Shown here: one piece after another, positions 1 to 64,000 of the stretch | How positions within the stretch are numbered: the first letter of the stretch is position 1 | Layout: the number at the start of each line of letters is the position of its first letter | Source of the DNA: Salinigranum salinum | GTDB taxonomy: Archaea; Halobacteriota; Halobacteria; Halobacteriales; Haloferacaceae | Direction of reading: 5' to 3' | Length of the DNA stretch: 64,000 bases | NCBI RefSeq assembly: GCF_009176545.1 | Contig: NZ_VTOJ01000003.1 | Coordinates: 1-64,000 of the forward strand | Translations under genes and position numbers: made by a program | The notes under the pieces: model-generated | Database searches by the model: none | Told to the model about the DNA's origin: nothing | What the model saw: the letters and a program-made list of their open reading frames with translations, nothing else

Positions 1-1
1 G

Positions 2-889
2 GCCATCTTGGATGACGGTTCCCAGGCTGTCAACGTCATCTTCGACGCCGAGGCGACTACGGCCGTCACGGGGCTGTCGATGGAGGAGGCCAAGCAGCTC
101 GCGATGGACGCCCTCTCGACCGATGTGGTGGAAGCACAGATCCGTGAGCGCGTGCTCGGTCGAACCTACCGGCTTTCGGGGCCTGTCGTCGGGACGTTCC
201 TGCTCGTTGACGAAGCGAAAGAGGCCCCCGGTGCGGAGCTCGGACTCGACGATCCGGCGCTCGAGCCGGCTGTGTCGCGACGGCAGGCGGCCAAGCGCGT
301 GCTCGCCCAGGAGTTCAACGCCGCCACGTACAGTTTCACGGAGAGCGACGAGGATCGGGCGCCTCGCTACACCCTGCTGCCGACCGGTGAGGCGGTGAAC
401 CGGGTGTTCGTCGCCGGGACGCTCATCGAGACGGAGGACGTCGGACAGGATTCTGAGTACTGGAAGGGGCGTCTCATCGCCGGTACAGAGAGCGTGTTCG
501 TCTACGCCGGGCAGTATCAGCCCGACGCCATGGCGGCGCTTAGGGCGGCCGAGACGCCGTCCTACGTGGTCGTGGTCGGGAAGCCGCGGACCTACGAGGC
601 AGGTGACTACACGAACGTCTCGATTCAGCCCGAAGCGGTCGTCGTCGTGGATGCCACGACTCGGGATGCGTGGGTCGACACGGCAGTGCGTGACACCCGT
701 GCCCGTATTGGTGACTTCGAGCAGGGGATAGCCGAGTACGCAGACCGTGCCCGTGAGGTGTACGGAGACGATGTCAGTAGCATCGAAGCAGCCGTTGAAG
801 AACTGAGTGAGGGTGACTCCGATGCCGTCACGCCATCTCCAGACGAAGATCCTGAGGAGGAGGACCAACTCCCCGAGCCATCCCCGTGA
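2..889 (+). CDS. RPA C-terminal part fused to RPA-associated protein (5' partial)
   Basis: This encodes a single-stranded DNA-binding replication protein. The frame is open to the left edge, so the true start lies outside the window; the TTG at position 8 is not a start. The first ~65 residues match the C-terminal end of haloarchaeal RPA (an LDDGSQ strand, then ERVLGR). After a short linker the rest matches the haloarchaeal RPA-associated protein (REFN-like AQEFNAATYSF, LLPTGEAVNRVFVAGTL, YAGQYQP, VVGKPRTYE). In Haloferax these are two adjacent genes, whereas here they form one reading frame. The acidic C-terminal tail is typical of halophile proteins. The family assignment is firm; the fusion is seen directly, but the missing N-terminus leaves the number of OB folds unknown. 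Confidence 0.85.
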   Translation, partial: AILDDGSQAVNVIFDAEATTAVTGLSMEEAKQLAMDALSTDVVEAQIRERVLGRTYRLSGPVVGTFLLVDEAKEAPGAELGLDDPALEPAVSRRQAAKRVLAQEFNAATYSFTESDEDRAPRYTLLPTGEAVNRVFVAGTLIETEDVGQDSEYWKGRLIAGTESVFVYAGQYQPDAMAALRAAETPSYVVVVGKPRTYEAGDYTNVSIQPEAVVVVDATTRDAWVDTAVRDTRARIGDFEQGIAEYADRAREVYGDDVSSIEAAVEELSEGDSDAVTPSPDEDPEEEDQLPEPSP

Positions 890-1565
890 TCGACGGCCTG
901 AGGCGCTCTTCTAGTGATCTACTGGTTTCCATCTCTGAGCCCTATCGCCAGTCGACGGAAACGCTGGATGACGTTCATGAGGTCTCTTTCGTTCGGCCGT
1001 TTTGACACAACTGAGGCAAGCCGCCTCTGATAGTTGATTTGTTATCCCCAGTCGGAGGCGAGGGGAGTGAAAAGCGTCTGAAGAAGGCACAGTCGTCTCA
1101 GCGATGGGTTGGCTTCATCACTTCCCTCGTGACCGGTATCGTCGGTCGAGACGGCCTCTGCATCTATCCGAATGCGAATACGCAATCGGGATAGAACCGG
1201 CAGGGCCCTTGGAACTCGACTCGGCATCGTGTGCTGTCGGGTGTCGTCGCGAAGGCGATTGCACCGTCTTTCCCCCTATCTTTCGCTCTCTATTCGATAC
1301 CGGTTACTCTCCCTCTCATCTTTTCGAACCGGACATGCTCCTCTCTGTCCCTACATTTCTCGATTTTAGCTTCCTTTCAAGGGTTCCTCTTCCTCGCGAT
1401 GCGACGCAGAGTGTTCTCTTAGGGATTCGCGAAGGAATCCATACACTCAACGTACATACTCTCCGGTAGCTGTCAGAAATCCTCTGCGAGATACAGTGCG
1501 CAAGTCGGTCACGCGGTTTCCTCAACTACGATGCCACGTACAGAGAATATCTATCTCTTACCCGA
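890..1565. other. Long intergenic stretch without a convincing gene
   Basis: I see no gene here. Short open frames exist on both strands, but their predicted proteins are rich in Arg, Ser, Leu and Phe and lack the acidic composition of neighbouring real genes. The stretch carries one copy (1038-1065) of the C-rich/G-rich element that recurs between genes further right. From about 1240 to 1480 it is pyrimidine-rich, unlike coding DNA nearby. It may be decayed sequence. Confidence 0.5.
1038..1065 (+). promoter_or_regulatory. TTTGT / CCCC / GGGG intergenic element, copy 1
   Basis: TTTGT is followed by CCCC at 1046-1049 and GGGG at 1062-1065. This matches the pattern of nine further copies that precede genes on the same strand. 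No clear gene follows this copy, so its target is unknown. Confidence 0.45.
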
Positions 1566-1988
1566 TTACCGGCGTCCCATCCGGCGGCGAAGCAACTCCC
1601 CGCCCACGTACCCGATACAGCCGAATAAACACCCCCACGAGACGATTAGGAAATAGAGGTCGGAAAGAAAACCCAATCGCTCAGAGACCGTGAACCCTCG
1701 GTATAGGAAGAACACTTCGACAAAACCAGTGGTGAAAAACACAAAACTGGAACTGGCAAGACCTAGAATGAGTCCGCGACGGAGGTACGCGATTGCACCG
1801 GACGAGATTATTGCAGTTAGTGTCGCAACGAGTGGGGGGTTCGGGCCTCCCCACGAGACGAACGAAGCAGAGCCGAAGATGCCTGTTAGATAACCAACTG
1901 CGACGACGAATGAGACGGCGAGAGACCCGACTATTGATGTCCTCAAGTCCACTTCGTTACTTCCAAAGAGAGCTTCGGCCCAGTACAT
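1566..1988 (-). CDS. Small integral membrane protein of unknown function
   Basis: This is a 140-residue protein with about four hydrophobic segments: roughly residues 18-42, 52-70, 74-98 and 110-130. They are rich in Gly, Ala, Val and Phe, and the C-terminus is short and basic (RRRMGRR), as expected for a polytopic membrane protein. No family was recognised. It stands alone between two non-coding stretches and reads toward the RPA fusion gene. The hydrophobic pattern makes a real gene likely, but no function can be given. Confidence 0.6.
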   Translation of the reverse strand: MYWAEALFGSNEVDLRTSIVGSLAVSFVVAVGYLTGIFGSASFVSWGGPNPPLVATLTAIISSGAIAYLRRGLILGLASSSFVFFTTGFVEVFFLYRGFTVSERLGFLSDLYFLIVSWGCLFGCIGYVGGELLRRRMGRR

Positions 1989-2173
1989 TCCAATCCTCGA
2001 TTTCGCAACCTGTAATTGTAGGTTTTCTGTCTAAGACCCGGCGTACTGTGAATGCCACCGAGTGGGTATTTCGTCGTTGATTGCCTGCTGAACTCACCCT
2101 CTACATCTCGCACGCCGATTTCAGTCGCTAGGAAATTTGTCGCGTTCCAAAGTACGAAGACTTTCGCTAATCC

Positions 2174-2587
2174 CTATCTGTCTGATGTGCCGTCCTTGAG
2201 TGGTGAGACCTCCGTGGGAACAAGTGGTACCTCCTCGAACTCGCGTCCCAACTCGCGACGAGCGAGTCGCTTGCTTTCTTCTGGGCTACTTGCAACGACA
2301 TCACAGGTGAGAAGCAATCCTACGAGGGCTGTCTCTCCGACGAGTAGTACTGCATCGTTCGTCTGACCACTCTTCTCATCTGAGAGCTGTTGGACGCTGA
2401 TTTGGCAGTCAACGACCCGTTCAGTGTTCGCGTTTTCGACTCGCTTTCCGACCTCACTTACCGCGATGTTGATCGCGTCCTGTGCACCGGGAGCCCACCG
2501 GACGATCCACGGCACGGATAGTATCACCCGGTACTGATCCTCCGGCGCATCCTCACTGCTCCCGTCCTCGCTGGTCCCGTTAGCCAT
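2174..2587 (-). CDS. UPF0212/DUF555-like protein, copy A
   Basis: This ~137-residue protein resembles the conserved archaeal UPF0212 (DUF555) family. It has a VPWIVRWAPGAQDAINIAVSE segment near residue 25, then EVGKRV, then TALVGLLL, and an ARRELGREF stretch corresponding to the family's C-terminal helix. The usual CPxCG zinc-like pair is lost. A closer match to the family lies at 42709-43164, so the element carries two diverged copies. A GTG nine bases upstream (2596) is an alternative start; the ATG at 2587 is preferred. The biochemical function of the family is unknown. Confidence 0.7.
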   Translation of the reverse strand: MANGTSEDGSSEDAPEDQYRVILSVPWIVRWAPGAQDAINIAVSEVGKRVENANTERVVDCQISVQQLSDEKSGQTNDAVLLVGETALVGLLLTCDVVASSPEESKRLARRELGREFEEVPLVPTEVSPLKDGTSDR

Positions 2588-2908
2588 TGAGACCACCGAT
2601 TGTTCCTGTCCAGCCGTGTTCCGTGGTTGCGCATCCTTCGAGCGAGAGACACCCCTGATCTGGTTTGCCGAGATACCGTGGTACGCGCCTACTGCCTCGG
2701 ACTCGACATAATCGAGTTGCGGCGTTTTGTTCGGAGGCCACGTGTCGAGACATCAGGTACGCAAGCTTGGGTTCCCTTTTAACACTAACACTCTGCATTG
2801 TCGCCTTCAGCGGGCGTTGTCGGGGCAGTCGCTCGGCGCAAGGAAAGTGAAAGGGGGTGCTACTGGGTCTGAGTCTCCGGTGAAGGGGACTCGGGGGTCT
2901 ACGTGTCG
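2588..2908. other. Intergenic stretch without a recognised gene
   Basis: This lies between the 3' end of the large OB-fold gene and the start of the UPF0212-like gene, both on the minus strand. Short frames on both strands look like chance. No repeat or promoter was convincing, although promoter sequence for the UPF0212-like gene should lie at the left end. Confidence 0.45.
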
Positions 2909-5044
2909 CTACAGTGTCTCTGTTTGCTTGCTATTCCCTGCTTGCTCACCGAGAACGCTTCTTCCCGATACCTGGTGTCGACTCGATCGGGTCTCCAGGT
3001 CGATCCGGTGGTCCTCCCAGAGCTCCTCATAGAGTCGTTCCATGTCGGTATCATCGGATTCTGACTCGGCAGTGATCGTCGATCGATCTCGCTGCGTTGC
3101 CTCAACCTGGTCAGCCTCGGTCTCGACAGTCGGTGTCGTCTCGAGGCTGGTCTGGGATTCCTCTGGACGCCGGCGGTAGCATCTCGGATGTCTCGTCCCT
3201 TCAGCGTCGATCCACGAGCCACACACGACGTGCTCGTCGTGGTCGTCGTCAGTGACGGCGCTGATCGGTTCGACATCATCGGATTCGAGCCACCAGTCGG
3301 GCATCCAGTCGACGATGGGGAAGATCCACCGTTCGGAGCCACGCCAGGAGGCTGCTGGCGGTCGCGGGACCGTCGTTCCGGTCCTCGGGCCAGTCCTCGC
3401 GGGTGGCTTGGTGCGACGGCGCGCTGTCGATGTCTCCGCTGGTGACCTCGACGAGGATTCGCGCTCGAGGATGACGACCTCGCTATCGCGGCGAGTCTCG
3501 ATCGTCGCTTCGCCCCGGTACCAGTTCTTGAAGACGTTCTCGAACCGCACGGTGTCGCCTTCACGCAACTCGGGGAACGAGTGGTGTTTGACGACCGTGA
3601 AGCCCGGGTCGGTCGGATCGGCAGTCGGGGCGAGTTCGTCGCGTTCGCTTCCCTTGAAGATGGCAAACCGAATCTCGCCGGTGTCGTCGCGCAGGACGCC
3701 GGCCTGCTTGAGCGACGACGTGGTAGGCTCGAACAGGAGCTTGACCTCGCCCTGTGTCGAGACGCGACCAGCCGTCGTATCGGTCCGGGTATACCGTACG
3801 TTCCCGACCTTGACGACGTTCCGGGGATCGGTTTTCTCCGCGTCGGCCTGTTCGAGTAACGCGTGAGTCGTGTCCGTGCCGCGCTGAACCCGGGTTGCGA
3901 GTTCGAGCGCCACCGAGAGCGGTGACTTGCGCAGTTCGTGGACGCGATCGAAGTCCTCGCTCAGCAGCCGGCGGGCCAGTGAGCGTACTTCGGCGTTGGT
4001 CTCTTCATCCAGGTCGGTCAGCGGACGGATGCGCTCTTTGTAGGTCCTCCGAGCCTTGCGTTCACGAGCCTCAGCGATTGCTGCTGTGCTCGGGCGTAGG
4101 GTTTCGAGGTCCTCGAACCGGTTGTTCAACCATTTCGCGTGGCCAACCAGCTCGCCGTCATCCAGAATACCATCGCTGACTTTCCGGAGTTCGGCTTCCA
4201 GTGCGAGCGTCGCCTCGATCGTCTCGATCGATGATCGCGAAAACCGCTCGGGATCGTCGACCACCTCACCGAGGGGACGTAGCGAGCCATCGGGCAGCGT
4301 CACGTCCAGTTCGGCGGTGGCGACGCCGTCGGAGCTGTCTTCGGTCCTATCTGGATCGGGGCGATCGTACGCACGGAACCGGCTGGCATGTTCGTCGAAG
4401 CCGCTTGCGACGCCCACGACGCGGTCTCCAGACGGATCGACCAGTTCGTGGGGGCTCGCGTCTTCGAGTGACAGCGCATCGCCCTGTGCGAGCGTATCCG
4501 GCTCGAGCAGGGTGTCGTGCGGCTGTCCACCAGTGTTCGTAAGCGCGGTCATCTCCATCTCCTTTGACGCAACGAGCGGCTGTCCGTCACGGGTGACACC
4601 GTAGGTGGCACCGTCGGGAACAGCAGTCGTTCCGTACCGAGATTTCGGGGTACGCCACGTCGAAACCGGCGGCGCAGCATGGCGGGCGGTCGCAGCAGCG
4701 TCCTCGACCACGGGGGCGACCGGGATGCTGTCAGGATCGGACTCCTCGGAGTCGACCGCTCCGTCGCCGTGACGGGACGCATCTGCATTGGTCGGCACCA
4801 TGTCGGGGAGCGTAGACTCGTCCGTGGTTTCGACGAGCGCGTGCAGGAGGCCAGCCAGTCTCGTGACCAGCATCGTCCGTGCCGCCGTGTCGTCGCCAGA
4901 GGCCGCGTGTCTGCGGTAGTCCCGGTAGTACGGAGAGTGCTGGCGATCGTCCCGCGTGCCGGCGGTTTCATCGGTGTGTGCGTTCTCGCTGTTGTGCCCT
5001 ATCGCCGCCGATAGGTATTTGCTGTCTTGGTTGCTACTCGTCAT
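2909..5044 (-). CDS. Large OB-fold (RPA-like) nucleic-acid-binding protein
   Basis: This 711-residue protein has an OB-fold-like region at about residues 410-525 (a basic strand region, DDTGEIRFAIF, EGDTVRFENVF, then VVILERE), the pattern of RPA-type single-strand DNA-binding domains. Upstream are ~250 low-complexity residues and a charged helical region around 270-400. The ATG at 5044 is preceded by GGAGG at good spacing, which decides the start over the upstream codon at 5086. The protein is paralogous to the gene at 6823-8556, sharing the helical segment before the OB fold and a Trp-rich segment after it, but it lacks that protein's zinc ribbon. An inverted repeat lies in its leader. A role in plasmid replication or repair is inferred. 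Confidence 0.7.
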   Translation of the reverse strand: MTSSNQDSKYLSAAIGHNSENAHTDETAGTRDDRQHSPYYRDYRRHAASGDDTAARTMLVTRLAGLLHALVETTDESTLPDMVPTNADASRHGDGAVDSEESDPDSIPVAPVVEDAAATARHAAPPVSTWRTPKSRYGTTAVPDGATYGVTRDGQPLVASKEMEMTALTNTGGQPHDTLLEPDTLAQGDALSLEDASPHELVDPSGDRVVGVASGFDEHASRFRAYDRPDPDRTEDSSDGVATAELDVTLPDGSLRPLGEVVDDPERFSRSSIETIEATLALEAELRKVSDGILDDGELVGHAKWLNNRFEDLETLRPSTAAIAEARERKARRTYKERIRPLTDLDEETNAEVRSLARRLLSEDFDRVHELRKSPLSVALELATRVQRGTDTTHALLEQADAEKTDPRNVVKVGNVRYTRTDTTAGRVSTQGEVKLLFEPTTSSLKQAGVLRDDTGEIRFAIFKGSERDELAPTADPTDPGFTVVKHHSFPELREGDTVRFENVFKNWYRGEATIETRRDSEVVILERESSSRSPAETSTARRRTKPPARTGPRTGTTVPRPPAASWRGSERWIFPIVDWMPDWWLESDDVEPISAVTDDDHDEHVVCGSWIDAEGTRHPRCYRRRPEESQTSLETTPTVETEADQVEATQRDRSTITAESESDDTDMERLYEELWEDHRIDLETRSSRHQVSGRSVLGEQAGNSKQTETL

Positions 5045-5064
5045 TGCAATCCTCCAGATTGCGA

Positions 5065-5086
5065 GTGAGGCTCTAGTCAGCCTCAC
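5065..5086 (-). promoter_or_regulatory. Inverted repeat in leader of the OB-fold gene
   Basis: Arms GTGAGGCT and AGCCTCAC (8 of 8 matched) flank a six-base spacer, 21 bases upstream of the start at 5044. A TATA-like sequence lies near 5107-5120 on the minus strand, which would put transcription initiation at or just before the repeat. It could be an operator or a 5' leader hairpin. Confidence 0.5.
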
Positions 5087-5286
5087 ACTCTACACCGCCT
5101 AGCGGAGCATAACTATACCGCCGAGAGACGGCTCCTGTCTTCCGATTATCGAAGAGTTGCCCCCAGTTACGCCCACATCTATTCCCTACTCAGCCTGGAG
5201 TCTGAAGCGTCATTTCTGGACGCAGATGTACGAAATAGTCGGCACAGATACGAAATTATTGGTGTACGGGTCACGAAGAGCGGGCT

Positions 5287-5853
5287 ATGAGCGAGAAACA
5301 ACCGTCGTGGCCGGACGGGATGGATGCCGCCGAGCGCGTCCGCAACGTCGCGCTCACGCGTACGGACCCGCGGAACGCTGGCTGGATCGCAATCGAGGCG
5401 GACGTCTCCCGCGATACCGCCGTCAAGTACCTCTCACGGATGGTTGAGCAGGGTGACCTCAAGACGGTCAAGACTGGTGAGGGCACCTGCTACAAGCCCG
5501 ACCCCGTCACGCAGTTTCTCGGGCAGGTTCGAGATCTCGCCGAAAGGAACTCGCTCGACGAGCTCACTACCGAGCTGGGAGCCATCGCTGACGAGATCGA
5601 CCAGTGGAAGCGCGAGTACGACGTCGACGATCTGGCCGAACTTCGTGGAACCGTCGGGAACGACGAGCTCTCTGGTGAGGAACGTCGTGAGCGCCTCGAG
5701 GTCATCGAAGAGTGGGAATACAACGTCGAGATACGGGAGGCGCTTCGTCTGGCGATCAATCTGAAACATACCCTAACAACGCTTCATGGTACACCGACAC
5801 GTGGGACTCAAGAGGTTAGCGTCTCTCGAGAGCGATCACAATCGAATAAATAG
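5287..5853 (+). CDS. Winged-helix transcriptional regulator
   Basis: This 188-residue soluble protein has an N-terminal winged helix at about residues 15-72. The recognition-helix region reads SRDTAVKYLSRMVEQGDL, followed by a wing ending in CYKPDP. The rest is an acidic helical region (90-155) that could dimerise. The architecture matches the many TrmB/ArsR-like small regulators of haloarchaea. It stands alone, divergent from the OB-fold gene at 2909-5044 and convergent with the PIN/UPF0175 pair, so its targets may include either. No ligand domain is visible. Confidence 0.65.
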   Translation: MSEKQPSWPDGMDAAERVRNVALTRTDPRNAGWIAIEADVSRDTAVKYLSRMVEQGDLKTVKTGEGTCYKPDPVTQFLGQVRDLAERNSLDELTTELGAIADEIDQWKREYDVDDLAELRGTVGNDELSGEERRERLEVIEEWEYNVEIREALRLAINLKHTLTTLHGTPTRGTQEVSVSRERSQSNK

Positions 5854-5875
5854 CTCTCCCTATCGAGGGCGCAGC

Positions 5876-6394
5876 TTACTCTTCGTTGGACAGCACGTCC
5901 TCAATACGCTCAACAGGAGCATAGTAGCCACGTTCATCTCTCCATGTTGTCAACCACTCGTTCGCTGTTTCGACGGCAAGCGCGTCTCGTCGAATACCGA
6001 GTACTAACAGCCCGATCGATCCCGTGACCGGGACATCGAATTCGGCTGCAACGCGCCGGGCTGCGAGGTCATCGGTTACGAGTGTCCCGTCATGTGTGAT
6101 CGCGCCCAGTAATGACTCGGCTTCGCCAGGATCGAGTCGGGATCGGAGTTCGGATTCGTCGGGTCCACGTGTATTACTGTTCACCTCGAGTATCGTAATC
6201 TCGGACCCGAGCTGGTCGATTACCCTGTCGAGAAATCCGTATCCGTGTTCTAGGCCTCGCTTGAGTTCAGTTCGAACGGCTGGGACAGCCACCGGGTTCT
6301 CCAACAGCGTCGTCAACCAGTCGACCGAGTCACTACTTGCAAAGTTACTGAGCACAGTCGCATCGAGGAACAGCGGCTGCGTGAGGTCCGCCAT
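5876..6394 (-). CDS. PIN-domain toxin (VapC-like, DUF3368 type)
   Basis: This is a predicted ribonuclease toxin. The 172-residue protein begins with the PIN first acidic motif in FLDATVLSNFA, has a central GEAESLL acidic motif, and then LVTDDLAARRVAAEF, the third acidic cluster of PIN domains. GSIGLLVLG is typical of the DUF3368 branch. It lies nine bases downstream of a UPF0175-type antitoxin on the same strand, which is the usual arrangement. PIN toxins cleave tRNA, rRNA or mRNA; the target here is unknown. The pair would act as a plasmid maintenance module. Confidence 0.85.
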   Translation of the reverse strand: MADLTQPLFLDATVLSNFASSDSVDWLTTLLENPVAVPAVRTELKRGLEHGYGFLDRVIDQLGSEITILEVNSNTRGPDESELRSRLDPGEAESLLGAITHDGTLVTDDLAARRVAAEFDVPVTGSIGLLVLGIRRDALAVETANEWLTTWRDERGYYAPVERIEDVLSNEE

Positions 6395-6403
6395 CTACAG
6401 GGC

Positions 6404-6628
6404 CTACTCCCGATCGAGGGCGACGTCGATTTCGTCGTCGAGTTGCTCCCGCGTGCGAGGACCGTAAAGCGCAGTAAAGCCCACTTCCTCCAGGAGTTCT
6501 TCGAACTCCCACCGCTCCAGCCCGGCCTGCTCTGCTGCCTTTCCGAGCGAAATTTCACCGAGGACGTACGCTCCTATCGCAGTCGCGAGAGTGTCGTCCC
6601 CGGGGTCGATGGTAGCGTTAGAGGCCAT
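6404..6628 (-). CDS. UPF0175-type antitoxin
   Basis: This 74-residue protein has the UPF0175 pattern: a helix-turn-helix-like YVLGEISLGKAAEQAGL segment, then EFEELLEEVGF and a C-terminal tail that would wrap the toxin. It is the first gene of a two-gene operon with the PIN toxin immediately downstream. The HTH segment suggests autoregulation of the pair, as is usual for such antitoxins. Confidence 0.8.
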   Translation of the reverse strand: MASNATIDPGDDTLATAIGAYVLGEISLGKAAEQAGLERWEFEELLEEVGFTALYGPRTREQLDDEIDVALDRE

Positions 6629-6822
6629 TCGTATTCGGCATTAGGGGATCACCGGACATGAATCTACCTCGAACGCTCGCCGGAAATGACTGAGCCACCC
6701 CTCGATCATTTCACTGCCCACAAGGGGGCGAGGGGACACGAAGCGGGAGCGACGAATCCAGTTGGTAGTGCAGTGCAGGATTGCCGCGCTCACCGCTTGG
6801 CTGTCCCCCGGAAAGGACGACA

Positions 6823-8556
6823 ATGGGATACGCACCGACCAAACAGCGACGGCACCGTCTCACGAACGAAGACATCGGGCAGGGCGCTCGGTTCGACGAG
6901 CTCGATATGTACGGGCTCTACGCGAGCCCCCACCACGAGAGCAGTTTCCTCGTCAACCGCATCGACAACGCCGGGCAAGTCATGCTCGCGGCGCGACGCG
7001 AACCCGAGTACGACGAATATGGCTTCGAGATCGAGGGCACTGGCCAGACGGAACTCGATGCGTACTGGGTGGGCGCCAGCCTCCGGACGACGCAGGCCCG
7101 CGACATCGATCCGATCGACCTGACTGACGACGACCTCGATCACCTGCCCCTGGAGGCAGTCGAGCGGGTAAAAGGTCTCCAGTCCGAGCGCAAGCGGCAT
7201 CGCGAGAAGGCGCTCGCTGCCGATCTTCTCGGAATCGACCGGGCGACCCGATGTCGGGTGGGCCTCGAGGACGAGTACCGCGAGCGCCGCCGGACCTATC
7301 AAAAGACTTGGGCCGCCGACGATGAGCGTGGTCGCCAGCACATCGATCCGTTCGAAGACCTCAGCGCTCGTGATTCCGAGCAGGTTCGAGAGGCAGCTGT
7401 TCACCTCGCCGATGCGCTCATCACGGGCCCGACGAGCGAGGCGCTAGAACACCGGCTCGCGCTCAAAGTCCGGCGGGGGCAGGACATCATCAGTGCGACT
7501 AGCAACCTCCAAGATCAGCTCTACCAGGAAGCGGGCGTCATCCAGCCCATCGCGACGGTACCGGCCGTCCCATCGAAGTACAACGTGGAGGCCGACATCC
7601 AGGGAGAGGTCATTACTCTCTGGCAGCCGAAAGCGAGCAACCAGCAGCAGGTCGGTATCATTGCTGATGAGACTGGTCGGCTCAAGTTCACGGTCTGGAT
7701 CCGCTCGAATCAGGGCGTCATCCTGCATGAGGGTGATGTCGCCCGGATCGTGGGCGGTAAAGTCGGTGCGTACAACGAGCAGGCGACCCTCGCCGCCGAC
7801 TCAGAGACCCGAATCTCGGTGCTCGAACGCGGCGACGGCCCGGCGCCTCGTGGAGACATCCCGAACGTGGACTGGTCGAAGTACGATGGCCGGTTCAAAG
7901 GTGTCCAACGCCACCGCGCCTGTACGATTCCGTCACTCTCCGACCCGCGTGTGAGTCAGGTCTCGTTGCCGACCCATCGCCCTCGCGATCGCCTCGACGC
8001 CGACGATGGTCGGTACGCTGCCACGCACTGGCTGAAGGCAATCGAAATCTACGACGCGGATGGTGACATTCCGCTTCCGGAGTGGTGGAAAGACCAGGCA
8101 AACGTCCTCCGAGTAGATGTCCCGGAGGACGCGGATTCTGAAAGCCGGGGAAAGCTCGTCGCTGAGCAGTGCCGGGCCGCACGAGAAGCGGGTGAGGGAG
8201 TCGACGCTTCCGATGCCTCTGTGGCTGATGAACTGGAGACCGACCCTCGTCCGCGGTCTCAGAGTATCGCTACGGACGCCCGAACGAGTGATGAGGAGGT
8301 TGTACTCGAAACGGACGGTGGAAACACGCGAACGCTATGGGTGCGTCTACCGGAGGACAATCTCGATACCTCGGAGTCCATGGATGACTCGAGCGACGAG
8401 TTCTTCATCGGGTCACCATCCACGAGCGAGCGCTGTCCCGAATGCGATCATGACCGTGCCTACTACGACCTGAAACAGCTTCGAGCGGCAGACGAAGCCC
8501 CGACGCGCCTCTTCACGTGTAGTGAGTGCGGGCACCGGTGGCGGGAAGATGATTGA
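6823..8556 (+). CDS. OB-fold protein with C-terminal TFIIS-type zinc ribbon
   Basis: This 577-residue protein has a central RPA-like OB fold at about residues 240-340 (NVEADIQGEVITLW, DETGRLKFTVW, EGDVARIVGG, SVLERG). It ends in a zinc ribbon at about 535-577 with CPEC, a DE.PTR.F segment and CSECGHRWR, the layout of the TFIIS/RPB9/TFS C-terminal ribbon including the DE pair. The ATG at 6823 follows a purine-rich GGAAAGGA; the TTG at 6781 is rejected. It is a paralog of the gene at 2909-5044, which lacks the ribbon. A GGGG-containing stretch at 6708-6735 upstream resembles the recurring intergenic element. The combination suggests a link between single-stranded DNA and the transcription machinery, but this is inference. 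Confidence 0.75.
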   Translation: MGYAPTKQRRHRLTNEDIGQGARFDELDMYGLYASPHHESSFLVNRIDNAGQVMLAARREPEYDEYGFEIEGTGQTELDAYWVGASLRTTQARDIDPIDLTDDDLDHLPLEAVERVKGLQSERKRHREKALAADLLGIDRATRCRVGLEDEYRERRRTYQKTWAADDERGRQHIDPFEDLSARDSEQVREAAVHLADALITGPTSEALEHRLALKVRRGQDIISATSNLQDQLYQEAGVIQPIATVPAVPSKYNVEADIQGEVITLWQPKASNQQQVGIIADETGRLKFTVWIRSNQGVILHEGDVARIVGGKVGAYNEQATLAADSETRISVLERGDGPAPRGDIPNVDWSKYDGRFKGVQRHRACTIPSLSDPRVSQVSLPTHRPRDRLDADDGRYAATHWLKAIEIYDADGDIPLPEWWKDQANVLRVDVPEDADSESRGKLVAEQCRAAREAGEGVDASDASVADELETDPRPRSQSIATDARTSDEEVVLETDGGNTRTLWVRLPEDNLDTSESMDDSSDEFFIGSPSTSERCPECDHDRAYYDLKQLRAADEAPTRLFTCSECGHRWREDD

Positions 8557-9247
8557 TCCAGATACCCGAATCAACGAGCAGTGGACCGTTGGCCAACTCA
8601 TCGAAGTGTTCGATCACGCCAACTTCCTGCCGTTCGACCCAAACGAGCCTCATTTCTTCTGTGATTTTTGCTCGAAAGGTGTCGCATACCGAAGCAATCC
8701 ACTCGTCGGTCACTACATCGCCGACAACGTCCTGAACACGAACCACCCGAAGTGGCGAAACGCGACGGATCCTCACAGCGAGAACCCACCGCTCGTTCCC
8801 TTGGCGTCGTACTGCGAAGACTGCACGACTCGTCTTCTCCTCTTCCCCTGCAAGGGGTTCGCTGAGGTCCGGATGCTGTTCACTCTCACTGAGGAACGCG
8901 TCATCACGACCCCGGAGGTGACAGACGTCTCGGGGCCCGAGGACGGCATCCCTTGGAATCCAAAGGAACTCTCTGAGCAGATCACAGGCATTCCGTGGGA
9001 GCAAAACGCGTTGCTTGCGGCGCTTGAGGGGGAGGATCAGTTGTGGGGTCCGGAGAACATGGTCACATTTCTTCTCTCGATCGGCAGCGGCGTGGATGTC
9101 CGTGAACTCGTCCAGTGGGACGGCTCCCTGAATCCGAAAGCACTCGGCCGAGCTCGCAAGGAATACCAGGAGTTCGTTGAGAAGATGCGACGGCACGGAT
9201 ACAGTCGTAAAGCATTCCGAGACCATGTTCGAGGAGATGATAGATAG
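8549..9247 (+). CDS. Unknown protein with paired cysteines
   Basis: This protein of ~232 residues was not recognised. Its ATG overlaps the stop of the preceding OB-fold/zinc-ribbon gene by eight bases, so the two are probably translationally coupled. CDFC near residue 39 and CEDC near residue 90 could bind one zinc ion. The C-terminal ~50 residues are basic and helical (ALGRARKEYQEFVEKMRRHG). An upstream in-frame GTG at 8522 is less likely as a start. It begins a run of three unknown genes (8549-10358) that appear to be one transcription unit. Confidence 0.6.
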   Translation: MIDPDTRINEQWTVGQLIEVFDHANFLPFDPNEPHFFCDFCSKGVAYRSNPLVGHYIADNVLNTNHPKWRNATDPHSENPPLVPLASYCEDCTTRLLLFPCKGFAEVRMLFTLTEERVITTPEVTDVSGPEDGIPWNPKELSEQITGIPWEQNALLAALEGEDQLWGPENMVTFLLSIGSGVDVRELVQWDGSLNPKALGRARKEYQEFVEKMRRHGYSRKAFRDHVRGDDR

Positions 9248-9312
9248 GGGAGCCTGGTGTGGAGCACTCGTCTCTTTGTTGGCCCCGTTGCTGGGTGGAG
9301 GACAAACAAGCG

Positions 9313-9810
9313 ATGCATATGCTGATCAGGGTTCTTACTCCTGGCCGGAGCCCCGACGACGCGCTCGGCCGTGCCAGAGGAGCCCTCGACCACCTCGTAG
9401 GGATTGGCGAGTATGCCACTCCTGTATTCGACTACTACCGAACGATGAACGATACTGCCGCCCGTTTTCGTGACCATCCTCGATACGGCCAGCTCGATGC
9501 GGTCCTCTCGCTTGAATCTGAGACGGGTCAGCAGGTGCTTGAGGATACGGTGGACGCCCAAGAACACTGGTTCGTTGACACCCTAGAGGATCTGCGAGAG
9601 AAACTCGACGTGCTTGATCCAACCGAGGTGATGACTGACGTTGATCTCGCCCGGTTCGACTGCTATCGCTTGGGCCAGTTCGCCGGTCCATCGGTCTGGG
9701 TTTACGACGAACACGGCGCCGGTCTCCGGTCCCGATCCGCTGTCGATGAATACGTCGAGCGCCACGATGATGACGAGCTCTGGATCGTCCCCGCTGACGT
9801 CCACTATTGA
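9313..9810 (+). CDS. Unknown acidic protein
   Basis: This protein of ~165 residues starts at ATG 9313, preceded by GTGGAGG about ten bases upstream. No domain was recognised. It begins with an IRVLTPGRSPDDALGRAR strand-helix segment and has a Trp/Tyr-containing C-terminal half. It lies 65 bases after the preceding unknown gene and 23 bases before the next. Confidence 0.55.
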   Translation: MHMLIRVLTPGRSPDDALGRARGALDHLVGIGEYATPVFDYYRTMNDTAARFRDHPRYGQLDAVLSLESETGQQVLEDTVDAQEHWFVDTLEDLREKLDVLDPTEVMTDVDLARFDCYRLGQFAGPSVWVYDEHGAGLRSRSAVDEYVERHDDDELWIVPADVHY

Positions 9811-9833
9811 ATCCAACTTCGACTCCCTCTTCC

Positions 9834-10358
9834 ATGAGTTTCTACGCGAATGTGACCGGCTATCTGCAGTATCGCACTGATGAACATCTTCAGGCGGCAG
9901 TTCGCCGTCTCCAGTCGGGAGGATGGCTCAATGAGCACCGGCGATGGATCCCGGAAAACGGTTGTCAGCGAGTCGTGACAGAGTCTGCTACGACTATTGA
10001 CGATGTGCATCGACTCCTCGTGATCCCGCCCGCTCTCTATCGGAATCTGGCTCGAGTCACGACCGACCTCTTCCCGGGCGTCGTTCGAGGAAAGGTGGTC
10101 ATCTCGTCGATCGATGGCTGTTTCGACGCTTGGATCGAGCGCCCGCTTCCTCGAGCAGCAACCGCGTCTCCTGGAACGTCATCACCAGTTTCCGATATCG
10201 AATGCATCGGGTTGGAAGAATACGCCCAAGGCCGAGGGCTTGGTGTCACGGAATTCGACCACGAGAAGTACGCGGAGTGGCAAGGGGAGGTTCTCCATCA
10301 GTTCCATACCGAGCACGACCCCGACGTCTTAGAGATACTGGAAGCCGGTCATAGGTGA
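9834..10358 (+). CDS. Unknown protein
   Basis: This ~174-residue protein has the start MSFYANVTGYLQYRT at ATG 9834; an upstream TTG at 9807 is less likely. It is acidic with a mixed alpha/beta pattern and no motif I recognise. It is the third of three co-directional unknown genes ahead of the TFB gene and is followed by the recurring TTTGT/CCCC/GGGG element. Confidence 0.5.
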   Translation: MSFYANVTGYLQYRTDEHLQAAVRRLQSGGWLNEHRRWIPENGCQRVVTESATTIDDVHRLLVIPPALYRNLARVTTDLFPGVVRGKVVISSIDGCFDAWIERPLPRAATASPGTSSPVSDIECIGLEEYAQGRGLGVTEFDHEKYAEWQGEVLHQFHTEHDPDVLEILEAGHR

Positions 10359-10425
10359 GTCACGTCCGCCGACATCCACTTCTGCGGGGAGCTAGTCGCC
10401 CGACTCTCGCATAGAGTTCGCGAAC

Positions 10426-10453
10426 GGTTTGTGGATCCCCACTCGGTGTGGGG
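10426..10453 (+). promoter_or_regulatory. TTTGT / CCCC / GGGG intergenic element, copy 2
   Basis: GGTTTGT is followed by CCCC at 10437-10440 and GGGG at 10450-10453; the arms CCCCAC/GTGGGG can pair. It lies 36 bases before the TFB start and 68 bases after the previous gene. Confidence 0.6.
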
Positions 10454-10488
10454 TCCGACCTAGCTTTTCGGCTCCCCGGGACTGTCAC

Positions 10489-11475
10489 ATGTCCGATTCA
10501 GACTCAGTCACCACGAGCACTGCCGATGTCGAGACCGAGGTTAGCGACCAGTGTTACACGTGCCCCGAATGCGCGACGACCAATAGTGTGGTTGTCGACG
10601 CGAGCACGGCTGAAACCTACTGTACGCAGTGTGGGCTCGTTCTCGCTGATTCCCGCCTCGATCGAGGACCGGAATGGCTTGCAGTGAACGCCGAATCCGA
10701 ACGCCGGGTTGGGGGACCGTTAACCGATCTCCGCCACGACCGTGGTCTCTCCGCTGAAATCGGATATCGAGTCGATGGTCGTGGGAACACGCTCCCGGGT
10801 GGGAAACAACGCCAATTTACCCGCCTCCGACGATGGAACGCCCAGGCGAAATTCGAATCGACACAGGATCAGAATCTTGCACGGGGACTCGGCGAAATCC
10901 AGCGCATTGCGAGTTCGCTTGATCTCCCCGACTCGGTTCAGAACCGTGCTGGTCGGCTCTTCCGCGAGGCCGTCCACGCGGGTCTTCTCACGGGCCGCTC
11001 GGTCGAAGCCATCGCGACCGCGAGTGTCTACGCTGCCTGTCGGCTCCGCCGTCTCCCGTGGTTCTTCGAGGAGGTCGCTGAACGTGCTCGCGTCGACGAG
11101 CCTCGCGTTCGCGCCGGGTACAAGGTCCTCAATCGTGAACTCGATCTCGCTGCCCCACCGCCACTTCCTCGAGATTTTCTGCCTCGCCTCGCCTCAGAGA
11201 CTGGGGTCTCAACGGAGGTCGAACAGTACGCTCGGACGCTTCTGGATCTACCAGCGGTGGCAGCGCTCGCCAACGGTCGTAAACCCGGCTGTGTCGCTGC
11301 TGGGTGTCTCTATTATGCGGCCCGCGAACTCATGGGGTACGGGGCGGTCACGCAGGACCAGTTGGCGGCCACAGCTCGGGTGAGCACGCCAAGTCTTAGA
11401 ACGATGTGGCGAACCCTCACCGACCTTGCAGCCGAAGATGACGTCTCGTTTCCGTCACCGTCGGAGTTCGACTAG
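10489..11475 (+). CDS. tfb: Transcription initiation factor TFB
   Basis: This is archaeal TFB, the TFIIB homologue that recruits RNA polymerase to TBP-bound promoters. In 328 residues it has an N-terminal zinc ribbon with CPEC and CTQCG near residues 22-50, a B-finger/reader stretch (GPEWLAV), and two cyclin repeats (about 110-205 and 215-310, the first containing ATASVYAACRL and the second AAGCLYYAARE). The ATG at 10489 is chosen because the zinc ribbon begins just after it; an in-frame start at 10429 lies before the regulatory element. Haloarchaea keep many TFB paralogs, and this accessory copy could direct transcription of the element's own genes. That link is inference. Confidence 0.93.
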   Translation: MSDSDSVTTSTADVETEVSDQCYTCPECATTNSVVVDASTAETYCTQCGLVLADSRLDRGPEWLAVNAESERRVGGPLTDLRHDRGLSAEIGYRVDGRGNTLPGGKQRQFTRLRRWNAQAKFESTQDQNLARGLGEIQRIASSLDLPDSVQNRAGRLFREAVHAGLLTGRSVEAIATASVYAACRLRRLPWFFEEVAERARVDEPRVRAGYKVLNRELDLAAPPPLPRDFLPRLASETGVSTEVEQYARTLLDLPAVAALANGRKPGCVAAGCLYYAARELMGYGAVTQDQLAATARVSTPSLRTMWRTLTDLAAEDDVSFPSPSEFD

Positions 11476-11552
11476 ATCGCGTACGCAGATGCAACCTCGA
11501 AGGTGTATTCGAGGAGAGTAGGTTACTGACCGAGCCCTCGCGTCCGCTCGTC

Positions 11553-11580
11553 GTTTTGTCTTCCCCGATTCGGCGGGGGA
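11553..11580 (+). promoter_or_regulatory. TTTGT / CCCC / GGGG intergenic element, copy 3
   Basis: TTTTGT is followed by TTCCCC and then GGGGGA, so the arms TCCCC/GGGGA can pair. It lies 77 bases after the TFB stop and 80 bases before the next start. Confidence 0.6.
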
Positions 11581-11660
11581 AAACCTGGAGGGTGAACTGT
11601 CCTCCGGTGATCCTCCTTCCAGACTCGCCTCGAATACCGCAACCAGTCATTCACACCATT

Positions 11661-11927
11661 ATGGGAAGCCTCTCTCGTAACCGTGCATGGGCACGTCTTC
11701 AGACAGCGCTCGAACAGCGTCTTGAACAGGCCGCAACTCAAGCCGACCGGGCAACCGTCTACCAAGATGTGGTTGACCGCCTCGTTCGGATCGCTTCTGA
11801 CGAGGTGGAACTCGATCGCATTGCTCGGGAGATAGCGGTTTCACCGGCTACAATCCCGTTTCCTCACGACGGTACGCCCTCTCCGATCGAACCGTCGATG
11901 AAACACTTACGAGAGGGAATTCGATGA
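11661..11927 (+). CDS. Small helical protein of unknown function
   Basis: This 88-residue protein starts at ATG 11661 (MGSLSRNRAWARL). An upstream in-frame start would run through the C-rich/G-rich element and add non-acidic sequence. It is mostly helical, with heptad-like ALEQRLEQAATQADRAT and a DEVELDRIAREIAVS segment that could be half of a helix-turn-helix. Its stop overlaps the start of the next gene (ATGA), so the two are coupled. Confidence 0.55.
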   Translation: MGSLSRNRAWARLQTALEQRLEQAATQADRATVYQDVVDRLVRIASDEVELDRIAREIAVSPATIPFPHDGTPSPIEPSMKHLREGIR

Positions 11928-12163
11928 CGACTGACGCTGGTGGGTTCGAGCCAACTATCGATCTACACACTGCCGACTGGCGGCCGGGCGATCCCTGTCC
12001 GAACTGTGGGCATAGTGCCGTTCATGCTATCGTCCGTGCGGGAGTTCGATTCCACGAAACTGGGGGCTGGGACTTCGACGAAACCCTCGCAGTGTACGAG
12101 GCCTTCTGCCCGGCTTGCGACTGGCTCCCGCCAGTCATCGATACCGAATCTCCGGTCGCATAG
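11924..12163 (+). CDS. Small zinc-ribbon protein
   Basis: This 79-residue protein has CPNCGHSA near residue 25 and CPACDW near residue 63, the spacing of a four-cysteine zinc ribbon. Aromatic and acidic residues lie between the two halves. It is translationally coupled to the helical gene before it by a four-base overlap. Such proteins in haloarchaea often bind nucleic acid or another protein; no specific role is visible. Confidence 0.6.
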   Translation: MTTDAGGFEPTIDLHTADWRPGDPCPNCGHSAVHAIVRAGVRFHETGGWDFDETLAVYEAFCPACDWLPPVIDTESPVA

Positions 12164-12228
12164 ACGAGTACCGTCGTCGTAGGCGATTGAAGAATCAGTC
12201 AGGACGGAATCGAGTGGAGCACTCGATC

Positions 12229-12256
12229 AGTTTCTCAGTCCCCACACGGTGAGGGG
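12229..12256 (+). promoter_or_regulatory. TTTGT-like / CCCC / GGGG intergenic element, copy 4
   Basis: TTTCT (one change from TTTGT) is followed by CCCC at 12240-12243 and GGGG at 12253-12256, 100 bases before the PCNA start. Confidence 0.55.
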
Positions 12257-12356
12257 CGATCGAGATGTCCACCCTACACTACACGACGGAGTGTCGGTAC
12301 AATCTGTGCCGTACCTCCTCACGCGTCGGCTCACAAACCACCAGTTATCAGCCACC

Positions 12357-13358
12357 ATGAGTACAGATACCGACGGTAAAGACACACGAACCGACACCGA
12401 ATCGGCGATGGAGCCCGATCCCGAGGCGGACTCGGAACCAGATTCCGGAGAAGAGACCGAAACTACCTCGACTTCCGGGACACCAGACCCTGACCCCGAT
12501 GACACGCCAGCTGATGTCTCCGACTCAGAGCAGACCTCGGACTCTAGTACGTCGTCTGAATCCAACGACGAGGAATCAACAGACTCGGATACTGAAGCTA
12601 CGGCTCCTCCGGAACAATTCCGGGCAGCTATCCAAGGTGGGGAACTCAAGACCGTTCTCAAGACCCTGAGTGCGATCGTCGACGAGACCCGGATTCATAT
12701 CAACGAGAACGGACTCCGAATGCGAGCGGTCGATCCAGCGAACGTCGCGATGGACGATATCGAACTCGAAGCAGCTGCGTTCGAGTCCTATGATGCCAGC
12801 CCCGGTCTCCTCGGAGTAAATCTCGACCGCTTCTCCAAGGTGGTGAAGATGGCCAACAAGACGGATTTAGTCCAGCTCTGGTTCGATACATCGACGTTCA
12901 AACTCGTCGTTTACATCGATGGCCTCGAATTCACCATGGCGTGTCTGGATCCGCAGACGATTCGCTCGGAACCGACGCTTCCGGAACTGGATCTCCCCGC
13001 CGGCGTGACGATTTCACGTGAGGCTCTCAACCGGGGGATCAAGGCCGCCGATATGGTCTCTGACCACATCGGCATCGAGATGGTTGAGGACGAGGGTCGG
13101 CTCTCGATCGATGCAGAGGGTGATACCGACAACGTTCGTCTTGACCTCCAAGACGACGACCTTCAGTCGGTGACGCTTGCTGATGCGCGATCGGTTTTCA
13201 GCCTCGATTATCTGAAGGACCTCGTCCGAACGATGCCCAGGGGAGTCGATGTCTCGTTGCGGTTCGGGTCCGACTTTCCGCTCATCATGGACTACGAGAT
13301 CGCCGACGGAGACGGGCACGTGACGCGAATGCTTGCCCCACGTATCCAGACCGACTGA
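12357..13358 (+). CDS. pcn: PCNA sliding clamp with acidic N-terminal extension
   Basis: This is the DNA polymerase sliding clamp. The C-terminal ~247 residues are a full PCNA with FRAAIQGGELKTVLKTLSAI, ENGLRMRAVDPANVAM, DLDLP-like LPELDLPAGV, and the C-terminal FPLIMDYEIADGDG and LAPRI strands. Before it lies an extension of about 85 residues made almost only of Asp, Glu, Ser, Thr and Pro, which ordinary archaeal PCNA lacks. The start is ATG 12357, preceded by the recurring regulatory element. An element-encoded clamp next to TFB, RPA-like proteins and a B-family polymerase suggests partial replication autonomy. The extension may alter loading or partner choice, which is untested. Confidence 0.93.
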   Translation: MSTDTDGKDTRTDTESAMEPDPEADSEPDSGEETETTSTSGTPDPDPDDTPADVSDSEQTSDSSTSSESNDEESTDSDTEATAPPEQFRAAIQGGELKTVLKTLSAIVDETRIHINENGLRMRAVDPANVAMDDIELEAAAFESYDASPGLLGVNLDRFSKVVKMANKTDLVQLWFDTSTFKLVVYIDGLEFTMACLDPQTIRSEPTLPELDLPAGVTISREALNRGIKAADMVSDHIGIEMVEDEGRLSIDAEGDTDNVRLDLQDDDLQSVTLADARSVFSLDYLKDLVRTMPRGVDVSLRFGSDFPLIMDYEIADGDGHVTRMLAPRIQTD

Positions 13359-13447
13359 TTCTCTTCATACGGTTGGATAGACCTCACGCAGTCGGCGACC
13401 TCCGACTCATACGCGACTGACGCTTCATTACCACAGGCTCACCACAC

Positions 13448-14350
13448 ATGCCATCGAAGACAGATTACGAACGGAAAACGAAGTACAAGACCAACACGTA
13501 TCGGGGCGAGCGAGGCCTCGGTGGAAACATCGTCTACGCCGGCGATACTCTCCTCGATAAGCACCTGTTCGTTCACTCAGTAGCCCCAGGAGGCTTCGAC
13601 TGGGGACCCGACGCAGACGATGACCGAGCCTGCCAACTCGCCATCGCACTACTTGCCCCACTGACGGGCGTCGATGACGCGATCGAGAACTACCACATCT
13701 TCGCGACGAACTTCGTGAAACGCGACCTCTCCGGTGATTCATGGGAGATCAAACAGAGAGTCATACGGAAGCCGGCTCATCTGGAACGCCATCTCGACCG
13801 CGAGTATCCAGAGAACACCGCACCAAGTCCGGAGGATGTTCCCGCTCTCGATGATCCTGGCCTCGACCTCGACGGAATAACGTACGCTGAGGAGCTTGCG
13901 CTCGCCGAGAAGTACAAAGATGTCCTCTGGACCCGTGGGAATCGTCGGGATAATCTCCGACGTCTGCAGGCTATCTGGAGCGGGCAGGAGGATCCGAGCG
14001 ACGATCCGGTGAGTCGCTCAGACATTTATCACATGATCAGCAACGTCTCGTCGACTGCTCGTCGGACTCTTAGTAAGCAGTTCGATACGATGGGTGAGCT
14101 CGCTGGCTGGGTGGTTTACGGGCGAAACCACGCTCGGCTGGACGGGGTCAGCTCGACCGCTGCGGGCCACATTCGAGATTCCCGAGACGAGTTCATCCGG
14201 TATTTCGGTGGCGAGGAGTACATCCCCGAACACGACGACGGCAACCTCTCGCTCGATTCTGCGTTCGAAGGGTCCGTCGATGCGGAGCAGCAGACGCTAT
14301 CCACCCAGATGGATTCCGACGAAGAGGCGTCTGATACGATCCACTCCTGA
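13448..14350 (+). CDS. DUF6166-like protein
   Basis: This is a 300-residue protein. Residues ~15-95 resemble DUF6166: a YRGERG start, HSVAPGGFDWGPDADD, then ACQLAIALLAP and YHIFATNFV. This fold is common on plasmids and phages but has no known activity. The C-terminal ~200 residues are unrelated: an acidic linker, a charged helix (LWTRGNRRDNLRRL) and an RTLSKQFDTMGELAGWV segment. It lies 90 bases after PCNA with no C-rich/G-rich element between them, so it may share the PCNA transcript. Confidence 0.6.
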   Translation: MPSKTDYERKTKYKTNTYRGERGLGGNIVYAGDTLLDKHLFVHSVAPGGFDWGPDADDDRACQLAIALLAPLTGVDDAIENYHIFATNFVKRDLSGDSWEIKQRVIRKPAHLERHLDREYPENTAPSPEDVPALDDPGLDLDGITYAEELALAEKYKDVLWTRGNRRDNLRRLQAIWSGQEDPSDDPVSRSDIYHMISNVSSTARRTLSKQFDTMGELAGWVVYGRNHARLDGVSSTAAGHIRDSRDEFIRYFGGEEYIPEHDDGNLSLDSAFEGSVDAEQQTLSTQMDSDEEASDTIHS

Positions 14351-14364
14351 CCGTCTCATTAGAT

Positions 14365-14392
14365 GGTTTGTCTTCCCCGGAGCACCGAGGGG
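14365..14392 (+). promoter_or_regulatory. TTTGT / CCCC / GGGG intergenic element, copy 5
   Basis: GGTTTGTCTTCCCC is followed after ten bases by GGGG. It begins 15 bases after the DUF6166-like stop and ends 57 bases before the next start. Confidence 0.6.
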
Positions 14393-14449
14393 TGACGATT
14401 TTCGACCATCGTGGATCGGCCCCAGTCGCAGCCCCATTCTCACACCCAG

Positions 14450-16021
14450 ATGAGCTCCACCATGTCCAACAAGCAATCAGATGAACAGATCGACGCCGCC
14501 CACTCGAATCAGGTGGAGGCATCGAGTTTACCCGACAGGGACGCTACCCCACAGGGAGAGACTGACCGAACAGGGACAGCAGGCCAGGTCCCTGTCGCTG
14601 ATCTGCTCAAGCAGGAAGCGATGCTTCCATTTGCCGGGCTCATGCCTCAAGACCCGCGTGAGTACCCGGAAGAAGTGTCTCCCGGCGGGCAGTACTTTTC
14701 AGGGACACCCCGATCGTTCAAGGAGGTAATCCAGATCCTCCCTCAAGCTTCCGACGGAGAACTGTGGGCAACCAACGAATTCGTCGACACTGCGGGGGCC
14801 GTCGATATCGAGGCAATTCGAAATGTTGAGGGACTCGATGTCGACGGACTCGAGTCGCAGACCGGCCAGTCACTGACCGACCTCGCTACATCAGCTGATT
14901 CGGAACCCATTGTTCGTGTTCATGACCACAAGGACATCGTCGACCAGCGCCGGAAAGCTCTCAACGCGCTCGGCTACGACGTTCAGTTCCGCTGGCAAAT
15001 CGCCTCGGACTCCTACGCTATCATCAATCCGCAGCAGGCGTATCTCCCGATAATCAACGCTCTCCAGCGACGCGGCGCGACTGACGCGTTTGGATGGGCC
15101 TCGTATCGAGACTGGGGCGGGCTTCTGAAGATGGCCGTCATCTGTCCGAGTCTCCGGCACGTCGTTGCTGGGGCGGCTGAGACGTCCGACAGCGGGGATG
15201 ACGTCGACGAGACGGCTGGACTCACTCACGTAGCTTCTGACGGCGAGGCGGCCGATGAGAGCGTGCAGGAGGAACTGGTCGTCTATGGGGGGTTCCAGAC
15301 CGGGTACGATTTCCGTGGGACGCAGACGCTCTGGGCGCGACCGATTCTGTTCTTCCCCGACTCCGGGACGATCATTCCCGATACGGGTGAGCGCTACACG
15401 CGACGCCACTACGGGAAGGCAACCGATGCGCTGCACGAACAGAAGAACGACCGTGTTCCGATCAACGAGTGGTGGAAGGCGATCTACGATGACGTCGATC
15501 TACGAATGATCGATGTAGACCAGGCGATCTGCAAGACACGGGCAATCGCCTACGACTTCGAGGCACTCCCATTCTCCCTGGTGGAATGCTATCAGTTCTG
15601 GGGTGTGGCAGCGAAATACGCTGAACGGGCAGCCGACCGTGCCTCCGCGCTGGCGACACCGCATACCTGTCCTACCGTCTTCAACGTACAGTTGTCGCTC
15701 CTCATTGCGTTACTCGATGAGTACGACGGTTCGATAGCCTCGGATCGGTATCAGGAGTATCTGGAGATTGCTGGCGAGCTGTTCCGGACACCGTCGATGA
15801 TGATTCAGTTGGCGGTGAAGGAGTACGACCGGCAGGTCGGCGACGAGAGCAAACGGATGCTTCCCGATGATCAGCAGACTCTGTCGGATGCTCTTGAGGA
15901 CATCGTGGATATCCCGGGGATAGACGTCGACACGGAAATCGACCTCTCCGATCCGGCGGCACAGAGACTCCAAGACAAGGTCCAGCGCACCCTCAGCGAT
16001 ATTTCGGGATCGGGCGAGTAG
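14450..16021 (+). CDS. Plasmid-associated protein, tentatively DUF932-like
   Basis: This is a protein of ~523 residues; the start is ATG 14450 or ATG 14462. An acidic N-terminus is followed by a region (about 165-330) with FRWQIASDSYAIINPQQAYLP and later YGGFQTGYDF and RRHYGKATDALHEQ. This distantly recalls the DUF932 plasmid/phage family, whose function is unknown. The C-terminal third is helical. It sits directly before the MoxR-like gene, with the recurring element on each side, so it may belong to the same MoxR/VWA system. The family call is weak; the gene itself is clear. Confidence 0.55.
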   Translation: MSSTMSNKQSDEQIDAAHSNQVEASSLPDRDATPQGETDRTGTAGQVPVADLLKQEAMLPFAGLMPQDPREYPEEVSPGGQYFSGTPRSFKEVIQILPQASDGELWATNEFVDTAGAVDIEAIRNVEGLDVDGLESQTGQSLTDLATSADSEPIVRVHDHKDIVDQRRKALNALGYDVQFRWQIASDSYAIINPQQAYLPIINALQRRGATDAFGWASYRDWGGLLKMAVICPSLRHVVAGAAETSDSGDDVDETAGLTHVASDGEAADESVQEELVVYGGFQTGYDFRGTQTLWARPILFFPDSGTIIPDTGERYTRRHYGKATDALHEQKNDRVPINEWWKAIYDDVDLRMIDVDQAICKTRAIAYDFEALPFSLVECYQFWGVAAKYAERAADRASALATPHTCPTVFNVQLSLLIALLDEYDGSIASDRYQEYLEIAGELFRTPSMMIQLAVKEYDRQVGDESKRMLPDDQQTLSDALEDIVDIPGIDVDTEIDLSDPAAQRLQDKVQRTLSDISGSGE

Positions 16022-16039
16022 CACCGACCATCGGACTTC

Positions 16040-16070
16040 GGTTTTTCTCTCCCGACAAGGGTGAGGAGGG
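16040..16070 (+). promoter_or_regulatory. TTTGT-like C-rich/G-rich element, copy 6
   Basis: GGTTTTTCTCTCCC is followed by GGGTGAGGAGGG, with pairable CTCCC/GGAG arms. It lies 18 bases after the previous stop and 36 bases before the MoxR-like start. Confidence 0.5.
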
Positions 16071-16105
16071 AGTGGGTACCCCCCGATCTCCCCCTGTGAG
16101 TTCTC

Positions 16106-17725
16106 ATGTCATCGTCACACTCGAACGGACCAGACGGCACCGATTCTGGGGAGCCCTTGAGCAATCAGGCTGTTCTCAGTCACCTCGTGCATCGCCTCTT
16201 GCAGCAGGAAGGCGGGAGCATTCCCCTTGAGCGGGTAACTCTCCGGGTCTCTGACTTCGCTGATATCGGCGAACAGGAGGCAGCAGACCTCATTGACGAG
16301 GGTTCCGACGCAGGAATTTATACTCTGGACAGAGGGTCCAGTGGAAGCGGACTCATCGTTGGAGCGACGCCGCAGGGTCCTGAGCCCGACGTGATCACCG
16401 AATCGTTCGGACCTGCGTCGTCAGAGGGAACCGCCGACTTTCGGGTGATTAGCGTCGTGACGGACTCGATTAACGACGCACTCCACGAAGCAGATATCAC
16501 GGACTTCACGCAACTGGCCGACGCCGAGATCGATGAGATCACGGGGTTGACTGGAACGCTTACTGAATCCCGAGCTGAAGCACTTCTCGAAGAGGCCGCT
16601 ACCCACATTCCTGTTGGAACGTCCCTTGCTCGTGCCGCTGCGCAGCGCTACACTCGGCGCGTCGATGACCAAGGGCGGGGTGTGGCCCGAGTCGTCGATC
16701 TGGCTGTGGCTGACGAGCCGGTCGGCGAACCGCTCTATCGGAGCAAGGACTGGTCCGCCGATGATCTTCGGGGAATGTACGTCTCTGATGTCGGACGGAA
16801 CGCCTCGGAGCCGGTCCCGACGGGGTTGCATATCCTCGATGATCCAGACCATCCCGATGTCCCGAAAGCTGCCACCCACCCCGACGCGGGAGACGATGCC
16901 CTCCCGGTCGACGAGCAGGGTGAGGTAATTGCACCGGCTGTGCCAATCGAGCCTCGATTGCAGCTCCCAATCGACGAACTTCTTGCAAAGAAACTCTCGA
17001 GGGGTCTCGTTCCAGTCCGGATCGTGGGTCCTCGAGGCTCGGGGAAGAATTACCTGCTGAAGTATCTCTGCTACCGGACGAACCGTGGATACGTCTCGAT
17101 TGACTGCGATGCTGCGACCCATACTGAGGACCTCTTTGGGCCGCTCACGCCCAACGAAAACGGAATCATCGTCCCCCGCAACGGTGCCGTCAAACAGGGA
17201 CTTCTTAACGGGAGTGTCGTCGTACTCAACGAGTTCCCGGTGATGCGGGCAGGAGCAGCGATGGCGCTTCACAGGCTACTCAACGAAGGGAAACTCCTCA
17301 TCAAAGCACACGGTGAGATCGTCGAACCCCACCCGTCGGCCCGGATCGTCATTACGATGAATCCACCGACTCGTGAATATCGCGATTCCGAACCGATGAA
17401 CTCTGCTACTCGCGGTCGGTTCCGTGCGTTCGAGCAGCCCTATATCCAGGACATCGAAGAGGAGGTCGACACGTTAGATCGACAAGTGAACACGTCGAAG
17501 CAGGTCATTGACCGTGCTGCTCTTAGAAAGATCGTCCAATTCGCGCATCAGACTCGGCAGAACGAGTCTTGGCCGACTCTCAGTACTCGGAACCTGACGA
17601 TACTGTGTGAACATATCGAAGACGGGGCGTCGCCCAAAGCCGCGGTGAAAAACGAACTATGGGCGGTTACTGAGCCAAACCAGTATCCTGAGGACTGCTA
17701 CGAGACACTGAATGACTATCTATGA
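16106..17725 (+). CDS. MoxR-like AAA+ ATPase with helix-hairpin-helix region
   Basis: This is a 539-residue AAA+ protein. A helix-hairpin-helix-like segment lies near residues 125-170. The AAA+ module spans ~290-500 with a P-loop, a long MoxR/dynein-type insert (MALHRLLNEGKLL), a sensor-1 region (IVITMNPPTREY) and an arginine-finger region (SATRGRFRAF). Two key positions are changed: the Walker A Ser/Thr is Asn (GPRGSGKNYL) and the Walker B Asp is Asn (VVVLNEF), so hydrolysis may be weak or absent. MoxR proteins act as chaperones with VWA partners. The expected VWA gene is at 22528-25389, separated by the HerA cassette. Confidence 0.8.
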   Translation: MSSSHSNGPDGTDSGEPLSNQAVLSHLVHRLLQQEGGSIPLERVTLRVSDFADIGEQEAADLIDEGSDAGIYTLDRGSSGSGLIVGATPQGPEPDVITESFGPASSEGTADFRVISVVTDSINDALHEADITDFTQLADAEIDEITGLTGTLTESRAEALLEEAATHIPVGTSLARAAAQRYTRRVDDQGRGVARVVDLAVADEPVGEPLYRSKDWSADDLRGMYVSDVGRNASEPVPTGLHILDDPDHPDVPKAATHPDAGDDALPVDEQGEVIAPAVPIEPRLQLPIDELLAKKLSRGLVPVRIVGPRGSGKNYLLKYLCYRTNRGYVSIDCDAATHTEDLFGPLTPNENGIIVPRNGAVKQGLLNGSVVVLNEFPVMRAGAAMALHRLLNEGKLLIKAHGEIVEPHPSARIVITMNPPTREYRDSEPMNSATRGRFRAFEQPYIQDIEEEVDTLDRQVNTSKQVIDRAALRKIVQFAHQTRQNESWPTLSTRNLTILCEHIEDGASPKAAVKNELWAVTEPNQYPEDCYETLNDYL

Positions 17726-17734
17726 CCCTCCCGT

Positions 17735-17772
17735 TTCCGTATATATCTGTATTATATCTTCGGAATACGGAA
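17735..17772. terminator. Inverted repeat after the MoxR-like gene
   Basis: Arms TTCCGTAT (17735-17742) and ATACGGAA (17765-17772) flank an AT-rich loop ten bases after the MoxR-like stop. It marks the left edge of the AT-rich stretch preceding the HerA cassette. It could be a terminator or an operator. Confidence 0.4.
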
Positions 17773-17920
17773 CCGACTCAATTGATGCACATGACGCTAC
17801 AATGATGATTTCAGAGAAAACAGTTAGTTGAGTATTGGAGTTATTGAAGTCTTCTCTATTTACTATATCTTATCAAAAGCTACAAGATAGTGGAGAAATA
17901 ACACTAGACAACACCCAACG

Positions 17921-19765
17921 ATGGCGAATATCACCCAATCAAGCACCCTCGGTTTTGAACTCGAGATGGACTACGACGAGGGGTTCGTGGAGGGAGATTT
18001 CGTCCAAGCCCCCGGCCCTTCGAGAGGCGAATACGTCGCCCAAATCACCCACACTGAAACTAGCAACGATCACATTGAGGCGAATGCGTCCGTTATCGGA
18101 AGCTACCCCGATCTCCCATTCCGTCGGGGGACCGAAGTCAAGAAAGCTGACCAGAGACTGGTTCTCGAGACTCTCTCACTTCCCCACGAAGGCGTTCATA
18201 TCGGTACACTTCGTGGTTTTGGGACTCCCCTCTACCTCTCCGTCGAGAAATTCATGGAAAAGCAGGTTGGCGTCTTTGGACGAACCGGTAGCGGGAAGTC
18301 GTATACTGCTGGAGTGCTGACGGAAGAATTGTTTGAATACGAGCAGCCGATGGTGATCGTTGACCCTCACGGAGAGTACGCATCATTAAAGATCAGACCT
18401 GATGGGGAGGCAAGCGACTACCGGGTCGTCGAATATGCCGATCTTGAGTTCAATTCGGCCGCAGACCGTGACCTTGATCTTGACAGCATCGACCCACTTG
18501 ACCTCGCCCGGCCCAAACAGGCGACCGTTCTCAATCTCCGTGGGGTCGACACCGAACGTCAAGAAGAAATCGTATCTACTCTTCTTGACGCACTATTTTT
18601 AGCCAGAAAACGGGATCGCATCCCTGAGACCAAGGTCTTCCTGGAAGAGGCCCACCTGTTTGCCCCCCAGCGAAAGAACGAGCCGCGCTCCGTCATCGAG
18701 AATATCGCTAAGGAGGGCCGAAAGTTCGGCTTCACACTTGCGCTAGTCAGCCAACGACCGAGTGAAATATATCCAAACATCCGCGCTCAGCTACAGGCGT
18801 TCATAATCCACAAGCTCACCGACGATACGGACATTAGTAAGATCATCAAGAATGCTGAGGGGCTTGATTCTTCGTGGGGGACGCAGATCCAGAAGCTACA
18901 GACTGGCGAGGTGCTATTCGTCGGCGACGTGATCGCCTCGCCGACCTTTGTCGAGGTTCGCGAACGACGGACCAAACACCACGAAGGTAGTGAGGGAATG
19001 TTCCAGACGAGCCAGCATGCCCAAGATGCCACCGCGGTCGATGACCGACAGACCGAGCTGGACGAGGAGGTAACGGCGGCGACGGTTGCGCGGCTCAAGG
19101 AGCATATTAACGAGCTTGAAGCGGAACGCGACCGGCTTCGCGAGAGCCTTGAACAGGAACAGGAAACGAATATGAGTGAGCAGCTCGCGGAACTTGAGAC
19201 CACTGTCGACGAGCAACGGGAGAAGATTGAGGATCTCCACTCAAAAGTTCGGGATCGAGAGGGATCCATCGAAGAGCTCGAAGCGCAACTTGAGAATCGA
19301 GAACAGCAGCTACGAGAGCAACGGAAAAAAATCCAGCAGCTTCGAACTGAACGCAATGCTCTCGAAGGGGAGGCTAGCCGCTCAACCCCGTCTCAATCCG
19401 AAAACGGCGAGGGAGACATCCTTGATCACCCGTACGTCGATCGCGTACTGACGCGGCTGCAGGAGGAACTCGCTGCTCTTGATAAATATGAACGCGGGAT
19501 GCTCGAGTTCTTCCTGTACAACGAGAGTGGATCAATCGAAGACGCGTACTTCCACGCAGGCGGTTCCCCTAACTCCTCGCAGCGGTACGAGAAAGCCGAG
19601 ACGTTGATCGAAAAGAACTTCATTCGAAAGCGGAAGCGCGGCGAGTACGTGTACGCCTTGGACGATCTCATCGAGGACAAGCTCACTGACTTTACCGATC
19701 AGGGGAACATCGACGTAGCGATTGATAAAATTGAGGGTGACTTAACTACCCCAGCCGCAGGCTGA
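17921..19765 (+). CDS. herA-like: HerA/FtsK-type ATPase with coiled coil and winged helix
   Basis: This 614-residue hexameric-type DNA translocase has a HAS-barrel-like N-terminus (about 1-100), a Walker A GRTGSGKSYT near residue 121, HGEY, a Walker B FLEEAHLFAP near residue 243, and VSQRPSEI. A long coiled coil of Glu, Arg and Leu heptads spans ~385-490, followed by a C-terminal winged helix (about 510-600). Bacterial and archaeal HerA proteins work with NurA-type nucleases in end resection or in defence. No NurA is present; instead four winged-helix proteins follow. The AT-rich flanks differ from the neighbours, which suggests insertion between the MoxR and VWA genes. Confidence 0.85.
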   Translation: MANITQSSTLGFELEMDYDEGFVEGDFVQAPGPSRGEYVAQITHTETSNDHIEANASVIGSYPDLPFRRGTEVKKADQRLVLETLSLPHEGVHIGTLRGFGTPLYLSVEKFMEKQVGVFGRTGSGKSYTAGVLTEELFEYEQPMVIVDPHGEYASLKIRPDGEASDYRVVEYADLEFNSAADRDLDLDSIDPLDLARPKQATVLNLRGVDTERQEEIVSTLLDALFLARKRDRIPETKVFLEEAHLFAPQRKNEPRSVIENIAKEGRKFGFTLALVSQRPSEIYPNIRAQLQAFIIHKLTDDTDISKIIKNAEGLDSSWGTQIQKLQTGEVLFVGDVIASPTFVEVRERRTKHHEGSEGMFQTSQHAQDATAVDDRQTELDEEVTAATVARLKEHINELEAERDRLRESLEQEQETNMSEQLAELETTVDEQREKIEDLHSKVRDREGSIEELEAQLENREQQLREQRKKIQQLRTERNALEGEASRSTPSQSENGEGDILDHPYVDRVLTRLQEELAALDKYERGMLEFFLYNESGSIEDAYFHAGGSPNSSQRYEKAETLIEKNFIRKRKRGEYVYALDDLIEDKLTDFTDQGNIDVAIDKIEGDLTTPAAG

Positions 19766-20142
19766 GTGCCGCATCCGAGAATTATAGATAGTGTAGACTT
19801 GCATTTATATACCGATATAGAAAATCAGACTATCTAAGCTTACATGGTTCTCCTCGTATTCTGAAGAACTAATCTGCAAGGCTGTAATGTTGAATCAACT
19901 CACTGTTTCTATAACCCTTGAATTCAGTCGTTAGAGGCTCTCTTTCGAGGAGTTAAATCCTTTCGAAGAGAACAATCCCCTTGCCGGCTCTCGGCCTGAC
20001 GCCAGACGGCGGATAGAATAGCTTGGCCTTATTCCTTACCCTTAAAATTCTATGAACTGAGGCTCTAATTCGTTATTATAAGTCTCCGATATCCCAAGGA
20101 TAGTAGGATTTAATATGGTGGGGCTAATAGCCGGAGTAAGGC
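19766..20142. other. AT-rich intergenic stretch inside the HerA cassette
   Basis: No gene is seen. An inverted repeat, TAGATAGT at 19785-19792 and ACTATCTA at 19829-19836, lies just after the HerA stop and may end transcription. A TATA-like TTTAATAT at 20109-20116 lies 27 bases before the ATG at 20143, consistent with a leaderless transcript of the four-gene winged-helix operon. The middle part has no recognised feature. Confidence 0.5.
20109..20116 (+). promoter_or_regulatory. TATA box of the winged-helix operon
   Basis: TTTAATAT is centred about 30 bases before ATG 20143, the spacing expected for a haloarchaeal leaderless promoter. Confidence 0.5.
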
Positions 20143-20544
20143 ATGACTGAAGGCGAACCGTCGCAGTCAAAGCTCGAAGACCTACTCGTTGACGAGGAGC
20201 AGATGAATGAGGAGTTGCTGACCAATTTGCTGGCGGACTACGTCGGCATCGGAAGCGACTCCGGAAGCCTCGTACCCACTCCCGCGTTTGAGGAGCTAAC
20301 AGCGAAGCAGCAGATCGTAGTTGTGCTATTGGCGCAGAGAGCGCGGCATGAGCTTGAGATGGTGGAATCGGAGCAACTGACCCCAACGGAGATCAGCGAG
20401 GAAAGTGGAATAAAAACTGGCACCATCTATCCGTCCGTACGGGACTTGGAAGACGAGGACATCGCCGTGGGTAACGACGGGAGCTATCATATCCCGCCGT
20501 ACAACTTTACTAAAGCCAAACAATTCATCAGGGGGGATGTCTGA
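20143..20544 (+). CDS. Winged-helix protein 1 of HerA cassette
   Basis: This 133-residue acidic protein has a winged helix in its C-terminal half (about 50-125): [19 protein letters not shown], then [29 protein letters not shown] and the wing [11 protein letters not shown]. The N-terminal 45 residues are acidic and could bind a partner. Its stop overlaps the next start by one base (TGATG). It is the first of four tightly coupled genes, each with a winged helix or coiled coil. Confidence 0.65.
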
Positions 20545-20939
20545 TGAGGGACGATGTAGAGGCGCTCCAAAAGCGGGTGCAAGATCTTGAGGAGCGCGTG
20601 GCGACCATCGAGGAGCGATTCGAGTCCGGAGACGTGCCCGACGAGACGGTTGGCCTCCGTGCGTTCGTTGAGCAGGTCGATCCAGCGACACACGTTGAGC
20701 GCGCGGTGACTATCGGGTATCACCTCGAAACCCAGCAGGGCCAAGAGAACTTCACTATCGAGGACATCGAGGAGGGGTACCGTACGTGCAAAATCCAAAA
20801 GCCCGCAAACACAAGCGACTCGCTCGCGAACGCGGAAGAGCGCGGCTGGTTGATGCGTGACGGGAAGGACGAACATTACCAGCTGTGGATGCTGACTCGT
20901 GAGGGCGAGCAGCACGTCAGGGAGGTGAGCGATGCATGA
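20544..20939 (+). CDS. Coiled-coil/winged-helix protein 2 of HerA cassette
   Basis: This 131-residue protein has an N-terminal coiled coil ([20 protein letters not shown]) and then a winged-helix-like region at about 65-128, with [16 protein letters not shown] as the turn and [14 protein letters not shown] as the last strand and helix. It overlaps the next gene by four bases (ATGA). The coiled coil suggests oligomerisation or docking on the coiled coil of the HerA-like ATPase, which is inference. Confidence 0.6.
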
Positions 20940-21346
20940 GTCTGGAAGATGAGATTCAGGATCGTCTCGTGGCCGACACCGAGTCTATCCTCCAGAACAA
21001 CCTTGACCGAGTCGAGAAGCTCTTCCAGCTTCACCGGGACGGCACCGTCGACATCAGCGATGAGTACCGCAATCTCGACCCGGAGAACAGGATGTTAATC
21101 TACCTCATCGCTCAGCGGTTCGCGAAGGAGGGCAACATCGTCGATGAGGACACCGTCGACTCGGAGTTCTTCTACGAGCGGGTCGATCGAAAGGAGCGGA
21201 CGATCCGAGACTACCTGCAAAACCTACGAGAGGCAGGGCTCGCCACGAAGGAGGGCAGGAGCTATCATCGACTGGTCGTGGAGAACCTTCCAGATGCGCT
21301 TAATCGACTTGAGGACGCGGGCAATTCGAACGGTGATGATGGATGA
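20936..21346 (+). CDS. Winged-helix protein 3 of HerA cassette
   Basis: This 136-residue protein has an N-terminal amphipathic helix and a winged helix at about residues 40-125: [45 protein letters not shown], and the wing [10 protein letters not shown]. It overlaps its neighbours by four bases on both sides, so its expression is coupled. Confidence 0.6.
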
Positions 21347-22317
21347 CGACCGCATCGAAATCCCGCCTATACTACCGCCCCAGCAACACTCTCCAAACGC
21401 TCAAGGCAGTCATCAGCGGAAGTCAGACGCCAGAACAGATCGCCGACGACCTCGGTGTCGGCGTGCGAACGGTCAGAAACAAGCTTCACGACCCACTGCA
21501 CCTCGGACTCGTCGAGTGGGACGGCGACAAGTACGATGCCACTAACGAGGCCCGCCGGCTTGTCCAACTCCAAGACGTCGATGTTCTCGAAGAGAGGTTC
21601 GTTGACCTTCCCGGCGTGCAGAGCGTGCTGGGGCAAATCAAGAACGACAGGATAACTATCGAGGAACTTGGTCGAGTCATCAGTTTCGAAACCGAATCGG
21701 GGGCCGCAGACGAGGAAACCTTCGAACGGTACGGGAGGGTCTATGCCAAGTGGATCCACTATCTTGAGCTCGGCGATGTCGCAGAAACCGATTCCGGGCC
21801 ACAGCACCCGTTGCAGAACGATCGTGGTGCGAGCGATCCCCGCGTCCCGCCTCAGAAGGTCATCGAGACGCTTCGGGCAATAGATCAGGTCAATACGCGA
21901 GAGGAGTTGGCTAATCGACTGGGGTACTCTGAGAAAGAGATAGAGAAGACGCTCAGCACCGCGTACGCACTCGGAGTCGCACGCCCTGAACAAGGTGGCT
22001 TTGCCACGACTGAAGCCGGCCGCACCGTGATATCGACAAGCCGGGGTCAGCAGCGAGAGCTGCTCCGCGACAAACTGCTCGAGATTCCCCTCGTACAGGC
22101 ATACTGCAACCGCGTTCCGAATAGCGAATTCAAGCCTGTGGCGGTGATGGAGCAGGTCTCTGAGGGATACAGTATGGGCTGGAGCGAGAAAACGATCGAG
22201 ACGAAAGCACACCGTCTCTCACCGTGGTTAACTTTCACCGAATTAGCCGACAAACAGGAGGTTGGCGTTCTTGAGGCGACAGGAATGATGCCTCGTGAAG
22301 AACTATCTGACCCATAG
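21343..22317 (+). CDS. Tandem winged-helix protein 4 of HerA cassette
   Basis: This 324-residue protein contains at least two winged helices. The first (about 10-70) has SQTPEQIADDLGVGVRTVRNKL and the wing GDKYDATNEARRL; the second (about 175-235) has NTREELANRLGYSEKEIEKTL and GGFATTEAGRTVI. The middle includes an RYGRVYAKWIHYLEL segment. The same tandem layout is seen at the N-terminus of the OLD-family protein at 36422, although the sequences differ. It is the last gene of the operon, and its stop lies within an inverted repeat. Confidence 0.65.
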   Translation: MTTASKSRLYYRPSNTLQTLKAVISGSQTPEQIADDLGVGVRTVRNKLHDPLHLGLVEWDGDKYDATNEARRLVQLQDVDVLEERFVDLPGVQSVLGQIKNDRITIEELGRVISFETESGAADEETFERYGRVYAKWIHYLELGDVAETDSGPQHPLQNDRGASDPRVPPQKVIETLRAIDQVNTREELANRLGYSEKEIEKTLSTAYALGVARPEQGGFATTEAGRTVISTSRGQQRELLRDKLLEIPLVQAYCNRVPNSEFKPVAVMEQVSEGYSMGWSEKTIETKAHRLSPWLTFTELADKQEVGVLEATGMMPREELSDP

Positions 22318-22338
22318 ATATTGGTTCCTGATATCTAT
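22314..22338. terminator. Inverted repeat at the end of the winged-helix operon
   Basis: Arms ATAGATAT (22314-22321) and ATATCTAT (22331-22338) have a nine-base loop and overlap the last gene's stop codon. This fits a terminator or cassette boundary. The following 190 bases before the VWA gene are AT-rich and carry no gene. Confidence 0.45.
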
Positions 22339-22527
22339 AGTGTTATGACTGGAGTCGTAGCAATTCCTCCCGTTGTATCTACAAACCCTCTGCATGAACT
22401 CGCCACCAACTAGAATCCTCTCTATATCCAACATATTAAGTATGTCTTGACATATTAGTAATAACACCAGTTTATGTGCCTCTTGTTACCCGAGAGACAG
22501 TTGTAATCCTACTGTTCACCTCTTCCT

Positions 22528-25389
22528 ATGTCGGATACCAAACCCACGAGCGGTGTTCATCAGCTTGTCAAAGAAGTTAGTCCACAAGTGGCAACCACAG
22601 CAAGAATTTCGCCGAACCGTGCAGACCGAATCCGTGAATTCATTTGTGGCCATCTTCCCGATGGCGTTGATGTCGATGTCGTCATTACGACAAGTGTCCA
22701 GACTGCTGCGGTACTTCCCGCTGATATCGACGCAATCCTCTCATCAGACGCGACAGAACTCCAACGAGACCAAACTCAACAACTCCTTGATGATGTAGAC
22801 GCTGACTATCTGGTGCTCATCACCGGGAAGGAGGCCGATCTCGACCGAATACCCCTCAACGACCAGCTAACGGCCGATCACGCACATCAATTCGGACTGG
22901 CGTTCCACGAACTGCTGCATATTCTCAAGACGGCCATCATCACGATCGGCCAGCTCCTAGATACTGAAATCGACCCGCAGTATCACGAACAGGCCCACGA
23001 CCTCATCAACATCATTGAGGATGGGGCGATTGAAAGTGAAGCCATCCATGGGAAGAATTTCAGTGACAACGCCGGCATTCGACTCGAACTCACTCGACGG
23101 TTGCATTCTCAAACGTCGAATGATATTCCCGAGGACCAGCAGATCACGTACTCATTCTGGGACGCCGTGACCTCCTGTCTCTACGACCTAGTAATCTATC
23201 CGACGGGGATTACGGACGTCCTCAGTGACGAGAGTGATGATCGGATTGTGTTCAAAAGCGACGCGGACCGACAGGCGTTCGAAGCACTTCACGAGGAACT
23301 CGAAACGCTTGCACGGGAGGCACTCGCCATGCGGAGCGCCGATCGGGAGGACACCACTCACACCCATGACAAGGCGGCGTCTGTCAGACGTGCCAAGTGC
23401 GTCATCGAAACGTGGACAACTCACATCCAGCCCCTCCTTGAGGATCGTCGCGATGATAGCGAAGAGGGACAGACCAGATCGGGGCCAACCAACACAGAAG
23501 ACACGGCTGAAGCCGAAGGAGCCACTGACCCCCTCGAAGTGAACGAGGGACGATCTGAGGAGTCTTCCGAGGAGAATCGTTTACCACGAGAGGCTAGCGA
23601 CGGGAGCGAAGAGTACGATGAAGAGCCCTCTGGTCTCGGTGCATCGAGGAGTGGAAGTTCTGACGAGGCGGACAGCTCCGATTTCTCTCGAGACTTCGAT
23701 CCGTCCGATATCTCGCTGAACCGTGACGCGACTCACGATCCATATCAGGACATCTTCGATCATCCCCAGATCACACCCGATCCGGACCTAGATGAGATCG
23801 ACGTTCGCACCGCTCCAGCGGACGGCGACTATGATACCACGAAAAGTCCATCCGATGATCAGACAGACGTCGACGAAGATGGAGATAATCGCGCTCATGC
23901 AGCTGTAGGTGAATCCAGTCGGACTGACAGCACGGATGCAGAGGAGAAGAACACCACCAGTGGAGAACAGACGGATCGTCGCGAGGATGCCGCTCACAGC
24001 CATGGTGACGGCAACGAGGGGAATGATTCGCCGGGGGAGACTTCGCGAGCACAGTCGCTTGCAGAGGCCGCTGAGCGTGCCCGAAAGAAAGAACGGCTGG
24101 AGTCGAGTGACGACCGGGGGACTACATCCGAAGACGGTGAGAGGTGTGATACAGATCGTACCGCTTCAGCGTCTCCCTCTCGTGAAGCGAGTACCTCTGC
24201 TGAACAAGATCCCCAGCTCACGTTCGGCGACTTCAACGGTGAGGATGGTCGTTCGAGCGATGACGCGAGCCCTCCGCAATCTGCATCGAACTCGGGTACC
24301 GAGAATTCTCGAAGCGAGGAGTCGATCCACAGCCATCCTAAAACCCCACTTGAACGAAGGGCTGAACCTGAACCGGTCTCTGAAGGGCCAGCCCACGCCA
24401 GATCGAGCCATCGATCATCAGACGAAGACCGCGACGTATACGAAGAGGCTCTAACAGCCGACGAACGAGCCGCCCACGACGAAGCTACTAGGGAAAGCAT
24501 CGACGAGCAGGCCCTTGAAGAGGAACTCTCCGGACTTGCTGAGCAGCTGGAACGCGACAACCGAGATCACAACGAGGACAGTGGCCAGCCCGGTTGGACC
24601 AGAGGTGGGCTTGGAGGCCTTGATGAAATCGAGTTACTCCCCATCAGCACCGAACTCGTCCCTCCGGGCGAGTGGACGGCGGTTGAAGACGGAGCCGACC
24701 AGGTAGGAGATACGCTCGAAACGTATCTTCGCCTCGAGCGTCGGCAGGGTGAGCGGACTGGGCTAACTGCTGGGACGTACGATACCAGGGCTGGACACCG
24801 ACTCTCGATCGGTGACCCTCGCGTGTGCAAGACGACGACGCCTGGTCGCGAGAAGCGCTACTGCCTCGTGTTGGTACTCGACCGTTCGGGCTCCATGAGG
24901 CACGGATCTCCACCGAAAATCGAGGTCGCAACGCAGGCGCTCGCTCGGTTCGCAGTTGCCGCCGAAGGCCTCGGCATCAAGGTCGCGATCATCGACTTCA
25001 TTCGGGGACACGCTCGCCTCGTGAAGCCATTCTCCGTGGAAACACGACACGTGCAGGCGACGCTGCTCGATACATCCTGCGGTGGAGGTACTCCCCTTGC
25101 TGACGCGATCGGCCTCGCCCGTCAACTCATCGCGAGTCAGCGTGACGAACCGCTTATCATCACAGTCACCGATGACGAGCCCAGCGATGTTGAGGCAGTC
25201 CAAGAACAGCTTCGCGATTCGTATGCGCCAGTCTGCTCGCTGACCATCGCGACCGACTGTTCTCCGGGGACGCTTTCCCCCGACGCTTCCGAACTGGCGA
25301 CCTACTACGAGCGCCAGGCGGCCGTCTATTCGCCCGATCGTCTTGACGATCGCCTTGACCAGTTCGCAAGTCTCCTCGCAGGGCTCTGA
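22528..25389 (+). CDS. VWA-domain protein with N-terminal HELLH metallopeptidase-like motif
   Basis: This 953-residue protein resembles the CobT-like VWA partners of MoxR ATPases. The N-terminus (about 1-250) carries HELLH at 127-131, followed ~35 residues later by NIIEDGAIE, the arrangement of zinc-metallopeptidase-like domains attached to VWA proteins. A disordered acidic Ser/Asp/Glu linker spans roughly 310-680. The VWA domain (about 775-950) has a complete MIDAS: DRSGSM, the Thr in GGGTPLADAI, and the Asp in TVTDDEPSD. The gene is separated from the MoxR-like ATPase by the HerA cassette, but both are in the same orientation. MoxR/VWA pairs remodel protein complexes, and a replication-linked role here is inferred from context. 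Confidence 0.82.
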   Translation: MSDTKPTSGVHQLVKEVSPQVATTARISPNRADRIREFICGHLPDGVDVDVVITTSVQTAAVLPADIDAILSSDATELQRDQTQQLLDDVDADYLVLITGKEADLDRIPLNDQLTADHAHQFGLAFHELLHILKTAIITIGQLLDTEIDPQYHEQAHDLINIIEDGAIESEAIHGKNFSDNAGIRLELTRRLHSQTSNDIPEDQQITYSFWDAVTSCLYDLVIYPTGITDVLSDESDDRIVFKSDADRQAFEALHEELETLAREALAMRSADREDTTHTHDKAASVRRAKCVIETWTTHIQPLLEDRRDDSEEGQTRSGPTNTEDTAEAEGATDPLEVNEGRSEESSEENRLPREASDGSEEYDEEPSGLGASRSGSSDEADSSDFSRDFDPSDISLNRDATHDPYQDIFDHPQITPDPDLDEIDVRTAPADGDYDTTKSPSDDQTDVDEDGDNRAHAAVGESSRTDSTDAEEKNTTSGEQTDRREDAAHSHGDGNEGNDSPGETSRAQSLAEAAERARKKERLESSDDRGTTSEDGERCDTDRTASASPSREASTSAEQDPQLTFGDFNGEDGRSSDDASPPQSASNSGTENSRSEESIHSHPKTPLERRAEPEPVSEGPAHARSSHRSSDEDRDVYEEALTADERAAHDEATRESIDEQALEEELSGLAEQLERDNRDHNEDSGQPGWTRGGLGGLDEIELLPISTELVPPGEWTAVEDGADQVGDTLETYLRLERRQGERTGLTAGTYDTRAGHRLSIGDPRVCKTTTPGREKRYCLVLVLDRSGSMRHGSPPKIEVATQALARFAVAAEGLGIKVAIIDFIRGHARLVKPFSVETRHVQATLLDTSCGGGTPLADAIGLARQLIASQRDEPLIITVTDDEPSDVEAVQEQLRDSYAPVCSLTIATDCSPGTLSPDASELATYYERQAAVYSPDRLDDRLDQFASLLAGL

Positions 25390-25462
25390 GGGACACCGTA
25401 TCAGTCTGCTCCGAAGAAGCATCACTCACGAGTGATTCGCCTGTCCTGACTCGGGTCTCTCC

Positions 25463-25491
25463 TGTTTGTGTCCCCCAATAGCGGTAGGAGG
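25463..25491 (+). promoter_or_regulatory. TTTGT / CCCCC / GGAGG intergenic element, copy 7
   Basis: TGTTTGTGTCCCCC is followed by GGTAGGAGG. It ends 32 bases before the SWIM-protein start and begins 74 bases after the VWA stop. Confidence 0.5.
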
Positions 25492-25522
25492 TCATCCGAC
25501 AGGAAGGCTCCTTCAGAGGAAA

Positions 25523-26542
25523 ATGCCTCGCAGACACATCCATCCTGCCGCCGATTCGCTCCCAGTACTCTCACTGCCGTCTGGAGCACTCGCACACACC
25601 GACCGAACGTACGACTACGATGTCGATCGTGATCCACCGAACGTCGAGCCGATCGAACACAAGATCCGCCTCGATTTCATGGCTGGCGGCCCGATTCGGC
25701 GTGACGACCTACTCGGTGAGTACAACCCCTGGAAGTTCGATCCCGAGGCTCCGGATGCCGACCCATGGGCAGCGGGGATAAAGCCGAAACCGAGGGGACT
25801 CGAATACGCCGAGGCCACTTGCCGGAGAACGATCGACGAGGAAGTCCAGTATTTCGAGCACTACGAGGATGACGCCGTCCTCGCCACTGCGCCCGCTTTT
25901 CTCGCCAACCGGCTCCGATTGGTTCGTGAGCAACCGAATCCGGAACAGGCACTCGAGGAGGAGCGCGAACGGCGCGAGAGCTGGTATCGAAAACTCATCC
26001 CAGGGATGAACCTATACCAGATCCTCAAGTCTTCGTCATACGGGTCACTGATCGAGACGACGATCGGCACATCCCCCGATGAATCAGCCCTCACGCAACA
26101 GGATGCATTTGTGGGGATGGTAATCGTCGACGAGGAGACGGACACCGATGCGTACGCTACGGCGCAAAGGATAGCTCCCGAGTACGTCATCCGGGAGGAT
26201 CGTCTCTCCAGCGGTCGAGACGACGTCTCCCCGACCCTCTCCGACTTCGGTATTACCCGTCCAGCCCCGCTTCTTGTCGGCGAATATGCTACCGGGGGTC
26301 AGTATCCGTTCCTCCCCTGGGGGGATGCGCTCGTCTGTTCGTGTCCCTACAAACACGATAAGCCGTGGCGAGTCATGTGTAAGCACGAACTGTTGGCTGC
26401 GGTCGTCGCCGGGAGCACGGACTCCATCTTCCTGCCGGTGACACGGGGAATCGAGGTTCCGCATCGGGCTCGCCGATTCGTCAGTCCCGATATCGCAGCT
26501 ACCCACACCCCGCGAACCGACTCCCATAGACGTCGATCATGA
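25523..26542 (+). CDS. SWIM zinc-finger protein A
   Basis: This 339-residue protein starts at ATG 25523; an in-frame start at 25466 lies inside the regulatory element and is rejected. A SWIM-type zinc finger lies near residues 270-295, with CSC, a 13-residue spacer and CKH. SWIM fingers bind DNA or proteins and occur in recombination factors and transposases. The rest is not recognised: an N-terminal ~100-residue mixed region, a helical stretch rich in Arg and Glu (LEEERERRESWYRKL), and a C-terminal basic tail. It follows the VWA gene and could act with it. Confidence 0.65.
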   Translation: MPRRHIHPAADSLPVLSLPSGALAHTDRTYDYDVDRDPPNVEPIEHKIRLDFMAGGPIRRDDLLGEYNPWKFDPEAPDADPWAAGIKPKPRGLEYAEATCRRTIDEEVQYFEHYEDDAVLATAPAFLANRLRLVREQPNPEQALEEERERRESWYRKLIPGMNLYQILKSSSYGSLIETTIGTSPDESALTQQDAFVGMVIVDEETDTDAYATAQRIAPEYVIREDRLSSGRDDVSPTLSDFGITRPAPLLVGEYATGGQYPFLPWGDALVCSCPYKHDKPWRVMCKHELLAAVVAGSTDSIFLPVTRGIEVPHRARRFVSPDIAATHTPRTDSHRRRS

Positions 26543-26600
26543 CGACGCTACTCGGAGGGGAAATCATCCATCAGCCTGAGCTCAACGAGTTCACCCAATC

Positions 26601-26912
26601 ATGAGTGTCTACTGCCGAAAGGCGGGATTTGAGAAGACGTGGTCTCGCGATCCCTGTCTCGAGGTTGATTGCCCGCAATGTGGTGCAGTTGTAGGGCAGT
26701 GCTGTCGTCGGCCGTCTGGATGGAGTGGTCCGTTCGTCGAGTATCACCGTGAACGCGACCTCCTTGCCCTCAAAGAAGGCGCATACGGCGTGTGTCCCCT
26801 CGGGAAGTGTCCTGACTCGCTCGCCGAACTCGGTCTGGATGAGTCATTCGAACCGGTCTCAACGGATCTTGGTTCCTCCCAAACGAGACAGTCGAATCTG
26901 GACGCATTCTGA
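26601..26912 (+). CDS. Zinc-finger protein ending in a PCNA-interacting peptide
   Basis: This 103-residue protein has CPQCGAVVGQCC near residues 24-35 and FVEYHRERD near 48, matching the short CxxC...C...HxxR zinc module common in phage and plasmid proteins. The last residues, QSNLDAF, fit the archaeal PIP-box pattern Q-x-x-L-x-x-F at the extreme C-terminus, where PCNA-binding peptides usually sit. With a PCNA gene 14 kb away on the same element, recruitment to the clamp is a specific testable idea. The enzymatic role, if any, is unknown. Confidence 0.65.
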   Translation: MSVYCRKAGFEKTWSRDPCLEVDCPQCGAVVGQCCRRPSGWSGPFVEYHRERDLLALKEGAYGVCPLGKCPDSLAELGLDESFEPVSTDLGSSQTRQSNLDAF

Positions 26913-26942
26913 GGTGTTTGTACTCCCCCAGTCCATCGGAGG
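26913..26942 (+). promoter_or_regulatory. TTTGT / CTCCCCC / GGAGG element, copy 8
   Basis: GTTTGTACTCCCCC is followed by GGAGG, beginning just after the previous stop. Here the right arm also forms the Shine-Dalgarno sequence of the TTG start at 26951. Confidence 0.5.
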
Positions 26943-26950
26943 AATAGCAG

Positions 26951-27247
26951 TTGACCTTCGAAACAGCAGCAGACGCACCAGCGGATGCCATCTTTCACGT
27001 CGAACAGCTTCACGAATTCGCCATCAACGACCTCGGATACACGAGTGATGATGTCCTTTTCGTTGCTCATGACGACGGAACCATCACCGGTCGGATCGCT
27101 CCCAACGACGGTCGGGACCCTTGTGCTCCAAATCCCGGTGACGAGGACCGCTCGAGGGGTGATCATGACCCCGATCCGCCCGGTATTGGTTCCCGTTTCG
27201 GTGCCGATGTGAATCCAGACGAGACGCCTGACTCTGCACATGCCTAG
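26951..27247 (+). CDS. Small acidic protein, TTG start
   Basis: This 98-residue acidic protein was not recognised. The TTG at 26951 is chosen because GGAGG lies eight bases before it and no in-frame ATG exists. Residues 1-50 have an alternating strand/helix pattern (IFHVEQLHEFAINDLGY, VLFVAHDDGTITGRI) followed by a disordered tail. The end overlaps the next start by eight bases. Confidence 0.45.
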   Translation: MTFETAADAPADAIFHVEQLHEFAINDLGYTSDDVLFVAHDDGTITGRIAPNDGRDPCAPNPGDEDRSRGDHDPDPPGIGSRFGADVNPDETPDSAHA

Positions 27248-27635
27248 GCGGGGGGACATCCCTCGGTGGGAGGAAGTCAATCCAGACGAGATTGATTACC
27301 TGGCGAGCGATGGGGTTGCGACGGGATACGAGCGCGATCTCGGGGCTGTACGCCACCAAATCGAGACGACTGAGGCACAGGTTCGATCATTGCTCTCTCA
27401 ACTCGGGGTTTCTCCAGGCAGTGATCCAGTCGACGTTAGTATTCCACAGCATCGCCAGTTCAGAGATCCATACTCGTTTCACCTCGTTAGTCGAGTCCGG
27501 ACAGCGCAACGTAATCTCGAGAATCGACGACGTCGCTTCTGTGAACTGTATGCCCTGCACCGAGCGAAGAAGCAACGACTTCGAGAGGAAGTCAAGAAGA
27601 CGCCGGAGAAGGACGACGAAACCGATACCGGATAA
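27240..27635 (+). CDS. Small coiled-coil protein of unknown function
   Basis: This 131-residue protein starts at an ATG overlapping the previous gene. A helical segment (YERDLGAVRHQIETTEAQVR) and a basic C-terminal helix (ENRRRRFCELYALHRAKKQ) suggest an extended, possibly nucleic-acid-binding protein. It ends 33 bases before the GTTACCCCAC inverted repeat. No family was recognised. Confidence 0.5.
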   Translation: MPRRGDIPRWEEVNPDEIDYLASDGVATGYERDLGAVRHQIETTEAQVRSLLSQLGVSPGSDPVDVSIPQHRQFRDPYSFHLVSRVRTAQRNLENRRRRFCELYALHRAKKQRLREEVKKTPEKDDETDTG

Positions 27636-27668
27636 GATGCGGCGAACGGAAGAGACTCAGAGACTGTA

Positions 27669-27711
27669 GTTACCCCACATGATGGCACCATCGAGGGGAC
27701 TGTGGGGTAAC
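27669..27711. repeat. GTTACCCCACA / TGTGGGGTAAC inverted repeat, copy 1
   Basis: Perfect 11-base arms at 27669-27679 and 27701-27711 flank a 21-base interior that itself contains the near-palindrome GATGGCACCATC. Two further copies lie at 30345-30387 and 61607-61650, all just beyond gene 3' ends. This may be a terminator or a protein-binding site; the sequence conservation of the arms argues for specific recognition. Confidence 0.7.
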
Positions 27712-27845
27712 ATTTACTCCTGAATCATATCTCGTCCCCGGGAGGGTGAATTTGAACGACAGCCTGATCTGGAGATCTTGGACCACAACATCCCGGCTGA
27801 CAGAGGAACATCAGGCCCTTCTGTGACAGCCGCAACCTGAGAGAG

Positions 27846-27851
27846 TTTATG
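27846..27851 (+). promoter_or_regulatory. TATA-like promoter
   Basis: GTTTATGTTG is centred about 36 bases before ATG 27885, predicting a leader of about 10 bases. Nearly the same sequence, GTTTATGTAG, precedes the gene at 31951. Confidence 0.4.
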
Positions 27852-27884
27852 TTGTATAACGATGCAAGAATCATACAGCCCGCA

Positions 27885-28172
27885 ATGACCGACAGCTATA
27901 ATTACATCACGGTGATGGAGGGGCCGGGACTTTCTGGTCTTCGGAAGTACTGGTTCGGCTACTACGAAGAGCCGATCGAGTGCCTCAGTGCCATTGAAGA
28001 AACCCACATCGCTGAACCTGTCGGGCACTACGAGCTCCCACATCCGATGACGCGGCCTGAGATCGAGAAATGGGCACTCACTCATCTCAAGGTCGATACA
28101 GCCGCCATCGAAGAGGCGCAGGCCACCAATCAAGCAGCCAACGTTCGAAACGATGCCCCCACCACCCCCTGA
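27885..28172 (+). CDS. Unknown 95-residue protein
   Basis: This short acidic protein starts with MTDSYNYITVMEGPG. The ATG at 27885 is preferred to 27849 because the latter overlaps the TATA-like sequence. It has an aromatic-rich first half (LRKYWFGYYEEPIECL) and a helical second half (RPEIEKWALTHLKVD). No family was recognised. It overlaps no other gene and ends 115 bases before the lipoprotein start. Confidence 0.5.
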   Translation: MTDSYNYITVMEGPGLSGLRKYWFGYYEEPIECLSAIEETHIAEPVGHYELPHPMTRPEIEKWALTHLKVDTAAIEEAQATNQAANVRNDAPTTP

Positions 28173-28287
28173 ACGGCAACAGTCAGCACCGTCGGGAATA
28201 ACCCGAGCAATCGCTCCCTCTCCTTCTTGTGACGACATCACTCGATATACCGACGGCTCTTCAGGTCGTTCTCGACAGAGCGTGCAG

Positions 28288-29019
28288 ATGCCCAAGCACA
28301 ACAGGTCTCGGCGGGCGATGCTCGGTGCTCTTGGAACACTCGGATTGACCGCGTCCGCTGGCTGTCTCGGACTACTCGGAGCCGAACCACGTCGTGAGGA
28401 AGCAGCAGACGTCGGTAGTGGTGGAACCACGAACGGTGACGGGAGTTCCAAGGCGGAGGACCGGATCGAGGCTTCTTCGGACGATAGTTCCAGTAGTGGT
28501 GACGAATCAGACACTTCCTCAGAAGACGGAGCACAGGGAACCACGCCGGACGAGAGTGCCGACGCCTCGGAGCCAGCTGAACGGGTCCTAATCGGCCCCG
28601 TCAGCAGTCCTGCGACGAACGAAGACTACGGAGAGTACGTCGATGATCCTGAGGGGAATCTCGGCCTCGATGGTGTGACTCTCGAGGTCACCGGCGCCGA
28701 GTTCGAACCGGGAGCGACCGGGATCGAGCGTAAGTCGTTCGCGTTCGATATTGACGACGATGGCTTCACCGTCACTGGCCGAGTTCATTCGGCCTTCAAG
28801 TGTGATACGTTCGATCTTGAGCGAGTGATCGTCGCTGGACGAGACGCGATCGTCGGTATCGTCGTCCAACAGACCGATACCTCGAGCTGCCACGACCTAA
28901 GTCACTACTGGGCACACGGTATCGAAGTGACGGGTCAATTTATCGGGGGACACCCTGATCGGCTTCGTATTCCGGTCCGGACCGAACAGGACCAGTTCGT
29001 CGAAGAGACACGGCTGTAG
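28288..29019 (+). CDS. Tat-exported lipoprotein of unknown function
   Basis: This ~243-residue protein starts at ATG 28288. It has a twin-arginine signal (RSRRAMLGALGTLGLT) and a lipobox (ASAGC), the typical haloarchaeal route for membrane-anchored lipoproteins. A Ser/Asp/Glu-rich linker (about 40-95) leads to a beta-rich domain (about 115-240) with a pair of cysteines (FKCDTF, SSCHDL) that could form a disulfide. It should face the outside of the cell. Its presence among replication genes is unusual, and it could influence surface recognition or transfer. No family was recognised. Confidence 0.72.
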   Translation: MPKHNRSRRAMLGALGTLGLTASAGCLGLLGAEPRREEAADVGSGGTTNGDGSSKAEDRIEASSDDSSSSGDESDTSSEDGAQGTTPDESADASEPAERVLIGPVSSPATNEDYGEYVDDPEGNLGLDGVTLEVTGAEFEPGATGIERKSFAFDIDDDGFTVTGRVHSAFKCDTFDLERVIVAGRDAIVGIVVQQTDTSSCHDLSHYWAHGIEVTGQFIGGHPDRLRIPVRTEQDQFVEETRL

Positions 29020-29053
29020 ACCAGGGGTCTCGAAGCATCGTCGGCAGATGAGG

Positions 29054-29061
29054 TTTATATA
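29054..29061 (+). promoter_or_regulatory. TATA box before the 29092 gene
   Basis: TTTATATA is centred about 35 bases before ATG 29092, a good match to the haloarchaeal TATA consensus, and predicts a very short leader. Confidence 0.55.
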
Positions 29062-29091
29062 GGATAACGAGGGAAGAGTCCGCAGACCTGT

Positions 29092-29973
29092 ATGGTATAC
29101 ACTGATCGCCACGCAGCTCGGTATGGCCGGGATGCCCACGAACGCACTCCATCCCGAAGGAGTGTCGATCGAGTGATTTTCGCGGTTATCCCCGCCAAGA
29201 GCCGCTTCGAAGCCATCGCGAAGGCCGCTGTTGCCCTCAATCGACGTCCTCATGACCACCGACCAGTGGATTATGAGCGAAGCGATCAGGATCCCACATT
29301 CGAGCTGCTTCACCGATACGACGACTCTGCTCTCCAGACGTTTGCTGGTACATGGGGAACGCTCCCCGACGCCGCGCCGGTCACGAGCGAAACAGGAAGA
29401 AACATCCTGTCGAAAGCAATCCAAAATACTCCGTGGATCGAGAGCGATCAGACCTCAATCCAGACCGAGTCCGAGTCTGGAGATACGAGCTCGAGCGAGA
29501 AACCTCGTTCTCGTCTCTATGACGAAGCAGGAAATCCAATCGAGCGACGAACGCAACTCACAAAGTTCCTTGAGGAGACGGGGGTCCCTGACTTAGCGGA
29601 AGCACAAGACAATCCGATGATCAGTGAGGGCAGGGGAGAGGAGGATCTCCTCCACTTCGGAAGTGCAACAGAAGAGCCTTGGATCGTTCCGGCTCTCGCA
29701 TTCAGTGTAGATCGGCACCGAAGTTCCTCTGGTCAAAGGACCACCCGAAACAACAGAGCTGATTCTCGGTGCTCCCGCCTTCACTGTGACGTGTGCGGGA
29801 CAACAACGATTCACAGGTTCGACGGGATCGAGCGATACGAGGACACAAGCGAGACTGTCGATCATCCCGCAGGGGAGCTTTCTGACATCTTCGTCGACGA
29901 ATATACGACTGAACTCTCGATCTGGAAATGCTCTGAGTGCAATGCCGGTCGCGAGGGGCCTCCCCTACCGTGA
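29092..29973 (+). CDS. Unknown protein with C-terminal zinc-ribbon-like cysteines
   Basis: This 293-residue protein has a basic N-terminus (TDRHAARYGRDAHERT), an RSVDRVIFAVIPAKSRFEAIAKAA strand-helix unit, an acidic middle and a C-terminal half with CDVCG near residue 232 and CSEC near residue 283. These can form one zinc site. No family was recognised. The gene has its own strong TATA box. Confidence 0.55.
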   Translation: MVYTDRHAARYGRDAHERTPSRRSVDRVIFAVIPAKSRFEAIAKAAVALNRRPHDHRPVDYERSDQDPTFELLHRYDDSALQTFAGTWGTLPDAAPVTSETGRNILSKAIQNTPWIESDQTSIQTESESGDTSSSEKPRSRLYDEAGNPIERRTQLTKFLEETGVPDLAEAQDNPMISEGRGEEDLLHFGSATEEPWIVPALAFSVDRHRSSSGQRTTRNNRADSRCSRLHCDVCGTTTIHRFDGIERYEDTSETVDHPAGELSDIFVDEYTTELSIWKCSECNAGREGPPLP

Positions 29974-30001
29974 GGGTGTAGCCTACGCGAATTCTCTTCC
30001 A

Positions 30002-30030
30002 ACGGTTTGTCACTCCCATCTCCATGGAGG
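30002..30030 (+). promoter_or_regulatory. TTTGT / CTCCC / GGAGG element, copy 9
   Basis: CGGTTTGTCACTCCC is followed by CTCCATGGAG, a ten-base palindrome. It lies 28 bases after the previous stop and 71 bases before the next start. Confidence 0.5.
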
Positions 30031-30100
30031 TATCTTGGTGCATTTCAGCTGTAGGTGCTCAACCAAACCTTCGGCCGATCACTCGAGGTACTAACTTCTC

Positions 30101-30337
30101 ATGGCTCGCAGCGAATCAACACCTATCACTGAGGCATTACCACCGGAGAAACTCCTCGAGACAGACCAGACCAGTCTCATCAGAGGGGGCGTTGCCTGTA
30201 TGCACGATATCGAAACCGTCCGGCAGTACGTAGCTCACGAGAACAAGAACGATCGCCGACGCTGGGTTCTCGGGATGCTTGCCGAACGGGCTGCTACTCT
30301 CCGAGAGGGTACAAACGAGGAGGTTGATGAGGGGTGA
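30101..30337 (+). CDS. Small unknown protein
   Basis: This is a 78-residue charged protein, probably helical (ETVRQYVAHENKNDRRRWVLGMLAERAATLRE in two stretches). No domain was recognised. It converges on the minus-strand gene at 30401-30853, with the GTTACCCCAC inverted repeat between them. Confidence 0.5.
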   Translation: MARSESTPITEALPPEKLLETDQTSLIRGGVACMHDIETVRQYVAHENKNDRRRWVLGMLAERAATLREGTNEEVDEG

Positions 30338-30344
30338 ACCAGAA

Positions 30345-30400
30345 GTTACCCCACAGAGTCGCACATTTCCGTTCTTCGTGGGGTAACTCGACTTGTCGAG
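30345..30400. repeat. GTTACCCCAC / GTGGGGTAAC inverted repeat, copy 2
   Basis: Ten-base arms at 30345-30354 and 30378-30387 lie between convergent genes. A second small hairpin, CTCGAC/GTCGAG, follows at 30387-30400. The convergent position favours a role in ending transcription from both sides. Confidence 0.7.
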
Positions 30401-30853
30401 TCAATCTGGTTTCTCTGCGTTGAGGAGTTCGACGACTTCGGGGACCGAGTAATCCTCACGCTTGACCTCCGTGATGAACGGCTCAGCCCCCTCTTCGGTA
30501 CGGACCTTGTGTGGAAAAAATGCCTCGTACACGCCTTCTGAAGGAGGCACCTCGAATTCTGCATAATACCGATCACCGTAATGGCGCCCCTGCGTCCCGA
30601 TATAGGCCAACTCGGCAGTCCGAGTGAAATCAGTCTCGTCTACCGCTGTTGTTGAAGCATCCAAGAGAACGATCGTGGAGGGGAACTCTTTCAGAGTCCA
30701 GTCGCCCGTTTCAGTCGGACCGAACCCGTCTTCATCAACCCACGAATCCAGGGAGATGGTCGCTGTTCTCTGCTCAACGGCCAAGACAGTCGCTTCCGCG
30801 ACCCCTAGTCCACCCACATCTTCTCGGCGGACAGAGACGTTTTCTACCAACAT
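30401..30853 (-). CDS. Unknown acidic beta-rich protein
   Basis: This ~150-residue protein starts at ATG 30853. That start is favoured because a TATA-like sequence (minus strand, 30894-30906) would initiate around 30874; the longer frame to 30943 would include the promoter. It shows many beta strands (ATVLAVEQRTATISLDSW, RYYAEFEVPPSEG), perhaps a small barrel. No family was recognised. Confidence 0.55.
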   Translation of the reverse strand: MLVENVSVRREDVGGLGVAEATVLAVEQRTATISLDSWVDEDGFGPTETGDWTLKEFPSTIVLLDASTTAVDETDFTRTAELAYIGTQGRHYGDRYYAEFEVPPSEGVYEAFFPHKVRTEEGAEPFITEVKREDYSVPEVVELLNAEKPD

Positions 30854-30893
30854 CACCAAGCTCTCGTCAGGAACGTGATTTCTATGAGGGGAA

Positions 30894-30906
30894 TCAAATA
30901 TCTTTA
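30894..30906 (-). promoter_or_regulatory. TATA box of the 30401-30853 gene
   Basis: On the minus strand this reads TAAAGATATTTGA, about 45 bases before ATG 30853. It predicts a leader of roughly 20 bases. Confidence 0.45.
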
Positions 30907-31010
30907 TCCGGCGAACGCAGGCTCTCCCCCCAGTAGAGCCCATATTTAGGCCTCGTCTCGAGTAGTCGGATGTATATCAGATCTGCTCAAATTAATCGCT
31001 TCCAGGCAGA

Positions 31011-31041
31011 CGTTTGTCCCCTCCCAACTGAGATGGAGAGG
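31011..31041 (+). promoter_or_regulatory. TTTGT / C-rich / GGAGAGG element, copy 10
   Basis: CGTTTGTCCCCTCCC is followed by ATGGAGAGG, 50 bases before the SWIM-protein start at 31091. Confidence 0.5.
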
Positions 31042-31090
31042 TAACTCAGACTCCGCCTCAAACAGATCCGTATCCTCTCCATCTCGAATC

Positions 31091-31771
31091 ATGAGCCACT
31101 CAGCGTCCCAATCAAAGCCAGGTTCCTATCGCGAAACGCCGAACGATCCCAGAGTCAAGCCGGATGTGGCCGCCTCCTCACAAAGGAAATCAAACGGGGA
31201 CGGAATGACGAGCACCGACCCGACTTCTGGTCGGTCTCGACGGGCACGAACTGAAGAGATGGACGTGTCGCTGCTCCGTCGAGGTGGGGTGTACGAGATT
31301 CGCTCTGCGTCCGGGAACATCTATGAAGTGAACGTTCTCGAGAAGTCCTGTACCTGTCCGGATCATCGCGAGAACGAGCCAGCAGGTGGGTGCAAGCATC
31401 TACGTCGGGTCGATCACGAACTCCAAGCAGGTCTCCTTCCCCGACCAGACGGGAAGTTACCTACCAACCACCCAACAACGGGAGGCCATTCAATCCGTGG
31501 GAGCTGTGATCAACACACAAACGGAGCGAACTCCGTCGACTCGGACGACGAAGGCAACAGTAGTTACGAGGGAGTAGAGATAGAGCGACCGCATACCGGA
31601 GTCCAGCTAGCTTCAGAGATGCAACAGCGTGAAGAGCACATCGCTCAGATCGATGCGGAGCTCCAGGCGCTACAGTTCGTCTCCGATGTACTGGATCGAC
31701 TCAAAACGGGCAAGGGATTCGATCTGAAGCGGATGCGGGAGAACGAAGCAGGGCCATCAAGTCGCCTCTGA
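31091..31771 (+). CDS. SWIM zinc-finger protein B
   Basis: This 226-residue protein has a central SWIM finger near residues 76-100: strand YEVNVLEKS, then CTC, an 11-residue spacer and CKH. A disordered N-terminus precedes it. A C-terminal coiled coil (QQREEHIAQIDAELQALQFV) may mediate dimerisation. It is a second SWIM protein besides that at 25523, with the same upstream element. A DNA-binding role is plausible from the family; no catalytic domain is attached. Confidence 0.68.
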   Translation: MSHSASQSKPGSYRETPNDPRVKPDVAASSQRKSNGDGMTSTDPTSGRSRRARTEEMDVSLLRRGGVYEIRSASGNIYEVNVLEKSCTCPDHRENEPAGGCKHLRRVDHELQAGLLPRPDGKLPTNHPTTGGHSIRGSCDQHTNGANSVDSDDEGNSSYEGVEIERPHTGVQLASEMQQREEHIAQIDAELQALQFVSDVLDRLKTGKGFDLKRMRENEAGPSSRL

Positions 31772-31922
31772 TCCGGCCGGTTCGCACGGTTTGCAAATCA
31801 ATCAGGCGTTGTCTCTCGATCATCGCTTCCTCATCTAAACCGGAACAACGAGGCCTCTGGTGGTTGTTTCAGGTTGAACCCTGATCCTCTCTAGGTAGAG
31901 GGGCGGGTATACGCTCGCTGTG

Positions 31923-31928
31923 TTTATG
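31923..31928 (+). promoter_or_regulatory. TATA-like promoter of the 31951 gene
   Basis: GTTTATGTAG lies about 27 bases before ATG 31951, predicting a leaderless transcript. Confidence 0.45.
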
Positions 31929-31950
31929 TAGACCTCCGCCAAGGCAATGT

Positions 31951-32328
31951 ATGGCACCCACCGACGAGGACGGTCCTGAAGATTTCGGGGTCGATATCGA
32001 CGCTATCCAGGCAGATTTGACGGACATGGAAGCGAGTCTTAAAGACCGCATCGACCTTCTTGAGCGCGGCTTCAAACTCCGAGATGAATACGCTATCGAG
32101 AGCCAGGTCGATGTCGACGTGCCGCCGGTCGTCGCGGACTATGTCAGAGCGGTCGTCCCAGAAACCGCGACCATGACTGTCGAGGAACGTAATCAACTCT
32201 TGGTCCAAGAGCTGATGGGGTTCGAAGCACGAACCACTCGATACTACTTCCCGAACGGAGATATTCTTGAAGATGCTCCGGACGGGGTTGTGTTTACACA
32301 TGAATCCAACATCAGTATAAACGAGTGA
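31951..32328 (+). CDS. Unknown acidic protein
   Basis: This 125-residue protein begins with a strongly acidic helical region (DIDAIQADLTDMEASLKDRIDLLE, broken by single changes) and continues with a DVPPVVADYVRAVVPE segment and a C-terminal strand region. No family was recognised. Its own TATA-like sequence supports the start. Confidence 0.5.
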   Translation: MAPTDEDGPEDFGVDIDAIQADLTDMEASLKDRIDLLERGFKLRDEYAIESQVDVDVPPVVADYVRAVVPETATMTVEERNQLLVQELMGFEARTTRYYFPNGDILEDAPDGVVFTHESNISINE

Positions 32329-32439
32329 CTGACACCGCGACACTCTGTGAAACGACTCCTTCCGAGGAACCCGTTGAGCAGAGGTAGACTCATACGCCGG
32401 GCCGACGAATTTGAGTCGGACAACAGAAGACAGAGATCA

Positions 32440-33003
32440 ATGGCAATTCATCCACCCAGTAACGGCGACAGAGATTTCATTACTGTATTCAAGACTGGGT
32501 CGGTCGACCGCGACGATTACCCGGACCTTGCCGAGCACCTTCTTGAGGGTCGGACGCAACTCGCCTCGGAGACGGGCTATCTGATGAAGTTTGGCGACGT
32601 CTCGCATCGAGGACTGACACCGTTCGACGTCGCCTCGCTCCACGACGTCCCGGCCTACCCCCTGCCGAAGTCCGCACTGGAGTCACTCCCGGCGCACGTC
32701 CGGGCCGATTTAGAACAGAACGGCGCCGTCCAAATGTTTGCCTCGTACGACCGAGAACAGCACCGATTCGAGGACGTCGCCCTCGCCTGGGAGGAGCAGG
32801 ACTTTCTCGAACGGATCGCCGAACTTGTTACCGGCGATTGTTCACTCCACGAGGCCGTCGACTGGATTGTCGTCGAAGAAGCCGAACGCTACACGATCAC
32901 TCAGTGGGCAGATATCCGAGGCGTGACGGAGGACGCTGTCCGATCGAACGTCAATTCAGCCCGCGAGAAACTGCTCGCTGAAGAGGATCGTGAGTCAGTA
33001 TGA
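32440..33003 (+). CDS. Protein with C-terminal sigma-70 region 4-like HTH
   Basis: This ~187-residue protein starts at ATG 32440; the longer frame from 32347 adds basic sequence unlike the rest. The first ~110 residues form an alpha/beta region with no recognised family. The C-terminal ~40 residues (YTITQWADIRGVTEDAVRSN, followed by a helix) look like the tetrahelical HTH of sigma-70 region 4, used by many archaeal proteins for DNA binding. The target is unknown. Confidence 0.55.
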   Translation: MAIHPPSNGDRDFITVFKTGSVDRDDYPDLAEHLLEGRTQLASETGYLMKFGDVSHRGLTPFDVASLHDVPAYPLPKSALESLPAHVRADLEQNGAVQMFASYDREQHRFEDVALAWEEQDFLERIAELVTGDCSLHEAVDWIVVEEAERYTITQWADIRGVTEDAVRSNVNSAREKLLAEEDRESV

Positions 33004-33097
33004 CGAAATCGGATAACTTCTCATCGTCCGTGGAACATTGGGTATTTAAATCAAATTCAAAAACCGACAGACTGCGTCGGGATATGGGTTGTCCGGA

Positions 33098-33104
33098 TTT
33101 ATAT
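33098..33104 (+). promoter_or_regulatory. TATA box before the 33130 gene
   Basis: TTTATAT is centred about 29 bases before ATG 33130, the expected spacing for a leaderless transcript. Confidence 0.55.
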
Positions 33105-33129
33105 CCGATCTCGGCACGTCGTTACAAGT

Positions 33130-33975
33130 ATGTCTACTGAGGACAGGCTGCCAGAACCACACCGAACACAGCTCCGGCTCCATCAGGAGATTGCAGAAAG
33201 CGACCACGAGCCGTTGCTCGCTATACACCTCCACAAGGCAAAGTTCCACCAGGCGAAAGCGCTCGACGAGTACCGCAGTCAGGACGGGCCGAGGAGCTTT
33301 CTGGATCCTAGTGTCTTCGAGAAGTCTATGAGTATGGTCGCGGCCCGGACCGAGACCTCTACCAGCGTCTCGGCGGAACAGGCATGGCAGGAGATTGCCT
33401 CCGAAGAGACCTGGATCGGTGCCCTTCCAGTCCAGATCCGTCGGGAGGCCCAGGATGTCTATCTTCGAGGGTATCCATTCGTCATTGGATTTGCGGGCGG
33501 AAAGCCACGAGTGGTGTTGAACAAAATCCTCGTTGGGAAGCCAGGGAATCTCAAGCGCGTGTACGCGAACGAGTGGACACGACCGTGGGTGATTGCTGAG
33601 ATACTGGACGCCACGGGGTTCAACACGGAGAATCTCATCGTGGCCACATTGAAGGCTGATCAGCAGCAGTACGGTGAACCGGGCCTCTCCTACCTGAAAG
33701 AGGTTGCGCGGAAAACGGTCGGCACCTTCGTTCAAAATCCTGAGGAGCAGTTCCTTGAACCAAAGAGCCCGACGAAGTGGACACCAGACTGGCAGGACGG
33801 CCCCGTCCGGACGCAGTTGCTACAGTACGAGACGGAGTGGTCACTGTTCGACGGTATCGGACATGGTGATTCGATCCGAGACGTGATCGAGGTGTTCCGC
33901 GACAATCGAGAGGCGAAGGGGACGCCTCCAGACCGTGGAAAGACGTTGGAAGAAGCGCTAATGGCACGAGTTTGA
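33130..33975 (+). CDS. Unknown 281-residue protein
   Basis: This soluble protein is without recognised domains. The N-terminal half is helical (LLAIHLHKAKFHQAKALDEY), the centre has LRGYPFVIGFAGGKPRVVLN, and the C-terminal part is charged. It has its own TATA box. It is the last plus-strand gene of the accessory module before the integrase operon, whose genes read toward it. Confidence 0.55.
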   Translation: MSTEDRLPEPHRTQLRLHQEIAESDHEPLLAIHLHKAKFHQAKALDEYRSQDGPRSFLDPSVFEKSMSMVAARTETSTSVSAEQAWQEIASEETWIGALPVQIRREAQDVYLRGYPFVIGFAGGKPRVVLNKILVGKPGNLKRVYANEWTRPWVIAEILDATGFNTENLIVATLKADQQQYGEPGLSYLKEVARKTVGTFVQNPEEQFLEPKSPTKWTPDWQDGPVRTQLLQYETEWSLFDGIGHGDSIRDVIEVFRDNREAKGTPPDRGKTLEEALMARV

Positions 33976-34069
33976 GTTTCACAGTCGGGGAGAACTTCAA
34001 CGTTACTGGGACACCAGTAGAACAGCAGTAGCCGATGTGTCGAAGCCCGTTGAAAATCCAGTTCGGTAG

Positions 34070-35317
34070 CTACAGGATTGAATCGACTTCGTTGAGCGCT
34101 TCCGTGGCGAGATCGCCTAACTCGCCGGCCTCAATGTGCGAGTACCGCTCACGAACCATCTCCTCGGAGTTGTCGAGATACCGGGCTGCCACCGTGTATC
34201 CAAACGCCCGAACGAGCACCTCCCCCATCCCACGTCGGCCGCCATGGGGTGCGAGATAGTCGTGTTTCGGGTGGTCGATGTCGATGTCCGCATCCGTTGT
34301 AAGGCGTCGAAGGATGGACCGCGCCCCATCGGTCGTGAGCGAGTTCGGATGGATGTCCTCTTCGAGCGCCAGCAGGAGGTCACGGGCGTACGCCTCACGG
34401 TGCTTGGCGATTGCTTCCGGCCGGAGCCCGCGGTCGGTGAGCTCTTCACGAACGAGCGTGGCGAGCGTCCGCTGGTCGAACGTCGGAAACACTGGCCACC
34501 GATCGGTCGGTGGGTCTACGAGCTTCAGATAGCTACGGAGCGGCGAGATCACCGGGTCAGGAAGACTAGCGGCATCCCACTGCTGTTTCTTGCGATAGAC
34601 GTCCATGCTTCCGTCCTCGAGGTTCACCTCCCCCCACCGGACGCCCCGGCGACGCGGGTCGTCTGGATCACGCAGGAGCTCGCCAACTCGGACGGCCGTG
34701 TATGCGAGGACGAACACGAGCGCCCGATCTCGCGCCGCCTTCAGGGCCGTATACCGTGCCCGCTGTCGGTCGAGCGGGTCGACGTCATCTGGAAGCGTCG
34801 TGAAGGTCTCGATGGCGGTCCGAGCCTCCTCGTCGACGTATCGAGTCAGCGCGTGCCGCTGTTCTGGTGTCCACGCCTGCTGGTCGCCCGGCTTTCGGCC
34901 GTCGTCATCGGGGAGGGGTGCCATCGCGCTCGCTCGCTGGGCGTAGTGGGCCTCCAGATAGCCCTCGTTGACGCACCATCCGCACCACGCCGAGATGTAG
35001 GCATAGTACGTTTTGACGGTGTTCTGTTTGAGACCGCGGTCGCCGGCGAGGTGGCGGGCGTACTCGCGGAACACGCGCTCATCGAGGTCGGCAAAGGTCG
35101 GCTCTTGGTCGCCGTCGGCGGGTGTGATCCCGGTCCAGTTCTCGTCACCACGATCACCGGTCGCCCACTCGTGGAACCGCTGGAGTTCGCGAGCGGCGTT
35201 TCGCCGGTAGTTCCCACCACCACCACCGCGGCCCTTCCCTTTGTCCTGGAGGTACCGCTCGAACGAACTCGTCACCGGTCGGTCGGCTCGCGTCTGGGTG
35301 GAGGTGTCGTCGATCAT
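34070..35317 (-). CDS. Tyrosine recombinase (XerC/D-like integrase)
   Basis: This 415-residue site-specific recombinase has an N-terminal SAM-like core-binding domain (about 20-120) and a catalytic domain. The visible active-site residues are the Arg in AVRVGELL, the HGGR (HxxR) box near the C-terminus and the nucleophile Tyr in VRERYSH; the usual His before it is Asp (YLDNSEE), as in several haloarchaeal integrases. The start at 35317 overlaps the stop of the MazF-like gene (ATGA), so the upstream frame to 35488 is rejected. It is the last gene of a three-gene operon. No attachment site could be identified by eye. Confidence 0.88.
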   Translation of the reverse strand: MIDDTSTQTRADRPVTSSFERYLQDKGKGRGGGGGNYRRNAARELQRFHEWATGDRGDENWTGITPADGDQEPTFADLDERVFREYARHLAGDRGLKQNTVKTYYAYISAWCGWCVNEGYLEAHYAQRASAMAPLPDDDGRKPGDQQAWTPEQRHALTRYVDEEARTAIETFTTLPDDVDPLDRQRARYTALKAARDRALVFVLAYTAVRVGELLRDPDDPRRRGVRWGEVNLEDGSMDVYRKKQQWDAASLPDPVISPLRSYLKLVDPPTDRWPVFPTFDQRTLATLVREELTDRGLRPEAIAKHREAYARDLLLALEEDIHPNSLTTDGARSILRRLTTDADIDIDHPKHDYLAPHGGRRGMGEVLVRAFGYTVAARYLDNSEEMVRERYSHIEAGELGDLATEALNEVDSIL

Positions 35318-35667
35318 GTGGTCTCTGCCTGTGAGGTATCTAAATAGGAGATCGTGGCCGTGGTGACCTGATCCGTAAACTGCTCGGTGACGGTCCCTTG
35401 CGTCCCAACCACGTGGAGATCGTCCTTCAGAGTCGCCACCGTCCACGGGAGGACGTGACTCTGCTGGTTCGGTTGGCCCCGGATCCACGCGTCACTCGGG
35501 ACAGCGAAACTCCCGGGATGGTGGCTCTGGGTCGTGAACGCGATAGCGATGGATTCCTCGTCGTGGTATGGCATCTGCTCGCCCGATATAACCAGCCACG
35601 GACGGGGATTCCCACCGCCCGTTTTGAACGGGTCGGGAGCCCACACGACGGTTCCGCGGTCTACCAT
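35314..35667 (-). CDS. PemK/MazF-like toxin family protein
   Basis: This 117-residue protein has the PemK/MazF opening RGTVVWAPDPFKTGGGNPRP and WLVIS, then IAIAFTTQ and a VLPWTVATL strand that matches the family core. MazF proteins are sequence-specific endoribonucleases. It lies between a winged-helix gene (six-base gap) and the integrase (four-base overlap), so expression of toxin and recombinase is coupled. The winged-helix protein may act as its antitoxin and repressor, which is inference. Confidence 0.8.
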   Translation of the reverse strand: MVDRGTVVWAPDPFKTGGGNPRPWLVISGEQMPYHDEESIAIAFTTQSHHPGSFAVPSDAWIRGQPNQQSHVLPWTVATLKDDLHVVGTQGTVTEQFTDQVTTATISYLDTSQAETT

Positions 35668-35673
35668 CCAGCC

Positions 35674-36072
35674 TCACGCTCCTCCGTCAGTGTGATCCCG
35701 CTCCCCCTCGATCGGGTCGACAGCCGTTTCCATCCATGCGTCGACGTCTTCGTCGGAGAAGCCACCGTCGAGCTCGTCCGCTGTCGCGGCGCCGTGGAGG
35801 CCAGCAGAGGCGACGGCGTGTTCGGCGTCGACGATCGCCCAGAACCGGTCGCGATGCTCGACGAGCCCGTGCTGTTCGAGCCGGTTCAACGTCGGACCGA
35901 CGCTCCCCTCTGGCACGTCGACGGCGTCGACGATCTCCCGCTGCCGGAACGCCTGGTCGGCGTGCTCGAGGAGGAACCGATACACCTTCCCCTGCGTGGT
36001 GTCCGGCGCGAGGTCCGGGAGTGAGGGCCCGTCTTCGTCGATGGCCTGGAATTCGTCCTTGGAGATAGGCAT
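35674..36072 (-). CDS. Winged-helix protein, probable antitoxin or repressor
   Basis: This 132-residue protein has a MarR-like winged helix at about residues 25-80: TQGKVYRFLLEHADQAFRQR, then DVPEGSVGPTLNRLEQHGLV and the wing RDRFWAIVD. The C-terminal ~50 residues are acidic (DELDGGFSDEDVDAWMETAV) and could bind the basic MazF-like protein encoded six bases downstream. It is the first gene of the operon with toxin and integrase and probably regulates it. Confidence 0.68.
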   Translation of the reverse strand: MPISKDEFQAIDEDGPSLPDLAPDTTQGKVYRFLLEHADQAFRQREIVDAVDVPEGSVGPTLNRLEQHGLVEHRDRFWAIVDAEHAVASAGLHGAATADELDGGFSDEDVDAWMETAVDPIEGERDHTDGGA

Positions 36073-36421
36073 CGTATATATTGGTTTGTATTAGGAGTTA
36101 TTAGACCTTATCACCACACTCATCGACCTGCTCACGTGGCTATCGATGTTCGCGGTCTTCTCCCGGGGTAGACGGCTGGTTCTTGCGGTTCCACGTTTCG
36201 TGCTTCGTAGACAGCGTCGGGGTACGTCAAAGTGGTCGTGATTATTGAGGTAATCATGAGCATTCGATTCAAATATCTCATTTCCCGGATTCATGGAACC
36301 TGAGCCCTGAAAGAGCAATGTACGGCATTTTAACCACCTCGTAAACCATATGTTGCTATACCAAGTTCGACGGTTGTGATTTAAAACCCGGAACCTAGAA
36401 ACTCGTAGCCGGTAACATCGT
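36073..36421. other. Divergent intergenic region between integrase operon and OLD gene
   Basis: No gene is seen. An AT-rich TATATATTGG-like stretch next to 36072 (minus strand) should serve the integrase operon, and GATTTAAAAC near 36377-36386 lies about 40 bases before the OLD-family start. An attachment site could be here given the integrase, but no core repeat was found. Confidence 0.45.
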
Positions 36422-39400
36422 ATGACCACTCAGTCGGTTTTCTCAGACAACTATTTTGTAGCAGGGCAGAACAGGTTATTCAACATGTCGGATATCCCTC
36501 TCCCGTTGGACCGGTTCAGTTCGGACACGTACTTGACTGCTCTGGAGGATCTAGTTAACAGGTATACGCAGGAGGAAGAGCCGATCCACTATAAGAAAGC
36601 TGCAATCAACGTTAGTGAATCCACCTGCTCCAGTTGTCTGAAGTACTTCAGTGATATCGGCTTGATCGAGGCGGAGAAGGCCGGCGTCTATACTCCTTCT
36701 AAGCCAGTAATAGGCTATTTCAGGAAGGTGGGGGACTCGAAAGATCAAGCCAAGGCAGAAATAAGGGAAATTTTAGACGAATACGAGTTATTCTCCGACG
36801 TTCTATTCTTAATCGACAGCGGCGAGTTTGGACTAGAGGAGCTCTCAAACAAAGTGTCCGGTCAGCTCGGCATTGACAAGGAGAATACATCAAGTGTAGC
36901 TAAAGCCATCGAGATCTTCGCGCAGTTCGGATTTGTCGAAATTGAGGATTCTGGAGATGACCCGGTCGTCCAATCGTCTATTCCGAGCGACTCCAACAGT
37001 TTCGACCTACAAGCAAGCACAACCTCGGAGACCGGTGAGATTGATCCAGACGACTCTCAGTCGGCTCGGCAATCCTTGGACAGTACGTTTGATACCGATG
37101 ATATTCCCGATATTGACTTCCCTCCAACCCGTGGCGGCCCCGAAGGTCTTCTTGAATTAGTGGATGTTCTCTCTGAGGGAGGCACTCACTCAAATGATAG
37201 CCTTACCGAGAGTCTTGACGTCTCACCTAGAAGCCTCCGGGGAACGACGCAGTATGGAAGAGCACTTGGATTTGTTGAGGAGCGAGAAGATGGCTATGCG
37301 TTGACCGACGAAGGGTTCGAGTTGTCGTTCGCCTCCAAAGAGTCAGATCAAGAAGAATTATTCCGAAACAGCATTAGGCAATATCCCACATACAGGTACA
37401 TCCTTCAATCGTCTCTCTCTGAGTTGGGCGATGAGGCAGACAGTATTGACTCCCCAACTATTCGAAAGGAACTGCGAACAACATTCGGGTTCAGAGAAAA
37501 GAAGGATGACACGCTCAGGGATGGTATAACAACCCTTCTTCAAACATTAGACGCCGCTGGGTTTGGTGAGTATATTGTCGGAAGACGTGGTGCACACACG
37601 CGTGTTGAAGGCTCCCCAGAAGAGCTTCAGTTATTAAAAGATCTAGTCACCGAAGTATCCGTCCAACATTTTGAAGAAACTCCGTCCGATTCGGACTCTT
37701 CCGGAAGCGAAGACACTGAGGAGCAAGATACTGAGGACAAAGCGACGGTGGCCGATCACAGAGAACAATCCGACTCTGAAACTGTATCAATAAAAGATAG
37801 TGGCCCAACGGTTCGTATCTCTAAAATACGGATACAGAACTTTAGAAACATCCGAGATACCGGCTTCATCGAGTTGGAGAATGTGACGACATTAATCGGA
37901 AAGAATGAAAGTGGAAAAACGTCTACTCTGGAGGCCATCAATTCGTTCTCGGAGGACTATGAATATACTGAGCGTGATTTGTCAAATTCAACAGGGGAGG
38001 TGGAAAGCGACGTACGGATTCCGATAATAACTCTTCAATTTGAACTCAGTAAGCCAATGGTGGACGAGTTTTACCCCCAGATATCGGATGACACAGCAAT
38101 GCCACTAACAATTACGCGAACGAAGTATTTTGACAATAGCTATGAATCTAATGTTCATGCACCTGTTGATGAGGACGAAGTTGAACTCCCTAATCCTAAT
38201 CTTCTGTACTACGATAGCTATAGCCTGATTAGCGACAAAGCAACAGCCGAGCAACTATATAATGGCGAATGTGAAACGTTCCAGAACCTGCTGGCTCTTG
38301 GTGAAATCTCGATCGATGATTTCCGCGGATCGTCGTTAAGCCGATACAATACTATCGAACAAGCTGAGAATAGAATTGAGGATAAGATCAACGGAGCGTG
38401 GTCACAGAAGAGCCTGAACATCGATTTGAGATGGGTTGACTCTGAAGAGACAGTACAACTCCTGATTCAGGATCAGCTCAATCCCGACTCAGCGATCGAT
38501 GAGCGGCCGCTAACATATCCCTCTCAGCGGAGCGACGGATTCCAGTGGTTCCTTTCATTTTATATCAACCTTCTTGCAGAGTCGAGTAGTTCAGGCCTTG
38601 AGAGTAAGGTACTACTCTTGGACGACCCGGCGGTCTACCTTCACCCAGAAGGGAAACGGGACTGGTTGGAGTCAGTTAATGAAATTGGCAAGACCGAACA
38701 GGTAGTGTTCTCGTCGCATTCTCCGTATTTGATAGATAAGCGTTACCCATCGCGCATTAGAGCGGTAGAGGATACCCCACGAGGGGGAACGAAAATTAGG
38801 GAGGACATCTTCGGGTCAGATAGTCGCACACTGGAGCCGCTACGAAATGCACTAGGGGTTGATCTCGGCTCGTCGCCTTTCATTTCTCGCCGGCAACTGC
38901 TTGTGGAGGGTCCAACGGAGTACTATGTGATAGCCGCTGTAGCCAATTACTTCTCCCAGGTACTGGATAGAGACTTATTCGGCTGGCAGGAAGTTTCTGT
39001 AATGCCTGTGCGTGGAGCTAGTAGTGTTGTCGGGCAAGCGAGTTGGCTCGCAAGTGAAGAAATCGATTACGCGATCATGCTGGATAGCGACGAAGCCGGT
39101 CAGGACGTCTACGAAAGAATCGAGACTCACAATCCAGATATCGATCCGGATCGGGTCGTCTTGCTTGAAAACATCTCTAACAGCGAGGGAGTGGTTACAG
39201 AGGACCTGTTTGCCCCGAGTCTGTACGTATCTGAATTCAACGCTGAATACTCGGAGTTCACGTCCGAATTAGACGAAGAGTTTGAACCGGTTTCTATCGA
39301 GGAGAAAGATGGATTGAGATGGGATATCGGCGGGATCGAGTACGCTGGTAGCAGACTTGATCAGGTCCTGATTGAGTACCTGGAGGGTACGAACCTAGCC

Positions 39401-39559
39401 GACGAACTCAGGAACTCTCGGGGAAAAATTGAACTCCGTAAAAGACAGATTGCTGAGAGAATAGCCTCCCGAGTAAATCGAGGTGATGTCGACGAGGAGC
39501 AGTTGGAGACGTTCAATCGTCTGTTCGCTAGAATCGACTCTGCAATGGAAGCAAACTGA
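36422..39559 (+). CDS. OLD-family ATPase-TOPRIM nuclease with N-terminal winged-helix array
   Basis: This is a 1045-residue protein. Residues ~20-330 contain at least three winged-helix-like units, for example ALGFVEEREDGYALTDEGFE. An acidic linker (~420-455) follows. The ABC-type ATPase (~465-800) has NFRNIRDTGFIEL, the Walker A GKNESGKT near 494, a signature-like SQRSDGFQ and the Walker B LLLDDPAVYLHPE near 735, then SSHSPYLID. A TOPRIM domain (~825-950) has the LLVEGPTE glutamate and LDSDEAG. OLD nucleases cut DNA in phage defence. No UvrD-like GajB partner is adjacent, so this is a stand-alone class 1-like OLD with an unusual N-terminus. Its AT-richer DNA suggests transfer. Confidence 0.85.
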   Translation: MTTQSVFSDNYFVAGQNRLFNMSDIPLPLDRFSSDTYLTALEDLVNRYTQEEEPIHYKKAAINVSESTCSSCLKYFSDIGLIEAEKAGVYTPSKPVIGYFRKVGDSKDQAKAEIREILDEYELFSDVLFLIDSGEFGLEELSNKVSGQLGIDKENTSSVAKAIEIFAQFGFVEIEDSGDDPVVQSSIPSDSNSFDLQASTTSETGEIDPDDSQSARQSLDSTFDTDDIPDIDFPPTRGGPEGLLELVDVLSEGGTHSNDSLTESLDVSPRSLRGTTQYGRALGFVEEREDGYALTDEGFELSFASKESDQEELFRNSIRQYPTYRYILQSSLSELGDEADSIDSPTIRKELRTTFGFREKKDDTLRDGITTLLQTLDAAGFGEYIVGRRGAHTRVEGSPEELQLLKDLVTEVSVQHFEETPSDSDSSGSEDTEEQDTEDKATVADHREQSDSETVSIKDSGPTVRISKIRIQNFRNIRDTGFIELENVTTLIGKNESGKTSTLEAINSFSEDYEYTERDLSNSTGEVESDVRIPIITLQFELSKPMVDEFYPQISDDTAMPLTITRTKYFDNSYESNVHAPVDEDEVELPNPNLLYYDSYSLISDKATAEQLYNGECETFQNLLALGEISIDDFRGSSLSRYNTIEQAENRIEDKINGAWSQKSLNIDLRWVDSEETVQLLIQDQLNPDSAIDERPLTYPSQRSDGFQWFLSFYINLLAESSSSGLESKVLLLDDPAVYLHPEGKRDWLESVNEIGKTEQVVFSSHSPYLIDKRYPSRIRAVEDTPRGGTKIREDIFGSDSRTLEPLRNALGVDLGSSPFISRRQLLVEGPTEYYVIAAVANYFSQVLDRDLFGWQEVSVMPVRGASSVVGQASWLASEEIDYAIMLDSDEAGQDVYERIETHNPDIDPDRVVLLENISNSEGVVTEDLFAPSLYVSEFNAEYSEFTSELDEEFEPVSIEEKDGLRWDIGGIEYAGSRLDQVLIEYLEGTNLADELRNSRGKIELRKRQIAERIASRVNRGDVDEEQLETFNRLFARIDSAMEAN

Positions 39560-39654
39560 TCCGAAAACTAAACTCGACACGAACGGCAGAAAAATCTACA
39601 TTGTGCACACAATCGATCGAATCACAATTTTGACCAATATGAACAAATCATCCT

Positions 39655-40131
39655 TCACTGATCAGACTTGGCGCTTAGCATCTCGACCACTTCCTGCACA
39701 CGTTGCTCATCTGCTTCGATGCCGCGCTCACGGAGGATTTGAAGAGCAACTTGGTCTCCGTAGTCAGCGACGACCTGTAGACAAGCATCCTGAAATTCTC
39801 GTCCCTCAAAGTCAGGAACATCGAACATCGAGCAAGCGGCCGTAACCGACGACCGCATCCGAGTGATCCGATTCCATGTTTCATCGCGAACGTAGAATCC
39901 GTGCATGTTGGTCTCGTTGAAACTAAATGGCGGGCCGTCGCTATCCACCTCCTCTTCCTGTTCACGCTGATTTTGAGTCGACGCAGTCGTCTGCTCTACG
40001 TCCTCTGTTGGCTCCGGAGGTGTGGCGGTGACCTCTTCAGAATCGCTTCCCTCGTTCTCTTCGTCGTCTCGTTTCTCGGTCTGTTTGAGCTGTTCAGCGA
40101 CGTCGCCGAAACGGTCGTCCTCGTCTGGCAT
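39655..40131 (-). CDS. ParB-like/accessory partition protein
   Basis: This 158-residue protein is encoded two bases after the parA stop and is probably the ParA partner. The N-terminal ~75 residues are disordered and acidic. The C-terminal part (about 80-155) has FNETNMHGFYVRDETWNRITRM, then a helical region (ACLQVVADYGDQVALQILRE), a fold that could bind DNA as a dimer. It lacks a classic ParB HTH, and small unrelated ParB proteins are normal for type Ib-like loci. The role is inferred mostly from position. Confidence 0.55.
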   Translation of the reverse strand: MPDEDDRFGDVAEQLKQTEKRDDEENEGSDSEEVTATPPEPTEDVEQTTASTQNQREQEEEVDSDGPPFSFNETNMHGFYVRDETWNRITRMRSSVTAACSMFDVPDFEGREFQDACLQVVADYGDQVALQILRERGIEADEQRVQEVVEMLSAKSDQ

Positions 40132-40133
40132 TG

Positions 40134-41000
40134 TTAGCTATGTTCCTCCACGATATCCGCAAGGTGATCGAAATTCGGGATCTGGTCACAGTCCTCGTCG
40201 AACGCCGAAACCGGTAAGCCTCGTTTGAACGCCCGAGATATCGCCGTTCGTTCGCGGATGCCCGGTTTCGGAATCGGATTGATCGTCTGCCCCGGGTCGT
40301 CAAGCGCGTCGAAGACTTCTGGATCGATCTGAGCGTACTCCGGGACAAAGGGTCCGAACTCCCGGTTGAGGTTCTCGACGAGCGTCCGGTGTTCGTTGTG
40401 TTGATTCATCGTCTCGCGGATCATGTTCGGTGTAACGGCCAGAATCTCCAGCCCGATGTTCTCCCGGATCGGCGCGATCTGGCGCTCGATCATCTTGTTG
40501 AGCCCATTGATCGATCCAGCTCGGGGAATAAGTGGGATGATCACTCGCTGAACGGCGATCAGCGCGTTATCCGAGAGTTTGCCACGCCCGCCGGCGGCGT
40601 CAATGATGACGTAGTCGTACCCGTTCTCGACGAGCGGTTCGACCACGTTTCTGCGGAGTTTCACGTCCGCGAATCGCTCGTCCTTGAGCCGTGTCTCGAC
40701 GTTCTCAAGGTCGTTATTCGAGGGGAGAAGATGTACTCCGAACTCGGTCTCAATGAGCAGTTCCTGCGGATCCTCCCCATCAATGAGTGCGTCCCCGAGG
40801 TCTGCCTCGCGGTCATAGGCCTCATCGTAGCCCAGCTGCGTCGTCAGATGCCCGTCTTTATCGAGGTCAATCAGGACGGTCTCGTGCCCGCGTGCAGCGA
40901 GACGGTCCGCGATGTTGAGGGCGATCGTCGATTTACCGACTCCGCCTTTCAGCAGTGAGACAGCCACTCCGGGGAGGCCCTCGAATTCACTGGCGCCCAT
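40134..41000 (-). CDS. parA: ParA-family partition ATPase
   Basis: This 288-residue ParA/Soj ATPase segregates plasmids. The deviant Walker A KGGVGKST is near residue 19, LIDLDKDGHLTTQL forms motif A', and YVIIDAAGGRGKLSD gives Walker B. The ATG at 41000 is preferred because GAGGAGGTG lies about seven bases upstream; the GTG at 41006 is inside that spacing. It has no N-terminal HTH, so repression probably comes from the partner protein. The upstream GTAGAT repeats could be its operator and centromere. Confidence 0.9.
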   Translation of the reverse strand: MGASEFEGLPGVAVSLLKGGVGKSTIALNIADRLAARGHETVLIDLDKDGHLTTQLGYDEAYDREADLGDALIDGEDPQELLIETEFGVHLLPSNNDLENVETRLKDERFADVKLRRNVVEPLVENGYDYVIIDAAGGRGKLSDNALIAVQRVIIPLIPRAGSINGLNKMIERQIAPIRENIGLEILAVTPNMIRETMNQHNEHRTLVENLNREFGPFVPEYAQIDPEVFDALDDPGQTINPIPKPGIRERTAISRAFKRGLPVSAFDEDCDQIPNFDHLADIVEEHS

Positions 41001-41399
41001 CACCACACCTCCTCAGCCATCGAATCCAACGCGAATTCGGTACGCAATTCACATTTTGTAGATTTTGTAGATTTTTCACCCTGCTCACGATGGGCGAATA
41101 ATCTACGTTTTGCCCTATTCATGCGCGCTCATTGTCTCTCACCCCTCTTAGTAGTACGTCAGACGCAGAACCGACGCAATTCGCACCATCTAAACAATCC
41201 ACATTATGTAGATTTCGGACGCTATGAACGGAATGCAGCGGTCAACGTGGATGAGTAGATCCTGAGAAAACCCATGCAACGTACAGAATCTACATTATCC
41301 ACATATCGTAGATAATCTACACAATCTCAATTATTCCAATCATGTACAATAGGCACAAAGGTTCATTCACTCTGATGGCTTCTGTATCGATAGCCCACC
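41001..41399. repeat. AT-rich region with eight GTAGAT/ATCTAC repeats (putative centromere/operator)
   Basis: The hexamer GTAGAT or its complement occurs at 41058, 41067, 41101, 41208, 41255, 41288, 41308 and 41315. The last two form the near-perfect palindrome GTAGAT-A-ATCTAC. Several copies are preceded by ACATT or CACATT. The region divides parA (minus strand) from the FilR1 regulator (plus strand). Such iterated sites beside parA usually form the centromere and the promoter operator. A replication origin is possible but no initiator gene adjoins it. Confidence 0.6.
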
Positions 41400-42557
41400 A
41401 TGCAGGCCGAGGACCTCCTCCGATCACTCCTCGATTCACGGAGCCAATCTACAACGCTGGCCGAGGCCTCGGTCGAACCGACCCGGATCCAACTGCTGGC
41501 AGTCCTCCGGCGTGAACCACGCAGCGCATCGGAACTGGCGAGAGAATTATCGATATCGCGGCAGACGGTTTATCGAGGGTTCCCGACATGCATCGAGAGT
41601 GGCCTTATCCGGGAGGATGAAGGACAGTACACACTCACCTGTGCCGGTGCATACCTCCTCAGGCGGTACCGACGATTCACCCGGTATGAACGTATCCAGA
41701 TCCTTCCGAAGATTGCCCGCTCCAAACACCGCCACTGGGTACTTCAGACGCTCTCAATACAGGAATCGCGCAGAGCCACGCTGAACGCGATTGCTCAACG
41801 AGAGCCCGACTCTGGCCCATCACGCTCGACCATCTACCGGGTTCTCAATGAATTCACTCAAGAGGGGTATCTCGAGAACTCGAACGGCACCTATCTAATC
41901 TCTAAAGAGGGGGCTCAATTCCTACGAGAGTACGAGCGATTAGTGCGTGCAGTAGAGGGAGTACTCACGGCGAAGGCGTTTCTCCGGTGGTTACCTGCTG
42001 AATTCGACGATTACCCGATCGAGGAATTAGGGGAAGCAGATATGATCTATAACACCTACAAACAGCCACATCTCTGTCTGAACGCATTCGTAGAGGTGGC
42101 CGACCCCGAGTTAGAAACGTTCCATGGGATAGGAACTATCGTCAGTCCGGCACTCGCTCAAGCCTATCGACCAGTCTTTCGAGGTGATACCAAAGTCCGG
42201 CTCGTGTTTACTGACGACGTTCTCTTCGAACTCCATCGAGATCGGGAGTTCATGCAGTTCCTCAAAGAGCAGGGGTACGGCTCTTTCATCAAACGGGGCC
42301 TCTACGCCCGGAGCGCAGAGTTCAGATTCGTCAAGGAAAAACTTCCGCTCCATGTCGCGGTGTGTGACGAGGACCAGGTCGTGATGGCGCCAGCCCCATC
42401 GACTGGTGTGACCGAATCGGAGACGACCGGTATTGTAAGCACCAACCCCCAAGTAATCGGATGGGCGCTCAACTACTTCGAGCAGCTCTCCTCTCAGGGA
42501 CGTTCACCACTTCGAGCGTTCTTCGACAACGCAGTTGGACGGCGAAAAACAGCGTGA
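41400..42557 (+). CDS. Tandem winged-helix regulator with FilR1-like domain
   Basis: This 385-residue transcriptional regulator has a winged helix at about 25-80 (ARELSISRQTVYRGF, then the wing EDEGQYTLT) and a second at about 105-165 (RSTIYRVLNEFTQEGYL). A C-terminal FilR1-type sensor-like domain spans about 220-370, where FRGDTKVRLVFTDDVLFEL and LPLHVAVCDEDQVVMAP are characteristic. The family is widespread in haloarchaea and methanogens. Divergent from parA across the GTAGAT repeats, it may read those repeats and control partition or copy number, which is inference. Confidence 0.8.
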   Translation: MQAEDLLRSLLDSRSQSTTLAEASVEPTRIQLLAVLRREPRSASELARELSISRQTVYRGFPTCIESGLIREDEGQYTLTCAGAYLLRRYRRFTRYERIQILPKIARSKHRHWVLQTLSIQESRRATLNAIAQREPDSGPSRSTIYRVLNEFTQEGYLENSNGTYLISKEGAQFLREYERLVRAVEGVLTAKAFLRWLPAEFDDYPIEELGEADMIYNTYKQPHLCLNAFVEVADPELETFHGIGTIVSPALAQAYRPVFRGDTKVRLVFTDDVLFELHRDREFMQFLKEQGYGSFIKRGLYARSAEFRFVKEKLPLHVAVCDEDQVVMAPAPSTGVTESETTGIVSTNPQVIGWALNYFEQLSSQGRSPLRAFFDNAVGRRKTA

Positions 42558-42708
42558 TCGGCGCTGGAGCGCTTCCGGATCTGCATCGGATCCTCGGTGG
42601 CGATACGTGGCACTCGGCTCGAATAGTATACTCAGAAACAGCTTGTTTCACAACCCGTTACACTGTGGACAGAGATGCAGTATTCAACCGAGCCATCCGA
42701 GCAAAAAT

Positions 42709-43164
42709 ATGGCCGGGAGGGAGAGTACACCAGATTCGGCCACAGACGACGCTACCTTCGGCGGCAGCAGAGGGAATGCTTCCGAGGCGAGCAGTCCGTC
42801 CAGTGAGCCCGAGAGCAACGGATGGTACCGAGTCACCTTTTCAATCCCATGGATCGTCAGGTGGGCAGAGAGTGGCCAGGACGCAATCAATGTCGCTGTG
42901 AGCGAAGTCGGAAAACGGGTCACACCGACAAGCGACCTGATTCGAAATGTCGATATCAGCGTCCAAGACATCAATTGTGCTAATTGCGGAACGAGCAGCG
43001 ACGCGGTACAGCTGGTTACGGATACCGCGCTCGTTGGACTCGTTCTAACAGTCGAGGCACAGGCGATACGTCGAGAGAAGGCAGAAGCTGTGGCTCGACG
43101 AGAGATCGGGCCTAATCTGCCGGATATCTCGCTCACGACGATCAATCCGAAGCGCCATCGGTAG
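42709..43164 (+). CDS. UPF0212/DUF555-like protein, copy B
   Basis: This 151-residue protein starts at ATG 42709 (MAGREST); the longer frame from 42535 overlaps the regulator gene and adds a non-acidic segment. After a Ser-rich N-terminus it follows the UPF0212 pattern: IPWIVRWAESGQDAINVAVS, EVGKRV, CANCG, TALVGLVLTVEA and ARREIGPNLPDI. It retains the CxxC pair that the copy at 2174-2587 has lost. Function is unknown; the family is normally chromosomal and single-copy, so two plasmid-type paralogs are notable. Confidence 0.75.
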   Translation: MAGRESTPDSATDDATFGGSRGNASEASSPSSEPESNGWYRVTFSIPWIVRWAESGQDAINVAVSEVGKRVTPTSDLIRNVDISVQDINCANCGTSSDAVQLVTDTALVGLVLTVEAQAIRREKAEAVARREIGPNLPDISLTTINPKRHR

Positions 43165-43288
43165 GAACAGCCGGTCGTGCGATCGGAATTCGATTCCAAG
43201 GCAAAGGGGAGTGTCCTTCGGGCAGCGCTAGAGGGAGCATCAGAGGGGGAGTAATGCTCTTACTGTGTGTTGACGAATAGCATGGACA

Positions 43289-43696
43289 ATGGCGGAGTTC
43301 CGCCGAGCGGGGGACGAGCAGGTCAACGTCTTTGAAGTCGATGAGACCTACCTGTTCAAGCATTACTTCGATGGTGCAGAGGTGTTCAACCGCCTGAAGC
43401 GGTACTATAACAATCAGCACTACCGTTTTGAAGTGCCTCCCGACGAGTTTCAGGAACTCCGTTCATTCCTAGCCGATCAGGGGTATGGACTGGTTGTTGT
43501 CGATGCAATCGAGGAGTTTGTCGTCGTTGTGAAAAAGTACACCAGCCATCCAGAGAACATCTTCAAGCAGTCAGTGATTCAGCGAAGCGTCGACGATTAC
43601 AACTGCTTCCTGATGACCGATCAGGTAGCTGTCGAACAGGCATGCAACGATGGTGCGCTACGCCTCACGAAGACAGACTTCGATAGCCCTTTCTGA
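43289..43696 (+). CDS. Unknown 135-residue protein
   Basis: This soluble alpha/beta protein starts at ATG 43289, preceded by a short non-coding gap. It has a VNVFEVDETYLFKHYFD strand-helix segment, YRFEVPPDEFQELRSFL and a VVVVKKYTSH strand; no domain was recognised. It is convergent with the frameshifted TRAM gene. Confidence 0.5.
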   Translation: MAEFRRAGDEQVNVFEVDETYLFKHYFDGAEVFNRLKRYYNNQHYRFEVPPDEFQELRSFLADQGYGLVVVDAIEEFVVVVKKYTSHPENIFKQSVIQRSVDDYNCFLMTDQVAVEQACNDGALRLTKTDFDSPF

Positions 43697-43729
43697 ACCG
43701 TAGAAAGGAGGCGAACCGGGGTAAGTTAT

Positions 43730-44154
43730 TCAGGAGAGAGGATTGACGACGCTCGCAAACGCGACGTTAGGTCGCACTTCTTCGATTTTGACGGTCGGTT
43801 CGTCGCCGGGCCGGGCACCGGAGACGATCACGACGTAGCCCCGCTCGACTTTCGCGATTCCGTCACCTGGTCGCCGACCGTCTCGATGGACACGTCACGT
43901 ATCTCTCCTTCGTCAACCGGTGGTTCAGGAGGGCCACTGTGACTGTCACGCCGGGAACGGTTGGACGGCTTGGATGTCTGTTCCGACCTCTCCGTTGTCT
44001 CCGCCGAATCGAAAACTGCGATCCGATACGTCTCCCCAGGAGTGACGACATCGTGATCGACCTCGCCCGACGGAATCTCGACGACGTATGTTCCGTCACG
44101 AGTGTGGACAGTCGCACTGAAGACAGAGCGAAGTGAGTCTGGTATCTCGACCAT
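43730..44154 (-). pseudogene. TRAM-domain protein gene with a single-base frameshift
   Basis: The 5' part encodes MVEIPDSLRSVFSATV and YVVEIPSGEV with PVDEGEIRDVSIE, the N-terminus of haloarchaeal small TRAM-domain proteins, which bind RNA. In the current frame the protein then ends as an unrelated tail at 43828. Inserting one G at about 43866-43867 restores GDGIAKVERGYVVIVSGARP and PTVKIEEVRPNVAFASV to a TGA at 43730, a complete TRAM domain. It is therefore an intact gene missing one base in a GG run: a recent mutation, a sequencing error or, less likely, programmed frameshifting. Confidence 0.8.
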
Positions 44155-44261
44155 GGGATACGCAGAGACTCGGGGAGTACAATACTTAACGGGAGGGATG
44201 GCCGTAGAGCAGCGTTCCACACGCATTCCCCGAACAGCAGAACCACTCGAGCTACCGGTCG

Positions 44262-44741
44262 TTACTGGTACCGTGGGTCCTCATCCGGAGGTGGATACTG
44301 AACGACTGGATCACCCTTCTCGTTCGTTACCGCAGGGGGTCTGTCACTCGGCTCCTCATCCATGACGTCTTTGAGAATCGCGTAGAAGCGCCACTCCGAA
44401 CCATAATCGAACAGATAGCAGATCCGGTCACGTACGTCGAGATCCAGCCGCGTGATCACGTCAGCAATCGTCGTCTCCGCAGCGTTGTAGACCGTTTCGT
44501 CGCGCGCCATCGGGCCACCGCTCGGGAGGTCTTCGTACTCTTCGGGACGCTGGTATTTCACCGGACTCTCCCAGTAGTCCTCGTCAGTCCCGAAAAACCA
44601 GAGGTGCTCCTGATTCAGCCCAACAGCCTCGTTGATCGTCGCCTGAAACGCTGTGAGTGGACGGTCACCTCCGATCACGATATCGCGCCAGAGACCTCTG
44701 GGGTCTGCCGCGAGTTTCACGCGGAATCGATAGGCCGTCAT
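44262..44741 (-). CDS. Plasmid pRiA4b ORF-3-like protein
   Basis: This 159-residue protein matches the pRiA4b ORF-3 family (also annotated as an IS1096 TnpR-like passenger): YRFRVKLAADPRGLWRDIVI at the N-terminus, FQATINEAVGL, HLWFF and YLFDYGSEWRFYAIL. The family is widespread on plasmids and its function is unknown. It lies three bases after the 330-residue gene upstream, so the two form an operon. Confidence 0.82.
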   Translation of the reverse strand: MTAYRFRVKLAADPRGLWRDIVIGGDRPLTAFQATINEAVGLNQEHLWFFGTDEDYWESPVKYQRPEEYEDLPSGGPMARDETVYNAAETTIADVITRLDLDVRDRICYLFDYGSEWRFYAILKDVMDEEPSDRPPAVTNEKGDPVVQYPPPDEDPRYQ

Positions 44742-44744
44742 CGC

Positions 44745-45722
44745 TCACTGTACCTCCGCACCCGTCCGAAAACTCGTGAGCTCGTCGATACGGGCCTCCA
44801 GTTCCTCAATCTCGTGACGGAGTGCATCACCGTCGTCACCTTCGGTGCCTGCAAGCCGATCTTTCAATCCCTGCAGCCGGGATTCCTTCACGTCTTCATC
44901 GACCTCCGCTTTCCGGACATACACCCGCTCGTCGATATCGTAGACATCCGACTCGGAGAGGTCCGTCACGTCGAGCGCTTCGTCGACCTTCTCGCGGTCA
45001 ACACCCAGAATGCGCTCACGGGGAATGCCAGCCGTTTCCAGTGCCGCGAGGACCTCTTCCTCATCCTTGAGCGTGCGCCGGCGCCGTGACGTCCGCTGGA
45101 CCGACCCGTACTGGCCGTACGTGGGTTGGTCGTCGTGGATTCGATCCAAGAGCACGTCGGAGACCCGCTGACGAAGATCGTCAGCGCCACGCTGAACGTC
45201 CGACAGCAGCGTGTAGAGATTCACGAGGGCTGGGGTATCTAACGTGGTGAGATCCGATACAGCGTGACGTTCGAGCGCATCGAGCAGGAGGAGGGCATCG
45301 CCATAGAGCTCGAGATCCTCCGGTTCAGTTCGCTCTGGACCATCACCACTGGTCGACTCGTGGGCGGTGTCGACGAGCTGTGTGGACGTTGGCTCGTCAG
45401 TTTCGGTGATCGTGCCCGCTCGCTCGTCGATGTCGAATCGGGGATGGAGGCTCAACACGGCGGGATATGGATCGGCGTCCGGTGGCAAGCGGTCAAGTTC
45501 GAACGCATCGGCCGTCTCCGTGAGCCGCTGATAGAGCGTTTCGAACTGTTCGCGGTGGAGGGGACGAGACTCACCAGACTCGGCGAGTTCGATGATGATG
45601 CGGTGCTCCTGGACATCGGTGATGCAAAATCGAATGTCCGAGAGTGGCGTCCTGAGTGTGGCTCCCTCCGGGAGCGCCTCGCATTCCTCCAAGAGCGTGT
45701 GCCACCTCGCGCTGAAGGACAT
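44745..45722 (-). CDS. Unknown protein with C-terminal coiled coil
   Basis: This 325-residue acidic protein starts at ATG 45722; a GTG 15 bases upstream is possible. The N-terminal half has strands IRFCITDVQEHRIIIEL and helices. The C-terminal third has a RERILGVDREKVDEALDVTD region that resembles a small helical DNA- or RNA-binding fold and a final coiled coil (DALRHEIEELEARIDELTSF). It is first in an operon with the pRiA4b ORF-3-like gene, divergent from XPB-Bax1. Confidence 0.5.
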   Translation of the reverse strand: MSFSARWHTLLEECEALPEGATLRTPLSDIRFCITDVQEHRIIIELAESGESRPLHREQFETLYQRLTETADAFELDRLPPDADPYPAVLSLHPRFDIDERAGTITETDEPTSTQLVDTAHESTSGDGPERTEPEDLELYGDALLLLDALERHAVSDLTTLDTPALVNLYTLLSDVQRGADDLRQRVSDVLLDRIHDDQPTYGQYGSVQRTSRRRRTLKDEEEVLAALETAGIPRERILGVDREKVDEALDVTDLSESDVYDIDERVYVRKAEVDEDVKESRLQGLKDRLAGTEGDDGDALRHEIEELEARIDELTSFRTGAEVQ

Positions 45723-45892
45723 ATCAAGCGATAGCACGAGCGCATGCTAAAACGTACCGTGGTAAGAGCGGTATACCGATACTGACTGAGTCGGGCAGAC
45801 AGCACAGTGAATCGGCAGGCCACAACAGACGGGCAGGACAAGTGGTCAACCCACAGATTGAATCTGACGGGTCGCGTGTACCGTCGTAGCGA

Positions 45893-47305
45893 ATGCGGAT
45901 CGAATTCGACGACGGAACACTCCTCCTCCGGGACGCGCCGGATAACGTCCCCCATGCGGAGTGGGACGACCGCGTCGACGAGTATCGGACACAGGCCTAT
46001 CGGTATCAAGCTCTCCTCGAATGGGCCGGGGCATTGACGGGCAGCGACAACCAGGCAACGCTCCGCAACGGCTTCGTCGACTCCGTCGAAGATGCTGCCA
46101 GGGCCTACCCGGCCCTTGATCTCACACCAGCGCTCCACATCGAACCGCGTGACTACCAACAGGCCGCGCTCGACGCCTGGATCGACCACGGCCGGCGGGG
46201 TAGCGTCATCCTCCCGACGGGCAGCGGGAAGACCTTCCTCGGCTTGCAGGCGATCGCCGACGCCGGCGTCAGTGCTCTCGTCGTCACCCCGACGATCGAT
46301 CTGATGAACCAGTGGCACGCCACGCTTACCAATGCGTTCGGTGACCAACTTGCAGAACCGATTGGCGTCCTCGGCGGAGGCAGCCACGATGTGACCGCCA
46401 TCACGGTTACGACCTACGACAGCGCCTACCGCTACATCAACGAGTACGGGGACCAATTCGGCCTGCTTGTCGTCGACGAGGAACACCACCTCCCAGCACC
46501 GACCTACCAGCAGATTCCCGAGATGACCATCGCCCCCTATCGGCTCGGGTTGACCGCGACGTACGAGCGGCCCGACGGCAAACACGAACTGCTAGAGGAC
46601 CTCATCGGCCCCGTCGTCTATCGGGAGGACGTCGACGAACTCGCGGGGGAGTACCTCAGTGAGTACGAGACGATCCACATGTCGGTCAATCTCACTCCCG
46701 ACGAGCGCTCCGAGTACGATGAGGAGTACCAGATCTATCGCGACTACGTCGACAGCCACGAGTTCGACCTCTGGAAGGAGGAAGGCTACGCGGAGTTCCT
46801 CAAACGCACCTCCTACGATCCCCAGGGCCGTCGAGCGCTCATCGCGAAGCAGCGCGCCGAACGAATCGCTCGGACGGCACACAAGAAACTCGATACGCTC
46901 GACAACTTGCTCAAACGCCACCACGACGATCGGACGATCATCTTCACCGCCAACAACGACTTCGCCTACGACATCTCTCAAGAGTTCATCGTCCCCTGTA
47001 TCACCCACCAGACCAAGACTGACGAACGCACCGAGATCCTCGAGCGGTTCCGCACCGGCGAGTACTCGATACTCGTCACCTCACAGGTCCTCGACGAAGG
47101 GATCGACGTGCCAGCCGCCAACGTCGGGATCATCCTCTCGGGGAGCGCCTCGAAGCGCCAGTATGCCCAGCGACTCGGCCGGATCCTCCGACCGACCGAT
47201 GACCGCCAGCCAGCCCGACTCTACGAGATTATTACGGCCGACACAATGGAGACGTACGTCTCCCAGCGGCGACGGGAAGGGGTGAGTGCCAGTGCTGACG
47301 GCTAA
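45893..47305 (+). CDS. XPB/Rad25-type DNA helicase
   Basis: This 470-residue superfamily 2 helicase has a Q-motif-like RDYQQAALDAW, the motif I PTGSGKTFLG, a DEEH box (VVDEEHHLP), motif III LTATYERPDG and motif VI QRLGRILRP, with the DUF790/Bax1 partner immediately downstream. XPB unwinds damaged DNA for repair. In archaea it forms a complex with the Bax1 nuclease, and here the genes overlap by 14 bases. It belongs to a widespread chromosomal and plasmid-borne haloarchaeal pair. It may act in repair of, or defence against, incoming DNA. Confidence 0.9.
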   Translation: MRIEFDDGTLLLRDAPDNVPHAEWDDRVDEYRTQAYRYQALLEWAGALTGSDNQATLRNGFVDSVEDAARAYPALDLTPALHIEPRDYQQAALDAWIDHGRRGSVILPTGSGKTFLGLQAIADAGVSALVVTPTIDLMNQWHATLTNAFGDQLAEPIGVLGGGSHDVTAITVTTYDSAYRYINEYGDQFGLLVVDEEHHLPAPTYQQIPEMTIAPYRLGLTATYERPDGKHELLEDLIGPVVYREDVDELAGEYLSEYETIHMSVNLTPDERSEYDEEYQIYRDYVDSHEFDLWKEEGYAEFLKRTSYDPQGRRALIAKQRAERIARTAHKKLDTLDNLLKRHHDDRTIIFTANNDFAYDISQEFIVPCITHQTKTDERTEILERFRTGEYSILVTSQVLDEGIDVPAANVGIILSGSASKRQYAQRLGRILRPTDDRQPARLYEIITADTMETYVSQRRREGVSASADG

Positions 47306-48647
47306 CCTCGCCCGCTCGCGGACAACCGACGAGACGGTCACGCCGCTATTCATCGATCCCAACGAGGAACGGTACCGAGAAACCGCCCGAGAACTCATCA
47401 GACTGTTTCAGGAACACCTGGAGGAACCGAAGGGTGATCTCGAGGCCGCGATCGACGAGCTGACCGTCGCAGATACCGACTACAAGATCGTCCAGGGGCT
47501 CGCGAAGCTCCTCACAGACGAGTGTGAGTTCGAGATGGTCGCGCCAGCCGAGCCCCGCGAGATACGTCGGCGGCTCTTCGAGAAAGCGAACGAGCGCTAT
47601 CCCATCGTCCGCCAGCCCACGCTTGGTGAGGACACGCAGAAACTGGAGGTGTACAGTGCAGTCGCCGATGGGTTGGGTATCTCGCTCGAAGACTGCTATC
47701 GCGGGATGTACGCCGATCTGGAGGATAACAAGCGACTCGTTCGGATCGGGACGCGAACCGCGGAACAGTATGCCGGTGAGAACGGGGCGTCGACGTCCAC
47801 GACGGCGCTGACCGGCAGTAGTGCCGGAGACTACGAACACACCGACCTCACGGTCGACTGGTTGCTGACCCGCTACAACCTCGCGCTCGCCCAGGCGGTG
47901 CTGTACGACGCGACCGAGATGCGGATTCGCGTGTGGGACCACTTCGGGACGGTGTTCAGCTACGTGAAACTGTTCGGGCTGATGCACCGTTTCTATCCGA
48001 TCGACGCCGAGGGTGAACGCATCGCGAGTACGGATCTCGCGGCCGGCTACGAAGCCGTGCTGGACGGGCCAGCATCGCTGTTTTCCCAGTCCCGGAAGTA
48101 CGGCATCCGAATGGCGAACTTCCTCCCGGCATTGCCCCTCTGTGAGCGGTGGGAGATGAACGCTAAAATCCTCGTCGACGAGACGACAGGCGAGACGCGA
48201 CGGTTCACACTCGACCACACAGAGGGACTCGGATCACACTACAGTGCTGGTGAGCGCTTCGATAGTGACGTCGAACGGACGCTAGCTCAGAAGTGGGAGC
48301 GGGCAAATACCGAGTGGGAACTCGTGCGTGAGGACGACGTGTTTGACCTCGGTGCCGAGGTGATGATCCCCGACTTCGCAATCGAACATCCTGACGGGCG
48401 GCGAGCGATCTTCGAGATCGTCGGCTTCTGGACACCCGAATATCTGGATTCGAAGTTAGCGAAGATTCGAGAGGTGAAGGCCGAGAATTTCGTGCTGGCC
48501 GTCTCGGAGCGACTGGACTGTGCGGGCGAGGAGTTCGGCCAGGCGGCTGGTCGAGTCCTGTGGTTCAAAACCGGGATTCACGTCTACGACGTGGTTGAAC
48601 TGGCAGAGACGTTTGCTGCGGACACCTGTGAGGCAGGTTGTCTGTGA
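47292..48647 (+). CDS. Bax1-type nuclease (DUF790), XPB partner
   Basis: This 451-residue protein has the Bax1 N-terminus LTANLARSR, VTPLFIDPNE, and ERYRETARELI. It has a central DUF790 region and a C-terminal PD-(D/E)XK nuclease core (IPDFAIEHPDGR then IFEIVGFW; the Asp and Glu are visible). The start is a GTG at 47292 inside the XPB gene; a GTG at 47286 is also possible. The XPB-Bax1 complex cuts bubble and 3'-overhang DNA in nucleotide excision repair. Its conservation of catalytic residues suggests it is functional. Confidence 0.88.
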   Translation: MLTANLARSRTTDETVTPLFIDPNEERYRETARELIRLFQEHLEEPKGDLEAAIDELTVADTDYKIVQGLAKLLTDECEFEMVAPAEPREIRRRLFEKANERYPIVRQPTLGEDTQKLEVYSAVADGLGISLEDCYRGMYADLEDNKRLVRIGTRTAEQYAGENGASTSTTALTGSSAGDYEHTDLTVDWLLTRYNLALAQAVLYDATEMRIRVWDHFGTVFSYVKLFGLMHRFYPIDAEGERIASTDLAAGYEAVLDGPASLFSQSRKYGIRMANFLPALPLCERWEMNAKILVDETTGETRRFTLDHTEGLGSHYSAGERFDSDVERTLAQKWERANTEWELVREDDVFDLGAEVMIPDFAIEHPDGRRAIFEIVGFWTPEYLDSKLAKIREVKAENFVLAVSERLDCAGEEFGQAAGRVLWFKTGIHVYDVVELAETFAADTCEAGCL

Positions 48648-48822
48648 CCGTCTCGCGGTCTGATTGGTCCCAGCAGAAGCCCCCATTCAACTGGACTCAA
48701 ACAGACCATCTGCTATAATCAGAAACCGCCGTAGTTGTCTGCCAATACAAGTGAGGGGAGATAGGGATAGATTAGTCTATGACCGAGAAATCTCAGTCGA
48801 ATCTAAGGAAACCATCTCAACA

Positions 48823-49546
48823 CTAGTTTTTCTCTCGCCCAGCCCAGCTACCCGCAAATCCGAGAATACTGATAGCGAGACGGGCGTCACCGGCGGCCAC
48901 ATCGGCGATGCGAGAGAGCTGCTCGTCGAAGATATCGTCCTCGTTAGACCCCACTTCGCACGACCGCTCAGAATGTCGTACAGCCGCTCGTCGTGGTACT
49001 TGTCCATCCGGACCGTGTTCGCTGGAGCGCAAGCGACTCACGAGATGTTAGTCGACGCGGCCGAACAGCTCTTTTCTTTGTTCGCGAAGCATGATCGCGA
49101 ACTGCGGGAGGCTGTGGAGGTCGTAAATGACGCTTGGATTTTCGAGTTGATCGACCTCGTCGAGGATGACGACGGTTCGAGGCCCGTCATGTTGCTGGAG
49201 GCAGTCGATGGGGGGGTGTCGACCGTCGGTGGATGTGGATCGTCGCGCCGAGGTCATCGAGGATCTGGTAGAGTGTAGGAAACGGAGCGTAGTTAGGCCA
49301 GCAGTTGACGTATGTTGCCTCCACTTCGAGGGTTTCTTCACGCAATCGTTCCGTGACAAACTGCGAGATACAGGTCTTCCCGGTCCCGCTGGCTCCGGTG
49401 ACCATGGCAGTCTCGGTGGGTTCACCGTTTGTGATTGGTTCGAGGACGCTGGAGAAGTGGTTGATCTCGGCGTCGCGATGCTCGACTTCTTGAGGGACGA
49501 ATCGGGCGCCGAGGACGCGATTATCACGGATTATCTGTTGCCAGCA
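48823..49546 (-). pseudogene. Degraded orc1/cdc6 initiator gene
   Basis: Read on the minus strand from about 49540 leftward, pieces of an Orc1/Cdc6 protein appear in different frames. First come FVPQEVEHRDAEINH and the P-loop GASGTGKTCISQ, then, after a frame change, TVVILDEVDQLENPSVIYDL. After further shifts come MSRLRSSEH, MDKYHDERLYDIL and IADVAAGDARLAISIL. At least four frame disruptions are present and the C-terminal winged helix is missing. The gene cannot make a functional initiator. It once gave this replicon an origin-binding protein, so an origin may have lain nearby, and replication now depends on another initiator. Confidence 0.85.
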
Positions 49547-49806
49547 GATTTTTGCCAGCCTAGTTATAAAAGCGTAACCAAAAATTTTCCCCGAAAGTAA
49601 TTTCAAAATGGTGCCATTGTTTCGAAAAAAGAGTTATAAGGCCTATTTATCGACATCTGATAGGACCTTCAGCCCGTCTATTTCCGGAAATCGTAGGTTT
49701 TCTGGATTTGAACACGGGCGGAATACCCTGATTATCCAGATTTGAGTCACGTTAGGGGCTTGTAAACTGGAGGTTTAGATAGTGTCGTGGAATACACTTA
49801 TTCCAT
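49547..49806. other. AT-rich intergenic boundary of the defence island
   Basis: No gene. A TTTATAA-like element near 49563-49570 (minus strand) would have served the orc1/cdc6 gene. An ATGGTGCCAT near-palindrome lies at 49607-49616. A TTTAGATA near 49773-49780 could be the promoter of the EVE-McrB gene. It marks the left edge of the AT-richer defence island. Confidence 0.45.
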
Positions 49807-52356
49807 GTGGCAGAGAAGTGCGGAGAAATGCCCGAAGTAGAGATGATTGGAAGCAGTCTAGATCTATCCGAGATACGGGAACTACTAATTGGATCTCTTG
49901 GTGATTCGGTCAAGTGGCATAGCTCTGTTGAAAACAGACCGCTTGAGCTACATCTAAAAGATCCGCTTCCATCGAAAGTCAGGCTCTATCTATACAACCT
50001 CGTCCCTTCAGGACGCGAAGAGGAATTTAAAGTCAACGTACGACTCCCTGCCCACGAAGGTGGCGACGAAGACCATGCTGCTCCTGACCGCTCAGGGGGA
50101 TACCTAACGATGCTCGGCGGATATCACGAACACCACGAGGTCTTCGCATTTTGGGACGATGATCTCCACGAAGAATACGGCTCAGTATCTCCTCTCCAAG
50201 TTCAATCAGAGACCATAGGTAGGGCCATATCCGAGGGACTGACTACTCAACAAAGAGCGACTGCAGGCCTTGGCGGTGAAACAGTCATCGTTGCACAGCC
50301 AGATCGCGTCGGTGAAGCTATCGAAATGCGAGACCGGCTGATCAAGATCCGTACTCTTCTACACGAGTTCCTTCCAGATGGATGGCGGGATAACGGCTCC
50401 CGGGCACAGACGATTGAACGGGTTGTGGATGTCTTTCTCGAAGGAACTCCGCGAGATCGGTCTACTGAAAAACGGCGAGAGATGGCTCAACAGGTTGTTG
50501 CTGATGACTTGGGGAACACTCTGGACACGGTTCAAGACAAATTCCGAGGAGAACTTTGGGAAGACCGGGATCCGGGCAGTGAGGGATATCAGCGGAGGTA
50601 TCTTGACCCGATATTGGAGGAGATCGAGAGCGTCTGGAGAGACGAGGAAACCAAGATTGAAGAATTGCTGGAAGAGGACGAAAAGTCGGATCATCCTCTC
50701 ATTGCATACCTTGAAGAAAGCGAACCCACGGTCTCGGTGTACTCATTCTCCGCGCCACCGGATCGATGGTGGACCTCCGCCCGCTACAACATACTCCCCT
50801 TTATACAGGACAACCAGGAACACTGGGAGGAGATTTCTCCGGGGGATGTCGTACTATTCTACTCACTGACCGAACCAGCGAATACTGATCTTTCTGACCA
50901 GTCTGAAGGCCTAATCGGAGCTGCCATACTCGGAGAGAAGTACGTCAAGGAAGACGACTGGTGGTGGGAGGAACCGGAAGACGCCGAGAGCTTCGAGTAT
51001 GTGGCAAGGTTCGACCGGGTGTTCTATACTGGCCAAATCGAGAACATCAACCTCAACCTAGGAACGGAGACCTCAGACAAAGAGGATTCCGCACAGGAGG
51101 AAGAATTAGAAGCACTGACCACGGATTTACTCGAAGTCTCGAAGGCCCACAGTATATGCCACAACGTTTTCGATGATCGGATGCCGGATGAAGAACCACT
51201 GGCTGCCTTCACATACGACGACGGATCCACTGAAACGGTTCGTCCCAAGGCCTTAATCCGAGAGATGGCCTCCAGTCTCCGTGAAGCACCGCCTGTGAAC
51301 ATTTACTCCGAGTTCTCGGGGTCCATAGATGCCGAACTGCTGAAAGGCCTTCATTTCCCTGACGGCGATAAAGAGATTCTTGACCAAATCGAGGCTGCGT
51401 TGCACGCTGGAAAACACGTTATCCTCACAGGGCCACCAGGGACAGGGAAGACCGAAATCGCAAGACGTGTAGTCAATGCACTGGCTGAACGATATTGGTG
51501 GCTGTATTCCGGATCACAGATGACGACGGCTACCTCTGACTGGTCGACCTTCGACACGGTCGGAGGCTACATGCCTGAAGAAGACGAGGATACGGACGGA
51601 GGTCTATCCTTCTCTCCAGGGATTATCCTTAACCGGTACAAAGACCGGGAAACTGAGACTCAACGGAACGAGCCGCTTGTAATCGACGAGCTAAACCGAG
51701 CTGATATCGACAAAGCGTTCGGACAGCTTTTCACAGTCCTATCAGGTCAATCCGTCCAGCTCCCATACACAAAAGACAACAAGGAGGTTGAGATAGTCTC
51801 CTCCGACCTGCTGGAGGAACTACCGAGATCTCACCAGTACGCTGTACCGGAGTCTTGGGTCATCTTTGCCACAATGAATACCTACGACAAGACCTCTCTG
51901 TATGAGATGAGTTATGCCTTCATGCGGCGGTTTTCCTTCATTCCCATCGATGTCCCAGAGCTTCCGGAAGAGGATGATCCGGACGAAGAGGAACTCCTAC
52001 GAGATCTCATGTCGGAGTACGTATCCACTTGGGATGGGATAGATGCTGACTCTGAAGAACAGATCGCGGTTGGCCGGGTCTGGAGGAATACCAACAACTC
52101 GGTCGACGCCCGGGCGATAGGCCCGGCTATCGTACAGGATATCCTCGCCACGATAACACAGTATCCCAGCTCTGATACGGAATTAGAGTACCGTCTGACG
52201 AACGCAGTGATTAGCTACATTTTCCCGCAGCTGGAGGGAGTTCCTGAACGCCGGCAAATCGTCAACAGCATCAAGAACTCGCCAGAGGTCAACGAGGAGA
52301 GAATCATGGAGGCAGCCAGGGAGATACTCCAAGTGTCCTTCGAAGACGATGAATAG
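49807..52356 (+). CDS. EVE-McrB type IV restriction GTPase/ATPase
   Basis: This is an 849-residue protein. The N-terminus (about 1-230) is an uncharacterised region with RLYLYNL and FAFWDDDLHEE. An EVE-like domain (about 300-420) carries a Trp/Tyr-rich cage (YSFSAPPDRWW, WEEISPGDVVLFYS), the type that reads modified bases. The AAA+ domain (about 530-720) has GPPGTGKTE, the McrB signature IDELNRADIDKAFGQL and FATMNTYD. McrB motors drive McrC to cut modified DNA. The start is GTG 49807 or ATG 49828; the latter has GGAG just before it. Its ATG-overlap with the next gene gives an operon. It converges with the BREX-like operon. Confidence 0.85.
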   Translation: MAEKCGEMPEVEMIGSSLDLSEIRELLIGSLGDSVKWHSSVENRPLELHLKDPLPSKVRLYLYNLVPSGREEEFKVNVRLPAHEGGDEDHAAPDRSGGYLTMLGGYHEHHEVFAFWDDDLHEEYGSVSPLQVQSETIGRAISEGLTTQQRATAGLGGETVIVAQPDRVGEAIEMRDRLIKIRTLLHEFLPDGWRDNGSRAQTIERVVDVFLEGTPRDRSTEKRREMAQQVVADDLGNTLDTVQDKFRGELWEDRDPGSEGYQRRYLDPILEEIESVWRDEETKIEELLEEDEKSDHPLIAYLEESEPTVSVYSFSAPPDRWWTSARYNILPFIQDNQEHWEEISPGDVVLFYSLTEPANTDLSDQSEGLIGAAILGEKYVKEDDWWWEEPEDAESFEYVARFDRVFYTGQIENINLNLGTETSDKEDSAQEEELEALTTDLLEVSKAHSICHNVFDDRMPDEEPLAAFTYDDGSTETVRPKALIREMASSLREAPPVNIYSEFSGSIDAELLKGLHFPDGDKEILDQIEAALHAGKHVILTGPPGTGKTEIARRVVNALAERYWWLYSGSQMTTATSDWSTFDTVGGYMPEEDEDTDGGLSFSPGIILNRYKDRETETQRNEPLVIDELNRADIDKAFGQLFTVLSGQSVQLPYTKDNKEVEIVSSDLLEELPRSHQYAVPESWVIFATMNTYDKTSLYEMSYAFMRRFSFIPIDVPELPEEDDPDEEELLRDLMSEYVSTWDGIDADSEEQIAVGRVWRNTNNSVDARAIGPAIVQDILATITQYPSSDTELEYRLTNAVISYIFPQLEGVPERRQIVNSIKNSPEVNEERIMEAAREILQVSFEDDE

Positions 52357-53713
52357 AGAAACAATCATCGACCAGCTAAGCCAGGATATCGTCTCCTACG
52401 TAATGGCCGGGTCGTTCGAGGAGTATCAAATCGCCCGCGAGATCAAACCAGAGGACCTCAATGAACGGTTTGAGGACTACCGCTTGCTACTCAACCTCCA
52501 CTTCGTGTTGAAGAGTGATGTCGTGGAGTTCGTCAGGAAACTCCCGAAGCGACTGAGAAGTATCAGCACCGAGACGAAGACTGTTTCTCGCACTCGGAGG
52601 GGTGCTGTAGACGGCCACATCAACTGGGGGGCGACGATGAAGAAACGCTACTCCCAGAACCCCTCGGATAACTCGTTGTTCGTCTGTGATAACCGTTCTG
52701 AGGACTACGACACACCTGAGAATCTAGTGCTGAAACGGTTGATATCGATAATATACGAGACCATAGACCAAGCAGAGGAGTACATCAAACATGAGTATGC
52801 ATGGGCGCAGGACACGTGGCGAGGAGAGGAAGAGCTCATCGATGAACTGAAGCAAATAGTGGAGCGGAATGTTCACGTCCGAAGGATCCGCTCCCCCGAG
52901 AATTACGAACCCACGGAGCGGATGCTAATCGCTGCAGAGAGCTCCCGTCAGCCTATTTACCAAGAAGCAGCAGACCTCCTCCGTACCCATGCCGCTCTAG
53001 TTGCCGGGGAAAAGGGAGAGATCAAGGACCTGTTGAATAACACGGCGATCACACCCGACGATGACGAGACTCTGTTCGAGCTATACGTTCTGTTCCGGTT
53101 TGTCTCCGTCTTGGAGTCCGTTCGTAGCCAACAGGCGCGATTCAAGCCGGTTCGAGCGGGGAGGAAAGAAGTCGCAACGTTCACCGGCGACCCTGAACTG
53201 GTGCTGTACTACGACCAAGCAGCCACAGATCGGAATCTTTCCTTTGTCACCGAGGAAGAGATCTCGGAGCGCGCTCTATCCCGCAGTGAGAAGGTGCAGG
53301 AGGTCGCGTACGATATCTCATGCCAATATTTTGATAGAGATTTTCAGAATTATACCAATCGGCCTGACGTCATAGTCCTCGAAATCCGTAACTCCGACTC
53401 TCATACCTACGAATACCTCATCACCGAGGTCAAGAACAGTACGAACACTGGCACGATAAGAACCGGGATCAAAGAGGCCCTTGAATATCTCGCCTTCCTC
53501 AGGGTTGATGATGAGTTCGCCTTCGGTGGGGACGATGGTGAGGAGAATTACTTCGGGAGCGGGTGGAACGGGCTTCTCGTCGTCCAGGATCTCGACAAGA
53601 AAACCGCTTCACTTGAGGAGCAATCGGATTCTGAAATCAAGATCTTGCAGGCCTCAGAGCTAGAGGATGGACTTAAGAAAGTGCTTGATAGAGCCGACTT
53701 GAACGTGGAATAA
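52349..53713 (+). CDS. McrC/DUF2357-type nuclease subunit
   Basis: This 454-residue protein overlaps the McrB-like stop by eight bases. Residues ~320-400 form a PD-(D/E)XK nuclease core with RPDVIVLEI (Asp) and YLITEVKNS (Glu-x-Lys). The N-terminal region (about 30-130) with DYDTPENLVLK is the DUF2357-like part of McrC relatives. As McrC subunit it would cleave DNA bound and translocated by the EVE-McrB partner. Motifs look intact. It ends 11 bases before the 3' end of the Dam-like gene on the opposite strand. Confidence 0.82.
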   Translation: MNRETIIDQLSQDIVSYVMAGSFEEYQIAREIKPEDLNERFEDYRLLLNLHFVLKSDVVEFVRKLPKRLRSISTETKTVSRTRRGAVDGHINWGATMKKRYSQNPSDNSLFVCDNRSEDYDTPENLVLKRLISIIYETIDQAEEYIKHEYAWAQDTWRGEEELIDELKQIVERNVHVRRIRSPENYEPTERMLIAAESSRQPIYQEAADLLRTHAALVAGEKGEIKDLLNNTAITPDDDETLFELYVLFRFVSVLESVRSQQARFKPVRAGRKEVATFTGDPELVLYYDQAATDRNLSFVTEEEISERALSRSEKVQEVAYDISCQYFDRDFQNYTNRPDVIVLEIRNSDSHTYEYLITEVKNSTNTGTIRTGIKEALEYLAFLRVDDEFAFGGDDGEENYFGSGWNGLLVVQDLDKKTASLEEQSDSEIKILQASELEDGLKKVLDRADLNVE

Positions 53714-53724
53714 AACATCTGTAT

Positions 53725-54597
53725 TTACTCGTCGTCGTTGAGGCCGTCCAGCGTGGTCTGCTGGGTATCGTCGGTTTCGAACTGACCGGCATCATCAAGA
53801 TCGTAGTTGAGGATGAGACGTTCCGTGACCTCTGTTGAACGAGTCTCGTTGTCGTGCTGTTTATTCATGAACTGGGAACGTCCTTTCTCTACAATGATGT
53901 AGTCCTGTAGGCCCTCAGGGACTCGCTGGTAGGAAACTGCCCACTTGCCCTCGGTTTCGGTCAGGGTATCGACGAACCGTTCGTGGTCAAAGTCGCCCTC
54001 GTGGCGATACAGAGCGTCTCCTTCGTCGAGGTAGGGCGGGTCGCAGTAGAAGAATGTATCCCCGCTATCGTACCGATCAATTACTTCGGCGTAATCGAGA
54101 TTCTCGATTTGAACGTTCTTGAACCGGTCAGCGAACCCGTGGAGTTTCTCCGTGGCGTTCCTCAGTTTCCGGGCCTTGTTTCTTTGATGTGCTCCTGCGA
54201 ACCCGGAAGCTGTCCGGTACTTTGCAGCGTACTGGGAGTACCGGAGGTAGAAGAATCGCCCTGCTCGCTCAATCGGGTCGTCAGGCCTTTCGCCGGAGTA
54301 GAACGCCTCTTTCCATTCCTGATGCTGCTCTCTTGCATATGGAGTCAGGTCCAACCACTCGACGAGTTCTTCTTCCCGCTCCCGCAGTATTTCGAAGAAC
54401 TGGACCAGATCGCCGTCTAGATCGTTGTAGACCTCGGTGTGGCTCTCGGGCTTGTTGACCAGTACTGCTCCACTTCCGCCGAATACCTCAACGTAGCACT
54501 TGTGCGCAGGGAAATGTTCGATGATCCAGGGGGCCAGATATGATTTACCTCCTGGGAACGGAAATACAGACTCTGTCACGACCGGAGCGTAGACCAC
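53725..54597 (-). CDS. Dam-type (D12) N6-adenine DNA methyltransferase
   Basis: This 290-residue D12-class methylase has FPFPGGKSYL (SAM binding), VEVFGGSGAVL, NDLDGDLVQFFEIL and the catalytic DPPY near residue 187. The family typically methylates adenine in GATC-like sites; the site here is unknown. It is the last gene of the BREX-like operon, separated by a ~100-base gap from the 132-residue gene. It could protect self DNA or mark it for other systems. The C-terminal tail is acidic and halophile-like. Confidence 0.85.
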   Translation of the reverse strand: MVYAPVVTESVFPFPGGKSYLAPWIIEHFPAHKCYVEVFGGSGAVLVNKPESHTEVYNDLDGDLVQFFEILREREEELVEWLDLTPYAREQHQEWKEAFYSGERPDDPIERAGRFFYLRYSQYAAKYRTASGFAGAHQRNKARKLRNATEKLHGFADRFKNVQIENLDYAEVIDRYDSGDTFFYCDPPYLDEGDALYRHEGDFDHERFVDTLTETEGKWAVSYQRVPEGLQDYIIVEKGRSQFMNKQHDNETRSTEVTERLILNYDLDDAGQFETDDTQQTTLDGLNDDE

Positions 54598-54698
54598 GAT
54601 TGACTATAATACTTCCTTCATAGCAGTTGCCCCGGCCGATTACCTAAACAATCGCAGAGTGACGGCACAAAACCGCCACAGAACGTTGAGGTCCATTT

Positions 54699-55097
54699 CT
54701 ATGAAGTGACGTTCAGGTTGCTGGAATACCATCCCGGCCCCATCTGTTCAAGGCTTCCTCGGAAGATTGTGTTCAGTTGGATTCTCTCGTCGCCGTCAGG
54801 CAGTACAGGTTCATCCCAGTACTCTACGTTGTCCACCACGAACTGCACCCTGGGATTATTCGCCAACAGAAAGTTCACGCGCTCAGAGAGGATATCGTGG
54901 ATAAACTCGCTGATCTCTTCTGGATCCTCCGCCCCTCGAAGATAGCTATCGAGACCGACTACCGCGATATCGTAAGGGAGGTCGTCCATATCGTCTACAC
55001 GACGAAGAAACTCAACCACACTCATGCGTTCATCAAATTCATCTCCGTCGTCTAAGGCCTCTTCACCGACGACGTGATAGCCGATATCGAAGTTCAT
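54699..55097 (-). CDS. Unknown protein in the BREX-like operon
   Basis: This 132-residue acidic alpha/beta protein was not recognised: MNFDIGYHVVGEEAL, a VEFLRRVDDMDDLPYDIAV segment, VNFLLANNPRVQFVVDNVEYW, and a C-terminal WYSSNLNV. It sits between the DUF1156 methylase and the Dam-like gene on the same strand, 77 bases after the former. Known BREX operons contain small accessory proteins (BrxA, BrxB, BrxF), but I cannot match this to any of them. It may be a specificity or assembly factor. Confidence 0.55.
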   Translation of the reverse strand: MNFDIGYHVVGEEALDDGDEFDERMSVVEFLRRVDDMDDLPYDIAVVGLDSYLRGAEDPEEISEFIHDILSERVNFLLANNPRVQFVVDNVEYWDEPVLPDGDERIQLNTIFRGSLEQMGPGWYSSNLNVTS

Positions 55098-55174
55098 CAG
55101 ATTCTAACCGCTCGTAATCTGGCAGATGGTATAAAGTTAAGTGGAAATCAAGGCCTTTGCTGGCCGATGCTTCT

Positions 55175-57811
55175 TCAGCTGAAGTCTTCGATCTCCAACT
55201 GGGTATCCGATTGCTCCTTCACGTACTCAGCGATATCATCGTAGTCATCTTCTCCCTCAATTTCCGAGAGCCTGCGAAGTGCGTTGATCGCTCCCCCATC
55301 AGTCCATTTCCCAAACTTCTTCGCTAACTGATCGGTCTCAAAGAGATAGTACAGGTAGTGAGCCTTGTCGATAGACAGCGGTTCGTTCTTGTTTTCCAAG
55401 CGATCGGCCCGTTCAAGTGGACTCAGGATGACAAGGTCGTCTCCTTGCTGTTCCAGCAGATTTTCGTGAACCAGTTCGGCCACATCGACCCCTCTCTGCC
55501 GAAGATCCTTGTTCAGGGCGTTGAATGAGAGCTCTTCTCCCCTGCCCAAGATATGGGTCAGGTAGACTGCGCTGAGAGGATCCATTTCCTCGCTGAGGAT
55601 CTGGAAACGTTCTTCGAGCAGTTGCTCGTCGACGATTTCTTTGATGGCGTCTACGGCCTCGACGACATCCATCTGTTCTCCGTCACGGGTGACGTTGGGA
55701 TAATGTTTGGAGAAGATCTCTAGACACTTACCCATCGCTACCACGAAGATATCTCCGCCGGTCAAACGGCGACCTGCTTGCTCCAGTCGATCGATTTCGT
55801 CCTCTGCCCGGAAGTAGATATCGTCCTCAAGCGACTTCCACGAAACTTCCTCAGGGTCTTCTTGGCGTTTCCTGCAGACGATGATGGTGTCGTAGTCGAC
55901 GGTTGCTCTGCCGTGCCTTGTTCCCCCCCGAGTCTCGCTGTTCACAGGGTAGAGAGCGCTGATGTAGAAGTCAGCATCCAAGACGGACTGAAGGGTTGAA
56001 CCCCAGGCCTCGGTCTCTTTGTGGTGGAAGGTGAAGGCCATGATACCGTCGTCGGTCAGCTTCCGATGGGATTCGTTGAAGACGTTGGTCAGGGTCTCGA
56101 TGTAGTGCTCCTCGGTTCTCTTGTCCTCGACGTCTTTTGCAGGGTCGACGACAGCCTCGCTCTTCTTCGGAGTGCGTTCCCCTTGGAAGTGGTCGTAGGT
56201 GTCGCTGAGAACCTCGTGAAGCCATACGTAGTAGAAGTCGGAGAGCTCGGCGTACATCTCGTTGTCGTAGTACGGAGGATCCGTGATGATCGCATCTACT
56301 GATTCGTCCTCAATGGGTAGGTATTCAGAGGTACCACAGCGGAGGAAGGCATTCCCCCCTTCTCCAAGGTCAGAGGCATCGTCCACAAGGACACCCTCTA
56401 CCGGAGTCTGCATCTGCTTGTCCTGTGAATTGCCGTCCTCGTCGATGTACTTCTCGACCGGACTCTGACACCACTCCTTCGCAGCCTTCGTCTTATCGAA
56501 CATCCCTCTGAATGTGCCACGGCCGTAGTCGCTTCCCCAGATATTGCCTTCAACAGGTGTGTGACGGGCGATAATCGTATTGTAGTTGTATATGGGTTCA
56601 AGCTTGTTCGCCACGCGGTTGTACATGCAGAACATATTGTTCGACTCCAGCATCGCGGAGAATGTGGTGAGCAGGAACTCCTTCACGTTCTGATCGTCAA
56701 TGTCGTCTATTTCGTCAAGAAGCCGGCTCAGCAGGAGCAGCTGCCGGTCGTTGAACATCTGGTGGTACTTGTGGTAGCCGTGGTTCCAAGCACGGTCACT
56801 ACTGCCCTGGTACCTGTCCTGCTTTGGGATTGGAAGTTCATCCCATTCTTCCTCCAACTCTTGGCTTGCTTTTTCGTAGAGCTCAAGGTCGTGATCCACC
56901 GGGTCTTTGTATCCTTTATTGTCACAAGACCTGCAGTAGTACTCCACCGCGTACATCTGGGAGTCCGGTTTTCCGAACCGTTTCGTGGCGTCGATGATCT
57001 TGCTCCGGACACCGCAATCAGGACAGGTATAGTTCTGGCCTGAAGCAGTTCCTTCCTTCGGCATGAACTTATTACCGCAGTCCTCGTTCACGCATTTCGT
57101 CTCAGTACTGTGGTCGTCCGTTTGCTGGACGGTCCAGCAATCCGGGCAGAGAACGTTCTTATAGCTATCTTTGGAAGAACGTGAGTCAGCGAAGTAGTAG
57201 CCCTTGAACAAGGGCACATCGTGGCCGCAGTTCAGGCACTCAATCTCTTTCACCCAGAAATAGTACATCGCATCCGCCATGTCATCGCAGTCCGGACACG
57301 GCGTCTGGTAGTACTCAAGAATCTCCTCACCGACTGACTCATAGATCTCGTCATAGGCTTCCTGCAGGTCATCGATGTCGACAGGTTCTATCTCCTTTTT
57401 CACCGTGAACCAAGCAACAGGGTTCAGGTCACTGCCGATGACGTTGCAGCCCATGCGCAGGGCCTCGACAATGGTGGTTCCACCGCCCATGAACGGGTCG
57501 AGAACTGTTTTCCCGTCAAAGTCGACATCTTCCAGGTAGTAGTCCCACAACGCCTCTGGATTATCCCAGTCGACATCTGGCAACTCCTCGAAGCTCTCCT
57601 GACCGTTCTCCTTGATATGAATCTCATCCTCAGCAAGGGAATAAAGGAGCATAGTGCGAAAAACTGATCCCAGCCGCCTAGCCCAGTACTTGTGCATCGT
57701 ATACACTGGCCGGTAGTACCGCTTGGCGTGGCCTTCCTTCGATGCGATTTCGTTGACTTCCTCAATCGGGAACGAGATCTCGATAGGTCGACGACTATTG
57801 TCCTTACTCAT
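55175..57811 (-). CDS. DUF1156 adenine-specific DNA methylase (PglXI-like)
   Basis: This 878-residue protein starts at ATG 57811, five bases after the PglZ stop; the longer frame overlaps PglZ. It has the DUF1156 opening (KRYYRPVYTMHKYWARRLGS), the SAM motif VLDPFMGGGTT near residue 105, SDLNPVAWF, several CxxC zinc pairs (about 170-310) and the catalytic ITDPPYYDNEMY near residue 512. This is the COG1743 family, used as the methylase (PglXI) in BREX type 3. It would mark host DNA. It lies in the middle of the BREX-like operon. Confidence 0.88.
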   Translation of the reverse strand: MSKDNSRRPIEISFPIEEVNEIASKEGHAKRYYRPVYTMHKYWARRLGSVFRTMLLYSLAEDEIHIKENGQESFEELPDVDWDNPEALWDYYLEDVDFDGKTVLDPFMGGGTTIVEALRMGCNVIGSDLNPVAWFTVKKEIEPVDIDDLQEAYDEIYESVGEEILEYYQTPCPDCDDMADAMYYFWVKEIECLNCGHDVPLFKGYYFADSRSSKDSYKNVLCPDCWTVQQTDDHSTETKCVNEDCGNKFMPKEGTASGQNYTCPDCGVRSKIIDATKRFGKPDSQMYAVEYYCRSCDNKGYKDPVDHDLELYEKASQELEEEWDELPIPKQDRYQGSSDRAWNHGYHKYHQMFNDRQLLLLSRLLDEIDDIDDQNVKEFLLTTFSAMLESNNMFCMYNRVANKLEPIYNYNTIIARHTPVEGNIWGSDYGRGTFRGMFDKTKAAKEWCQSPVEKYIDEDGNSQDKQMQTPVEGVLVDDASDLGEGGNAFLRCGTSEYLPIEDESVDAIITDPPYYDNEMYAELSDFYYVWLHEVLSDTYDHFQGERTPKKSEAVVDPAKDVEDKRTEEHYIETLTNVFNESHRKLTDDGIMAFTFHHKETEAWGSTLQSVLDADFYISALYPVNSETRGGTRHGRATVDYDTIIVCRKRQEDPEEVSWKSLEDDIYFRAEDEIDRLEQAGRRLTGGDIFVVAMGKCLEIFSKHYPNVTRDGEQMDVVEAVDAIKEIVDEQLLEERFQILSEEMDPLSAVYLTHILGRGEELSFNALNKDLRQRGVDVAELVHENLLEQQGDDLVILSPLERADRLENKNEPLSIDKAHYLYYLFETDQLAKKFGKWTDGGAINALRRLSEIEGEDDYDDIAEYVKEQSDTQLEIEDFS

Positions 57812-57816
57812 GATTT

Positions 57817-58707
57817 TTAGAGACTGACATTGATTCGGGGTGTAACGCATTCGGAAACGCTGAGGCCTCCATGCTGGAAATTCGAATACTTCCCTCCAGC
57901 AGGCCAAGTGTACCTTCCGAGAGGCATGTAGTACCCATCTGCCTCAACGACAAGGCCCTCATCCACGAGGTCGTCGGCGTTGACTTCTCCGACGCTTTCG
58001 AACCTTCCGCTGAAAGTTGCTTGTAGGCGGTTTTTCTGTCGATCTGAAATCTTGAAGGTATGGCCGGAGTCCAACCGGGCGTATCCGTGGTCCGAGGTGA
58101 TCACCAGAGAGTCCGTATCTAGCTGGTCGATGATGTTGGTGAGTGCTGTCTCTGACTTCTCATACATCTCCTCGATTGAGGACAATTTGGTTCTCCCTTC
58201 CTGAATATTCTCAAGGAGGGCGTCAGGGTAACGGCACCAAATGATCCGTTCGTCACCGTCCAGGGATGGTTCTTGGCTCTGCACGCTCGCAGTTTTGTAC
58301 TCCTTCTTCAGGTCGGAGTACCCCACTCGGTTCCGGTAAGGTATCGTCTCCGAAGGAACGGTGGAATACGAGTAACCGACCGACAACTCACTGGCTTCGT
58401 CCTCCAAGATCTGTACGAAGAGGGAGGCCTCTCGGACGCTCATCGAATCCATCATAACCAATGCTCCATCTTCAGGAACGGTCATGGAGGCCTGGTTCAC
58501 ACACCTGTCCGTCAAGATCTCAGTATAGAACTCACCGTAAACATCGAGCAGCAGGCGTTCATACTTCACCAGTTGTGGCTCCCGACTATAGTGTGAGGCG
58601 ATATCATCTCCTGCAGGTGCCCAGATATTCCAGACTGCCTCCCAGACGGAGTCAACGGGATCCTCGGCGTCGACCAGGTTGGTGAGGACCTCAGTCTTGA
58701 ATTTCAC
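57817..58707 (-). CDS. Short PglZ-family protein
   Basis: This 296-residue alkaline-phosphatase-fold PglZ domain has VMMDSMSVREASLF near residue 85 (first metal site), TSDHGYARL near 205 and HGGLSVSECVTPR near 280, the HGG-x-S signature of PglZ. Typical BREX PglZ proteins exceed 700 residues, so this is a minimal core. It overlaps the BrxC-like stop by 17 bases and precedes the methylase by five, giving one operon. PglZ is essential in BREX but its exact reaction is not settled. Confidence 0.85.
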   Translation of the reverse strand: MKFKTEVLTNLVDAEDPVDSVWEAVWNIWAPAGDDIASHYSREPQLVKYERLLLDVYGEFYTEILTDRCVNQASMTVPEDGALVMMDSMSVREASLFVQILEDEASELSVGYSYSTVPSETIPYRNRVGYSDLKKEYKTASVQSQEPSLDGDERIIWCRYPDALLENIQEGRTKLSSIEEMYEKSETALTNIIDQLDTDSLVITSDHGYARLDSGHTFKISDRQKNRLQATFSGRFESVGEVNADDLVDEGLVVEADGYYMPLGRYTWPAGGKYSNFQHGGLSVSECVTPRINVSL

Positions 58708-61189
58708 TCTCGATCACCACCTGAGCGTCGATGTGGTTCGCACTTGGCAGATGCTCCAGGAACTCGATAAGCTCCTCCTTTGACAGCCCTTCTAAATCAT
58801 ACGAGAGGTCGATATGTGTGGCAGTGTCCGTGTCTCCGTTGACCCGAGACTCAGCTACACTTCGGAGAACACGGGGGCTGTTGCCCTCTAACTGCACCGT
58901 CTTCATCTCGGTCTGTTTATTGACGGCTTCTCCTTCCTCTCCCGTCCCTGACTCTGTACGTTCGACAGTCGTCGTGGTTCCATCTCCGGCACCGATGCTG
59001 CTTCCGGTCGCAACCCCTCTCGAACCCTTAGTCCCTGTGTCCGGCTCTGGCTCCGTTTCCGTATAAACCGACTCATCCAGGTTGTTCGGGTGGTGAATAG
59101 TCAGGTCGTCATCGAGATCTGGCAGCGGATCTCTCTTCTGAGTTGCGTAGAACTTCGCTCGGTCACTCTCCAAGATAATCTTCGCATCTCGGTATAGCTG
59201 GCCAAGAGCGGAGTAAAACGCACTATCCTCCAAGAGTACCGGCATCCTGCGGAACTGTCTGAAGTCGTTGAGCATCGAGGCCACGTTAACCCCGTTCTCC
59301 GCATCTCGAACCTCCTTGACTATCTTCTCGCCGATGTAGGTCTTATCACGTCCTACCTTGCTCTTCACGTCTTCTACGTTGGGGCTGACGGACTTCTTCC
59401 TCATCCGAAGACCACCTTCTGAGTCAGTCCACTTGACCCAGCTACCGTAGTTGTCCTCAAGCTCGTTCCGGAGCTCTCGGCGTTCGTCCCGGATGATTTT
59501 CTCCAGTTCACCTTGCTCGTCGTCGACTTTCCCTCTCAGGTTCTCCGCACCTAGCACACGAGCCGCCTTACTGATCAGGTCGTCATCTTGTCGGATCTTC
59601 TGATTCGGCGTGACGAAGAGAACCGTGTTCTGGTATGTGCGGCCCTCAAAGAAACCATTCAGCTTCTTCTCCAAAGCTCCGTTCGACAGGTAATCCAGCA
59701 TCACAACAACCGAGATATCCCTTGAGTCAGAGACATCGTCTTCAGGGTAGACTACCACGTCTCCGCTCCAAACATCGTCCCGTACCACTTCTGCCAGCTT
59801 CTCTTCAATAGCATCTCTTTCGCCATCTAACACCCGTTCCTGTTCCCGGGTTACGAGAGCGGTGAGCTTCGGATCCTCTGTGATGTAGTAATTGTCTTTC
59901 TGGCCATCCCGGTCTAGGTAGTGAGCGGTACCGTACAGGTTCTGGAGCGACATATCCAGCTTCGACACCGAGTTTTCCCCTGGTTTATACGTCCCCAGCA
60001 GGCACTGAGTGACCGAAGCCATCTGAGACCGCTCGTCCAGAGTGTATAGCAGGATGGTCTTCAGCAGCTCCTCCCCGTAATCGATTTTCTCGACAGCGTC
60101 AAGGTCGGAGACGTACCGGTTGAACAGTGTCTGGTTGATCCCTCGGAACGCAGCTGCTTTGATGTCGCTGGTGATGATGAGGTCTGTCTCTTGGTACAGC
60201 CTGCGGACCGTGTCAGCGAGGACGTTCATCGCCCCACGGACGTTCTGCCGTTCCTTCCCGCCTTCATACAGATTGTCGAGTAGATCTAGCAGCTCAGGAT
60301 GGAACGGGTAGGTCTCAACCATCCGGTTCTCATATCGTTTCTCCTCCTCGATCTTGACAGGATAATTGTAGTTCTCAACGTAGTTCTCGACGATATCTCG
60401 AACCTTGTTTTCGTCTAGGTCCTTTCGTCGGGTCTGGAAAAGACGGTGGAGAATAATCCGTTCTCTGTCGCCTGTGGCGTTTAGGTCGACAGCGTAGGGA
60501 TTCGTCCGGTTGAGGATTCGTTTGAAGTCGTCACTCTTGTCCAAAAGAGTGATAAAAACGAACAGATCTTCGTCGGGGTCGTTCGCTACCTCCAGCAGGT
60601 TCTGTATGAAGAACTCGTTGCGTTCTACCAGTTCCTCGTCTTCGGAGTCGCTGAAGGATTCCCACCAAGTTTCGATTTCGTCGAAGAAGATGGCCACCGG
60701 CTTATCGCCGCAGAGATCTTCGATGTGCTCGGTGGTGACGTATCGCTTGACGTCTTCCGAGATATCTTTGCGGCCCAGATCCTCGAAAATTGGTTCCCAG
60801 ATGTGATCCGCATCCGTCTCGCTGGTAGAAAGGATAGTCGCCTCTGCAGACTTCGGAACATCGAGAGGAATCTCCCACTCGTCAAGCCATTCCTGCCCGA
60901 TACCTGGACTGTTGAAGAGGTGGTAAAGGGTCAGTAGGCCGTGGGACTTACCTGCTCCGTAAGGCCCAGTGAGCGTTATTCCTCCCTGGCTGTCCCGTCC
61001 TCTGAGCTTGTTGTCGACGTGGTCGAACGCGGTTTCCAAGGCGTTCGACGGGTAAGTCATGGAGAGCAGGCGTGAAGGATCGTTTTCCAGTCGGTCCTCT
61101 GAGCCACCTACCTTGTGGGCTTGGAGAACTCCCTGAAATCTGCCTTCCTGAACTTCATCACGAGGAGTCAGGAGTTCGGAGATTGTCAT
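58691..61189 (-). CDS. BrxC/PglY-like P-loop ATPase (DUF499-like)
   Basis: This 832-residue ATPase has the Walker A GPYGAGKSHG near residue 74, STSETDADHIWEPIF, and Walker B VAIFFDEIETWW near residue 168. It has long helical regions and a Thr/Ser/Gly-rich linker at ~700-730. This is the layout of the DUF499/BrxC family that is the core motor of BREX. It is the first gene of the operon; GVATG-type acidic and Gly linkers are halophile features. A 7+7 inverted repeat lies 43-58 bases upstream. The C-terminal ~60 residues (YDLEGLSKEELIEFLEHLPS) form a small alpha/beta tail. Confidence 0.82.
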   Translation of the reverse strand: MTISELLTPRDEVQEGRFQGVLQAHKVGGSEDRLENDPSRLLSMTYPSNALETAFDHVDNKLRGRDSQGGITLTGPYGAGKSHGLLTLYHLFNSPGIGQEWLDEWEIPLDVPKSAEATILSTSETDADHIWEPIFEDLGRKDISEDVKRYVTTEHIEDLCGDKPVAIFFDEIETWWESFSDSEDEELVERNEFFIQNLLEVANDPDEDLFVFITLLDKSDDFKRILNRTNPYAVDLNATGDRERIILHRLFQTRRKDLDENKVRDIVENYVENYNYPVKIEEEKRYENRMVETYPFHPELLDLLDNLYEGGKERQNVRGAMNVLADTVRRLYQETDLIITSDIKAAAFRGINQTLFNRYVSDLDAVEKIDYGEELLKTILLYTLDERSQMASVTQCLLGTYKPGENSVSKLDMSLQNLYGTAHYLDRDGQKDNYYITEDPKLTALVTREQERVLDGERDAIEEKLAEVVRDDVWSGDVVVYPEDDVSDSRDISVVVMLDYLSNGALEKKLNGFFEGRTYQNTVLFVTPNQKIRQDDDLISKAARVLGAENLRGKVDDEQGELEKIIRDERRELRNELEDNYGSWVKWTDSEGGLRMRKKSVSPNVEDVKSKVGRDKTYIGEKIVKEVRDAENGVNVASMLNDFRQFRRMPVLLEDSAFYSALGQLYRDAKIILESDRAKFYATQKRDPLPDLDDDLTIHHPNNLDESVYTETEPEPDTGTKGSRGVATGSSIGAGDGTTTTVERTESGTGEEGEAVNKQTEMKTVQLEGNSPRVLRSVAESRVNGDTDTATHIDLSYDLEGLSKEELIEFLEHLPSANHIDAQVVIESEIQD

Positions 61190-61231
61190 GCTCTTATATT
61201 CTAACCGAGGCCTACTTGATGGTTGTCCAAA

Positions 61232-61247
61232 AGATACAGATGTATCT
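61232..61247 (-). promoter_or_regulatory. Inverted repeat upstream of the BrxC-like gene
   Basis: Arms AGATACA and TGTATCT with a two-base spacer are centred about 50 bases before the start at 61189, where promoter elements are expected. It is a candidate operator for the defence operon. Confidence 0.45.
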
Positions 61248-61606
61248 CGGAAACGAGCGGTAGTGATGGGAGACTGTCGAGTCAGGTCTTATTTTCACTC
61301 ATACCTCTCATTATAGGTATTCGACCTGCTGGATACAGGCCCGATCTGAAGAACTGCCCGTTACAGTACACGAGGCTCGATTCGAAGTCTAATAAATAAA
61401 CGTCTGCCCGACGAGTTCATCATTGACTCAATCAATCCCCCAACCATCGTCGTTCAGGTAATCCACTAACGTGCGCGATCCGATTCCCCCAGCATCGGAT
61501 CCAGGGTGATGGTACACTCATCAACCTCTCCAGAGAGGCGTCGAAACCGGTGATCCAGGTGGAATCTCATTCAAGTCCCGCCGAGCGACTCGGTCGTACG
61601 TCGGTA

Positions 61607-61650
61607 GTTACCCCACAAATTTGGCCAAATGACCTCACTCGTGGGGTAAC
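61607..61650. repeat. GTTACCCCAC / GTGGGGTAAC inverted repeat, copy 3
   Basis: Arms at 61607-61616 and 61641-61650 are identical to those at 27669 and 30345. The interior carries the perfect palindrome ATTTGGCCAAAT at 61618-61629. It lies 20 bases beyond the polymerase stop. Confidence 0.7.
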
Positions 61651-61669
61651 CTTCCGGAGCAACCGCCAG

Positions 61670-63958
61670 TCAGCTCCGAAAACCGCTCAGCGGGACGGAC
61701 TCTCGGTCGCTGAGATACCGTTCGATCTGTTCGCTGTCCCAGTCGAGGGGCGACAAAACACTTGCCGCTGCACGGATGGCACGCGTCTGGTAGAACGACG
61801 GGTCGTAGGACGTTGACTCATCAATCTCGTCGACCAAGCGGACCCGCTCCAGCGAATCTCTGTCGTCGTCCACAACGACGTACTGGATATCCTGTCCGCG
61901 AGCCAAAGACAGACCGCGGTCAACAGCCCGTTCGAGAGCTGCCACAGTCCGAGTCCGGTGAGAGTATGCCTCGACATCTTTCGACGACCGCGTCCGGATC
62001 ACGAGCTCCTTCGGAGACACGGCTCCACGCCGGAGCTCGCTGAGGCGAACCGCGAGTCTATCGCACACCGCTTCTGGGTCGCGGTGGCGATCGAGCGTTC
62101 GAATCAAATCCCGTTGAACCGCTGCGACCCATGCACACGTCGACCGCTGACGACACTCGATGCCTCGGTACTTGTACGCTGGTATCTCGGTTTCACCTCC
62201 GGTCGGCTCACGGCCACACCGACGACCAAAATACCGGGTGAGCGCCCCAGCACCGCCGTCCCGACGCGGACAGAACGCCACCCACTCGAACGCACCCTCG
62301 TACTCGAGTGAAATCCCGGCCTCAGCCGAGATCTCCTCGACCAGATCCCGAAGTGATGACCGATCCGCCTCGTGTTCGCGAGGTGTCACCCAGATCGAAT
62401 CCACGATGCCGTGGAGCACCTGCCAGCCGCCCGCCTCTAGTCTCTCTTTCGCCGTGAACAGGATATCCCGAGCGTAGGCGTTGATCGCTTCGTGGACCTC
62501 GATCCGGCCGAACTTCGCGTTCGAGAACCCCTGATACCCGAAACAACTCACGAGGATCCACTTCAACGCACTCGACTGGCCCTCAAGGGCCTCGCGTTTG
62601 GCCGTCGAAAGACCGGATTCCTCGGCATCACTGTCCTCGACCAGTCGTGCCTTGATCTCTGCTCGGTCATCGATGATCGGCTGGAGGACCTTCGGTAGAT
62701 ATCCGTCCTGGTCACAGACCGCGTATCCGAGCTCCGGCACGTCTGCCCGGTCGTGACACGTACAGCGGACTGTCTCCGGTGAAAGATTGAATTTACAGAT
62801 GATGTTCGGATACAGTGACGCGAAGTCAAGTTCGTGGACGTCCTCATGGAAACCGACGACCGGCGAAAGCGTCGTCCCGCCGCGGTCGGCGGCGTGGAGG
62901 TCCGCGGCGGTCTTGAATCGCTCCGGGCGCCACGCCCGCCACTGCACCAGCACCCCACGACGCCGTGCCTCGCGGATCTGGATCGCCGTGAGTACGTTCC
63001 CGATCGACGCCCACGCCAGCTCCTGGAGTGGCTTCCGGGACCGTTCGACCAAGTCGAGACATCCGGCGAGGTTCGTCTCCTTCAAGAAGAACGTGTTCTG
63101 ACGATCGATCACCACCCGTCCCGGGACGTTGTATCGCGCCGGAGAGTGCCGGACCTGTCCGTACGACTCGAACGTCGATGCCCCTGCCAGTTGCTGATAC
63201 ACGGGGATATCATCACGAGAGCCATCGGCAGGAACGCGCTGGAGACTGAGTTCGATATCGTACTCGCGGGCTGCCTCAGCAACGAGCGGAATGATGTCGC
63301 CGCGTTCGACCATGAGGACATCGGGATCCTCGTCGACGAGCCGATCACGCAGGGTCATGAGAGTGGCCCGAGCTGTCGAACCAGCCGGCTCTATCTCCGG
63401 GTCCATCGACGTGTCTGTTCTTGACGGGGCGACCACCTCAGACGCGATCTGCAGCCCACTCAGAGCCTCATCAGCGGCCGCCCGTCGCGAGAGACCGAGA
63501 GAGAGGACTGTCGGAGGACGACCGGGTTTCGGCGAAACATTTCGGTCGAGACAGTAGCGAAACTCCGGCGAGAAGTCCACGTCGAACGCCCGGTAGGGAA
63601 CCCGTCCGGGTGGCCCCCACCGCTCGATGAATCGACCCACCTCGCGGACCGCTCCTATCCGATCCACCTCGATTCGGAGTACTGGTTGCTCTGCGAATCG
63701 AAATCCGGGTCGCCACCGCTCGATGCACAGCTCCGAGACCGCAAGGTGTTTGTCTAGGTCTGCACGGAAATCCAGAAGCTCATCGACGCACTGCTCCACG
63801 TCGGGCACACTCGCCTCCATCCCGGTAGCAGTCACCGCGTACAGCGCTGGGCGGTAGCTAGCGTCGCGAGTGACCGTCCAGCCTGGGTTATCCACAGTTC
63901 CAGTCAACGACCACGCAAGCGGTGCGCCATCACCGAAAGAATCAATGGCGAACGGCAT
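61670..63958 (-). CDS. B-family DNA polymerase (PolB2-like)
   Basis: This 762-residue DNA polymerase has motif A as LDFASLYPNIICKF near residue 372, motif B as KWILVSCFGYQGFSNAKFG near 462 and motif C as HGIVDSIWV near 517. Motif C keeps the catalytic Asp but replaces the first Asp of the canonical DTD. The exonuclease region is poorly conserved (DPDVLMVERGD in the place of the second Exo motif), so proofreading may be weak or absent. This is the divergent haloarchaeal/plasmid PolB2 type. ATG 63958 is preferred; the frame is open to the window edge, so a longer protein cannot be excluded. The GTTACCCCAC element follows its 3' end. Confidence 0.85.
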   Translation of the reverse strand: MPFAIDSFGDGAPLAWSLTGTVDNPGWTVTRDASYRPALYAVTATGMEASVPDVEQCVDELLDFRADLDKHLAVSELCIERWRPGFRFAEQPVLRIEVDRIGAVREVGRFIERWGPPGRVPYRAFDVDFSPEFRYCLDRNVSPKPGRPPTVLSLGLSRRAAADEALSGLQIASEVVAPSRTDTSMDPEIEPAGSTARATLMTLRDRLVDEDPDVLMVERGDIIPLVAEAAREYDIELSLQRVPADGSRDDIPVYQQLAGASTFESYGQVRHSPARYNVPGRVVIDRQNTFFLKETNLAGCLDLVERSRKPLQELAWASIGNVLTAIQIREARRRGVLVQWRAWRPERFKTAADLHAADRGGTTLSPVVGFHEDVHELDFASLYPNIICKFNLSPETVRCTCHDRADVPELGYAVCDQDGYLPKVLQPIIDDRAEIKARLVEDSDAEESGLSTAKREALEGQSSALKWILVSCFGYQGFSNAKFGRIEVHEAINAYARDILFTAKERLEAGGWQVLHGIVDSIWVTPREHEADRSSLRDLVEEISAEAGISLEYEGAFEWVAFCPRRDGGAGALTRYFGRRCGREPTGGETEIPAYKYRGIECRQRSTCAWVAAVQRDLIRTLDRHRDPEAVCDRLAVRLSELRRGAVSPKELVIRTRSSKDVEAYSHRTRTVAALERAVDRGLSLARGQDIQYVVVDDDRDSLERVRLVDEIDESTSYDPSFYQTRAIRAAASVLSPLDWDSEQIERYLSDRESVPLSGFRS

Positions 63959-64000
63959 CCTCCCTCTCACCGACGCCTCGTCGTCGGGATATCGCGCTCG

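Follow-up and report, generated by a model that had tools for sequence, protein, structure and literature searches.

A four-gene locus in the window, the whole 64,000-nucleotide stretch of Salinigranum salinum DNA analysed here, probably encodes a variant that lacks a helicase and belongs to the same DUF499 clade as systems of the Type-3 BREX-Related (BR) kind, and it would work in the manner of restriction-modification with a stand-alone PglZ domain as the cutter. Within the window's order 30 different genomes are PglZ-positive (from one search with 9 of 147 and another with 27 of 392), and in all 30 the genes for a DUF499 ATPase, PglZ, a DUF1156 methylase and a protein of ~130 aa follow one another in identical order; because of this recurrence the arrangement is not due to chance.

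Gene layout

Of the genes that the initial annotation proposed, those for a tiny PglZ, a DUF1156 methylase, a 132-aa protein and a Dam methylase are all present, and an open reading frame check of the window found the five minus-strand frames at the positions below. The convergent McrB-like/McrC-like pair at 49807-53713 was not mentioned there.

58691..61189, minus strand: DUF499-family AAA+ ATPase, 832 aa, core gene 1 (Pfam DUF499 E 5e-12; PADLOC HmaC E 1e-20)
57817..58707, minus strand: stand-alone PglZ domain (alkaline-phosphatase superfamily), 296 aa, core gene 2 (family profile and predicted fold)
55175..57811, minus strand: DUF1156 amino-methyltransferase, 878 aa, core gene 3 (Pfam N6_N4_Mtase E 1e-18, DUF1156 E 5e-6)
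54699..55097, minus strand: conserved ~130-aa protein (132 aa), core gene 4, putative inactive P-loop (iSTAND/BrxB-like) adaptor (recurrence in 30/30 loci)
53725..54597, minus strand: D12 (Dam-like) adenine methylase, accessory (Pfam D12 E 6e-30)
52349..53713, plus strand: McrC-like protein, 454 aa, accessory, convergent to the operon (position beside the McrB-like gene)
49807..52356, plus strand: McrB-like AAA_5 ATPase with MTaX1 domain, 849 aa, accessory (Pfam AAA_5 E 7e-15, MTaX1 E 1e-8)

The genes from DUF499 to D12 are plausibly a single transcription unit. They share a strand and are closely spaced, but the overlaps earlier invoked for an operon come down to one junction, the 17 bp between DUF499 and PglZ; the next gaps are 5 bp (PglZ/DUF1156), 77 bp (DUF1156/small protein) and 101 bp (small protein/D12). 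The DUF1156 gene starts at the ATG 5 bp past the PglZ stop, as in close relatives, the 910-aa frame originally called beginning too early. An Rfam scan of 46000-64000 gave no match.

The four core proteins

By its sequence the ATPase, first taken for BrxC-like, is DUF499/HmaC-like and not BrxC: its matches are to DUF499 and HmaC, the PADLOC BrxC profile gives none at E 0.1, and it stands apart from BrxC in trees. Residues G75, G78, G80, K81, S82, D170 and E171 are invariant among 28 homologues, and the window's genome holds one DUF499. The PglZ-type and McrBC-type loci share one DUF499 clade with three bacterial loci that have the composition of Type-3 BR (SH-aLRT 99, in a tree that, like the methylase tree and the PglZ comparison, took in 13 of 33 PglZ-type rows), separate from Hma (95 and 92) and from BrxC. 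Inside the clade the PglZ-type loci do not all group together (2-3 changes), in trees that are quick searches with SH-aLRT support only and long branches flagged, and in which branching within the clade is poorly settled; L018, whose gene is broken, was used in neither the alignment nor the trees of DUF499. The methylase tree places the bacterial rows with lone methylases (support 88).

PglZ lies below the Pfam cut-off (E 0.045). Its family profile matches the solved BREX PglZ 9nv3_C at E 2e-7, and its predicted fold (pLDDT 84) matches PorX at E 1e-8 and the BREX PglZ 9zn5 at E 1e-7, with TM-scores of 0.40-0.56 by query length. As D87, T121, D162, D206, H207 and H279 are identical in 25 of 25 compared PglZ domains, the metal ligands and the nucleophile are, as judged from the alignment, retained. 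The PglZ of Type I BREX is described as a nuclease whose activity adds to defence, with T538A lowering defence by ~3 logs, and as binding BrxB through its N-terminal part (PMC12205998); the window's PglZ has no room for such a part.

The DUF1156 methylase has DPFMGGG and DPPY motifs, and in PADLOC HmaB (E 4e-47) comes ahead of PglXI (E 7e-24). Its six Cys pairs, together with DPPY, fit the Type-3 BR feature of an amino-methyltransferase with a zinc-finger insert, for which metal binding is predicted.

The 132-aa protein has no match in Pfam, among PDB sequences or to haloarchaeal BrxB profiles. The best fold matches of its model (pLDDT 85) are mostly P-loop NTPases, at E 0.28 or above, and it is possible that it is an inactive P-loop adaptor of iSTAND/BrxB-like type. 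An iSTAND protein is given for 82% of published Type-3 BR members (PMC12839542), and the small protein occupies the slot of a 166-aa bacterial protein in Type-3 BR-like loci. Comparison of the two gave P 0.041 in one case and no match in another, and 33 of 36 pairs were not under 50 of 1000 shuffles, which falls short of establishing that they are homologous. Homologues of the small protein also occur in McrBC-type haloarchaeal loci.

Distribution and accessory genes

The initial annotation looked to gene order in other haloarchaea, and this gave a divided answer: the first four genes are found together in all 30 genomes, with no helicase gene in the window locus, but all five in only 5 of 30, and the conserved unit is one of four genes with D12 outside it. 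Besides these 30 genomes, two archaeal genomes that do not belong to the window's order have the four-gene set: L083 and L082, the latter with a weak small-protein score. Among the 29 loci used for flank clustering (L087 was left out) recurring flanking families reach at most 6 loci each, in scattered places, except for D12/McrC/McrB in the five-locus group. Seven plasmid records bear a PglZ of this kind; an IMG/VR scan with the PglZ alignment gave no match, and phage records gave none for one DUF499 (L135) or for the window's DUF1156. A genome-contig scan used a single query sequence and reached close relatives only (6 loci). Loci named L010-L015 are repeats of L047, L049, L052, L054, L055 and L056.

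D12 is each time accompanied by the convergent McrBC pair. The McrB-like protein matches NCBIfam McrB at E 6e-15, under the curated cut-off, and the 454-aa protein, with no significant match in Pfam, NCBIfam or PADLOC, is named McrC-like because its gene shares 8 bp with the McrB-like gene and its homologues elsewhere adjoin that gene. A search with McrC found matches in 99 of 323 genomes; with the best 30 McrC loci fetched, D12 lay within ~1.5 kb of McrC in 0 of the 25 outside the window's group, and D12 as a standing partner of the McrBC pair was rejected.

Absence of a helicase

As first proposed, a minimal BREX-like locus that lacks a helicase, BrxA, BrxB and BrxF is indeed repeated in other haloarchaea. 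An SNF2-like match is found in the fetched region of 2 of 33 PglZ-type loci (one a fragment, one weak) as against 16 of 17 Hma-type loci, controls made up of 16 of the 44 genomes with only lower-scoring methylase matches (scored on at most 2 candidates per genome) and one G186 region. In the window's genome, which is 99.92% complete with 6.49% contamination, there are 0 SNF2 matches at E 1e-8. A BrxHII or BrxA elsewhere had been named as counting against the proposal: BrxA, with BrxB, is on a different contig (C4) in a separate ordinary BREX operon, while BrxHII gives partial matches of 25-27 bits and none of full length.

Comparison with known systems

The locus was first thought to represent an undescribed subtype, but its kind is already published, as the Type-3 BR systems described by Rakesh & Krishnan (NAR 2026; PMC12839542); what differs is the missing helicase. 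The survey states that Type-3 BR retains its helicase, of SNF2/BrxHII type without nuclease, whereas the window's locus and genome have none. It counts 134 archaea (PMC12839542), and the haloarchaeal loci here may be among them. A DUF499 ATPase, a DUF1156 methylase and a stand-alone PglZ with intact active site are common to both. Plasmid loci of Aminobacter, Citrobacter and Ensifer, assigned here to Type-3 BR by composition, have the window's gene order plus a terminal SNF2 helicase, and a small protein of ~166 aa rather than ~130 aa; one of the three holds two extra genes. It is with these loci that the window's DUF499 shares its clade, in a tree other than the survey's.

Hma and Type-1 and Type-2 BR share with the window HmaB- and HmaC-like methylase and ATPase. 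Hma-type loci differ in the large SNF2 protein of 16 of 17, in having neither PglZ (0/17) nor the ~130-aa protein (0/17), and in their separate DUF499 clade; no HmaA-type SNF2 helicase is present in the window's genome. BREX type 3, whose core the locus had been said to contain, likewise has an AAA+ ATPase, a PglZ and an amino-methylase, but its ATPase is BrxC where the window has DUF499 and a single-domain PglZ. No BrxA, BrxF or BrxHII was found among the seven locus proteins scanned (Pfam, NCBIfam, PADLOC), and with the ATPase a DUF499 and these three absent from the locus, membership was rejected. McrBC-type haloarchaeal loci, such as those of halophilic archaeon DL31 and Halorientalis litorea, share DUF499, DUF1156 and the ~130-aa homologue but have McrC and McrB; among 11 such loci PglZ was found in none and an SNF2 protein in 9. 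That count left out L133 (no DUF499/small-protein match), L134 (the left-hand portion of locus L144), L135 (a repeat of L120) and L140-L143 (methylase without other core parts).

Possible mechanism and alternatives

The DUF1156 methylase would mark target sites in host DNA, the DUF499 AAA+ ATPase, by likeness to BrxC, would bind DNA and assemble the complex, and PglZ, if it acts as in Type I BREX, would cut unmarked DNA, the ~130-aa protein perhaps coupling ATPase, methylase and cutter. No SNF2/BrxHII helicase would be involved. In the window's sub-group the adenine methylase and McrBC pair added at the 3′ end are probably a second layer.

The best surviving alternative, though an improbable one, is an epigenetic or plasmid-maintenance module in which DNA is modified by methylase and ATPase, while the targets that PglZ cleaves are nucleotides or signals and not invading DNA. 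PglZ/PorX domains are reported to cleave cyclic and linear oligonucleotides too (PMC12205998), and the plasmid records are in keeping with it, but the nearest sequence relatives belong to BREX, Hma and BR systems and the contribution of PglZ nuclease to Type I BREX defence points the other way. Somewhat less probable still is a Type-3 BR system whose BrxHII-like helicase is encoded at another place in the genome and acts in trans. Some SNF2-type protein is present in 26 of the 30 core-positive genomes, and 7 of 30 have a full-length BrxHII match of >1800 bits; however, the window's genome, G037, G296 and G241 have no SNF2, and the SNF2 proteins of the other genomes vary in length and kind, some lying within McrBC-type or Hma-type loci. 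A helicase of another family may act in trans, even in the window's genome.

A five-gene BREX subtype with D12 integral is very unlikely: D12 is on the same strand, 101 bp past the small protein, and under purifying selection, but its presence in so few loci, always with the McrBC pair, argues against it. That a larger BREX or BR locus is decaying here, with helicase and function lost, can be virtually dismissed, since the broken DUF499 and interruptions of L018 (1 of 30 loci) and the helicase C-terminal fragment lying downstream in L058 are set against dN/dS of 0.02-0.07 for six genes in the five-locus group (21 computable of 23 pairs), frames open there with no internal stops, and four genes kept in two lineages whose PglZ proteins are 24-33% identical to each other.

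Implications

There is no settled account of how virus DNA is stopped by BREX-like systems. With four genes, a single-domain PglZ and no SNF2 helicase, a system of this kind would make the roles of ATPase, methylase and nuclease separable, and the relatives with McrBC instead of PglZ are a natural test of the role of the cutter. A relative, Halorubrum lacusprofundi, is described as a virus-host system in laboratory use, of which strain ACAM34_UNSW lost the operon-bearing plasmid pHLAC01 (PMC10544981). In strain ACAM34_DSMZ this plasmid bears DUF499, PglZ, DUF1156, the small protein and D12. Beyond the helicase-free restriction-modification-like reading favoured here, it can be suggested, tentatively and with the balance slightly against it, that restriction is self-sufficient without a helicase and that DUF499, DUF1156 and the ~130-aa adaptor form a portable marking and scanning core with swappable cutters: PglZ, McrBC usually with SNF2, or both as in the window's sub-group. 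If so, coupling throughout the family would fall to the small protein as its constant element.

Composition and distribution of the four-gene unit

The five minus-strand genes of the initial annotation are all present, and a McrB-like and a McrC-like gene, which it did not mention, are convergent with the operon:

49807-52356, plus strand, McrB-like gene
52349-53713, plus strand, McrC-like gene
53725-54597, minus strand, D12 methylase
54699-55097, minus strand, 132-residue protein
55175-57811, minus strand, DUF1156 methylase
57817-58707, minus strand, PglZ
58691-61189, minus strand, DUF499 ATPase

The names DUF499 ATPase, DUF1156/N6_N4 methylase and D12 methylase come from family searches of the operon. 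The PglZ has a Pfam match below threshold only, and the 132-residue protein has no match in Pfam, NCBIfam or PADLOC at E 0.1. The DUF1156 methylase starts at 57811, 5 bases past the PglZ stop, and not at 57907. Its first PADLOC match is HmaB (E 4e-47) and its second PglXI (E 7e-24). The ATPase had been called BrxC-like, but its PADLOC match is HmaC (E 1e-20) with none to BrxC, from which it also stands apart in DUF499 trees. Neighbors of the defense block are a DNA polymerase gene at 61670-63970 (PHROGs DNA polymerase) and, at 45893-48647, a helicase gene (PHROGs DNA helicase) with a 453-aa gene after it, probably an XPB/Bax1-like pair.

Homologues of the PglZ are found in 9 of 147 relatives and in 27 of 392 Halobacteriales genomes, giving 30 different genomes, and in every one of the 30 fetched neighborhoods DUF499, PglZ, DUF1156 and the ~130-aa protein follow in this order on one strand. 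The gene order sought in other haloarchaea is there, but the conserved unit is of four genes and not the five first proposed: the D12 methylase is in 5/30 loci, the same five that have the McrC/McrB pair. Locus L066 has a more distant McrBC pair, which starts ~1.3 kb upstream of its core. The four-gene set occurs with two PglZ lineages, 56-95% and 24-33% identical to that of the window. Locus L052 has ~560 bp between PglZ and methylase, and in L018 (3856-12512), from a genome of the same genus, DUF499 consists of two overlapping frames and extra sequence separates the core genes, the other three of which are open.

A search of the phylum gave PglZ matches in 12/392 genomes, 7 of them outside the order. 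Two of these, L083 and L082, have the four-gene set, though the small protein of L082 scores weakly at 15 bits; L081 is cut by a contig end, L080 is a 3.6-kb fragment, and in L084-L086 PglZ has other, BREX-like surroundings. The core of L082 is flanked, at 44-6133 and 13382-14566, by topoisomerase VI-like and weakly PD-(D/E)XK-like proteins and a HerA-like ATPase resembling MADS mad8. Among the 72,556 plasmids of PLSDB, the second-lineage PglZ of L058 finds 7, all haloarchaeal, and that of L083 finds 43, which include bacterial Aminobacter, Citrobacter and Ensifer loci. PHROGs families match window 54702-61189 (methylase 654 bits, ATPase 188 bits, small protein weakly at E 0.003). Relatives thus seem to be carried by some virus or provirus in that set; two queries of phage records found none.

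Within the window's five-locus group, dN/dS could be computed for 21 of 23 pairs (two are saturated) and is 0.02-0.07; each pair sets one of the four core genes, D12 or McrC against the window's copy, and the genes compared have no internal stops. The McrC of Halorubrum lacusprofundi, which an insertion sequence interrupts, was left out. In that hybrid locus (L050; L218, pHLAC01) an ISH3-like transposase divides the McrC-like gene into two parts (L050 14609-17377), and the frames of D12 and all four core genes are open; loss of the whole pHLAC01 plasmid is described for one laboratory strain (PMC10544981).

PglZ and the small protein

A profile of 29 homologues of the window PglZ matches a solved BREX PglZ, 9nv3_C, at E 2e-7. 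The fold of its predicted structure (pLDDT 84) matches PorX at E 1e-8 and, at E 1e-7, the BREX PglZ in 9zn5; normalized to query length, the TM-scores are 0.40-0.56. The catalytic residues are intact: D87, T121, D162, D206, H207 and H279 are identical in 25/25 aligned domains, 15 from the window's order, 3 from other archaea, 3 from bacterial Type-3 BREX-Related (BR) loci and 4 from BREX-like loci. By alignment to 9nv3_C, the expected counterparts of T121 and H279 in Type I BREX PglZ are T538 and H741, mutation of either of which is described as abolishing or altering nuclease activity (PMC12205998). The 296-aa protein is a genuine PglZ and looks active.

The small protein (model pLDDT 85) has mostly P-loop NTPases as its best fold matches, none below E 0.28, and profile comparison with haloarchaeal BrxB gave nothing. 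When it is compared with the ~166-aa protein that occupies this slot in the bacterial Type-3 BR loci, hhalign gives a 33-column alignment with 45% identity (P 0.041) and HMMER finds nothing; of 36 sequence pairs tried, 3/1000 shuffles reach the score of the best and 33 are not under 50/1000. An iSTAND/BrxB-like adaptor is therefore put forward as a hypothesis for its identity.

The helicase and Type-3 BR systems

SNF2-like matches lie within the fetched regions of 2/33 loci with the PglZ-bearing core, 9/11 PglZ-less McrBC-type loci and 16/17 Hma-type loci. The first two are a weak match in L082 and, in L058, a 446-aa C-terminal fragment of a SNF2/RapA-type helicase (17388-18728), 3.9 kb downstream of the core; its best match is a Hma-type helicase, so it is only a possible remnant of a lost partner gene. 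At E 1e-8 no SNF2 domain is found in the window's genome (99.92% complete, 6.49% contamination), nor in three other core-positive genomes; the remaining 26/30 have some. BrxHII or BrxA elsewhere on the replicon had been named as telling against a minimal subtype. BrxHII gives two partial matches only (25-27 bits) in this genome, and full-length matches of >1800 bits in 7/30 core-positive genomes; BrxA is present, but on another contig (C4 1-19900) in a separate, ordinary BREX operon with BrxB, BrxC, PglX and an 807-aa PglZ. That operon adjoins an SMC-like ATPase and a metallophosphatase.

A 2026 survey describes DUF499-centered BR systems, of which Type 3 has DUF499, a methylase, a BrxHII-like helicase and a stand-alone active PglZ, with an iSTAND protein in 82%, and is counted in 569 taxa, 134 of them archaea (PMC12839542). 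The Aminobacter, Citrobacter and Ensifer plasmid loci, assigned to it by composition, have DUF499, a PglZ of 329-339 aa, a DUF1156 methylase of ~1070 aa, the ~166-aa protein and SNF2, and so share the window's order but add the helicase. In the Citrobacter locus (L184) genes for a SIR2 and an ATP-binding protein lie between PglZ and methylase, at 9886-12763. DUF499 trees (62 rows without the bacterial rows, 46 with them) unite PglZ-bearing, McrBC-type and bacterial rows in a single clade at SH-aLRT 99, separate from Hma-type and BrxC rows; inside it the branching is poorly supported and the PglZ-bearing rows are not a single group. Methylase trees likewise set Hma apart (support 100), but in these, unlike in the DUF499 tree, the bacterial rows group with lone plasmid methylases (support 88). 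The window locus thus fails Type-3 BR membership on its missing helicase, despite the fit of its clade and most other parts. Term search of the survey's main text found no mention of haloarchaea, McrBC or helicase-less loci, and loci of the window's type may be among its 134 archaea (PMC12839542). Among the open-licence PMC papers listed by searches on these gene sets, none was seen to describe a helicase-free form.

PglZ-less relatives

Searching with the methylase reached the McrBC-type haloarchaeal loci (L119, L120/L135, L129-L132, L136-L139, L134/L144), in which DUF1156 is sometimes in two or three copies. Besides DUF1156 they have a DUF499 of ~1080 aa and, at 29-42 bits, a homologue of the ~130-aa protein, in varying order. 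McrC (PF10117 matches) and McrB are mostly convergent, and there is often a SNF2 protein of ~580-645 aa with a ~400-aa protein. Of eleven, all have the small protein and McrC, ten McrB (the eleventh region is cut), nine SNF2 and none PglZ. Apparently they are a separate system, and because they carry the small protein's homologue without PglZ, it is common to two compositions with different likely cutters.

Shorter DUF1156-type methylases (~700 aa) are on bacterial plasmids (L121, L122, L123, L125, L127), and all except L127 have a same-strand gene of ~250-275 aa immediately upstream of the methylase; a scan of two of these four gave no Pfam match. The two genes are possibly a small restriction-modification pair.

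Proposed mechanism

The class and general role of the four-gene locus can be given with fair assurance, and each step that follows with less. The methylase would mark self DNA, and DUF499 would load on DNA and assemble a complex, after the model of BrxC, which in Type I BREX is described as doing so with BrxB and PglZ (PMC13326643). The small protein may couple ATPase, methylase and PglZ, and PglZ would cut unmodified DNA. In the window's sub-group, D12 and McrBC may provide a second layer.
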